The notes beneath the pieces are model-generated. The model saw only the letters and a list, made by a program, of their open reading frames with translations, was not told the DNA's origin and did no database searches. The translations under genes were made by a program, and so were the position numbers. From IMG/VR virus record IMGVR_UViG_3300042691_011410, positions 1 through 33,516 of that record: 33,516 nt of DNA; one strand, written 5' to 3'. Positions within the stretch are counted from its first letter, which is position 1; every line of letters starts with the position of its first letter. Below are positions 1 to 33,516 of the stretch, piece by piece. The stretch is from a virus.

Positions 1-867
1 AAAGTCATCACCATTTAAAGCGATAACTTCAGGCACTCGATTAGGGTCATCCACAAAATCAATAACCATAGAACCCGCTGCATCAGTTGGCGTGAACTTA
101 TTTTTCATTCGCTTTTCAACTGATTTCATTTCCTCATCACTTGGCACACCGTTTTTAAATACAATCATTCGACTGCCCTTAAATCCGTTTTGTATTTCTG
201 CTCTGTGGAAATTAGCTATTTCAGCATCTGTAATAATAGCAGGTACAGCTCCGATATATTCAGGTAGCGTGTAAGTCTTTATGTTTGGCCTATATGATTT
301 GAAGTAATATATAAACTCTTTTTGTTTTTTGCTCGTATTAATGCCGGGTATAGTAGTGATTTCACCTTCTTTGAAATTGGTCCTTTCGCTTCCATCTTCA
401 TTTAACCAACAGTCCGATTTGTAGAACTCTGTATTATCTGAATTGCTTCTAATTTTGGTATAGTCTACATGGTATAATTCAACAAGGTTGCCCGTTGCAT
501 CATTCACCCCATACAAGTAAAACCCACCAAAGAGAATTTCATCTAGTCCTACCTTGTTTAATATTTCATCAAGTGATTCGTACGGGTTAGGGTTGTCTAT
601 AAACGCTTGCAACTTTGCCACATCATCACCTTGCATCCCATCTTGTGAGAATGTTACCCCTTGCCCTTTTATGTATAATTGTTTTGAAGTAGAAATAGCA
701 TTATGCTTTGCACTCCGATTAAACAACGTAACTAAAAATTCAGGATAGTCGTTTTGGTCCCCGTACTTTACAAACTTTAGTTTGTTGCTGCTTTTAGGCT
801 CTTTAAATTCAGGTACTTTGTTATTGTCGAATTTAACAACTATGGTATTGTTTTTAAAATCACTCAT
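1..867 (-). CDS. Phage portal protein (C-terminal part cut by window edge)
   Basis: The frame is open from an ATG at 867 to the left window edge with no stop, giving the first 289 residues. The portal is the dodecameric ring at the capsid vertex through which DNA is packaged and to which the tail attaches. Visible hallmarks are an early segment reading NAISTSKQLYIKGQG and a later one reading ANFHRAEIQNGFKGSRMIV, both typical in my experience of Bacteroidota phage portals. The start overlaps the end of the upstream 137-residue gene by 8 bases, so the two are probably co-translated. It lies far downstream of the terminase with the whole tail module between them, which is unusual. Identification is by pattern recognition, not alignment; the C-terminal half is unseen. 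Confidence 0.82.
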   Translation of the reverse strand, partial: MSDFKNNTIVVKFDNNKVPEFKEPKSSNKLKFVKYGDQNDYPEFLVTLFNRSAKHNAISTSKQLYIKGQGVTFSQDGMQGDDVAKLQAFIDNPNPYESLDEILNKVGLDEILFGGFYLYGVNDATGNLVELYHVDYTKIRSNSDNTEFYKSDCWLNEDGSERTNFKEGEITTIPGINTSKKQKEFIYYFKSYRPNIKTYTLPEYIGAVPAIITDAEIANFHRAEIQNGFKGSRMIVFKNGVPSDEEMKSVEKRMKNKFTPTDAAGSMVIDFVDDPNRVPEVIALNGDDF

Positions 868-1273
868 AAATTATTGTTTGGCTTGCTTGTGGTGTATAGG
901 TGTGGGTTACTTGCTCGGCAGGTACTACCCAAACCAATCCCGTTTCAACTTGTTTCACTATATTCTCAACCGCTTCTGATGCATCTGTTAACCCCGTTGT
1001 ATTCTCTAGGTCAGTTTGAAAAATATAATAATCATAAAAGCCCTCATGCTCTAGTTCAACTTCACCATCTAATGTGTCGGGGTTAGTTGTTTCTGTTACT
1101 TCAAAACGGTTGTAGCGTCTTAAATAGGCTGATGTATCAGTTGCTATAAAGTAATATGATACTTGGCTTTGCTGATTGACAAATTGAAACAAATAAATAG
1201 GATTGGCTACTGTTGAATTTTCAAACAGAGTAACCGTTACTGTATTGGTTTCACCTTTATTTATCCTAATCAT
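860..1273 (-). CDS. Small virion-associated protein of unknown function next to portal
   Basis: A protein of 137 residues, rich in beta-prone sequence (Thr, Val, Tyr, Phe) and acidic, without membrane segments or signal peptide. I recognise the type as a frequent neighbour of portal or capsid genes in Bacteroidota phages but know no function. It begins a new transcription segment: a strong terminator and then a bipartite promoter-like motif lie directly upstream, with only 6 bases between the motif and the ATG. It overlaps the portal start by 8 bases. A head decoration, connector or tail component are all possible. Confidence 0.7.
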   Translation of the reverse strand: MIRINKGETNTVTVTLFENSTVANPIYLFQFVNQQSQVSYYFIATDTSAYLRRYNRFEVTETTNPDTLDGEVELEHEGFYDYYIFQTDLENTTGLTDASEAVENIVKQVETGLVWVVPAEQVTHTYTPQASQTIIYE

Positions 1274-1279
1274 TAACTA

Positions 1280-1306
1280 TAAGTATAAACACCTTAAAAT
1301 TTTGTT
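1280..1306 (-). promoter_or_regulatory. Candidate phage late promoter, copy 1
   Basis: On the minus strand the sequence reads AACAAAA, 12 bases, TATACTTA, then 6 bases to the ATG at 1273. It is one of four copies with identical spacing, all upstream of virion genes. This copy starts three bases after the U-tract of an intrinsic terminator, exactly where transcription would have to restart, which favours a promoter over a coding coincidence. Confidence 0.6.
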
Positions 1307-1308
1307 AT

Positions 1309-1332
1309 AAAAAAAGGGGACCGAAGCCCCCT
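1309..1332 (-). terminator. Intrinsic terminator after probable tail tube gene
   Basis: The minus strand folds into a 7-bp stem (AGGGGGC with GGTCCCCT partners, one G-U pair) closed by a UUCG tetraloop with a C-G closing pair, and is followed directly by seven U. This is a textbook rho-independent terminator. It ends the transcript carrying the major capsid and the 172-residue protein. Confidence 0.9.
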
Positions 1333-1356
1333 TAATTAGAAAAGAAAATATAAAAC

Positions 1357-1875
1357 CTACACTTGCAACGCTGCTATGATAGTGGAATCAACCTCATTTG
1401 CGAATGATTTTTCCATCCCTGAGAATGTCAATTGATACCCTTGAAACTCATTCATTGCTTGCCCTGAGTTACCCGTTCCTGCTGATACTTCCATTCCGAA
1501 ATCTTTACCAAACAAAAAGTAAGTACCCGCCTTAGTTTCGCCTATAATTATAGTGCGATTCTTGATGATAAGTTCAAGTTTGATTTGGGTTTCGTATTGA
1601 AGTTTTACAAAGTTTGCAACGATACCCTGCTCATATGCCACCGTTCCAACTGTTGGGTCTGCTTGAATGTTTTGAGTAAAGTTGTTTTGTCCTCTAGGAT
1701 GTAACGCATACTTGAAGAACTTAGTTCCACTCGTCTTTGTTATGCCTGTCACGAATCCACTTGCATTCTCAGCAACGGCTGTAACATTAGCATGTTCTGT
1801 AATGTAAATATTTTTGATACCTGCTACTGCGTCTTTACAATCTAACGCGTATCCTGAAACTATTGCACAAGCCAT
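1357..1875 (-). CDS. Probable major tail tube protein
   Basis: A protein of 172 residues starting MACAIVSGYALDCKDAVAGI, a start I associate with a common Bacteroidota phage virion protein. It has no membrane segment or coiled coil and is composed of alternating beta-prone stretches, as expected of a tail tube or similar beta-rich virion protein. It follows the major capsid gene across a short GC-rich hairpin and is followed by a strong terminator, a pattern fitting an abundantly made structural protein. A head decoration or completion protein is the alternative. The ATG at 1875 is the only sensible start. Confidence 0.55.
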   Translation of the reverse strand: MACAIVSGYALDCKDAVAGIKNIYITEHANVTAVAENASGFVTGITKTSGTKFFKYALHPRGQNNFTQNIQADPTVGTVAYEQGIVANFVKLQYETQIKLELIIKNRTIIIGETKAGTYFLFGKDFGMEVSAGTGNSGQAMNEFQGYQLTFSGMEKSFANEVDSTIIAALQV

Positions 1876-1891
1876 ATTTGAATATTATTAA

Positions 1892-1910
1892 AGGGGGTTA
1901 TTAGCCCCCT
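1892..1910 (-). terminator. GC-rich hairpin between capsid and tail tube genes
   Basis: On the minus strand AGGGGG and CCCCCT form a 6-bp stem with a 7-base loop, followed by a weak U-run interrupted by A (TTTAATAA). It may be a leaky terminator or an mRNA-stabilising or processing hairpin that tunes the ratio of capsid to downstream protein. The poor U-tract argues against full termination. Confidence 0.55.
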
Positions 1911-1915
1911 GTGAA

Positions 1916-2857
1916 TTATAATGTTAACTTAACGATTTCGGTTGGTATTCCGATTTGAACGCCCATCTTGAATTTCATGCGCATGTTTACTGAATCGTAG
2001 TCTTCAGAATACCATACTTTCAATTCATCATCTTCGCCTTCAGCATCTACACCTAAGAACAAGTTTGAAGTTCTAGCTGCGTAAATCTTATTCTGTGAAT
2101 TCAATCCGTCAACAGGTACAATCTTTACGCTAGTACCGTGTAAGAAATACTCACCTAATGAATCAGTTGAAGCAACATAGTTGAATAAGTTTGCATTGAT
2201 TAACGCTGTTTGGTACATTCTGCTCAAGTCAGTTCCGATGAAGATTCTCAAGTCAGGCTTGTTCAAAATCTCAACAGGGATAGCGTTGTAAACACCTTGC
2301 AATACTGCGATAATGTTTGTAACTGTAATTGAAGTTACAGGTGTCATGTATGCTGATGCATTTGCTTGAACTACTCCTGATGCCGCATTGATGATTTTAA
2401 TTAAACCGTCAAACTTGTTCAATCCATCTTGCCATGCAGTAGTGTCTGATTGCCAAATAGCGATTTCTGTTTTTGCACCTTGCGCACCCATGATGTGTTG
2501 CATGAACGCTTGATCGATTCCACCTGGTAATGTTTCGTAGTTAGAACCTGGTGAAAGTAACAACTGAGTGTATTTCGCTTCAAGATCTGCGATACACCAT
2601 TGCTTTTCTACCTTTACTCTACCTACTGTAAGTACACGTGCTGTGATTGTAGTGTCACCTGATGCGTTTATTAAACCGCAAGTGCCACCTGTTTGCCAAA
2701 TCAAGTCATCATCCAAACGAGGAAGTTGAATTGAAGATTTTACGCCTGTTAACTTGCTCATTAATGATGCAGTCTTTGGCGAGAAGAATGACTCAACAAG
2801 CAACATTTGCTCATTGGTTTTGGTGTAATTAGCTAAACTAGCTGCTGAAATTGCCAT
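1916..2857 (-). CDS. Major capsid protein, HK97-like
   Basis: A protein of 313 residues that would form the icosahedral shell. Position supports the call: directly upstream lie a scaffold-like gene and an XkdF-type prohead protease in the classic protease, scaffold, capsid order. The N-terminus mentions a run of small residues and a conserved TNEQMLLVESFF-like helix; the C-terminus has the RMKFKMGVQIGIPTEIVKL strand typical of HK97-fold P-domain ends in Bacteroidota phages. There are no membrane segments. Only 12 bases separate it from the scaffold gene, so it is expressed from the same message. Confidence 0.88.
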   Translation of the reverse strand: MAISAASLANYTKTNEQMLLVESFFSPKTASLMSKLTGVKSSIQLPRLDDDLIWQTGGTCGLINASGDTTITARVLTVGRVKVEKQWCIADLEAKYTQLLLSPGSNYETLPGGIDQAFMQHIMGAQGAKTEIAIWQSDTTAWQDGLNKFDGLIKIINAASGVVQANASAYMTPVTSITVTNIIAVLQGVYNAIPVEILNKPDLRIFIGTDLSRMYQTALINANLFNYVASTDSLGEYFLHGTSVKIVPVDGLNSQNKIYAARTSNLFLGVDAEGEDDELKVWYSEDYDSVNMRMKFKMGVQIGIPTEIVKLTL

Positions 2858-2869
2858 AATTTTTTTTGA

Positions 2870-3460
2870 TTAATTTTGTCCTTTAAATTTTTTATACTCT
2901 GCGAAAAGTTCCGCTGTTGTTTTTCTTTCTTTTACTTGAATGTTGAATTTACCTGCGATTGGTTTAGGTGATTCTACTTCAGGTGCTTTTGCTATTTCGT
3001 CAACGATTGACTTAATAGCATCGAACTTGCCTTCTACACTCTGAGCAACTTCTAATGCCTTAGCGTATTCTTGCTTGCCCGATTTCATTTCTTCTGCTAT
3101 TGCTTTGATTTCTGCAACGATTGGTGCGATTGCGTCAATAACCGCTTGCACTACATCTTCAGTCATTGATGGTGGTACTTCTACTTCAACCTCAGCCAAT
3201 TCCTCTTCCTTTTCTTTTGGTTGAATAACTGTAACCAAACCTCCTAAAGTTGTAACAAGTGTTCCATCTTCTAGTTCATGTTGTGCGTCAGGTGCGGGTA
3301 GTGTGTTCCCGTCTTCAGCTACTACCAATAAAGCAGTACCTTCAGTTAGTTCACCTTCCCATTGAACAATAGTACCGTCTGCCAACTTTGCGTTGCCAAA
3401 CTCTTTTTCATTCCCCATTATAATGGTCTTTATTCTGTTAAATGCTTCTAATCGTGTCAT
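2870..3460 (-). CDS. Scaffold-like capsid assembly protein
   Basis: A 196-residue, strongly acidic protein between the protease and the capsid gene, the place of scaffolding proteins. Residues about 1-80 form a beta-rich segment with the motifs KLADGT and ELEDGT. A Glu-rich linker follows, then a predicted coiled coil at about residues 100-165, and a short basic tail (KERKTTAELFAEYKKFKGQN) that could bind capsid subunits. Scaffolds guide prohead assembly and are removed by the protease. A bipartite promoter motif lies 15 bases upstream of the ATG at 3460. Confidence 0.7.
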   Translation of the reverse strand: MTRLEAFNRIKTIIMGNEKEFGNAKLADGTIVQWEGELTEGTALLVVAEDGNTLPAPDAQHELEDGTLVTTLGGLVTVIQPKEKEEELAEVEVEVPPSMTEDVVQAVIDAIAPIVAEIKAIAEEMKSGKQEYAKALEVAQSVEGKFDAIKSIVDEIAKAPEVESPKPIAGKFNIQVKERKTTAELFAEYKKFKGQN

Positions 3461-3475
3461 ATGATTAATTTATTA

Positions 3476-3502
3476 TAAGTATAAACGTGTTTTATCTTTG
3501 CT
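3476..3502 (-). promoter_or_regulatory. Candidate phage late promoter, copy 2
   Basis: The minus strand reads AGCAAAG, 12 bases, TATACTTA, then 15 bases to the ATG at 3460 of the scaffold-like gene. Spacing within the motif is identical to the other three copies. It lies almost wholly in the gap after the protease gene. Confidence 0.6.
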
Positions 3503-3504
3503 TT

Positions 3505-4083
3505 TTAGTCCTCAATCTGTTTGATGATTTCGATTACTTGCTCAATTACCGATTGAGGTTTTTTGTCAATCTTAACGAGTCCGAAAGTACCTTCTACACT
3601 AAACCCCTTAAAGTCGCCCGTCTTAATAAAGTCATTCCAAACCTCGTCATTATCTACCTTGTAACTTCCAAACCAACTGCCATCCGTCAACTTGAATCCT
3701 GTTGGTGAATGAATACCACGTTTTGAATCAATCATGAAACTTTCAATCATGTAAACGCCATCAAAGAAGTTATTTTGATCGTGCATTCCATTTACTTGCT
3801 GTGTGAAATTCTTTTTATGAAACTTGTTTCGAACATTATAAATATCCTCACTTGTGAAGATTCCATAATACTCACCTGATTCATCACGCCTGTAAATAGG
3901 TAGGTCAGCTATCATCAATGCCCCGCTTATTATTCGTTTTTCTTTATCGGCTGCAAATCTTACTTGATTACTAAACGCCTGCCAATTAACTTCAATAGCA
4001 GGGTTATCTACTAAGGCAACTGCTGTAACCTCTGAATCATCATCCTCACCTACTACAAATCTGTATATTGGTAATTTCTCCAT
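3505..4083 (-). CDS. Prohead maturation protease, XkdF-like serine protease
   Basis: A protein of 192 residues that cleaves the scaffold and capsid precursor during prohead maturation. It shows the XkdF/S78-like layout: VALVDNPAIEV near residue 25, ISGALMIADLPIYR near 52, a candidate catalytic His at 101 (NGMHDQN) and a candidate nucleophile Ser at 162 (KGFSVEG). It directly precedes scaffold and major capsid. It has its own promoter-like motif 5 bases before the ATG. The second acidic member of the triad cannot be assigned with certainty by eye. Confidence 0.85.
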   Translation of the reverse strand: MEKLPIYRFVVGEDDDSEVTAVALVDNPAIEVNWQAFSNQVRFAADKEKRIISGALMIADLPIYRRDESGEYYGIFTSEDIYNVRNKFHKKNFTQQVNGMHDQNNFFDGVYMIESFMIDSKRGIHSPTGFKLTDGSWFGSYKVDNDEVWNDFIKTGDFKGFSVEGTFGLVKIDKKPQSVIEQVIEIIKQIED

Positions 4084-4088
4084 ATTCT

Positions 4089-4115
4089 TAAGTATAAGTC
4101 TATTTTACTTTTGCT
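4089..4115 (-). promoter_or_regulatory. Candidate phage late promoter, copy 3
   Basis: The minus strand reads AGCAAAA, 12 bases, TATACTTA, then 5 bases to the ATG at 4083. The upstream half overlaps the last codons and stop of the tape-measure gene. With so short a leader the mRNA would be nearly leaderless. Confidence 0.6.
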
Positions 4116-5860
4116 TTATTCTTTATGCCGTCTACCGTGTTTTGCGTCTTTGTTATGTCCGATTCTAATACATACACTCTATTATCTTGTGTCTTTATAT
4201 TACGGGTTACAATCGGCTCATTTGCGCCTTGTATTCTTATCCCTTGTGATATTGGATTAAATGAAGGTGTCCCGCCTCCTGTTGACGGCATAGTAGGCAT
4301 TGCGCCACCTCCACCAACTGCGCCACCTCCACCCGAGTTAGGAATTTGCACGGCCATTATTCGCCTAACACTAGCCAACCCAGCAGCAATAATACCCGCT
4401 GCCCCAATGAACCCGAATATACCACCTTGTGCTAGGGCCTTAGATGCACCAACATAAGTATTAATTGTTGCACTTGCTACACCTAAAGCCTTGCCTGCTG
4501 CTGTTTGTTGTCCTAATAAATCCGCAAAACCTGCCGCAGCGTTTGCAACCGTCATCATGTTATTGATTTTGGCTTGTGCTTCCTCGTCTGCTATTTTCTT
4601 TTTAGCATCTGCTGCTTGCTTGTCACTATAAACACCCCTTGTATTTAAGGATTCAATTATCTCAAGTTTCCTATCGGCTGCCGTTTGCTCAGTAGCCAAT
4701 TCATCTTGAAGTAATTTATCTGTACGCTCTTTCTGTTTAGCATACCTATCGTCAACTGCTTGTAATGATTTTTCAGTTTCCTTATTCTTTAACTTTTCAC
4801 GCCTTTCTCTATCTATTTCACTTTGTGCGTATTCGATTTTCTTGTTAAACTCGTCTCGTTTCCTTGCAATTTCATCACGCCTTTCTTGAACCTTTTGAGC
4901 ATCTTCATTAAACTTTTTAATTCGTTCTTTTTCTTTTTCGTCACGCTTTGTTCTTTCACCGTCTACGAAATTATTGTACTTAACCTCTTCAACAATCAAA
5001 TTATTCTTTAACTCTTTGAATTGTTTTAGTTCCTCTTTAGTCAACTCCCCATTTACTTTCAATCGTTTCCTAAGTGTTTCTAAATCGTTTTCAATCATTT
5101 GCTTTTTGGCGTTGTAGATTTCTTTCTCTTTTCCGCCTACCGCTTCCCAAATTTCGATTTGTTGCTTTAATGTTTCATTGGTCTTTAGGTTTTTCTTGTT
5201 CAATGAATCTAGTTCCCTGCCTGCTTGACTTGTTATACCTACAAAGTCAGTAACTGATTGAATGATATTGCCAAAGAATTTCCCAACCGTTTCAAGTCCG
5301 GGTATTAACTTTAAAACAAACGTGCTGAACTCTTTCCAATTTGCCACCAATAACCCGACTGCCACAGCTGCTGCACCTATTCCCGTTGCTATTATTGCAC
5401 CTCGTAAGGTACTAAATGCTTTGGTTACGTTACCTACTACCAATTTACCTAAGTCTGCAAAATCATTTTTGAACTCAATCATTGAATTAAGCCCTTGACT
5501 TAAGGCCATAGCGCCTTGTACTTTTACTAAGGTCTTTTGTAGGTCCTCACTTTCTGCACCAAACAAAGCCATTGCACCTTGCACCGCACTAAATCCCCCC
5601 GCCAATCCTCCAATAGTTCTCACGAATGGTGCGAACTTCTTTTCAGGATCAGCATTCTCAATCGCATCATTAACCCCTCTTATCTGTTCTCTTAATTGTC
5701 CCGCTTTAGCTGCTGCTTGTTTAAACGCATCACTGTTTGAATCGAGTGTGCCTAACTGTTTAGTCAGGTCCCTTAATTCACCTTTCAATCCTTTTATCGA
5801 ATTGGCACTTTGCCCCGTTTTTACTTCGGTTTCAAATATTATTTTTTCAGTTTCTGCCAT
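4100..5860 (-). CDS. Tail tape measure protein
   Basis: A protein of 586 residues that sets tail length and is ejected ahead of the DNA. Residues about 1-75 are helical with heptad-like spacing. Two hydrophobic segments follow, near 152-176 (AIIATGIGAAAVAVGLLVANW) and 476-500. Between them lies a long charged coiled coil rich in Lys, Glu and Arg. The C-terminus has a Gly-rich linker (SGGGGAVGGGG). This layout is classic. At about 1.5 angstrom per residue the tail would be near 90 nm. The protein starts 2 bases after the preceding stop, without a Shine-Dalgarno sequence. Confidence 0.87.
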   Translation of the reverse strand: MAETEKIIFETEVKTGQSANSIKGLKGELRDLTKQLGTLDSNSDAFKQAAAKAGQLREQIRGVNDAIENADPEKKFAPFVRTIGGLAGGFSAVQGAMALFGAESEDLQKTLVKVQGAMALSQGLNSMIEFKNDFADLGKLVVGNVTKAFSTLRGAIIATGIGAAAVAVGLLVANWKEFSTFVLKLIPGLETVGKFFGNIIQSVTDFVGITSQAGRELDSLNKKNLKTNETLKQQIEIWEAVGGKEKEIYNAKKQMIENDLETLRKRLKVNGELTKEELKQFKELKNNLIVEEVKYNNFVDGERTKRDEKEKERIKKFNEDAQKVQERRDEIARKRDEFNKKIEYAQSEIDRERREKLKNKETEKSLQAVDDRYAKQKERTDKLLQDELATEQTAADRKLEIIESLNTRGVYSDKQAADAKKKIADEEAQAKINNMMTVANAAAGFADLLGQQTAAGKALGVASATINTYVGASKALAQGGIFGFIGAAGIIAAGLASVRRIMAVQIPNSGGGGAVGGGGAMPTMPSTGGGTPSFNPISQGIRIQGANEPIVTRNIKTQDNRVYVLESDITKTQNTVDGIKNKAKVK

Positions 5861-5861
5861 G

Positions 5862-8729
5862 TTATAATTTTATAAATCTGTATCGTACTACTATCTCCAA
5901 TGTTCCGTCACCTCCGCTCAGGTTGCCACCTGCTTCTATTTCAATATCCAACGCTGCTTGTATAGGTTGGTCAAGTATTTTCATTGTTTGTATGCTATCT
6001 GATGCGCCTGAAACAAACGTGGCTGTAAACTCCCCTAAGTTTTCGCTTGAGTTCTTGACATAAATTTTATGACTTGCATAGCCCGCACCTGCTCTCAGTA
6101 CAGCATACCCATCCACAATCTGACAAACATAACCACTTGGCACTTCGATAATAGTTATTGGTGTGGTGTGAAGTATATCTAATTCAGCTTCGGTCAATAG
6201 TGTTCTTGAGGTGAAAGGTTCTTGACAATTATTGATTATTGTTTCACCGTTCAATGTTGCTGTTTGTCCCGTGCTACCTATTAAAGTTACATCGTCATTA
6301 TCTACATTATTGCCATTAGAACCTAATGCGGTTACGTTTGAACCATAAATAGTATTATCATCCCCATTTGTGATTGCCCCGTTACCTATTAGGTTATTTC
6401 CCTCACCTGCAACAAATCCGTTTGCGTCATATATTTGTTGGCCTTGTCCGTAAACATTACCGCTTTTACCTACTTGAACATTATACACGCCTACTGTTTC
6501 GCCACCTACTTCAACTCCACCCGCACCCGTTACTGTTATAGGCTCACCAACGAATTGATATTTTGTTGCTAATTTAAGAAACTCACATTTGATTGTGTCT
6601 TGACTATTTAGGTCATAAGTAATCGACTGTAAAATGTAACGCTGTCTATCTATTTGATAAAAACTTCTAAATGATAGATTGTAAATATCAACCTCGTTTA
6701 GGTGTAGATACATTTCAACTATACTACTATCTGGGTCTGATATCTGCTCAATGTAGGATTTCCAATACGCATTGAATAAAGTATTGTTAGTTACTAATGT
6801 TGGGTTGTAAAAAAACGTGTCAGGAATGCCCCAACTCAAGTCATTATCGGGTGCAATGTAATCATCATAATGACCAGCATATGGATAGTCATATATTGCC
6901 GTTTCCCCGTTTTCATTGGTTACTAAATACCACGGTGTTGTCGTATCGGTTAGAGTATATTTTTTATAAAACAATATTCTAGGCTTACCTGCTCGGCCTG
7001 TTGCCTTGCCTTGTGAATCAAAGTTTTGAATTGAACTCACAACCCTTGTATGACCTGAATAACTCGTTAATACAGTTGGTGCAAATCCGACTTCTATCTT
7101 TTCGGTATCGGTTACAAATTCATTTTCAACCTCAAACACTCTATGCCCATAGGTATATTCTGATTGACGCTGATAGTCTTTATTATAAACATCTTCATCC
7201 GCTTTATATTGGTAGGTGTATCTTTTATTCTTTAACGCCCCAACGGGTTTTATGGTTATGTCCTTTGAGTGGTCAACTTTATTAGTCCAATCAATTACTG
7301 AGTTGCTTTGATAAAAAGTGTTTCTCGGCTCAATGATTAATTTTCTATCATCGTACTTGTCAACTTCAATATACAGATTGAACATTTTTACAAGCCATAT
7401 TAAGAAGTCCGATTGTTTCAAGTCTTTCGGTAATACCCGATTCATGTCAACTGTGATGCGTTCAAAGAAATTCAAATCGGTGTTTGGAGTCATGTACCAT
7501 GTTGAACTGCTTCTAATATTCAATGCATCTGTAATGGTTAAAGGTGCTCCTGCTAAAAATCCATAATAGGGCCTATCAACATAAACATATATCTTATCCC
7601 CCGTTAAAAAGTCATTGAATATACCTGAATCTAGTGTTATCTCTATATTATTTTCTTGATTAATCGTAGTAAAAAACGACCTAGCAGTTGTACTATCTAA
7701 AGCAGTAAACACACCCCCTCTTAATCTTATTATGGTTACAGTTTGCCAAATAGTTACTACGTTTATCGGTGAAGTGTTTTTTATCGTACACTCTAAAAAT
7801 ACTTTGAACTTATAACTCCCTTGTGTGTCTGCATTGTATCCGTAAAAATAACCTGATGCATCTAGTCCGCTTGGAGTTGTGTCTTGAACGATATTATTGA
7901 ATGGTACTGTTGCTGCGATTCTACCTGATAGTGGGTTTAAATTAATGTAATCACTATTGCTCAAATAGCCCGTTGTTGCGTCTAGCAGAAACTCAAACGA
8001 CCTATCCTGAACCTCTGTTTCGCTTAATTTGAATTGCCCACCGTTGTAAGGCATGATGAGGGATTGGAATATTTCGCCACCCAAAAAAGTGCTGTCATAT
8101 GTATAGCCTGCATTATTAATCATTAGTGTAATTAAATGTGCAACCTTAACAGCAGGGTATAAATTGCTCAGTTTATAATAGTCTTGATTTTTAACTTGAC
8201 CGTAATCAATTAAAGGGTAAACGTATGGATTAGAAAAAGCCCAACTAGCTACAACATTCCCATAAGTTAAAGTATGATTAAGGTCTGAAAGGTCAATATC
8301 AGACATATACTTCCCGTCAATATCGCTGAAGATATTTTTAACCCTACCAATAAAGTTTAACTCATATTCAATCGAACCGTCATCCAACTTTAAAACATTA
8401 ACCAATTGAAGATACCCTGAACTTTGCAAAACATTGTTTCGGTATAAATACGAATTAGCTCGATAATTAGCGTTGAATGCTGTGTTAAAATTAACCCCAC
8501 TTTCATTCGTGGTGTAACGTGCTAAATCAAATACATAGTTAAATATCTTATTGTTATTCGCAGTACCCGGCACTTTAATTGTTTTGGTATAATCTGCAAC
8601 CCTGCTCTGAGGGTCGCTAATATCCGAAATCTGTTTCGTTAACTCTAAAGGTACGTCATCATACAAGTCAACATTGTAATTGATTATACCGCTTGCATTA
8701 TCGTATATTACTAATTTAGTTTCTATCAT
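5862..8729 (-). CDS. Large tail/baseplate protein with beta-roll-like C-terminal segment
   Basis: At 955 residues this is the largest protein here. The N-terminal region (about 1-160) is a conserved Bacteroidota phage tail-tip type with the segment DISDPQSRVADYTKTIKVPG, and the middle (about 420-700) resembles a hub or baseplate protein. Near residues 760-840 the sequence becomes short Gly-Asn-rich repeats (EGNNLIGNGAITNGD, NTIYGSNVTALGSNG), as in YadA-like head repeats or other left-handed beta-rolls, followed by a beta-rich cap. That arrangement suggests a stalk with host-contact tip. It overlaps the upstream tail gene by 4 bases (ATGA). Exact role is not certain. Confidence 0.72.
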   Translation of the reverse strand: MIETKLVIYDNASGIINYNVDLYDDVPLELTKQISDISDPQSRVADYTKTIKVPGTANNNKIFNYVFDLARYTTNESGVNFNTAFNANYRANSYLYRNNVLQSSGYLQLVNVLKLDDGSIEYELNFIGRVKNIFSDIDGKYMSDIDLSDLNHTLTYGNVVASWAFSNPYVYPLIDYGQVKNQDYYKLSNLYPAVKVAHLITLMINNAGYTYDSTFLGGEIFQSLIMPYNGGQFKLSETEVQDRSFEFLLDATTGYLSNSDYINLNPLSGRIAATVPFNNIVQDTTPSGLDASGYFYGYNADTQGSYKFKVFLECTIKNTSPINVVTIWQTVTIIRLRGGVFTALDSTTARSFFTTINQENNIEITLDSGIFNDFLTGDKIYVYVDRPYYGFLAGAPLTITDALNIRSSSTWYMTPNTDLNFFERITVDMNRVLPKDLKQSDFLIWLVKMFNLYIEVDKYDDRKLIIEPRNTFYQSNSVIDWTNKVDHSKDITIKPVGALKNKRYTYQYKADEDVYNKDYQRQSEYTYGHRVFEVENEFVTDTEKIEVGFAPTVLTSYSGHTRVVSSIQNFDSQGKATGRAGKPRILFYKKYTLTDTTTPWYLVTNENGETAIYDYPYAGHYDDYIAPDNDLSWGIPDTFFYNPTLVTNNTLFNAYWKSYIEQISDPDSSIVEMYLHLNEVDIYNLSFRSFYQIDRQRYILQSITYDLNSQDTIKCEFLKLATKYQFVGEPITVTGAGGVEVGGETVGVYNVQVGKSGNVYGQGQQIYDANGFVAGEGNNLIGNGAITNGDDNTIYGSNVTALGSNGNNVDNDDVTLIGSTGQTATLNGETIINNCQEPFTSRTLLTEAELDILHTTPITIIEVPSGYVCQIVDGYAVLRAGAGYASHKIYVKNSSENLGEFTATFVSGASDSIQTMKILDQPIQAALDIEIEAGGNLSGGDGTLEIVVRYRFIKL

Positions 8730-9895
8730 TGTGATTGAGTGTATCTATCGTATGAGTAATTGAAAGTCAATGTAACATTATGCAACTGTCTCCCGTTTGA
8801 AAATTTGCGTTTCTCATAACTCGAATTGGTTACGTTTATAGCTATCATAACGGGCGTTAACTCGGTTGGGTTTTGTCTTTCTAAAAATACAACAGGTGAA
8901 GTGAATAGGTTTTCAATCCACTCGGCTACATCATCACTTACCCAATCACTATTGATTGTAATCTCGTCTGTGATTCTAGTATTGTAAGGTGTTACTAATC
9001 TATCACTAACTGCATAAGGCATCGACTGAATCTTTTTAAATGACTTACGGTCTATATTTATTGATTGAGTGTCTACCTTTGTGAAGTTGTAGCTATCCCA
9101 CCCTCCTAATGTATTTAACCAATGAAGCCTAAATGTTTCGTATTTGCCACATGGTGCATTCACGTTTAATAACTTAGTACATAACACTTGGTCGAATTGG
9201 TCCTTTAGTTGTATAGTGTATTCGCCCGTTTCGTATAGATTTGGTGCTGGGAAAAATACTGACATTAAAATAGTTGGTACTACATTGTATTTGAACTTGC
9301 CTGATGTTGGTGTGATAACCTCAGAATATTCCTCACCTTTTAAAATAGTTATCTTACGCGTTATTCCTGATGGGTCAAAGTAACTCCATAGCACTTTATC
9401 CCCTTGCTCGATTTGTTGGGTTTCAGTTTCGTAAGTTAGGAACCCGAAATTGTCAGTTCTATATTCATTCATCACATCCCCAATCGCATCCTCAAAACCA
9501 AACACTAAATTATAAGCATACTTGTAATTGGATGACGGGTTACGTGCTAAGTTGGTGTAGAACGTCAAAGCTATTCCAACATCATAAGCCTCACCGAATT
9601 GCACAAAGTAATCTATTTGTCCGTTTAGGTCGGGTGTTACTGATGAGCCAAACCCGAATTGATATGTAACATAGTTTTTAATTACGTCTGAAATATCAAT
9701 CGTTACACTTGTCGAACCTAATTGTTTAGGGTATAGTAAACGGGCTGCCAATACATCAACTCCACTAACCCTCACATAAACATCTGCCACAAAGTAGAAG
9801 TTTGGTTGTGCGGTGTTGTTGCTCGATATATTAAACAGCATTTGGTTATACGCTGCTGAATGCGTATTGGTAGAACTATTTATTGTTATTGCCAT
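8726..9895 (-). CDS. Tail protein, probably distal tail or baseplate component
   Basis: A 389-residue protein rich in Thr, Asn, Tyr and Val with no membrane segment, typical of beta-structured virion proteins. I recognise it as a usual neighbour of the large 955-residue tail protein in Bacteroidota phages. It lies between a tail-completion-like gene and the large tail protein, overlapping both by a few bases, so it is part of the tail operon. No catalytic motif is seen. Distal tail protein is a guess from position. Confidence 0.62.
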   Translation of the reverse strand: MAITINSSTNTHSAAYNQMLFNISSNNTAQPNFYFVADVYVRVSGVDVLAARLLYPKQLGSTSVTIDISDVIKNYVTYQFGFGSSVTPDLNGQIDYFVQFGEAYDVGIALTFYTNLARNPSSNYKYAYNLVFGFEDAIGDVMNEYRTDNFGFLTYETETQQIEQGDKVLWSYFDPSGITRKITILKGEEYSEVITPTSGKFKYNVVPTILMSVFFPAPNLYETGEYTIQLKDQFDQVLCTKLLNVNAPCGKYETFRLHWLNTLGGWDSYNFTKVDTQSINIDRKSFKKIQSMPYAVSDRLVTPYNTRITDEITINSDWVSDDVAEWIENLFTSPVVFLERQNPTELTPVMIAINVTNSSYEKRKFSNGRQLHNVTLTFNYSYDRYTQSQ

Positions 9896-10508
9896 TGATG
9901 TCCTTTTTAATGTTTGATGTGATTGTCTTTGCCATGCCTGTTGCTAACTGTTTGGCGAACGCTGTATTTCTTGCTTTGTTATTAGCTGCTTCTACATAGT
10001 TAACGGGTTTAATTCCGCCTATCTTTGTGCGAACGGCCAATGTCCTTGCTGCCTTTTCTTGCTCACTTAATGCGGTTTTTCTTTTCTTACCTTTAAAACT
10101 CATCTGCACCCCGTCAACATTTTTAATCCCCGTTCTGGCTATCCACTTTTTGAAAGAATTTACCATCGCAGGGGGTGTACTTAAGTTCTTAAACTTGTAC
10201 TTTGATTGTGGGGCCTTGTTATATTTAACACCCCTCACGCCCTTGTCCACATAATCATGATATGCTTCGTTACTTATAGTGGTTATGCTTACTGAATTAG
10301 GACTAACTGATACTGGCCTATTCTCAATGCCTTGTGCCAATGTGGACCTTGTTCCCGTTTTAGTCTTTGCCCATATCTTTTTACGCATCAACTCAATACC
10401 ATCATTGCAATGCTTAATCAACAAGTCCTCAATCACATTAGCTGAGGCCGTTGCAAAGTCCGATATTGAACTACCATATTTATTCCCTATGTCTTTAGGT
10501 GTTGCCAT
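9876..10508 (-). CDS. Tail completion / HK97 gp10-like structural protein (tentative)
   Basis: A 210-residue, very basic protein (many Lys and Arg). Residues 83-97 (AYHDYVDKGVRGVK) recall the signature of gp10-like tail-completion and minor structural proteins, which often carry an N..Y..yVE/DxG motif after a central beta hairpin. It starts inside the end of the frameshifted chaperone frame (14-base overlap) and ends inside the next tail gene. The basic C-terminal third may contact DNA or another virion protein. Confidence 0.55.
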   Translation of the reverse strand: MATPKDIGNKYGSSISDFATASANVIEDLLIKHCNDGIELMRKKIWAKTKTGTRSTLAQGIENRPVSVSPNSVSITTISNEAYHDYVDKGVRGVKYNKAPQSKYKFKNLSTPPAMVNSFKKWIARTGIKNVDGVQMSFKGKKRKTALSEQEKAARTLAVRTKIGGIKPVNYVEAANNKARNTAFAKQLATGMAKTITSNIKKDINGNNNK

Positions 10509-11261
10509 TGCGTCTCATTGCCCTTTCATGTAATTGCCTATCATGCTCATTCTTGTCTTTATAAAACACAACCGTATTCAAGAACTCAGTCACATTCATT
10601 TTGAAAAAGTAATTCCATTTAGTAGCGTCATTATTACTCATGTCGTTAATGATTGCAACCCATCCCCATTTTGAGTAGAACTCAGATATTTCTCCTGTAC
10701 CATCTTCACTGCTTTCATCGCTTCTGATTCCAAAAAGAACAGGGTAGCTTCGGTTAATTCCTGATAGTACTTGCAAAAAAAAAGCATGATTGGATAGGCT
10801 TGTGATATTTTCATTTGATTGTAAAACAAGTCGGCCCGCTCTTTATGAGTAGTTCCGTTGTATGGTTTTTCACGCCCCATCCAATCCAATTCAACTGATA
10901 TGGCTGCAAGTATGTTATGAATGTTGTTGATGATTTGGTCTTTGTCTTTACTAAAGTGGCATGAATCAATGTACTGTTCTGCTGTTAGTTCTTGCTGCTT
11001 CCATTTTATCTTAAACTTTTTGCCACCTATTTTGATTTTCATCTTTACTTTGGCGTTTGGTTCAAGTGATTCGATACTTGCTAACCTCTTTACCTTTTCG
11101 ATAACATCCCCGACCGGCATGGATTCAATTTCGTCAACTGTCTTATTTTCAATCTCTGCAACCATTTTCAAGTTGCGCATGAATGGATCTGATTCAAGTT
11201 CAGTAATCGAACGAATCTTTAAAAACTGTTTAATGGTCAAGTCGTAGTAATTCCCTATCAT
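10495..11261 (-). CDS. Tail assembly chaperone, -1 frameshift fusion (lambda gpGT-like)
   Basis: A -1 slip on the U-run at 10776-10782 joins the first 162 codons of the chaperone to the overlapping frame that ends at 10495, giving about 255 residues. The added 93-residue part ends with the segment WNYFFKMNVTEFLNTVVFYKDK, typical of gpT-like C-terminal domains of Bacteroidota phages. The downstream frame has no ATG near its beginning and no sensible independent start, so it is best explained as a frameshift extension. The ratio of the two products normally matters for tail assembly. Confidence 0.8.
10638..11261 (-). CDS. Tail assembly chaperone, short form (lambda gpG-like)
   Basis: A 207-residue protein, mainly helical and charged, just downstream of the terminase. 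Tail chaperones coat the tape measure and recruit tail tube subunits. The assignment rests on a programmed-frameshift signal within it: a run of nine U preceded by C on the mRNA at 10775-10783, containing the heptamer U UUU UUU in the zero frame. Ribosomes that do not slip make this form, ending at 10638. A bipartite promoter motif lies 5 bases before the ATG at 11261. Confidence 0.78.
   Translation of the reverse strand: MIGNYYDLTIKQFLKIRSITELESDPFMRNLKMVAEIENKTVDEIESMPVGDVIEKVKRLASIESLEPNAKVKMKIKIGGKKFKIKWKQQELTAEQYIDSCHFSKDKDQIINNIHNILAAISVELDWMGREKPYNGTTHKERADLFYNQMKISQAYPIMLFFCKYYQELTEATLFFLESEAMKAVKMVQEKYLSSTQNGDGLQSLTT
10776..10782 (-). promoter_or_regulatory. Programmed -1 frameshift slippery site U_UUU_UUU
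   Basis: In the zero frame the codons are CUU UUU UUU UGC, so the heptamer U UUU UUU is correctly phased for tandem slippage; after slipping, the next codon is UUG and the frame stays open to 10495. This is the most common arrangement for siphovirus tail chaperones. Confidence 0.82.
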
Positions 11262-11266
11262 AACCT

Positions 11267-11293
11267 AAAGTATAAAAGGGTCGGTATTTTGCT
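11267..11293 (-). promoter_or_regulatory. Candidate phage late promoter, copy 4
   Basis: The minus strand reads AGCAAAA, 12 bases, TATACTTT, then 5 bases to the ATG at 11261 of the tail chaperone. It occupies the gap after the large terminase stop. Only the last base of the second box differs from the other copies. Confidence 0.6.
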
Positions 11294-12470
11294 AAACCGA
11301 TATGGTCTTGTATTGACCGCTTGGCCTATTGTTTAATTTGTTCAATGCTACATATCTCAGCGCATCTAGTGTATGATTATACATGTCTATTGGTTTCCCG
11401 CTTAATTTGCCTGATGAATCCTTATCCCATGTGTAGCCCCTCAATTCTTTAATTAGATTGGTGCTATCTTTAGTGACATACAACTCATACCGCTTTAAGG
11501 TGTCAATACCTATCTTAACCGAATCAGGGCCTTTTGATGCAGGGAATATGTTGAACCCTTGCAACCTTAATTCCTCAATTGATTTCGGCTCGGCACTATC
11601 TGCTATTATTTCATTTCGCCCAAAGTTTAATGACTTCAAGTAATTGCCTATGTCATTGTTTGTCATGTTAGTTCTGAATAGCAACTCCCTTACATACAGT
11701 CTGCCCTCGTTTTTATAAACAGATACTAATGTAGTTGGGTCATTAGTAAACCCAAAGTCCATCCCATGTGATACTAACTTCGCCCCTTCAGGTATTACAT
11801 CAACTTGTTTCCAATTGTCATATACAACACCCTGCAAGCTACCAACCTCCCCCAATCCGTAAACCTTCCACCAATTCGCCCAATAGTCTGAATACTTGGC
11901 TTTCTCTTTGGCTTTCTCGATTTCCTTTATAATGGATTCGCTTAATGCCTCATTGTCTTTGTAAGTTAAAACAAGCAAGTCCGCATCTTGGTCATGCATC
12001 AACTCAGTATCAACCCAAAACTCCGATACGGGATTATAGTCCAACCAAATTTCATTTGATGTCCTTATGGCTAATTGTGAGTAGGATTCAAAGTCAACAT
12101 TATTGCACTCGTTAATGTATAGGATATTACGTCTTGCCCCTCTTAGCTTATCGGGTTGCTCGGCACTAAAGAACTCAATGAATGAACCGTTTGCAAACTT
12201 GTATGTAAGTAATGTCTTATTCCAATTCTGGTCAAAGAATCGGTTAGTTTGCTGCATGATTTTCAGAAAGTCTTTGATTGCACCACGCCTTAAATGTGGG
12301 ATGGTTTCGGCCACTACTGATATTTCCAACCCCGCTTGTTTTGTTGCCCTGTCAATCAGTATCGGCAAAATCCCAAAAGTTTTTCCTGCACTGGTCCCGC
12401 CTCTTATAATCTTGATACGCTTGTTTAGTTTGCGTAACTTACTTATGGCTGTGGTGTAAACGAAACTCAT
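11292..12470 (-). CDS. Terminase large subunit (packaging ATPase and nuclease)
   Basis: A 392-residue motor protein that pumps DNA into the prohead and cuts it. Walker A is GGTSAGKT at residues 24-31; Walker B with catalytic Glu is ILYINE at 116-121. The C-terminal RNase-H-like nuclease shows GMDFGFTNDPTT near 238 and EIIADSAEPKSIEEL near 288, supplying the acidic metal ligands. Length is normal for Bacteroidota phages. Its ATG overlaps the stop of the small subunit by 4 bases (ATGA), a coupled pair. Confidence 0.93.
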   Translation of the reverse strand: MSFVYTTAISKLRKLNKRIKIIRGGTSAGKTFGILPILIDRATKQAGLEISVVAETIPHLRRGAIKDFLKIMQQTNRFFDQNWNKTLLTYKFANGSFIEFFSAEQPDKLRGARRNILYINECNNVDFESYSQLAIRTSNEIWLDYNPVSEFWVDTELMHDQDADLLVLTYKDNEALSESIIKEIEKAKEKAKYSDYWANWWKVYGLGEVGSLQGVVYDNWKQVDVIPEGAKLVSHGMDFGFTNDPTTLVSVYKNEGRLYVRELLFRTNMTNNDIGNYLKSLNFGRNEIIADSAEPKSIEELRLQGFNIFPASKGPDSVKIGIDTLKRYELYVTKDSTNLIKELRGYTWDKDSSGKLSGKPIDMYNHTLDALRYVALNKLNNRPSGQYKTISV

Positions 12471-12874
12471 TTATCATCCCCGAAAAGTGGCTGCTCTTTT
12501 ACTTCAATTGACTTTTGGTCAACCAATCCGTTTAGTCGTTGTGTGATGCTTGGATTGTACTGTCCTACCATGCCCCCCGTTATTTGGTCTTCTCTTATGC
12601 TTTTCTTTATGCGTGAACAGATATAAACATACTCACTGTATCTATTATCCCTATTCTCAAAGTATTGCTGAAAATCGCTTATAACGCCTTGATTGAATAG
12701 ATACAACTCAAACCCCTCTGTTGTTAACGGTCTTTCAAGTAATTCATAATCCTGATTTCCATCCTTACCAACAAAAACCATCTTCTTTCTAGGGTTGCTT
12801 TTGGTGTGCTTTATATACCCTTCAAAAAGTTCCCACATTTTCTCAGGTGTCTCTATGTGTTTAGGTCTTCCCAT
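12467..12874 (-). CDS. Terminase small subunit
   Basis: A 135-residue DNA-recognition subunit of the packaging machine. It begins MGRPKHIETPEKMWELFEGY and includes GGMVGQYNPSITQRLNGLV near residues 99-117, both familiar in small terminases of Bacteroidota phages. It lies immediately upstream of the large subunit and overlaps it by 4 bases. The start at 12874 lies 6 bases after the stop of the lipoprotein gene. Confidence 0.8.
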   Translation of the reverse strand: MGRPKHIETPEKMWELFEGYIKHTKSNPRKKMVFVGKDGNQDYELLERPLTTEGFELYLFNQGVISDFQQYFENRDNRYSEYVYICSRIKKSIREDQITGGMVGQYNPSITQRLNGLVDQKSIEVKEQPLFGDDK

Positions 12875-12880
12875 AATGTT

Positions 12881-13192
12881 TTACTTTACAATATAAGTAT
12901 ATCTCAATACCCAATTACCGCCCCTTGTTATAGTTTCCCCATCTTGTGTGATTTCAAGTCTGATTGTTTCACGCCCTAAAGCATCAACTACTATGTTTAG
13001 TGTGTCGCCTACATAGTATAGGTCGGTGATTGGTACTTCACCATATTCAGTCCTTTTGTTTACTTGAATAGTAGCTGCTCTAAATGCCTGAACTGTTACC
13101 AACTTTTGAACTTTTGGCTTTGGTTGTGTTTCGTCTGCTTCTTTCTTGCATGATGCAAAAACTACTAAAGCGATTAAAATTAACTGTTTCAT
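12881..13192 (-). CDS. Small lipoprotein of unknown function
   Basis: From the ATG at 13192, whose first base overlaps the upstream stop as ATGA, this gives 103 residues. A longer in-frame start at 13219 would sit inside the methyltransferase gene and would put a basic non-signal leader before the signal, so I prefer the short start. MKQLILIALVVFASCKKE is a lipoprotein signal with lipobox FASC and Cys15. The rest is a small beta-rich domain. It could be a host-surface protein, for instance for superinfection exclusion, but nothing shows this directly. Confidence 0.7.
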   Translation of the reverse strand: MKQLILIALVVFASCKKEADETQPKPKVQKLVTVQAFRAATIQVNKRTEYGEVPITDLYYVGDTLNIVVDALGRETIRLEITQDGETITRGGNWVLRYTYIVK

Positions 13193-13845
13193 ATTATTGG
13201 GTTTTCGTTTATTTCCCATACCTTGTTATGTACTACATTGTATGAGTGTGGTTGTTTAATAGTATCTCTTACTGCATCTGTTACTGATTGAATGCCTGCA
13301 AACATTCCGAAAGGTATATCTAAGTCATTGCAGCAGTCATCAATTACTAGGGTGTTTGTGGCCAATGGTGCGTAATTAAGTATATCGGACTTCGCTACTT
13401 CATAAGAGTGGCCTCCATCAATGTAAACTATATCGAATTTCCTTTCAGATATTAAGTCAATAATATTTTCATCCGTGCTAAGTCCTTTGATTATTATCGG
13501 GTGCTTTAGATTAAACTTTTCATGGATTAGCTTTATGTCTGCTTTATAGTCTGATTCCCAATGGCCGTCTGTGGTGTCTAGTGGTGTTATTCCATAAATG
13601 TCGCATTCTTTATCAGCTAACTTAGCAAGCATCTGAATAAGTGCCAATGTTTGGCCCCTAAAAACTCCGATTTCTAAAAAGCTAAAGTGTTTAGGCATCT
13701 TATCCACTATCAGTTTCCACATCCAATAAAAGGACCGTTCACCAAATCCAAATGCGTTTTGCTCTACAAAGTCTCGAAGTTCTTTTAACTCCTGGACCTC
13801 GTTTGTTTTTTGACAGTAAAAGTCGTGTAGTTCTTTATGATTCAT
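13189..13845 (-). CDS. Class I SAM-dependent methyltransferase-like protein
   Basis: A 218-residue protein with the glycine-rich SAM loop FLEIGVFRGQTLALI near residue 55 and an acidic motif FDIVYIDGGHSYE near 140, as in the methyltransferase-24 type of sugar or small-molecule methyltransferases and hydroxylase-like relatives. It adjoins three glycosyltransferase genes and overlaps one of them by 11 bases, so it may modify a glycan, possibly on the virion or host surface. Target is unknown. Confidence 0.75.
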   Translation of the reverse strand: MNHKELHDFYCQKTNEVQELKELRDFVEQNAFGFGERSFYWMWKLIVDKMPKHFSFLEIGVFRGQTLALIQMLAKLADKECDIYGITPLDTTDGHWESDYKADIKLIHEKFNLKHPIIIKGLSTDENIIDLISERKFDIVYIDGGHSYEVAKSDILNYAPLATNTLVIDDCCNDLDIPFGMFAGIQSVTDAVRDTIKQPHSYNVVHNKVWEINENPII

Positions 13846-14422
13846 ATCTTGTTAGGTCTCCTTTACCATTAGCGTGAATAAATACGGGTTTAGTTCCAAT
13901 GTCTGTGACGAATCTACCATCTATCATCGTGCCACAATTAGCAGATATTCCACAAGTGTTTTGAACTAATACCCTATTGTAATCTAGTTTCAATCCGTGC
14001 TTCAATACCATGTCAGTCATCCATCGTTGGTCATCATCTGAATTTAACGGGGGATTTTCGTGAAACATTTTTAAGTATAAATCTTTGGTCATTGAATAAC
14101 ATCCTGAGTTTGGGTACTTGTAATGAGTTGCAGGTTGTGGGAATTGTTGCCACCTATCTGCATCAGGCCAACAGTTTATTTCAACTCCTACTAAATCTTC
14201 AACAACTTCATCGGGTATACCTAAACATAAAACATCATACCCATCTACAAACACAAACCTATCAACTTCATTCTTTTCTAAAAACTCTTTTAAACTTACT
14301 AGCTTAGTTCCGAATCCACGCCAACTAGCTTTGATAATTTCATACTTCCATCCATTACGCTGAAGCGATTGAACTAATTTACTAGCCCTATTTGGGTCAT
14401 CACATACTGAAATTGCTATCAT
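13835..14422 (-). CDS. Glycosyltransferase, PLOD/GT25-like
   Basis: A 195-residue protein resembling the glycosyltransferase domain of procollagen-lysine modifying enzymes. Visible motifs: FVFVDGYDVLCLG near residue 57 (metal-binding Asp-x-Asp type), YPNSGCYSM near 103, DDDQRWMTD near 128 and FIHANGKGD near 180. It would transfer a sugar from a nucleotide sugar to an unknown acceptor. It lies in a tight run of overlapping genes and overlaps the GT2 gene by 4 bases. Confidence 0.76.
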   Translation of the reverse strand: MIAISVCDDPNRASKLVQSLQRNGWKYEIIKASWRGFGTKLVSLKEFLEKNEVDRFVFVDGYDVLCLGIPDEVVEDLVGVEINCWPDADRWQQFPQPATHYKYPNSGCYSMTKDLYLKMFHENPPLNSDDDQRWMTDMVLKHGLKLDYNRVLVQNTCGISANCGTMIDGRFVTDIGTKPVFIHANGKGDLTRYES

Positions 14423-15189
14423 AACTTTACAAATATACTTTTTTCACCTGAAATAAATTTACGTTTCTCTTCATTGAACCTATCCATCATTTCCCCTGCG
14501 TACTTTCGTTTCCATTCCGTGTATGCATCGCCCCCCTCGTCTATGTGTTCAATCTCAATATGTGGTAGGAATGATAATTTAAAGCCTGCTATTTTAGCAC
14601 GTACTGAGGCAAGTGTATCATCAAACCCATAGATACCATCCATTTGATATAAGCCCCCTATCTTATCAACTAGTCTGTAATTAAACATCGTACAAGTACC
14701 CATTATATGTTCGGCATCTTCAACTATAATCCACTTTTGACCTTTAACGTGTGGCAACATTCTCAATTTAGTTCCCCATTGGTCGGCTCTGTGAGGTGTT
14801 TCCATCAAGTCTTTTCGTTTCAATCCCAATATTCCTATTGATATATCCCGTTCCAATGCTTCCTCCATCTCATCAACCCACCCGTCAATAAAAATATCCA
14901 CATCGTTATCCATTTTAATAACGTGTTCGCCATGTTCTCTTAACCTCCATGCCTGATTAATTGCTTTTGCAGTGCCAACATTCTCTTCATTGGTAATTAT
15001 TTTAATATGCTCACCGTATGAATGCCGTTTCAATATCTCTTTAGTTCTTGGGCATGATGCATTATCAATTACAATTAGTCTATGCTTATCAAAATCAACT
15101 GTTTCGATTAACATATCTAAAGTCCTTTGAGTGTAGTCAGTTCTTTTGTTTGCCTCTGTATCGTGGCATGCCATTGCTATAAGTGTCAT
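14419..15189 (-). CDS. Family 2-like glycosyltransferase
   Basis: A 256-residue GT-A fold enzyme. The N-terminal half has IVIDNASCPRTKEILKR near residue 39, NVGTAKAINQAW near 70 and the metal-binding DNDVD near 95; further on are GTCTMFNYRLVDKIGG and GFDDTLASVRAKIAGF, both typical of GT2 enzymes. Its stop overlaps the next start by 4 bases. Likely partner of the other glycosyltransferases in this operon. Confidence 0.85.
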   Translation of the reverse strand: MTLIAMACHDTEANKRTDYTQRTLDMLIETVDFDKHRLIVIDNASCPRTKEILKRHSYGEHIKIITNEENVGTAKAINQAWRLREHGEHVIKMDNDVDIFIDGWVDEMEEALERDISIGILGLKRKDLMETPHRADQWGTKLRMLPHVKGQKWIIVEDAEHIMGTCTMFNYRLVDKIGGLYQMDGIYGFDDTLASVRAKIAGFKLSFLPHIEIEHIDEGGDAYTEWKRKYAGEMMDRFNEEKRKFISGEKSIFVKL

Positions 15190-15467
15190 TTGCTTTTCTT
15201 TTTAATGGGTTTAGTTTCAACAATAGGGTTTTCAGTTTCGTATCGGTTAACCCATCGAATCATATTGCGCATCATGTCAATTGCACACCCGGAACAAGTC
15301 CCTACTCTTATGCCTGTTATTTCGGTGTAGTACTCTTTGAGTTTCATCATTTGGAACGGTGAACCTATCCATGAGTTTTCAGTTTCAAAGATTTTAACTA
15401 AGTCCCTAAGTGAATGCGTTTCAATTTTAGCCGTCAAGTCTGCGTATATTTCTGCGTATGTTCTCAT
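15186..15467 (-). CDS. Hypothetical protein with CSGC motif
   Basis: A 93-residue protein with no assigned family. It has a CSGC pair near residue 58 that could bind metal or form a disulfide, and a Lys-rich tail (KPIKKKSK). It overlaps both neighbours by 4 bases (ATGA), a sign of real, coupled expression. Confidence 0.62.
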   Translation of the reverse strand: MRTYAEIYADLTAKIETHSLRDLVKIFETENSWIGSPFQMMKLKEYYTEITGIRVGTCSGCAIDMMRNMIRWVNRYETENPIVETKPIKKKSK

Positions 15468-15700
15468 ATTTTAAACATTATTCTTTTTAAAACGATTGCA
15501 CTATAAGCCCCTATACCACCCCAACATAAAGCATGGATGTAAGGTTCGGTAAATGGCAATAAGATAATTATTAACGATGCGATTAGGCATGTCCAAAAAC
15601 TTATACATATCACACAATTAAACGGTTTAAAGTCTAACCAACTAGGCATGTTACTCACCGAGAAAAACGATACCCATATCAAAGCTAATCCTACTATCAT
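15464..15700 (-). CDS. Small membrane protein with CxxC-x-SFW motif
   Basis: A 78-residue protein with three hydrophobic segments, near residues 1-17, 31-51 and 56-74. The segment FKPFNCVICISFWTCL recalls a frequent phage and bacterial membrane-protein motif (PF.C..C.SFW). Function is unknown; a role in glycan or lipid-linked substrate handling is only suggested by its neighbours. It overlaps both adjacent genes by 4 bases. Confidence 0.65.
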   Translation of the reverse strand: MIVGLALIWVSFFSVSNMPSWLDFKPFNCVICISFWTCLIASLIIILLPFTEPYIHALCWGGIGAYSAIVLKRIMFKI

Positions 15701-16755
15701 AATATTGATTTATAAATTTCTAATCTTGTTTTAGCCACCTTATCCATGTGGTATTCTTGAACGTATTCATGAAGTCTTATCGCTAATTCATCGACCAACT
15801 CAGGACTTTTAATCAACTTCATCATGTGTTTATACCAATCGTTCTTATGGTTAACTGCCAAACAATTCCACCCCCCTATGATGTCGGGTGAATAGGGTTG
15901 CACATTTGATACTATTACCGCTTTCTTTTTAAACCCCGCTTCCAATAGCTTTAGATTCGATTTAAGCGCATTAAACCTATTGTCCCGTAATGGTATCAAA
16001 CTGACATTAATATACTCGTAAAACTTAGCATAATTGAACGGGTCTGTTGAAGGGAAATAAGTAAACTGATTTGCTTTGGCCTTACCCTTGCATGACAATA
16101 TTCCTGCTATTGCTTCGCTGCTTCTTTCACCTGATGAATAACCCCCGTACACTACTCTAAACTTATCAATAACCGATTCATCTGAATAAAGTGAATACAA
16201 TGCATCATGTACTTCCATTACGTCATCAAAGTGAGTAATTGAACCACTCCATCCAAAATTAACTTTATCACCAAACACACACGGCTTTACTTCGAACTGT
16301 CCATCGGGTTCGATTCCGTTTGGAACTATAAAGATATTTTTTTGATTGGTTTCTTTTCTGATTGTGTCTGATAATAATTCTTGAGTACATGTAACAGCCA
16401 ACGCCCCATTGATTGATTCAATAATCTTTGCTGAATGCTTTTGTTCTTTTGCCGTTCCATAAAGGATATGCCATTCAGGAATACGATAGTCATCGTCTAG
16501 GTCCAATATATAAGGTACGTTGGCAAACTTCAACTTATTAATGACTGAGTAATTATCACCCATCTTACTGATGAAACGGTTTGCAACAATCAAATCGAAT
16601 CCTTTTAAAAACTCCTCTGTTGCTGAATCAATCTCATTTATAGTTGAAATCTCTATCTCTGGGTTATTCCTACCTATGTTAGCGTGAGGAATTAACAGCC
16701 TATGATAGTCAACTCCTGAAGGTTTAGGTTGCTGCGTTAATAGCAATATTTTCAT
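15697..16755 (-). CDS. GT-B glycosyltransferase, family 4-like
   Basis: A 352-residue protein with the two-domain GT4 layout. The N-terminal domain starts MKILLLTQQPKPSGVDYHRL. The C-terminal domain has FIVPNGIEP near 145, NFGWSGSITHFDD near 167 and KSNLKLLEAGFKKKAVIVS near 266, the donor-binding segment with a conserved Glu. It is the first of the sugar-modification genes after the sigma factor, overlapping that gene by 32 bases, so both are expressed together. Confidence 0.84.
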   Translation of the reverse strand: MKILLLTQQPKPSGVDYHRLLIPHANIGRNNPEIEISTINEIDSATEEFLKGFDLIVANRFISKMGDNYSVINKLKFANVPYILDLDDDYRIPEWHILYGTAKEQKHSAKIIESINGALAVTCTQELLSDTIRKETNQKNIFIVPNGIEPDGQFEVKPCVFGDKVNFGWSGSITHFDDVMEVHDALYSLYSDESVIDKFRVVYGGYSSGERSSEAIAGILSCKGKAKANQFTYFPSTDPFNYAKFYEYINVSLIPLRDNRFNALKSNLKLLEAGFKKKAVIVSNVQPYSPDIIGGWNCLAVNHKNDWYKHMMKLIKSPELVDELAIRLHEYVQEYHMDKVAKTRLEIYKSIL

Positions 16756-17200
16756 TCGCTTTTTGTTTTATTTTTTCTTTTACAAATCTAAGGGCCGAGT
16801 AACTTATACCCGTTTGGCGTTGCACCTCTGACATGTTGCCGTATTGATTATACAATAATACTATTCTGTTTTCAAATTCCGTTAACTCGATCATGAATTT
16901 TTCCGCTTCACGTATCAACAACTCAGTTTGAATTTCATTCTGTCCGAACTCAGGCAAAAGTTTTTCCTTTTTATTTAACAGTTTACCTATCTGTCCTGTT
17001 GGGTTTGACATGTTCGATGCTATCCGATAAAACCAAAAGTTAAAACGGTCAACTGGGGGCAACTTATCTTCATCAATTGTCAATACTAATAAGCACATTT
17101 CTTGAAACAAGTCATCACTCATTAAACTATTTATACGTCTGCATGTCTTTTTATAACTCGCATCGGTTGTGATTAGTGTAATGAGTTGCTCACGAATCAT
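16724..17200 (-). CDS. Phage RNA polymerase sigma factor (ECF-like)
   Basis: A 158-residue protein in sigma-70 style. A region-2-like part spans about 25-65 (SDDLFQEMCLLVL ... FNFWFYRIASNMSN); a region-4 helix-turn-helix spans about 105-145 (LTEFENRIVLLYNQYGNMSEV then GISYSALRFVKEKI). It would redirect host RNA polymerase to phage promoters, and four copies of a bipartite motif lie before virion genes as possible targets. A host-type promoter at 18165-18193 drives its operon. Regions 1 and 3 are absent, as in small sigma factors. A non-sigma DNA-binding protein is the alternative. Confidence 0.72.
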   Translation of the reverse strand: MIREQLITLITTDASYKKTCRRINSLMSDDLFQEMCLLVLTIDEDKLPPVDRFNFWFYRIASNMSNPTGQIGKLLNKKEKLLPEFGQNEIQTELLIREAEKFMIELTEFENRIVLLYNQYGNMSEVQRQTGISYSALRFVKEKIKQKANENIAINAAT

Positions 17201-17535
17201 CCTATCTTTATATTATAGTTTTTACAAATCTCATTAAATTTCTCAACAGCTGTTAATACCTGATTGCTTACGTGTCTTACTGTGTTGCCTTTCGGAAACG
17301 TGTGTACTACTTCATACACGCCTGTTTCGACTGTGAATGTTAGGTCTAGTAACTCGCTATCGTTTAGCTGTACTGTTGGTTTGATTTTTACTGTTTGCGT
17401 AAACATAAGTTGTTTATTAAATTTATAATGTGAATCTTTTATGTATTCTTTTAGCTCATTTGTAAGTTCACTAGCGAATGTAATGCCACCCCTTAACTGT
17501 GGCTGCGATGTGTTGTATGGTGCTTTATCTTCCAT
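17197..17535 (-). CDS. Hypothetical protein
   Basis: A 112-residue protein I cannot assign. It is predicted mixed alpha/beta with beta-rich middle (FTQTVKIKPTVQ ... LTFTVETGVYEVV). It overlaps the sigma factor start by 4 bases, and the tight coupling suggests it is a real gene. Confidence 0.6.
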   Translation of the reverse strand: MEDKAPYNTSQPQLRGGITFASELTNELKEYIKDSHYKFNKQLMFTQTVKIKPTVQLNDSELLDLTFTVETGVYEVVHTFPKGNTVRHVSNQVLTAVEKFNEICKNYNIKIG

Positions 17536-17537
17536 GA

Positions 17538-17774
17538 TTATAGTTTGTTTATTTCGTCTTTAACTGCGTGCCAATATGTACGCATCCCCAATTCAAGGTA
17601 CTTGTCTGCGATAGCGTTTAGTCCAAACAGTATTTCATCAACTGCGATTAGGGCGCATTGTTTAGCTGTTTCAAAGCTCATGAAATAACTATTTTTAATA
17701 ATGCTCATTTCTCCATTAACAGAGCTTAAGTATTTTTCAACTAACTCTTTCGCTTTCTCTTGTGGATTACTCAT
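17538..17774 (-). CDS. Hypothetical small helical protein
   Basis: A 78-residue protein, mainly helical, starting MSNPQEKAKELVEKYLSSVNG and containing AKQCALIAVDEILFGLNA, a pattern I have often seen in small phage proteins of unknown function. It lies two bases from its downstream neighbour in the sigma factor operon. Confidence 0.65.
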   Translation of the reverse strand: MSNPQEKAKELVEKYLSSVNGEMSIIKNSYFMSFETAKQCALIAVDEILFGLNAIADKYLELGMRTYWHAVKDEINKL

Positions 17775-17777
17775 AAT

Positions 17778-18161
17778 TCAATATTTGTATTTATAAGTTT
17801 GATTTCTTTTCTTGTTAATTTCTTCAGGTGTTACTTTGGTAAACTTAATAGGCCTTTTACCATTAACAATCTCTTTATTGTCTATCCTCAATTTGCTTTC
17901 CCAAAAATTTGATACTCTTTCAATCCGTCTTTCATGCCTAGAGTTGATAATTTCCATTTCCTGAGTATTCTTTGTTGTTATGTGGAAACCTTCACATTTA
18001 TTGCAATAATACAACCTGTGAACGCCACCATACTTTATCCTAAACTGTTTACAGCTTTCGTTTGCATCTTCCCTTGTTTCATAACGCTTTTTCACACACC
18101 CCTTATCATCTAAATCGAAACTTGCAAGATTTGTTTTGATTAGTATCTTACTGCTATTCAT
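17778..18161 (-). CDS. Hypothetical zinc-ribbon-like protein
   Basis: From the ATG at 18161, 127 residues. A longer TTG start at 18167 lies inside the -7 box of the promoter and is unlikely. The segment LYYCNKCEGFHITTK near residue 50 is a CxxC-x-H motif seen in many Bacteroidota and phage small proteins, possibly binding zinc. The C-terminus is basic (KKRNQTYKYKY), suggesting nucleic acid contact. First gene of the sigma factor operon, with a near-leaderless start. Confidence 0.66.
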   Translation of the reverse strand: MNSSKILIKTNLASFDLDDKGCVKKRYETREDANESCKQFRIKYGGVHRLYYCNKCEGFHITTKNTQEMEIINSRHERRIERVSNFWESKLRIDNKEIVNGKRPIKFTKVTPEEINKKRNQTYKYKY

Positions 18162-18164
18162 ATT

Positions 18165-18193
18165 CAAATTTAATTAAAAAGGTAATAATTCAA
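18165..18193 (-). promoter_or_regulatory. Host-type promoter for sigma factor operon
   Basis: The minus strand has TTG at 18193-18191, exactly 18 bases, then TAAATTTG at 18172-18165, matching the Bacteroidota consensus (TTG, 18-19, TAnnTTTG). The ATG of the first gene follows after three bases, so the message would be leaderless or nearly so. The -33 box lies within the end of the upstream gene. Confidence 0.75.
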
Positions 18194-18434
18194 AATGTCG
18201 TAACCAAATATCTATTGACAATCGCCTATGGTACTTAATCCAACTGAGCGACCTGAATAACCCGTTTAGCTTATAGCCGTTGGAATTTCCGCACCTAATC
18301 ATTTTTAGTTGTTTCCCGTCTGATCTAAAACAATCATCACCGCTCATAAAGTAATTCCCGATTCTGTGAGTTATGATGATAAATTCACAGTCGGTTATTC
18401 TTTCAGTTGGTATATCGTTTAGCCGTGTTATCAT
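18174..18434 (-). CDS. Hypothetical protein
   Basis: An 86-residue basic protein with no family I recognise; it contains a CxxC-less, Arg-rich C-terminal half (SLSWIKYHRRLSIDIWLRHF). The last codons carry the -33 box of the next promoter. It is the first gene after the cassette-like segment, separated from it by 35 bases. Confidence 0.55.
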   Translation of the reverse strand: MITRLNDIPTERITDCEFIIITHRIGNYFMSGDDCFRSDGKQLKMIRCGNSNGYKLNGLFRSLSWIKYHRRLSIDIWLRHFELLPF

Positions 18435-18469
18435 TGATTCGTTTACTTTTTAGGTTCTGTTAGCGATAA

Positions 18470-18516
18470 GTTATAAGCCATTGGCGAAAAGCCAACGGTT
18501 CGCTTCGCCTTATAAC
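18470..18516. repeat. Inverted repeat with attC-like end, no gene inside
   Basis: GTTATAAG at 18470 pairs with CTTATAAC at 18509-18516; inside, CCATTGGC pairs with GCCAACGG (7 of 8) around a GAAAA loop, with ten extra bases (TTCGCTTCGC) on one side. The ends look like those of the neighbouring cassette-like units (GTTATnnn at the start, complement at the end) but the unit is too short for a gene. Confidence 0.7.
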
Positions 18517-18517
18517 A

Positions 18518-18548
18518 CAGGCTAAAACGACAATTAATTAATTTTTTC
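18518..18548. repeat. Left copy of inverted repeat flanking the 75-residue gene
   Basis: This arm begins CAGGCTAAAACG and ends in AATTAATTAATTTTTTC on the plus strand. Its partner is at 18766-18794 in the opposite orientation. The arms agree over nearly their full length apart from short indels. The stop codon of the gene is inside this arm. Confidence 0.75.
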
Positions 18549-18761
18549 TTTGCCATCGCTCTTAGCATCGTTTATCATTGCGTTTAAAACCTCTGGCAAT
18601 CGTTTTAATGCCTTGTCGCACCTATTTTTATAACAAGTATCGCAATACATTAACTTCCACTTCCAAATCACATTAGGCGATTTTTCTTGGTATTCCTTAT
18701 ACTTTTGTGGTCTTTCGCACTCTGAGCCACATTCACATTTTATTTTTATTGTTTCTTCCAT
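18534..18761 (-). CDS. Small cysteine-rich (zinc-ribbon-like) protein in a cassette-like unit
   Basis: A 75-residue protein with CECGSEC near residue 9 and CDTCYKNRC near 40, a possible zinc ribbon. No function is known. It is bounded by ~30-bp inverted repeats and so may have arrived as a unit. There is no Shine-Dalgarno sequence; the ATG follows the repeat arm by a few bases. Confidence 0.6.
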   Translation of the reverse strand: MEETIKIKCECGSECERPQKYKEYQEKSPNVIWKWKLMYCDTCYKNRCDKALKRLPEVLNAMINDAKSDGKEKIN

Positions 18762-18765
18762 CGCT

Positions 18766-18794
18766 CAAAAAATTAATTAACTGCGTTTAGCCTG
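18766..18794. repeat. Right copy of inverted repeat flanking the 75-residue gene
   Basis: Reverse complement of the arm at 18518-18548 with two small indels. It holds the AT-rich core and the CGTTTAGCCTG outer half. Confidence 0.75.
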
Positions 18795-18810
18795 ATTACG
18801 TTATGTTCAA

Positions 18811-18833
18811 TTTGTTTTATTAAAATTTTAAAA
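18811..18833. repeat. 23-bp perfect inverted repeat, arm A, flanking HAD gene
   Basis: A 23-base AT-rich sequence whose exact reverse complement stands at 19401-19423, on the other side of the HAD gene. A 568-bp spacing and perfect identity make chance unlikely even in AT-rich DNA. Confidence 0.85.
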
Positions 18834-18843
18834 GCCATCGCAC

Positions 18844-19389
18844 TTAAAAAGTTTTGTGTGTAAAAAATCGTTTAATCTTATAGCAAGTTGATGGAGTTAA
18901 TCCTGAATAATTATCCGTTTGGAAAAAATTAAATTGTTGGTTTAACAGCATATCGCTATCATCATCAATTATTGCGTATCTGTAAAAATCAAAATAATGG
19001 CATCCCGCAGTTTCGGGTTTAATATTATCTTTTAGCCATTTTGATATTTCAGTTCCTCTCTCATACCCATTGTGTTCGGTTTTGCCTATTATTCTGAAAG
19101 TGCCACCGCAATAATTGATTATCTCTTGTAATTCTTCAACGGTTTTACCCATTCTCCAAGTTGATGATATAACCACTTCTGCATCTACTTCTTTGCACAA
19201 ATCATTAAACCAACCAATTCTCTCTCTACAGATTTGAGATGAGTAGTATTCCATTCTTTCAATTTGTTTTGCCTTTAGTGATTTACGCAAAGTCTTTTTG
19301 GCTTCTTTGTAATCATTAAACTGTTTTGAATGGTAGAATATTTGGCAGTTAAAAACACCATCAATATCCAAAAAAATTAAGTTCTTCAT
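18844..19389 (-). CDS. HAD-family phosphatase-like protein (Swiss-army-knife type)
   Basis: A 181-residue protein with the HAD motifs in order: motif I DIDGVF (Asp8 and Asp10), motif II VISSTWR near 73-79, and motif IV IIDDDSD near 142. The STWR form is typical of small HAD proteins linked to nucleic acid repair or phage-defence contexts. It probably removes a phosphate from a nucleotide or nucleic acid end. It is flanked by a 23-bp perfect inverted repeat and sits in a cassette-like unit, so it looks like an accessory gene rather than a core phage gene. Substrate unknown. Confidence 0.78.
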   Translation of the reverse strand: MKNLIFLDIDGVFNCQIFYHSKQFNDYKEAKKTLRKSLKAKQIERMEYYSSQICRERIGWFNDLCKEVDAEVVISSTWRMGKTVEELQEIINYCGGTFRIIGKTEHNGYERGTEISKWLKDNIKPETAGCHYFDFYRYAIIDDDSDMLLNQQFNFFQTDNYSGLTPSTCYKIKRFFTHKTF

Positions 19390-19400
19390 TTCCTTCCCTT

Positions 19401-19423
19401 TTTTAAAATTTTAATAAAACAAA
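19401..19423. repeat. 23-bp perfect inverted repeat, arm B, flanking HAD gene
   Basis: Exact reverse complement of 18811-18833. It lies between the start of the HAD gene and the upstream inter-cassette element. Confidence 0.85.
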
Positions 19424-19516
19424 CTGCCCTACACACAAGCTATCGCACCAACATAACAGCACCTTAGCGCAATTCCCTTCCCACAATCCAACGCAAACTG
19501 CGCCAAGCCGCAAAAC

Positions 19517-19800
19517 GTTATAGGTAAGGCTATTGAGACCGTAACCATTCGACAAGTTTCTTTTTCCAATCCCATCTTTCAATAGAACTTAAATCGCCAA
19601 TTTGAGTATTGAAAGCACCAAATCTTTGTAAAACTTGTCCTCTATTATCTATAAAGGCAACAAATTTATTATTCTTTACTGCCCATAAATTACCCCTAAA
19701 AGAGTAAACACCATCTTTTTTAGTTTCAGCCTTTTTGTGAAGTAAATTTGTTTCGTCTATTGTCATTCTATTTAATTTTGTGAGAAGCACTACCTATAAC
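19517..19800 (-). other. Cassette-like unit 1 with complementary ends
   Basis: On the minus strand it opens GTTATAGGTA (19800-19791) and closes TACCTATAAC (19526-19517), ten perfectly complementary bases. It holds one small gene in the sense direction. The next stretch (19458-19516) reads GCGGCTTGGCGC and, later, GCGCTAAGGTGC, an imperfect inverted pair placed like the L boxes of an attC site. Confidence 0.45.
19530..19766 (-). CDS. Small hypothetical protein (WG-repeat-like) in a cassette-like unit
   Basis: From the ATG at 19766, 78 residues; the GTG at 19790 overlaps nothing useful and is less likely. The sequence contains GVYSFRGNLWAVKNNKFVAFIDNRGQVLQRFG, split here as GVYSFRGNLWAVKNNK and FVAFIDNRG, with beta-hairpin periodicity similar to WG-type repeats. 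No function can be given. It ends with a Trp-rich helix. Confidence 0.55.
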   Translation of the reverse strand: MTIDETNLLHKKAETKKDGVYSFRGNLWAVKNNKFVAFIDNRGQVLQRFGAFNTQIGDLSSIERWDWKKKLVEWLRSQ

Positions 19801-19801
19801 A

Positions 19802-19913
19802 GCACATAGGCAATATGGCGGGTTTCTCGGTTAATATTAAGTTTCGTTTTCAATTCAAGTTTAGTGGTTACAGATAGTTCTGCGTTCCAAAATCCGCCAC
19901 ATCGCCTATGTGC
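19802..19913. repeat. Long imperfect palindrome, attC-like, upstream of cassette-like unit 1
   Basis: GCACATAGGC at 19802-19811 pairs perfectly with GCCTATGTGC at 19904-19913, and TGGCGG at 19816-19821 pairs with CCGCCA at 19894-19899, with a 4-base internal loop between. The middle (about 70 bases) is unpaired by eye. The outer side nearest the gene reads GTTATAGG on the minus strand, like an attC R' box; the far side has CCTCAACG, a weaker partner. This non-coding element fills most of the gap 19791-19938. Confidence 0.75.
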
Positions 19914-19938
19914 AACACGTTGAGGCGAAACCCTTAGC

Positions 19939-20523
19939 TTACTCAGTATAAATCAATTTTCCCGCCTTTATATAATCAGCTATGTAGCTTGTCAAGTCCT
20001 CATCCATGCTTGCACGTTGTTCGTCTGGGTGTTGCTCGTCTATAAAGTCAAACAAATGTTTCTTAAGTATAATTGATTCATTGCACAAGTCTTGATCTAT
20101 ACTTTCGTTGCCTATTGGTTTGCGATACCAACTTACTTCAATGATTCCCTCAAAGTCTGCATGGGTGCGATATTCTTCAATTACCGCATCTTGACCTTTT
20201 ACACATTCGATTGGTTCTAGTGCTACGATTGGCCACTCTATGGATGATGCAACGATTATAAACCAATTTGTAAACGGTTTGGAATGCGTTTGTATATCCT
20301 CAGAAAGTAGTTTAATTGATTCGTTTGCTAAATCACGCGTTCCAATATCATGTAATACGCTACACGCCTTGAGTGCATCTGTATAGTTATCTATACCTTT
20401 TTCATTAAAATGCAAAACATTGTTAATGTGTTTTAGGTTATAGTGTCTGCAACTCAAGTAGGCTAGTTTCAAACCATCTTCAGTTTGAATGTAGTTTCTG
20501 AAATTTTGTAATTCAATTTTCAT
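19939..20523 (-). CDS. Hypothetical protein with a strong Shine-Dalgarno start
   Basis: From the ATG at 20523, 194 residues; a GTG six bases upstream is less likely because AAGGAGGT sits at the right distance for the ATG. The protein is acidic at its C-terminus and has a His/Cys-containing segment LSCRHYNLKHINNVLHF near residue 24. No family is recognised. It is the last phage-like gene before the cassette-like segment. Confidence 0.6.
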   Translation of the reverse strand: MKIELQNFRNYIQTEDGLKLAYLSCRHYNLKHINNVLHFNEKGIDNYTDALKACSVLHDIGTRDLANESIKLLSEDIQTHSKPFTNWFIIVASSIEWPIVALEPIECVKGQDAVIEEYRTHADFEGIIEVSWYRKPIGNESIDQDLCNESIILKKHLFDFIDEQHPDEQRASMDEDLTSYIADYIKAGKLIYTE

Positions 20524-20614
20524 CTCCACCTCCTTCGATTAAAGATTCTACAAGGTACATAAATGCCAATCCACATATGGCGATTAGCAGGAATAAAGCT
20601 TCAAAAATGTTCAT
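20513..20614 (-). CDS. Single-span membrane peptide
   Basis: A 33-residue ORF beginning MNIFEALFLLIAICGLAFMY, one predicted transmembrane segment, then an acidic tail. Its end overlaps the next start by 11 bases and carries that gene's Shine-Dalgarno sequence (the GGG codons of its C-terminus). The overlap and hydrophobic composition favour a real gene. Confidence 0.5.
   Translation of the reverse strand: MNIFEALFLLIAICGLAFMYLVESLIEGGGDEN
20528..20535 (-). promoter_or_regulatory. Strong Shine-Dalgarno sequence, AAGGAGGT
   Basis: AAGGAGGT lies five bases (counted from the GGAGG core) before the ATG at 20523. Strong Shine-Dalgarno sequences are unusual in Bacteroidota, whose ribosomes largely mask the anti-Shine-Dalgarno end. 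Confidence 0.75.
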
Positions 20615-20633
20615 GTTTTTGTTTATTAAGGTT

Positions 20634-20783
20634 TTATAATTCAAAAGTTTTGTTTTCTATTCGGTCAGTGAATGCCTTAGCATGGAGCCTAAACTCCATT
20701 TCAACTCTTATAGGAATGCGTGTTCCTACTATCTTGGTTGCCTCTTTCTTTGGCCTGCCTTTACCTTTGCGTTTGTTTTTCAT
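20634..20783 (-). CDS. Small basic protein with AT-hook-like start (ribbon-helix-helix-like)
   Basis: A 49-residue, very basic ORF (KNKRKGKGRPKKEATKI). The GRPKK motif is AT-hook-like and VGTRIPIRVEMEFRL can be read as the ribbon of a ribbon-helix-helix fold, followed by a helix. It could be a small DNA-binding regulator. The gap 20535-20633 to its neighbour holds the membrane peptide and a short AT-rich leader. Confidence 0.5.
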   Translation of the reverse strand: MKNKRKGKGRPKKEATKIVGTRIPIRVEMEFRLHAKAFTDRIENKTFEL

Positions 20784-20806
20784 TATTGTTTGTTTAGCTT
20801 AGTAAA

Positions 20807-21019
20807 TTATTTTGAATAACGCGACCAAATCATACGGGTAGTAAAAACCGCTACAAATGAGAATGGTAGTATAAGAATGTATCTTAAAACAAAATAATCA
20901 CCTCTAAAAATCCATGACAATACAGACACACAAAATAAAGTACACGCCCATATTAATAACATAAGCGATATTGCTAATGTGAGGTTATAAGTTTTTTGCT
21001 GATTTGGTTTGTTTTTCAT
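20807..21019 (-). CDS. Small membrane protein, two spans
   Basis: A 70-residue protein with hydrophobic segments near residues 12-34 (LTLAISLMLLIWACTLFCV) and 44-64, flanked by Lys/Asn at the N-terminus, so both ends are probably cytoplasmic. Function unknown. Its start overlaps the upstream stop by 4 bases. Confidence 0.6.
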   Translation of the reverse strand: MKNKPNQQKTYNLTLAISLMLLIWACTLFCVSVLSWIFRGDYFVLRYILILPFSFVAVFTTRMIWSRYSK

Positions 21020-21390
21020 TGTTGGTTGTAAATTAATTCGCTACTAGTTAATGCGTAGTATAAGTTCTGCAATTGGTGAACGTATTTAATGTGAGTAACT
21101 TCTGTTTTCCATAAAAAAAGGCTATTAGTAAAACTATTCCATGTGAAGTAAAGCCCATATGAATACAAGGCGCAATCTGTTGGCCTAAATCCAAACCTTA
21201 ATAACCATGTCTCATCAATTAGTATGCCTTCTAAATCATCTTCAATAGACAACCTACACTCCGCATCTGCATAGAAATCGCTTTCATCAATTTGGAAATA
21301 ATACCCTTCAGGATTAGCACCTTCATTTCTACTACTCCAATTGTAATTATGATAAACCCAATTGCCAACTCTTATGTCTTCTATTTTCAT
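21016..21390 (-). CDS. Hypothetical protein (KID-type leader)
   Basis: A 124-residue protein starting MKIEDIRVGNWVYHNYNWSS. Proteins with an IRxGNWV-like start are frequent, uncharacterised phage proteins in Bacteroidota. The C-terminal part EVTHIKYVHQLQNLYYALTSSEL is also familiar. Both ends overlap neighbours by 4 bases. I cannot give a function. Confidence 0.68.
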   Translation of the reverse strand: MKIEDIRVGNWVYHNYNWSSRNEGANPEGYYFQIDESDFYADAECRLSIEDDLEGILIDETWLLRFGFRPTDCALYSYGLYFTWNSFTNSLFLWKTEVTHIKYVHQLQNLYYALTSSELIYNQQ

Positions 21391-21569
21391 TTTTCAAACT
21401 TAATATTTTCTTTTGATTTTTCGTTAACAACTTTAAAATATCTTTCAAGTCGCTGAATATAAGGCTCTTTAATTTTCATCGGCATATCTGGATTGTCTAT
21501 CATTGCCCTGTGACCTGACACAAATAACTCTTCATCGAATATAAATTCATATGGTGATAGGCGAATCAT
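21387..21569 (-). CDS. Small hypothetical protein
   Basis: A 60-residue charged protein with a helix near residues 35-60 (QRLERYFKVVNEKSKENIKF). No family known; kept because it overlaps both neighbours by 4 bases in a coupled series. Confidence 0.55.
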   Translation of the reverse strand: MIRLSPYEFIFDEELFVSGHRAMIDNPDMPMKIKEPYIQRLERYFKVVNEKSKENIKFEK

Positions 21570-22165
21570 AAGTAGATACCGATTTGCTCATTGTACTTAG
21601 TCCTAAGTTTTAGTCTTACTTCAGGATGATAGATTTCATTTTTAGCAATCAACTCTTTAACGATTGCCGTTGCCGTTTTGATGCAAACTTTTACTTCATC
21701 TTTGGTTAGTATCATTTCGGGGTATATCGATTTCAAGTTATCGATATATTCCATTTGCTGCAATCCGTACACTTCAATTATTCCCTTTCGGTAATTGTCT
21801 ATGTTGCCGTGTTTATATCCGTTACAGTAATGGCATTCTTGAAATATGTTGTGTAGGTTAAACCTGAGCGAATGATTCCCCCCAACCGCATGAAAATGGC
21901 CTCCGTTTTCCTTTTTGGATTGTTTACGGCAACTGATACACAACTCCCCCTTGTCAATCAATCGGGCTATGTGGTTTACTTTAGTCTGCAAAACTTTGTA
22001 ATAATCCGAAATAGTCAATACGTTTTCTTTAATCTCTTTGAATCGGGCCTCCCTTAGCTTTTCGCCTGCTCTTATAACTGCGCACTTATAACTACATACC
22101 ACTTGTGTGGTTTTATATTCAGGCATGAATCGCTCACCGCATTGTTTGCACTTTTTAGGTTTCAT
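21566..22165 (-). CDS. ninG: NinG/Rap-like recombination protein
   Basis: A 199-residue protein with the lambda NinG layout: an N-terminal zinc finger (CKQCGERF ... CSYKC) and a C-terminal half with CISCRKQ, GGHFHAVGGNHSLRFNLHNIF and ECHYCNGYKHGN. Rap/NinG stimulates recombination and nicks branched DNA. It follows the helicase region and supports a recombination-based replication strategy with the annealing protein and exonuclease. Residues are all in place as far as visible. Confidence 0.85.
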   Translation of the reverse strand: MKPKKCKQCGERFMPEYKTTQVVCSYKCAVIRAGEKLREARFKEIKENVLTISDYYKVLQTKVNHIARLIDKGELCISCRKQSKKENGGHFHAVGGNHSLRFNLHNIFQECHYCNGYKHGNIDNYRKGIIEVYGLQQMEYIDNLKSIYPEMILTKDEVKVCIKTATAIVKELIAKNEIYHPEVRLKLRTKYNEQIGIYL

Positions 22166-22527
22166 TAAAAATTATTCATTTGGTTAATCTTATCCAATTC
22201 CGTTTGTAAATCACTTACTCTCAATGCTAGTTCATGGTTTTCTTTCTGCAATTTATCATGTTTGATTTTAAAAACAATAGACCTCATGTATAGGTCGTGA
22301 TATACGTTGCATATTTCCTTTAGCTTTTTAACGTGGTTTAAAGCGTTTAATTTTCTTTCCCCTTCTACTTTCCTTGCTTTTATTTCTAAATCGCTTATAT
22401 ACGCATGAAACTCCCAAAAAAACACGCTTTGGTTATCTCTCTCATAATACCCTTTTAATTTTCCTTCAAGTTCTATGAGTTGAAGTAGGCTCTCTAAATA
22501 CCTTTCGTTTATTTGTTCTTGTGTCAT
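22165..22527 (-). CDS. Coiled-coil hypothetical protein
   Basis: A 120-residue, highly charged, almost entirely helical protein with heptad repeats near residues 85-118 (HDKLQKENHELALRVSDLQTE). It lies between NinG and the helicase, overlapping both, so it may take part in replication or recombination. No function is known. Confidence 0.62.
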   Translation of the reverse strand: MTQEQINERYLESLLQLIELEGKLKGYYERDNQSVFFWEFHAYISDLEIKARKVEGERKLNALNHVKKLKEICNVYHDLYMRSIVFKIKHDKLQKENHELALRVSDLQTELDKINQMNNF

Positions 22528-23453
22528 TAGAATGGTGCTTTTGTTGGTTGTGGATTATCTTCAATTGTAAACGGTGTACGGATGAACTCCCCTGCGTGTT
22601 CATATCTATTTTTGTAGTAATTATAAACGATTGTAGCCCTCCCTTTTCCGCCTACTATTCTAGGTTTTACTTTCTTAATGTCAACTGTTAAAGTAGTTGA
22701 TTGCTCAAAACCGTTTACACGTTCTTCATATTCTCGATGCAGCCCGATTAAGTTCATTGCTTTTGCATACCATACAGAGCCCCCCTCTATTTCATCAGGT
22801 CGGGGCATGGTAGGAAATTTTTCCCCTTTGTCAATAGTTGGGTTCCGAGCATGGCAAACCATGAAATTGTGAATATCGTTTAATTTTGCAAACCGATTCC
22901 ATTTTGGTAGCTGCTTTTTTAAGTATTCGCTTATCATCATCCCATTGGTATAGTGGTCTATGTCGTTCCAATTGTCAATTGAAGTCCATTTAATTCCAAA
23001 GTCTTTTATTGCCTGTTTAGCTAGTTCAAAGAATTCATCATATTCCAAACCTCTTTCATTTGTAGGCTCGATTATATTGTAATAACTTTCAATGAATGGT
23101 ATTACCTGATATAATTCGCTCTCAGCTATTCGATTGAAATGAAACTTTTTATCAAAGGTTTTGCCCGTTATGTTATGGATTAACTCGGCAAATATTTCGG
23201 CTGCGTTTCCCGTTTCAGGTGAATACATCAAACCTTTTAACCCATGAATACACGTTAAAGATTTTAATACTTCATGTAAGAATTGAGATTTACCAACTGT
23301 AGGATGGCCGTATATGATAGTTGTAGTTCCCATTTTTACAGAGTAAAGCGGATCTATTGTTTCAAATCCAATCTTTACTCCTGGTTGTAGGCCATTCTCA
23401 TAAAGATTAAAAACCTCATCCCGTACTTGCTTAAATGTTATGATTTGTGCCAT
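22527..23453 (-). CDS. DnaB-like replicative helicase (RecA-fold C-terminal type)
   Basis: A 308-residue protein with Walker A GHPTVGKS at 49-56, an Asp at 160 in WTSIDNWND as the Walker B position, and NFMVCHARNP near 190, as in phage DnaB-type helicases that lack the N-terminal domain. It would unwind the replication fork. Its start overlaps the stop of the loader gene (TAATG), fitting a loader-helicase pair. A RadA/Sms-like ATPase is a less likely alternative. Confidence 0.82.
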   Translation of the reverse strand: MAQIITFKQVRDEVFNLYENGLQPGVKIGFETIDPLYSVKMGTTTIIYGHPTVGKSQFLHEVLKSLTCIHGLKGLMYSPETGNAAEIFAELIHNITGKTFDKKFHFNRIAESELYQVIPFIESYYNIIEPTNERGLEYDEFFELAKQAIKDFGIKWTSIDNWNDIDHYTNGMMISEYLKKQLPKWNRFAKLNDIHNFMVCHARNPTIDKGEKFPTMPRPDEIEGGSVWYAKAMNLIGLHREYEERVNGFEQSTTLTVDIKKVKPRIVGGKGRATIVYNYYKNRYEHAGEFIRTPFTIEDNPQPTKAPF

Positions 23454-24142
23454 TAGTAAAATATTGGTTTATCTTTTTTAGGTACTTTCAATTCAGGTTT
23501 ATCATCCCTAGCTATCCATCCACCTATTGCATGACTAACTGATTTCATTTTATTTTTACCTACCATCCAATTTTTTGATGAATAGAAATTGTAAAATAAC
23601 TCAGCTTGTTTTATCGCATAGGTTTCAGTCCAATTGAATGATGTCTTTTCAATAAATAGTTTTTTACAATTTTCAAGTGAGTAGTCTATATTATTGTTTA
23701 TTTGTTCTTGGTTAATTGGTTTATTTATACTACAAATGCTTTGCCCATTGCTTTGCCCTATGCTCTGCCCATTGGGTTCTGTTTGCTTTGCCGCATGGGT
23801 TATGATTGCTTTGTCTAGTGCTTTGCCGTTTTTTGGCATAGCAGTTTTGATAGTTATTATGTTTGCTGAATATTGATTTAATGACTTTTGAACTAATTCA
23901 AAAAATCCCCATTCAATCAAATCATTGAAATACTTAATGTAAGTTTGATGCTTTTTTATTCCAAGTGCATCCATTGCCATTTGTGTGGGAAATCCAAATT
24001 TCTTTTTCCATCCTAACCTATTGCAATGCTCAATAGCAAAAAAGTAAATAGCTGCATGATTAGGGGATATTTTTTCAGGGTGCTCAAAAGCAAAGTCAAA
24101 CCATGCTCGGCTCAACTCATAAGAATTTAATTGTTCGCTCAT
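23453..24142 (-). CDS. Replication initiator / helicase loader (lambda-O-like architecture)
   Basis: A 229-residue protein. The N-terminal 90 residues contain a winged-helix DNA-binding part (KFGFPTQMAMDALGIKKHQTYIKYFNDLIEWGF). The middle is low-complexity, encoded by short DNA repeats (NGQSIGQSNGQSI). The C-terminal domain (AELFYNFYSSKNWMVGKNKMKS) has the form of phage DnaD/DnaT-like helicase-loading domains. The next gene is a DnaB-like helicase. This layout, with iterons between DNA-binding and helicase-recruiting domains, equals that of lambda O and suggests the replication origin lies within the gene. Confidence 0.75.
   Translation of the reverse strand: MSEQLNSYELSRAWFDFAFEHPEKISPNHAAIYFFAIEHCNRLGWKKKFGFPTQMAMDALGIKKHQTYIKYFNDLIEWGFFELVQKSLNQYSANIITIKTAMPKNGKALDKAIITHAAKQTEPNGQSIGQSNGQSICSINKPINQEQINNNIDYSLENCKKLFIEKTSFNWTETYAIKQAELFYNFYSSKNWMVGKNKMKSVSHAIGGWIARDDKPELKVPKKDKPIFY
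23737..23830. repeat. Iteron-like 12-bp repeats within the initiator gene, candidate origin
   Basis: On the plus strand the core TGCTTTGCC recurs at 23737, 23749, 23761 (TGCTCTGCC), 23784, 23807 (TGCTTTGTC) and 23819. The spacings are 12, 12, 23, 23 and 12 bases. The gene reads the core in all three frames (GGC AAA GCA; GCA AAG CA; CAA AGC A), so protein constraint alone cannot explain its conservation. A markedly AT-rich stretch adjoins at about 23640-23735, as an unwinding region would. Confidence 0.72.
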
Positions 24143-24144
24143 GA

Positions 24145-24360
24145 TTAACCCTCCAAAAATGAAATATTTTTTCTAATTTCTTTAACTAATCTTATCGCAT
24201 CTTGCTTATCTAGTGCAACAACCATAGCTGTGTCAAATTCGTCAAGTGCGTTTTTAAAAGCTATTTGAATAGCTAGTTCATTAAAGCTGTTTACCTTAAC
24301 CCTTAAAGTTGTGTTGATTTCACTTTTTTCAGTCGAACAGAATAATAATTCATGTGGCAT
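24145..24360 (-). CDS. Small hypothetical protein
   Basis: A 71-residue protein whose last part (LDKQDAIRLVKEIRKNISFL) is helical, with a preceding beta-like stretch. Two bases separate it from the loader gene downstream. It lies immediately after the small-RNA unit, so its expression may depend on readthrough of that terminator. Confidence 0.62.
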   Translation of the reverse strand: MPHELLFCSTEKSEINTTLRVKVNSFNELAIQIAFKNALDEFDTAMVVALDKQDAIRLVKEIRKNISFLEG

Positions 24361-24392
24361 ATTAGTTTAATACGATTACGCTCGATTAGGCG

Positions 24393-24447
24393 TTAAAATA
24401 AAAAACCCTACGAGCATTGGTAGTGGAGTACCGCAGCCCAGTAGGGT
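24393..24447 (-). terminator. Intrinsic terminator, second hairpin of the small RNA
   Basis: On the minus strand ACCCTAC pairs with GTAGGGT (7 bp), with inner GGGC-GCUC (one G-U) and GGUA-UACC helices and a 6-base loop CUCCAC, all followed by U6 then A and U4. The U-tract confirms the orientation. Confidence 0.85.
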
Positions 24448-24488
24448 AAAATAAGTTAGTTAAAAATGACGCTCCACCGTCTTAACTA
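24395..24488 (-). ncRNA. Candidate ~90-nt small RNA with perfectly complementary (kissing) hairpin loops
   Basis: Downstream of a consensus promoter the RNA starts near 24488. Hairpin 1: UAGUUAA (24488-24482) with UUAACUA (24463-24457) and GACG with CGUC, loop GUGGAG at 24477-24472. Hairpin 2 is the terminator stem with loop CUCCAC at 24428-24423. The two 6-base loops are exact Watson-Crick complements. No ORF fits inside. It may act in trans as a regulator or in cis as an attenuator of the genes below. I know no named family for it. Confidence 0.72.
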
Positions 24489-24491
24489 CTG

Positions 24492-24520
24492 CAAATATAA
24501 TCAAATAATCATAAATGCAA
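24492..24520 (-). promoter_or_regulatory. Host-type promoter of the small RNA
   Basis: TTG at 24520-24518, 18 bases, then TATATTTG at 24499-24492 on the minus strand, a full match to the Bacteroidota consensus. The -33 box overlaps the end of the DnaA-like gene. Transcription should begin close to the 5' arm of hairpin 1. Confidence 0.85.
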
Positions 24521-24847
24521 ACGCTGTTTTAATTCTTTAATATCTTGAGCAACTTTTTTATCGTAATCAATTAAATCACGAATCTTGTCACGGCCTGATA
24601 TAACCGTTGTATGGTCTCTAAATCCGATATGTTTACCGATTGCCACCAATGACATATTGCAATGATTGTAGGTCAAGTAAAATATGTAATGCCGTGCATC
24701 TACATACTCACGCTTTCGGCTCTTTGACATTACATCATGCCTACTTATTTGGGTGTGGTCGCAAACAACTCTTATAATTTCATCAATCAATAGTTCACGT
24801 TTTCTTGCAACTGCAAGTCCCGGATATATCATGTAATGTGCTAACAT
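24509..24847 (-). CDS. DnaA domain-IV-like protein
   Basis: A 112-residue protein holding only the DNA-binding C-terminal domain of DnaA: REYVDARHYIFYLTYNHCNMSL then VAIGKHIGFRDHTTVISG, with the DnaA signature DHTTV at 78-82. It lacks ATPase domain III. It may recognise DnaA-box-like sites, repress or divert host DnaA, or help phage initiation. A strong Shine-Dalgarno sequence (AAAGGAGGTGA) lies 7 bases before the ATG, unusual for this host group. Confidence 0.87.
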   Translation of the reverse strand: MLAHYMIYPGLAVARKRELLIDEIIRVVCDHTQISRHDVMSKSRKREYVDARHYIFYLTYNHCNMSLVAIGKHIGFRDHTTVISGRDKIRDLIDYDKKVAQDIKELKQRLHL

Positions 24848-24996
24848 GGTTTCACCTCCTTTGTGCTTGTGAACTTAAGTTGAAACGCCCTAACATGGCA
24901 TAGATGAACTTTAGTTGTTTTGGCTTTTGCTTCTAGGTATTTTTGGTACTGCGAGTAATTAACCCGCAGCCCGTTTAGTTGGATGTATTCTGTCAT
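24841..24996 (-). CDS. Small ORF upstream of the DnaA-like gene
   Basis: A 51-residue ORF (MTEYIQLNGLRVNYSQYQKY...) ending in TAG within the start of the DnaA-like gene, and overlapping the upstream membrane peptide by 4 bases (ATGA). Its last codons carry the Shine-Dalgarno sequence of the next gene. The protein is basic in the middle. Overlaps on both sides favour a real gene. Confidence 0.55.
   Translation of the reverse strand: MTEYIQLNGLRVNYSQYQKYLEAKAKTTKVHLCHVRAFQLKFTSTKEVKPC
24852..24862 (-). promoter_or_regulatory. Strong Shine-Dalgarno sequence, AAAGGAGGTGA
   Basis: An 11-base perfect complement to the typical 16S rRNA 3' end, 4 to 14 bases before the ATG at 24847 of the DnaA-like gene. 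This is the strongest ribosome-binding site in the window. Confidence 0.82.
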
Positions 24997-25076
24997 ATCT
25001 TTTCGATTAAGTTAGCTACAATCAACCCCGCAATGAGGATGACAAAAAATGTCAAGTTTGCTTTTCGTTGGTTCAT
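24993..25076 (-). CDS. Tiny single-span membrane peptide
   Basis: A 27-residue ORF, MNQRKANLTFFVILIAGLIV then ANLIEKI. One hydrophobic helix with basic N-terminus. It overlaps the next small gene by 4 bases (ATGA) and follows the previous gene with a two-base gap, the regular pattern of this operon, so it is likely translated. Confidence 0.5.
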   Translation of the reverse strand: MNQRKANLTFFVILIAGLIVANLIEKI

Positions 25077-25078
25077 GA

Positions 25079-25345
25079 TTAGTCAGCTATTAATATTTTA
25101 CCACCATCTTCAATGTTTTCAGGAATAGAGTCAAAGTTTTTAATCTCTAAGTTTCTGTGATTGGCTTTAATATCTGCATTGCTCATTACTATTGCCCTTC
25201 TTAACTCATAATTTAAAAGGTTGTGAGCCTGACCTATTAGCTTAGTCATTGCTATTGCTTGTTGAGCGGTAACTTCACCGCTGTCTAGTTTTTCCATATA
25301 GCTACATAATACGGAAAACATTGATTTTGTGTTTGCTGGTTTCAT
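25079..25345 (-). CDS. Hypothetical phage protein
   Basis: An 88-residue mainly helical protein (SMFSVLCSYMEKLDSGEVTAQQ), of a kind common in the early regions of Bacteroidota phages, without a known function. It overlaps the preceding gene end by 4 bases. Confidence 0.7.
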   Translation of the reverse strand: MKPANTKSMFSVLCSYMEKLDSGEVTAQQAIAMTKLIGQAHNLLNYELRRAIVMSNADIKANHRNLEIKNFDSIPENIEDGGKILIAD

Positions 25346-25836
25346 TGTTTTACTTGTTTTAATTTGTTAGTTATTTTATTTATAAGTGCTTTTGATTTTA
25401 TAAAATCATCCCCTAATTGATTGCTGTCAAAATCTAATTTATCCCTTAACTTTTCCTTATATTCACGCAATACATCACATCTATTTTCGCAAGATACACA
25501 AACAGGATTATCAGTATTTTGTTTATTTCTAGTGAATGGAATATCTCTATAATAGGTCGTTTCAGTTATACTATGCTTACACGAATTACACCAAATGTTA
25601 TCACCCCTATCTAATATTTTATTTATTTTTTTTACAATTGGGTTGTCATTATGAATGCTATCTAGTGTGCTACTGATTGTCCTATTAATCCCTACCTTTG
25701 TTCGTTCAATTTCCTTATCAGTAATATTTACATCGTAATGTTCAACTACTCTTAATTTTTGCTCAAGCAAGTGAATTAATAAAATATCACTATCAGGATC
25801 AAGTTTAGAAATAAGATAATCAATTTCAGCCCTCAT
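25342..25836 (-). CDS. Hypothetical protein with zinc-ribbon-like CxxC pairs
   Basis: From the ATG at 25836, 164 residues. A GTG one codon upstream is possible. CNSCKHS near residue 85 and CVSCENRC near 115 form a likely four-Cys zinc site, with a coiled-coil N-terminus and Lys-rich C-terminus. The first base of its ATG is the last of the upstream stop codon TGA (TGATG). Function unknown. Confidence 0.65.
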   Translation of the reverse strand: MRAEIDYLISKLDPDSDILLIHLLEQKLRVVEHYDVNITDKEIERTKVGINRTISSTLDSIHNDNPIVKKINKILDRGDNIWCNSCKHSITETTYYRDIPFTRNKQNTDNPVCVSCENRCDVLREYKEKLRDKLDFDSNQLGDDFIKSKALINKITNKLKQVKQ

Positions 25837-26072
25837 CACTTTTTGTCATTATAGATTTTACCATTACCCACATAGGTTGATTTCGGGTTGCCGTCTTTGT
25901 CATACAATTGAACTTAGATATGATTGCCAAACTTATCGGCTTCATCATTAGTCCATATTTGCAGGTTTACATAAACTCGCCCGTCACTACCTTTTTTGAA
26001 TGATGGATGATTCTGATTCATTGCGTCAAGTAACTTGTCAACGCAGATGCTTACTGTTTGTTTTGATGCCAT
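25836..26072 (-). pseudogene. Small conserved phage gene broken by an in-frame TAA
   Basis: From the ATG at 26072, 52 codons read MASKQTVSICVDKLLDAMNQ and so on to FGNHI, then TAA, and the same frame continues VQLYDKDGNPKSTYVGNGKI... to a TGA at 25838-25836. That final stop overlaps the next ATG as TGATG, the normal coupling of this operon. The layout suggests an intact 78-residue gene with a single nonsense change, for example TCA to TAA. A sequencing error or stop readthrough are alternatives. No frameshift is needed. Confidence 0.75.
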
Positions 26073-26076
26073 TGTT

Positions 26077-26322
26077 TTATTTGTTTTGAAGTGTTAAAGG
26101 TTCGTTAAAGTCGGTAAAGCAACTTTCTATAAAAGCATTAGACCAATATCCAACTTCTTTTGCTGAAGATTCCACAGTCATTACCACAACACCGTTTCCT
26201 TTTGTTTCAAATAGCACGATTATCCCTTGGTCTTTATTAGCTTTACTAGTCGCCTCCATTAGCTTAGGATATGGTTTACTGTTTTGCGGTTTTGATTCGC
26301 CAATCTTTACATTTACTGCCAT
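26077..26322 (-). CDS. Hypothetical protein
   Basis: An 81-residue protein with a basic, Ser-rich start and a beta-rich middle (DQGIIVLFETKGNGVVVMTVES). No family is recognised. It is separated from neighbours by 2-4 bases, in line with the operon's packing. Confidence 0.62.
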   Translation of the reverse strand: MAVNVKIGESKPQNSKPYPKLMEATSKANKDQGIIVLFETKGNGVVVMTVESSAKEVGYWSNAFIESCFTDFNEPLTLQNK

Positions 26323-26324
26323 GA

Positions 26325-26558
26325 TTATTTTGTTTTAAGTTTAAATGATTTGAATCTAGTTTTTGTTTCCTCGTTGTAATTCCACGTTCCCACTATCTTA
26401 ATGCCTTTCTTTTTAAGTTCCCTGCATAGGACGTGTAAATTAACTGAGCCACATTTGCACCGTCTTTTTGTTTCTTTGTAAACAGTAGATGCTGTGACTA
26501 ATTCTTTTGCTAGTAGCATCTCATACACTACTTGGCTTTGGGTTGGTTTTTTGTTCAT
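26325..26558 (-). CDS. Small winged-helix-like DNA-binding protein (tentative)
   Basis: A 77-residue, basic protein (MNKKPTQSQVVYEMLLAKEL) with a helix-turn-helix-like pattern near residues 5-55, a CKCGS Cys pair in the turn, and a basic KGIKIVGTWNYNEETKTRFKSF beta wing, split here as KGIKIVGTWNYN and EETKTRFKSF. It may regulate early genes. Reading by eye only. Confidence 0.5.
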   Translation of the reverse strand: MNKKPTQSQVVYEMLLAKELVTASTVYKETKRRCKCGSVNLHVLCRELKKKGIKIVGTWNYNEETKTRFKSFKLKTK

Positions 26559-26562
26559 GTTT

Positions 26563-26772
26563 TTATTGGATTAAGGTTAAATATTCTTCAATACTAATTT
26601 CGCTTCCATCTTCACCGTACCATGAAATAACAACTCCACCTTCTACAAATCGGATGTTCATTTCAAACTCCATGTTTTCATTGTACTCTTTTGATAAAAT
26701 GGTAGGGCGCTCTGCCACTAATTTCCCTTTTGGTGTTAAATCAAATCTTTGTAATAATACTGCTTTGCTCAT
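26563..26772 (-). CDS. Hypothetical protein
   Basis: A 69-residue acidic protein (MSKAVLLQRFDLTPKGKLVAE). The segment FVEGGVVISWYGEDGSEISIEEYLTLIQ is familiar only as a general phage small-protein end. Spacing to neighbours is 4 and 26 bases. Confidence 0.6.
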   Translation of the reverse strand: MSKAVLLQRFDLTPKGKLVAERPTILSKEYNENMEFEMNIRFVEGGVVISWYGEDGSEISIEEYLTLIQ

Positions 26773-26798
26773 TTTGTTTTAGTGCCGTCTATGGCTGT

Positions 26799-27476
26799 TT
26801 ATTTTATTAAAGGTTGGTTAATTATTTGCAAAAGTTCAACTATTGCCTTTTCGATTTTGGATATTAGCATACTGATTCGCTCTTCATCTTTTGGCACTTC
26901 GATTATTTTCAACTTTAGCTTATCATCTAGGTAGCGTGAATCATAGCTTACAAACCATGCTTTATCTGCACCTGATAATAGAATATTCAACTGCATCTGA
27001 TCGTAATATACTGCTTTCTTTTTTAGTACATCATTCGCATCTAATAAACGCAAATACTTCAAATGAGTTGCACTATCGGGACACTTAATCTCTATTATCG
27101 AATTATCGTTTAAGTTGATTCCATCAGGTGAAGCGCAGCAATATAAACCCATTTTGTAAATTCCGTAAACTTGAACACCATATTGCTGTATATTTAAATC
27201 ATTCAAATCCCATCCCATGTGTTCACATAGTGCAGCAAATGCAGCAGGCTCTTCATCCTTCCCCCTTTGCATTGCGTTATTCAATACAGCGTCTTTTTGT
27301 TTATCTGTCAAATGTTCGGCAGCTACTTCATCAATGTAGGTTCTCGCACCCTCAGACATTAACTGTGATTTGTCTTTAGGTTCGGTCATTAATCGGTTAA
27401 TCTGTGATGCTGAAAACTTGCCACGTTTCAACTCTAACCATCTAGTTTCATTGTCAACAATTATAGGTAGTTCCAT
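26799..27476 (-). CDS. YqaJ-family exonuclease (viral recombinase)
   Basis: A 225-residue protein of the lambda-exonuclease/YqaJ fold. Motifs: RGKFSASQINRLM near residues 18-30, the metal-binding SPDG (Asp118), and EIK (Glu129, Lys131) in IIEIKCPDS, followed by YYDQMQLN. It resects double-stranded ends so that the annealing protein encoded upstream can pair strands. The ATG at 27476 overlaps the end of that gene. Confidence 0.9.
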   Translation of the reverse strand: MELPIIVDNETRWLELKRGKFSASQINRLMTEPKDKSQLMSEGARTYIDEVAAEHLTDKQKDAVLNNAMQRGKDEEPAAFAALCEHMGWDLNDLNIQQYGVQVYGIYKMGLYCCASPDGINLNDNSIIEIKCPDSATHLKYLRLLDANDVLKKKAVYYDQMQLNILLSGADKAWFVSYDSRYLDDKLKLKIIEVPKDEERISMLISKIEKAIVELLQIINQPLIK

Positions 27477-28093
27477 TATTTGATTTGATTTTTACGGGTT
27501 GTAAATGCGTGCTTAAATCTTGTTGACTTGTGGTGTTCTGGGTACATCTGCCAAATGTCGCCTAAATCCCCTAGTGTATTACATTCATTAATTCGTGCTT
27601 CAACTTCTGCAATGTCATCATCAGTAATATACGATTCCTCAAACTTTCTATTTAAATCCGCACCGTATTTTTTGCCAATCTTTTTAGCTGCATTCTTAAT
27701 CGCTTCTGCATATGCTTTAGGTGCATTCATTTGAAGCGCATTCTTTTTCTTTGTATCATTGAATTGGCTAATTGTAGCCCCTGAATCCTGCATGATTTGA
27801 ACGCACCCTATGCCGTCAAAATTAATCCATTGAACCAATATAGGGTGAAGTACTTTAATGCGTGCTGTAACAATGTATTCATTCAATTCCCTGCGTTCAC
27901 TTAGTATCTCATATTGCACCATACCCATAAAGTCATGCCTAAGTTCGCTTTCAATTATTCCAATCGGAATATACACCGCCTTATTATCGGGTGTTTTTTG
28001 CAACCACTCTGTATGCGGTGGCTCGTTTAGTTGTGCAGTAAATGACTGCATTCTAGGTACTACATCGGTGTGTAGTGTTACTTGTTTTTCCAT
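27476..28093 (-). CDS. Single-strand annealing protein, Rad52/Sak-like
   Basis: A 205-residue protein with a beta-rich N-terminal half and the helical segment AYAEAIKNAAKKIGKKYGADLNRK near residue 128, split here as AYAEAIKNAAKK and IGKKYGADLNRK, resembling the Rad52-type single-strand annealing core. Its gene abuts the YqaJ exonuclease, the standard recombination pair. It follows a host-type promoter, so it is probably early. Erf- or RecT-type is the alternative. Confidence 0.72.
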   Translation of the reverse strand: MEKQVTLHTDVVPRMQSFTAQLNEPPHTEWLQKTPDNKAVYIPIGIIESELRHDFMGMVQYEILSERRELNEYIVTARIKVLHPILVQWINFDGIGCVQIMQDSGATISQFNDTKKKNALQMNAPKAYAEAIKNAAKKIGKKYGADLNRKFEESYITDDDIAEVEARINECNTLGDLGDIWQMYPEHHKSTRFKHAFTTRKNQIK

Positions 28094-28117
28094 GTTGTTT
28101 GTTTATTAATTGCCATA

Positions 28118-28125
28118 CAAAGATA
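28118..28125 (-). promoter_or_regulatory. -7 box of promoter for the recombination genes
   Basis: TATCTTTG on the minus strand fits TAnnTTTG; a clear TTG at -33 is missing at 18-19 bases. It lies in the 117-base gap between the spanin-like and annealing-protein genes, about 25 bases before the ATG. The rest of the gap is AT-rich and holds two copies of TTTGTTA 23 bases apart, which could be an operator. Confidence 0.5.
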
Positions 28126-28210
28126 ATAACAATTTCAATATTCGTTAACAAATTATATTAATAAGTTGTAACAAACTGATAACCAAACAGAATATTTTAG
28201 TTATAAACGC

Positions 28211-28723
28211 CTAACCGTTGCGAATTTGGATGTAAATTCCCAAACATATCCCCATAAAAAACACACACAATAAAGGATATTTAATAGCCCTTGCATGATC
28301 CCATCTAGTCCATACCTTTTGTTTACACGGGACTTTAATAACCTTTTCATAAGGTACTCGAATCTGTTTGCCCTCTTTCTCAATTACTTTGAATTTTATT
28401 TTATTCGTTGGCTTATCGTAACTTGCCTTAAGTACATATTGCGAATCCGATAAAAGTACCACATCATCACTCCAAAACAAGTCCCTTGCATCGTTTAGCA
28501 TCCTTTGCAATGAATCAATATCCATTTGCAGATTGATAGTATCGGCTGGCAATATCACTTGAATCGTATCTCTATGCACAACTTCAATCGTATCGTGTGT
28601 TACAAACTTTTCGATACATCCTTTCTTTGTATAGCAACTTGTAAGGCTTATATACGCATAGCAAATTAAGAAATACGCTAATACTTTGAGTAGAACTATT
28701 GATGTTTGTTTGATTGCTTTCAT
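28211..28723 (-). CDS. Candidate unimolecular spanin (outer-membrane lipoprotein with C-terminal span)
   Basis: A 170-residue protein starting MKAIKQTSIVLLKVLAYFLI. A hydrophobic stretch ends in lipobox LTSC (Cys30); the periplasmic part (THDTIEVVHRDTIQV) is beta-like; the C-terminus is a hydrophobic span near 149-167 (YPLLCVFFMGICLGIYIQI). A lipoprotein at one end and an inner-membrane anchor at the other is the layout of one-piece spanins such as phage T1 gp11. It sits about 2 kb from the endolysin. The message is nearly leaderless. Confidence 0.55.
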   Translation of the reverse strand: MKAIKQTSIVLLKVLAYFLICYAYISLTSCYTKKGCIEKFVTHDTIEVVHRDTIQVILPADTINLQMDIDSLQRMLNDARDLFWSDDVVLLSDSQYVLKASYDKPTNKIKFKVIEKEGKQIRVPYEKVIKVPCKQKVWTRWDHARAIKYPLLCVFFMGICLGIYIQIRNG

Positions 28724-28727
28724 GTGT

Positions 28728-28735
28728 CAAATATA
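28728..28735 (-). promoter_or_regulatory. -7 box of promoter for the spanin-like gene
   Basis: TATATTTG on the minus strand ends four bases before the ATG at 28723, so any transcript is almost leaderless. The -33 region is the U-tract of the preceding terminator and has no clear TTG. Confidence 0.6.
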
Positions 28736-28746
28736 AACTTTTATTC

Positions 28747-28776
28747 AAAAAAAAAACACCCATTAAAAAGAGGTGC
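28747..28776 (-). terminator. Intrinsic terminator of small RNA C
   Basis: Minus-strand stem GCACCU with GGGUGU (two U-G/G-U pairs), a 9-base loop, then ten U. It lies just upstream of the -7 box at 28728. Confidence 0.78.
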
Positions 28777-28822
28777 TTTAGTAGTTTGAGCCGATTACTA
28801 ATCAGTTCGACATCACTACAAG
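28747..28822 (-). ncRNA. Candidate small RNA C
   Basis: A ~75-nt unit between the -7 box at 28828-28835 and the terminator. GTAGT (28819-28815) pairs with ACTAC (28785-28781), enclosing a hairpin CTGATT/AATCGG (28805-28791) with a three-base loop. No ORF longer than a few codons. Its promoter and terminator flanks are repeated in the neighbouring units. Confidence 0.55.
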
Positions 28823-28827
28823 TATGG

Positions 28828-28835
28828 CAAATATA
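28828..28835 (-). promoter_or_regulatory. -7 box of promoter for small RNA C
   Basis: TATATTTG, within a stretch (AAAGTTTATATTTG) shared with the next promoter 100 bases away. The -33 triplet is weak (GTT or TTT). Confidence 0.6.
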
Positions 28836-28848
28836 AACTTTTTTGCAC

Positions 28849-28876
28849 AAAAAAAACACCCCTTTATTAGGAGTGT
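28849..28876 (-). terminator. Intrinsic terminator of small RNA B
   Basis: Minus-strand ACACUCC pairs with GGGGUGU (one U-G) around a 7-base loop, followed by eight U. Confidence 0.85.
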
Positions 28877-28992
28877 TTCTTAGTAGTTTACTGTTCGCAA
28901 TTCTTAAGTGCATTTGTTTAGTTTTTGTAGACACAGGCAAATGCATTTAAAAAAAGTTGTCAAAAGAACAGTTATTTCGGTGGTTAATGTGA
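28849..28992 (-). ncRNA. Candidate small RNA B
   Basis: About 140 nt between a consensus promoter and the terminator. ACTGTTC (28972-28966) pairs with GAACAGT (28896-28890), enclosing TGCATTTG (28945-28938) and CAAATGCA (28916-28909), an 8-bp helix with a 21-base loop. The two nested perfect helices are hard to explain by chance. The only ORF crossing it runs through the terminator and promoters. Confidence 0.62.
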
Positions 28993-28997
28993 GGGTA

Positions 28998-29027
28998 CAA
29001 ACATAATAATATATTTTACAATAACAA
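28998..29027 (-). promoter_or_regulatory. Host-type promoter of small RNA B
   Basis: TTG at 29027-29025, 19 bases, then TATGTTTG at 29005-28998 on the minus strand, a good Bacteroidota promoter. Confidence 0.78.
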
Positions 29028-29044
29028 ATAATAATTTTTTATTC

Positions 29045-29069
29045 AAAAAAAACACCCCTTTCGAGGTGT
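29045..29069 (-). terminator. Intrinsic terminator of small RNA A
   Basis: Minus-strand 7-bp stem ACACCUC/GGGGUGU (one U-G) with a GAAA tetraloop and eight U. Confidence 0.9.
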
Positions 29070-29108
29070 CCTTTCTGCTTTAATTTAACAAACCTTATGA
29101 AAACATGA
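29045..29108 (-). ncRNA. Candidate small RNA A
   Basis: About 60 nt between the promoter at 29114-29142 and the terminator. It starts with a hairpin CCUCAUG/CAUAAGG (one mismatch) around UUUU at 29093-29110, so the 5' end is nearly all stem. It contains only the tripeptide ORF AUG UUU UCA UAA. Confidence 0.6.
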
Positions 29109-29113
29109 GGCCA

Positions 29114-29142
29114 CAAATATAATTAAATTTAGAAAATAACAA
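29114..29142 (-). promoter_or_regulatory. Host-type promoter of small RNA A
   Basis: TTG at 29142-29140, 18 bases, then TATATTTG at 29121-29114 on the minus strand, a full consensus match. Confidence 0.82.
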
Positions 29143-29211
29143 CGGGGACTTTTTAACACCCCTGATAAAAGTAAAAAAAATCACAACTTTAAACCGTTGG
29201 TTAAAATTGAA

Positions 29212-29478
29212 TCATTCATCTGCCCCGTTGCTAATTACTGATAATCCATAAGCCAAATCAAACCACATAAATTCCTTTTGCGCCCGTTCTTTTGAGCATC
29301 TATATACTTTTTGAATAAGCGGTAATGAGTAGGCCTCGAATGTCTTATGTTGGTCCTCAGTTATTTTATTAATGCTGTACCATTTATCTTTTTTTGTTTC
29401 ACTAAAGTCCTTACCTATCATTCCTAACTCATAGGTGATTAAGTGTTCTACTATGTTGTGTTTGTTAACCTTTTCCAT
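29212..29478 (-). CDS. Hypothetical protein
   Basis: An 88-residue helical protein (MEKVNKHNIVEHLITYELGM) with the segment QKEFMWFDLAYGLSV. No family recognised. It is followed by the small-RNA region and preceded closely by the phosphoesterase gene. Confidence 0.6.
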   Translation of the reverse strand: MEKVNKHNIVEHLITYELGMIGKDFSETKKDKWYSINKITEDQHKTFEAYSLPLIQKVYRCSKERAQKEFMWFDLAYGLSVISNGADE

Positions 29479-29480
29479 AA

Positions 29481-30506
29481 TTAATAAATCACCCCGTCAA
29501 TAATTGATTTCTGTTGAACCTTATAATTCCCATGCTTATCTATATCTAAAATAGTAAAGCCATGTGTCCACAATGTATGTACGCCCATATACGCAGGATG
29601 AAGGTCACACAAACACCCATTTGAATAACATGAGTATGGTTGTTCGCCTAAGTTCTTACCCATGTCTTTTGTTTCCCTATGGAAATGATTAACGATTGCT
29701 GACTTGTTTAGCTTTAATCTCACCGACCTTGCAGGATTAACCCCACCTGAAGTTAATCCTATTTCATGGCCGTGTAATATAGCCATCTTACCTGCGTATA
29801 TTATTTGCTTGTCATGTATGTGAATAATTTTCAAAGGTATTAGCCCTAATAATTCGCTCAATGAAGTACCATCTATGTCTGATAATTCAGGTGCTTTTTG
29901 CATGATCCACTTTTGGTATCTTATATCATGGTTTCCCTCTTTGAATACTATCAATGCTTTTGGAAACATAGCCCTCAAACCTTCTAAAAATATTTTTGCC
30001 GTTGATATTTCATAAGCTACACTCCTTTTTCTTAAGTCCTTTTCATGCCTTGAAATCATTGCAAAGTCTAATAAGTCGCCATTTATTACTATAGTATCAA
30101 CTTGACATTCTGCACCGTATTTTAATGCAGCAAATAAAGCGTTATCATCATGATATGGGATATGGATGTCACCAATAATAAGTATTTTTTTGGATGCTTT
30201 CGGTAAATGATAAGGTTCTTTTTTTTCTGTTTCCCCTTTGGGCAACTCCTTTTTAAATTTAGTTAATGCCTTTTCATATTCAGCCCTAAAATCTATGTGA
30301 GCATGATTCCTATTCCATTCACCTGACTTACCCTTTAGCGTTCTTATTGCAGCCCGTGCATGTTCTACACTTATCATGAATTGGGGGTAATCTTTTACAA
30401 ACTTTTTAGCAAGTGTAAGGTTTGGGGTGTCAGGAAATCTAAGTACCAACTCTTTTAATAAAGTTGTGTGTGGTGATTCTGATTTACTCTTCGATGTTTG
30501 CTTCAT
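29481..30506 (-). CDS. Calcineurin-like metallophosphoesterase with N-terminal helix-turn-helix
   Basis: A 341-residue protein. Residues 10-60 look like a helix-turn-helix or zinc-less DNA-binding start; from 107 the phosphoesterase core has GDIHIPYHD (Asp113, His115), NGDLLD (Asp144), GNHD (192-194), LHGHE (245-247) and HFHR (274-276), all the metal-binding motifs. It may remove phosphates or cleave phosphodiester bonds, in nucleic acid or signal nucleotides. The DNA-binding-like start hints at a nucleic acid substrate. It overlaps the upstream gene by 23 bases. Confidence 0.85.
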   Translation of the reverse strand: MKQTSKSKSESPHTTLLKELVLRFPDTPNLTLAKKFVKDYPQFMISVEHARAAIRTLKGKSGEWNRNHAHIDFRAEYEKALTKFKKELPKGETEKKEPYHLPKASKKILIIGDIHIPYHDDNALFAALKYGAECQVDTIVINGDLLDFAMISRHEKDLRKRSVAYEISTAKIFLEGLRAMFPKALIVFKEGNHDIRYQKWIMQKAPELSDIDGTSLSELLGLIPLKIIHIHDKQIIYAGKMAILHGHEIGLTSGGVNPARSVRLKLNKSAIVNHFHRETKDMGKNLGEQPYSCYSNGCLCDLHPAYMGVHTLWTHGFTILDIDKHGNYKVQQKSIIDGVIY

Positions 30507-30705
30507 AAATACTCTTAAAAGATATGTGAACTAAAATTAAAGCCATTCGTTTAATATCATCAATCATTTCCTTTTCCTCTTTACTTGCCATCCCGTAATC
30601 GTAAAACTCACAAACAGATAAACTATTGACGGCTGATGTGATAATTTCTGAAGGTCTTTCAGGCTCTTCATAAATCAACTCTTCATCTTCAATAACTTCT
30701 GTCAT
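30484..30705 (-). CDS. Small acidic protein
   Basis: A 73-residue protein with a very acidic N-terminus (MTEVIEDEELIYEEPE) and helical rest. No function known. Its start lies 32 bases from the endolysin stop. Confidence 0.58.
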   Translation of the reverse strand: MTEVIEDEELIYEEPERPSEIITSAVNSLSVCEFYDYGMASKEEKEMIDDIKRMALILVHISFKSIYEANIEE

Positions 30706-30737
30706 GTTTGATAATTTGTTTACAACAATAGTAATAT

Positions 30738-31163
30738 TTATTTGATAAACAAAATTTGTTGCTTCAGGTTGTTTGGGTCATAGCTAATATGCACCCAATC
30801 TGGACCGCTTTCGTTGCCGTATTCCCAAATTAATTGTGAGTACTTCAAATTCTTTTTGCACCATTCAAATAACTTTTTATTCTCGGCATTACTAGGTGTA
30901 TCTAAATCAATCGCAAACCCTTTTACATGGTCGCTATTTTTAGCCCCTTTAACGGCCTTGTTCAATTCAGGTGAACGGTAGAATGAGTTAATCATAATCG
31001 GTTTACCATACCACTCCCTAAGCGGTTCAAAACACATCTTTGCTACTAGCTTCATGTTGTTTAAAACATCTTCACTAGGCTCATTGTTAATCTTCAAACG
31101 TGATGCAGTTGCGCTGAAAGTCGCTTCATGATATGAAATATGCTTACTGATTTTCGGTTTCAT
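30738..31163 (-). CDS. Endolysin, M15-type peptidase
   Basis: From the ATG at 31163, 141 residues; a longer ORF start at 31205 lacks sense because it would add a basic, unrelated leader inside the holin gene. The zinc peptidase motif is SDHVKGFAIDLD (His79, Asp86) and DWVHIS (His125), with SFYRSPELN upstream. It would cut peptidoglycan peptide bonds. No signal peptide, so it needs a holin. It follows the candidate holin gene with a 20-base overlap. Confidence 0.85.
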   Translation of the reverse strand: MKPKISKHISYHEATFSATASRLKINNEPSEDVLNNMKLVAKMCFEPLREWYGKPIMINSFYRSPELNKAVKGAKNSDHVKGFAIDLDTPSNAENKKLFEWCKKNLKYSQLIWEYGNESGPDWVHISYDPNNLKQQILFIK

Positions 31164-31395
31164 TCTGTTTGTCTTTTTTAATTTGAAGTGTATTAAAGCC
31201 CGCATAACTTAACCATCCACCAACAACTAACATAAGGTCAGTTGAAGTCATTGAACATTTTATTAAGTGAGTAACAACATATCCAATAGTTGAAGCTAAC
31301 ATAATGCTAAACACCGCAAACCGTTCTATTCGTTTTGAACTTAGTAGGCTTTTTTTATTGGATAGGGTTAATAGAAATTCGTCAATGATTTTCAT
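31144..31395 (-). CDS. Candidate holin, two transmembrane segments
   Basis: An 83-residue protein with hydrophobic segments near residues 26-44 and 52-70 (SIMLASTIGYVVTHLI; TDLMLVVGGWLSYAGFN), a Lys-rich N-terminus and charged tail. A conserved D-L-M-x-V-V-G-x-W start of the second span is a pattern of a common small membrane protein next to Bacteroidota endolysins. It overlaps the endolysin start. Holin function is inferred from position. Confidence 0.65.
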   Translation of the reverse strand: MKIIDEFLLTLSNKKSLLSSKRIERFAVFSIMLASTIGYVVTHLIKCSMTSTDLMLVVGGWLSYAGFNTLQIKKDKQNETENQ

Positions 31396-31726
31396 TCTTG
31401 TGATTGATTATATCGCTTTCAATTATCTCTAACATCTTTTGCATAGTAGCAGTATTGTTGTGCGTTTTTAGATTATTGTTCATGTGTTCTAATTGCTTAG
31501 TAACCCCCTCCAATTTCAACTCAAATATCTTAGTAATATTCATCATGTCTGCAACCTGTCTTTGTTCGACTGTCATATACTTTTGGCTTAACTCGATGTA
31601 AGATTTCTCAAGTGCAAACACCCTTTCAGAATGCTTTCTTATATCCGTGTGTAACTGTTTTAGAAAGTAGGTAATAACCCCTATCAATGCAACTACTATC
31701 CATTGTGCTAATTCATTTTCAAACAT
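31382..31726 (-). CDS. Membrane-anchored coiled-coil protein
   Basis: A 114-residue protein with a single N-terminal span near 9-24 (WIVVALIGVITYFLKQ) and a long helical coiled coil. It resembles the haemolysin-XhlA-like holin partners. It overlaps the holin candidate by 14 bases. May anchor a lysis complex. Confidence 0.6.
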   Translation of the reverse strand: MFENELAQWIVVALIGVITYFLKQLHTDIRKHSERVFALEKSYIELSQKYMTVEQRQVADMMNITKIFELKLEGVTKQLEHMNNNLKTHNNTATMQKMLEIIESDIINHKNENH

Positions 31727-31934
31727 TTGGTAACTCTATTATTTTTGGTTCAAACTCGATTAAGTCCATATCCTTAACCCATAAAAATTCATCTTCAATA
31801 GTTTGGTTAACTTGTAATTCAGTTATAAACCAATCATCATTCACGTCTTGTATTGCATGGTATCTGCTGTCATGTGCAAATTCTTGACCTTCTAGTGATT
31901 CCTTTTCCTCCTCAGTTAGTTTAATGCCTATCAT
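31719..31934 (-). CDS. Small acidic hypothetical protein
   Basis: A 71-residue protein (MIGIKLTEEEKESLEGQEFA) with many acidic residues and a C-terminal beta strand. Overlaps both neighbours by 4-8 bases. No known family. Confidence 0.6.
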   Translation of the reverse strand: MIGIKLTEEEKESLEGQEFAHDSRYHAIQDVNDDWFITELQVNQTIEDEFLWVKDMDLIEFEPKIIELPNV

Positions 31935-33516
31935 AATGCTGATTCAATTTCAAATGTTTCTACTAGTGATTCTAAAATATTTAATTGTGTGCCGTCAAGT
32001 CCGGGCGCAATTCCAAAGCATCCGTAATTACGTTGTGATTGGCCAAATGGTGAGCCGTTAAAGTTGATACCCATTAAGAATAGTTTTATTGTAGGTGCTT
32101 GTTTACTCACCCTGCTTACAGTGGTGTTTGTGCCACGTATGTTCTTAATTTCTTGCGTACTATTTACTCTACTAGCTGCATGGAATCCACTTGAATCAGT
32201 TGTGGCAGGTGTAGCAGCGGGGTCATCTTGATTTACGGCACTAAAAAACAAATCAGCTAATCTAGTCTGCATGATTACTTGACAATTTGCGGGGGTTGTA
32301 CTTGAATCAAACGCTCCCATGTCGTACACGTTTGCGTTTGAATCTGTGTTCGAGTAACTAAATATCGTTAGACTGTCTAATGACGAGTGTACACTCGGTA
32401 TAAAGTGAGTGTTTGCATATCCACTTCCATCCCCTTGTATACTTCTAGCCCCGTGTGTTATACCACCGTGAAAGGTTAATCTAAATGCAGCATCCGTGTC
32501 GGCTGTATTCATGAAGTTCCATTTTTGAGCCGTTGCACCCGCACCTTTTGCAGGATAGAATGAATATGGCGTTATCGAATTAGCTATAAATCCAATATCT
32601 ATATTATTCAATGCTGCTCTAATCGCAGCCGTTACACTATTTACCGCAATGTAATTGTATGTTCTAGTCGTTAATATCTGTACGATTGTGTTGCTATCTG
32701 CACTTGTTGAGCCTGCACCGTTTGTAGCTGTAACAGTACATTTAATATTACTTACATTAGCTGCATCTGCGTTCGTTAAAACATAAGTATTTGAATTAGT
32801 ACCGATCGGTGTAACACCTCTTAACCATTGGTAGGTGTAACCTGTTGGACTACCTGTCCATGTTCCCGTTGTTGAAGTTAAAGTTTGACCTACTGCATTG
32901 TTACCACTCACAACAGGTGCAACCGTATTGACAGGTGCAACCGCATTCACCGCATCCACTTGATTTGATGTTGTCACATATGAACTTACACCCGCTGCAT
33001 TTGTAGCCCTTACTTGTCCTTTGATTACAGTTCCATCATCACCTGCTAATATTGTGTAAGTGTTTGCAGTTTCACCAACTATCAGCACGTTATCCCTAGT
33101 CCATCTGTACTCATAAGTTATCGGTGAAGTACCTGTCCAAGTACCATTGCCCAATGTAATAACCGTTCCCGTAACTTGTGAACCGCTCGGACTTAATGTA
33201 GGTGCAACTGTGTTTGTTGGTGCAACTCCTAAAGATACTTTTGTAGGAATCTGACATCTATCTCTAATCTGTGCAATGTCAAGTGATAACTCAGCCCCCC
33301 ATCCATTTACTAAATCAGGCAACCCCTCACGAACGGGTGTTAATGAAGTGCTGTATTGAATGATGAAATAATCTTCATACTCAGGATTGGTTAACGCTGA
33401 ATAAATATCTTGTGCAATTGAAAGCGTATCAGATAGTGTATCTCTTTCATTTGCTTGGTCAGCTTTCTGAATGTCTAAAGTCAGTAAAGATAACGAAAGA
33501 GTAAAAGTATTTTCAT
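31931..33516 (-). CDS. Tail adhesin-like protein with Ig-like repeats (N-terminal part cut by window edge)
   Basis: The frame stays open to the right window edge, so the start is outside; 528 codons are seen. Near the right edge it reads ENTFTLSLSLLTLDIQK. Two Ig-like repeats (about 95 residues each) each begin with a variant of APTNTVAPTLSPSG and hold an NGTWTGTSP or TGTWTGSP strand. The last ~230 residues form a Ser/Thr-rich lectin-like or receptor-binding part. The longest run is in the right place, next to the lysis genes, for a host-recognition protein. The TTG at 33322 is not a true start. Confidence 0.74.
   Translation of the reverse strand, partial: ENTFTLSLSLLTLDIQKADQANERDTLSDTLSIAQDIYSALTNPEYEDYFIIQYSTSLTPVREGLPDLVNGWGAELSLDIAQIRDRCQIPTKVSLGVAPTNTVAPTLSPSGSQVTGTVITLGNGTWTGTSPITYEYRWTRDNVLIVGETANTYTILAGDDGTVIKGQVRATNAAGVSSYVTTSNQVDAVNAVAPVNTVAPVVSGNNAVGQTLTSTTGTWTGSPTGYTYQWLRGVTPIGTNSNTYVLTNADAANVSNIKCTVTATNGAGSTSADSNTIVQILTTRTYNYIAVNSVTAAIRAALNNIDIGFIANSITPYSFYPAKGAGATAQKWNFMNTADTDAAFRLTFHGGITHGARSIQGDGSGYANTHFIPSVHSSLDSLTIFSYSNTDSNANVYDMGAFDSSTTPANCQVIMQTRLADLFFSAVNQDDPAATPATTDSSGFHAASRVNSTQEIKNIRGTNTTVSRVSKQAPTIKLFLMGINFNGSPFGQSQRNYGCFGIAPGLDGTQLNILESLVETFEIESAL

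Follow-up and report, generated by a model that had tools for sequence, protein, structure and literature searches.

Four copies of a two-part DNA motif precede genes of the capsid and tail module in the genome of an uncultured Bacteroidota phage, and they are very probably late promoters read by the phage's own compact ECF-like sigma factor. Variants of the switch occur in related phages, apparently together with matching variants of the factor. The promoter reading, proposed earlier in a preliminary description of the same DNA, is strongly supported because the sites are conserved only at the same four gene starts, terminators adjoin them at p137, and their spelling is concerted in each phage.

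The motif and its genes

The gene modules of the window, that is, of the whole stretch of 33,516 bases analysed, lie on the minus strand. The window contains exactly four copies of RCAAAR-N12-TATACTTW, all on the coding (minus) strand (Table 1), against a chance expectation of 0.01 copies from shuffles; four copies were reached in 0 of 100 shuffles. The four copies reported in the preliminary description are thus confirmed, both by this expectation and by the comparison with relatives given below; their end coordinates, each of which had been placed one base too far, are corrected here. The reported distance of 5-15 bases to the ATG agrees with the measured values. When two mismatches are allowed, the window yields nothing extra above chance. 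By itself, TATACTT is enriched only slightly (16 occurrences vs. 8.75 expected), and the signal therefore resides in the two-part form.

The motif was also said to differ from the host consensus, which holds true: six coding-strand matches to TTG-N17..22-TAnnTTTG are present, none of them at the four sites, where the host -33 TTG is not kept. Host-type promoters do not clearly exceed the control in the window, and a generic sigma-70 promoter scan of the window gave chance level. One copy had been described as directly following a terminator, and a hairpin (1333-1314) indeed precedes the site at 1280. As for the genes, the architecture of p207 makes a tail-assembly chaperone likely, with 10495-10776 entered by a -1 frameshift. 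The gene for the probable major capsid protein has no motif of its own in the window or in relatives (0 of 18) and is presumably read through from promoter 3.

Table 1. Putative late promoters, terminator, and associated genes in the window
Feature	Position	Strand	Details
Putative late promoter 1, before p207	11267..11292	-	GCAA 11292-11289; box TATACTTT 11274-11267; 5 nt from box end to ATG
Putative late promoter 2, before protease gene	4089..4114	-	GCAA; box TATACTTA 4096-4089; 5 nt from box end to ATG
Putative late promoter 3, before p196	3476..3501	-	GCAA; box TATACTTA 3483-3476; 15 nt from box end to ATG
Putative late promoter 4, before p137	1280..1305	-	ACAA; box TATACTTA 1287-1280; 6 nt from box end to ATG
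Intrinsic terminator hairpin	1314..1333	-	Directly upstream of putative late promoter 4
p207	10638..11261	-	Starts at 11261; first gene after terminase large subunit; in 15/15 genomes
Head maturation protease (Peptidase_S78_2 / XkdF-like)	3505..4083	-	Starts at 4083; Pfam PF14550 1.5e-10; PHROG protease families
p196	2870..3460	-	Starts at 3460; between protease and major capsid protein; scaffold-like by position only; no family match in Pfam or PHROG
p137	860..1273	-	Starts at 1273; first gene after terminator; no family match in Pfam or PHROG
Terminase large subunit	11292..12470	-	Pfam Terminase_3C 2.3e-24; last gene before putative promoter 1
Major capsid protein, probable	1916..2857	-	phrog_1623 virion structural protein 2.6e-8
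Small sigma-like protein, 158 aa	16724..17200	-	Sigma-2-like residues 1-81, sigma-4-like residues 94-155

Conservation in related phages

Viral contigs were scanned for relatives using terminase, sigma-like protein, p207, and glycosyltransferase as queries, and some 300 loci were obtained. A search of these for the exact string of the window returned almost no matches and at first resembled a refutation; it is nearly empty because the box is spelled differently from phage to phage. The core conserved among relatives is [AG]CA[AT]-N14-[T/A][A/C]TA[T/C][T/A][T/A]. Of the pattern described earlier, the two-part form stands, whereas the 'AR' of RCAAAR is not conserved in relatives. In its strict form, the motif is found in 92 of 109 distinct upstream sequences at the four genes (p207 58/62, protease 13/18, p196 9/16, and p137 12/13), compared with 0 of 429 at nine other genes, namely those for the capsid protein, p172, tape measure, p955, p389, p210, terminase large subunit, glycosyltransferase, and sigma. 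At the terminase small subunit it occurs in 2 of 42. The comparison with related phages that had been suggested as a check is thus favourable. The misses of the strict pattern are mostly AATATTT with the spacing unchanged, and the closest relative, L005 (terminase 83%), carries GCAA-N14-TATATTTA at all four syntenic positions.

Placement relative to the genes is conserved as well. In the window and in relatives, the box lies 5-7 nt before the ATG at most sites and 12-19 nt before that of p196. All distinct phages compared at p137 (13/13) have a terminator hairpin with a T run adjoining the motif, and the hairpin sequences differ; unrelated terminators abutting the motif are what is expected of a promoter. 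An outgroup (terminase about 60%) was first assumed to be without the system. This assumption was dropped, as a profile search finds a diverged sigma homologue in it and a related motif, GCAAC-N13-CTACA, stands before its protease and p196 genes. In the collection searched, tblastn detected neither the capsid protein nor the sigma-like protein in any cultured phage; by terminase, the closest isolates are Flavobacterium phages (56%). The terminase was found in three MAG contigs only in the genome collection, with a sigma match in none of them.

Furthermore, the spelling of the box is common to all sites of one phage and differs between phages (TATACT, TCTATTT, TATATTT, TATACTA). For instance, the window has TATACT at four sites, L273 has TATACTAA at four, L210 has TATATTTA at four, L249 has TCTAT at four, L261 has TCTATTT at four (TCTAT at variable positions), and L223 has TCTATTT at three. 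L258 combines a box allele of its own with a spacing that is one base shorter at all four sites. Such a change in step at four separate sites implies one diffusible, trans-acting reader. GCTATTT is the spelling in L271, whose contig is without the sigma gene.

The sigma-like protein

Structure prediction supports the 158-residue protein as a putative compact two-domain ECF-like sigma factor. The open reading frame that had been pointed out as encoding a small sigma-70-like protein is present, has a predicted sigma fold, and was found in every genome examined (15/15). Structural matches to its AlphaFold2 model (pLDDT 85.6, pTM 0.49) are dominated by sigma factors, with group IV members such as sigma-E and SigL at the top. 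Residues 1-81 of the model match domain 2 of sigma-E (4lup) and SigC at 2.5-3.0 A over 66-77 residues (Z 6.4), and residues 94-155 match domain 4 of SigD at 2.5 A over 62 residues (Z 7.7); the inter-domain placement of the sigma matches is not reproduced. Domains 1.1 and 3 are lacking. Foldseek with the model gave no match below 0.001. By sequence, Pfam Sigma70_r2 matches 6 of 16 family members, below the cut-off (best E 8.5e-4), and r4_2 matches one member; the window's own protein has no match to Pfam sigma domains, and the best match in a PDB profile search has an E of 0.015.

As Z scores of 6.4-7.7 are middling and can arise by chance for helical folds, weight is carried by residues D30, Q33, and E34 together with the genetic context. 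D30 and E34 are invariant and Q33 is over 90% conserved in the family; these residues (DxxQE-type) are taken here to be the sigma 2.2 core-binding signature. In the predicted recognition helix, S133, Y134, L137, and R138 are invariant within the ingroup, where GCAA is nearly so. Three other non-virion genes (15697-16755, 15464-15700, and 15186-15467) are likewise present in 15/15 genomes. None of the genes upstream of sigma in the early region exceeds 10/15, a figure that is a lower bound as the loci are partial.

Columns of the sigma-like protein were compared with the bases of the box in 20 representatives, and the covariation of residues 67/68 with the box is suggestive, with few independent events. 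Arg68 goes with C at box position 2 (4/4 vs. 0/16) and forms the only perfect column in the protein, while Pro67 goes with C at position 5 (2/2 vs. 0/18), tied with L75. Six control proteins (2,517 columns) have 4 and 12 perfect columns, i.e., about 0.0016 and 0.005 per column, respectively. Both residues directly follow the helix matching sigma region 2.3/2.4, and residues 66-68 are the candidates for reading the -10 box. By parsimony, C2 changed four times and C5 twice, with one pair each on well-supported branches. The tree groups the window with L005, away from L013, from which it follows that TATAC arose twice; several branches of this tree are weak, and the independent changes are too few for a sign test. 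Since the 67/68 loop was picked after seeing the data, no formal probability is claimed. R68 is also carried by L085-L087, the contigs of which end before the late genes.

Proposed mechanism and alternative explanations

In the proposed mechanism, the phage sigma would re-aim the host RNA polymerase at the four sites late in infection. Its domain 2 would recognise and melt the -10 box (TATACTTA in the window phage), and reading of the GCAA element upstream would fall to its domain 4. From the promoters, transcription would start anew at four places in the capsid/tail module, in one case right after a terminator. If the box is placed at -12 to -5, like the sigma-A box of Flavobacterium, the predicted leaders are 0-3 nt at p207, protease, and p137, and about 11 nt at p196. 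The near-leaderless mRNAs predicted in the preliminary description would thus apply to three of the four sites and not to p196.

GCAA begins 18 bp before the start of the box and would lie at about -30 to -27, which is about 4-5 bp further in than a -35 element normally lies. Contact by domain 4 therefore needs an unusual geometry: either this domain sits nearer to the box than it does in known sigma factors, or GCAA is bound by a second protein. Linker length as the cause of the short spacing is a weakened candidate, because the linker varies in length and the spacing does not. In its fullest form, the proposal holds that the compact two-domain sigma reads both elements, with domain 4 at GCAA, and that phages of this family repeatedly rewrote the whole late regulon through a change of one or two residues (67/68) along with all -10 boxes. 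This fullest form is plausible but tentative, its chances being somewhat short of even.

The unusual position of GCAA is the point from which another promoter model may start, in which a second phage protein, a MotA-like activator, binds GCAA and the sigma reads only the box. The MotA box of T4 middle promoters (GCTT), at -30 to -27 with a spacer of 11-13 nt to the -10 box, sits in the same place as GCAA (PMC1524935), and the phages do encode a DnaA_C-type DNA-binding protein (24509-24847, in at least 10/15 genomes) and a conserved 93-aa basic-tailed protein near the sigma gene (15/15 genomes). However, the sigma-like protein has a sigma-4-like domain of its own with an invariant recognition helix, and no MotA-like protein was recognised in the phage; a division of labour of this kind is rather unlikely. 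Still less probable is that a phage transcription factor uses the motif as its operator and acts on sigma-A or an ECF sigma of the host. Concerted spelling would follow from a trans-acting reader of any kind, and the box TATACTTA partly resembles the host TAnnTTTG, but it is with residues 67/68 of the sigma-like protein that the box bases covary best, this protein is found in 15/15 genomes, and the -33 TTG of the host is not kept at the sites.

Proximity to the start codon, 5-7 nt at most sites, would also suit an RNA-level translation signal or a translational operator, the more so as Bacteroidota lack Shine-Dalgarno signals (PMC9723704). Such a role is very improbable given that the distance is 12-19 nt at p196, that abundant virion genes are without the motif (0/18 for the capsid protein), and that terminators adjoin it at p137 in 13/13 phages; moreover, a rigid N14 between two short elements suits recognition of DNA rather than a translation signal. 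Coding constraint could have been suspected at two sites, as promoter 2 has its GCAA in the last codons (3' end) of the tape-measure gene and there is overlap between the p207 site and the stop codon of the terminase gene. The idea of a chance or coding artefact, the least probable, is refuted by the comparison with relatives: against 0.01 copies expected and 0/429 at other genes, the motif is conserved at four non-homologous places, one of which is wholly non-coding.

Comparison with known systems

The proposed system of late promoters and phage sigma works like those of T4 late genes and phiEco32/7-11, and by promoter architecture it is a member of neither. T4 late transcription (gp55 with gp33 and gp45) is similar in its small phage sigma, short TATA-type -10 box, and virion gene targets, and in Aeh1 a diverged gp55 goes with a diverged box, CTAAATA (PMC1524935). 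However, T4 late promoters consist of the TATAAATA box alone, whereas the phage here adds a second element conserved at a fixed N14. It further differs in the sigma-4-like domain and the predicted near-leaderless mRNAs, and no link to a co-activator or clamp is known for it. T4 middle promoters share the geometry described above, but MotA is an activator that acts together with host sigma70, while the candidate reader here is a phage sigma. In phiEco32 and 7-11, a phage sigma directs the structural genes, and the promoters were found by comparing intergenic regions (PMC4331800). The likeness extends to a phage sigma that is distant from the main sigma family. Those phages have enterobacterial hosts, a single tAATGTAtA element instead of a two-element motif, and an anti-sigma, of which none was recognised in the phage here.

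Group IV (ECF) sigma factors, such as E. coli sigma-E and M. tuberculosis SigL, likewise combine sigma 2 and sigma 4 domains. The protein described here differs from them in having no significant sequence match, a short linker, and a different promoter spacing; instead of an AAC/GGAAC-type -35 element at normal spacing, its sites have [AG]CA[AT] at 18 bp, start to start. Sigma-A promoters of Flavobacterium, from the same phylum, are comparable in box length and AT-richness, and the TAnnTTTG box of Flavobacterium psychrophilum was mapped at -12 to -5 (PMC9723704). Unlike these, the phage box is without TTTG and without a -33 TTG. Only 5.5% of the host mRNAs in Flavobacterium are leaderless (PMC9723704).

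Significance

No late promoter system of such kind was found for Bacteroidota phages in the open-access papers searched. Near-leaderless virion mRNAs would be unusual, as about 5% of host mRNAs are leaderless (PMC9723704). Additionally, an orthogonal expression tool for Bacteroidota, in which standard promoters fail, could be built from a compact sigma and its own promoters. Natural sigma-promoter pairs that differ in matched ways are numerous in this large family of uncultured Bacteroidota phages, and they can serve as a test of how a sigma factor reads -10 boxes and of how regulator and site change together. If the rewriting through residues 67/68 is true, the family would hold a natural, readable code of sigma-promoter recognition.

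Variants of the sigma-like protein and its candidate motif

Diverged homologues of the small sigma-like protein are encoded by outgroup phages (Table), and related outgroup contigs carry a GCAAC-N13-CTACA motif upstream of the protease and p196 genes. In the related contig IMGVR_UViG_3300042868_002141 (L258), the sigma-like protein has an unusual loop, SKTG-CDKK, and the downstream box of the motif is of the AATAYTA type with N13 spacing, a concerted spelling found at 4/4 sites. L018, L036, and L016, which belong to one clade, possess an additional copy of the motif upstream of the terminase small subunit gene, written in the clade's own spelling (TATATATT).

Features of the window and of two outgroup loci
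Feature	Position	Strand	Remarks
Diverged sigma homologue, outgroup	L063:2078-2629		about 183 aa
Diverged sigma homologue, outgroup	L084:6592-7146		about 183 aa
Glycosyltransferase-like gene, 78-aa membrane-like protein, 93-aa basic-tailed protein	window 15186-16755	(-)	
Short lipoprotein-like ORF	window 12881-13219	(-)	precedes terminase small subunit
p207 and -1 frame ORF	window 10495-11261	(-)	T run, then ORF 10495-10776
Stand-alone DnaA C-terminal DNA-binding domain	window 24509-24847	(-)	PF08299, 5.7e-22
Hairpin-like GGGGGCTAATAACCCCC	window 1876-1915		between capsid gene and p172

Neighbouring genes and other elements

The three genes behind the sigma gene follow it in 15/15 genomes, and the 93-aa protein could be a co-factor. 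The DnaA-type protein is present in at least 10 of the 15 relatives; the lipoprotein-like ORF was found in none of the 15.

The hairpin-like element between the capsid gene and p172 in the window is a possible attenuator, with no promoter after it; the closest relative of the window, L005, carries a similar hairpin. The T run and -1 frame ORF of p207 are also kept in L005. Judged from its architecture, this arrangement looks like the programmed frameshift of a tail-assembly chaperone; however, the candidate frameshift lies directly after the terminase here rather than next to the tape measure gene.
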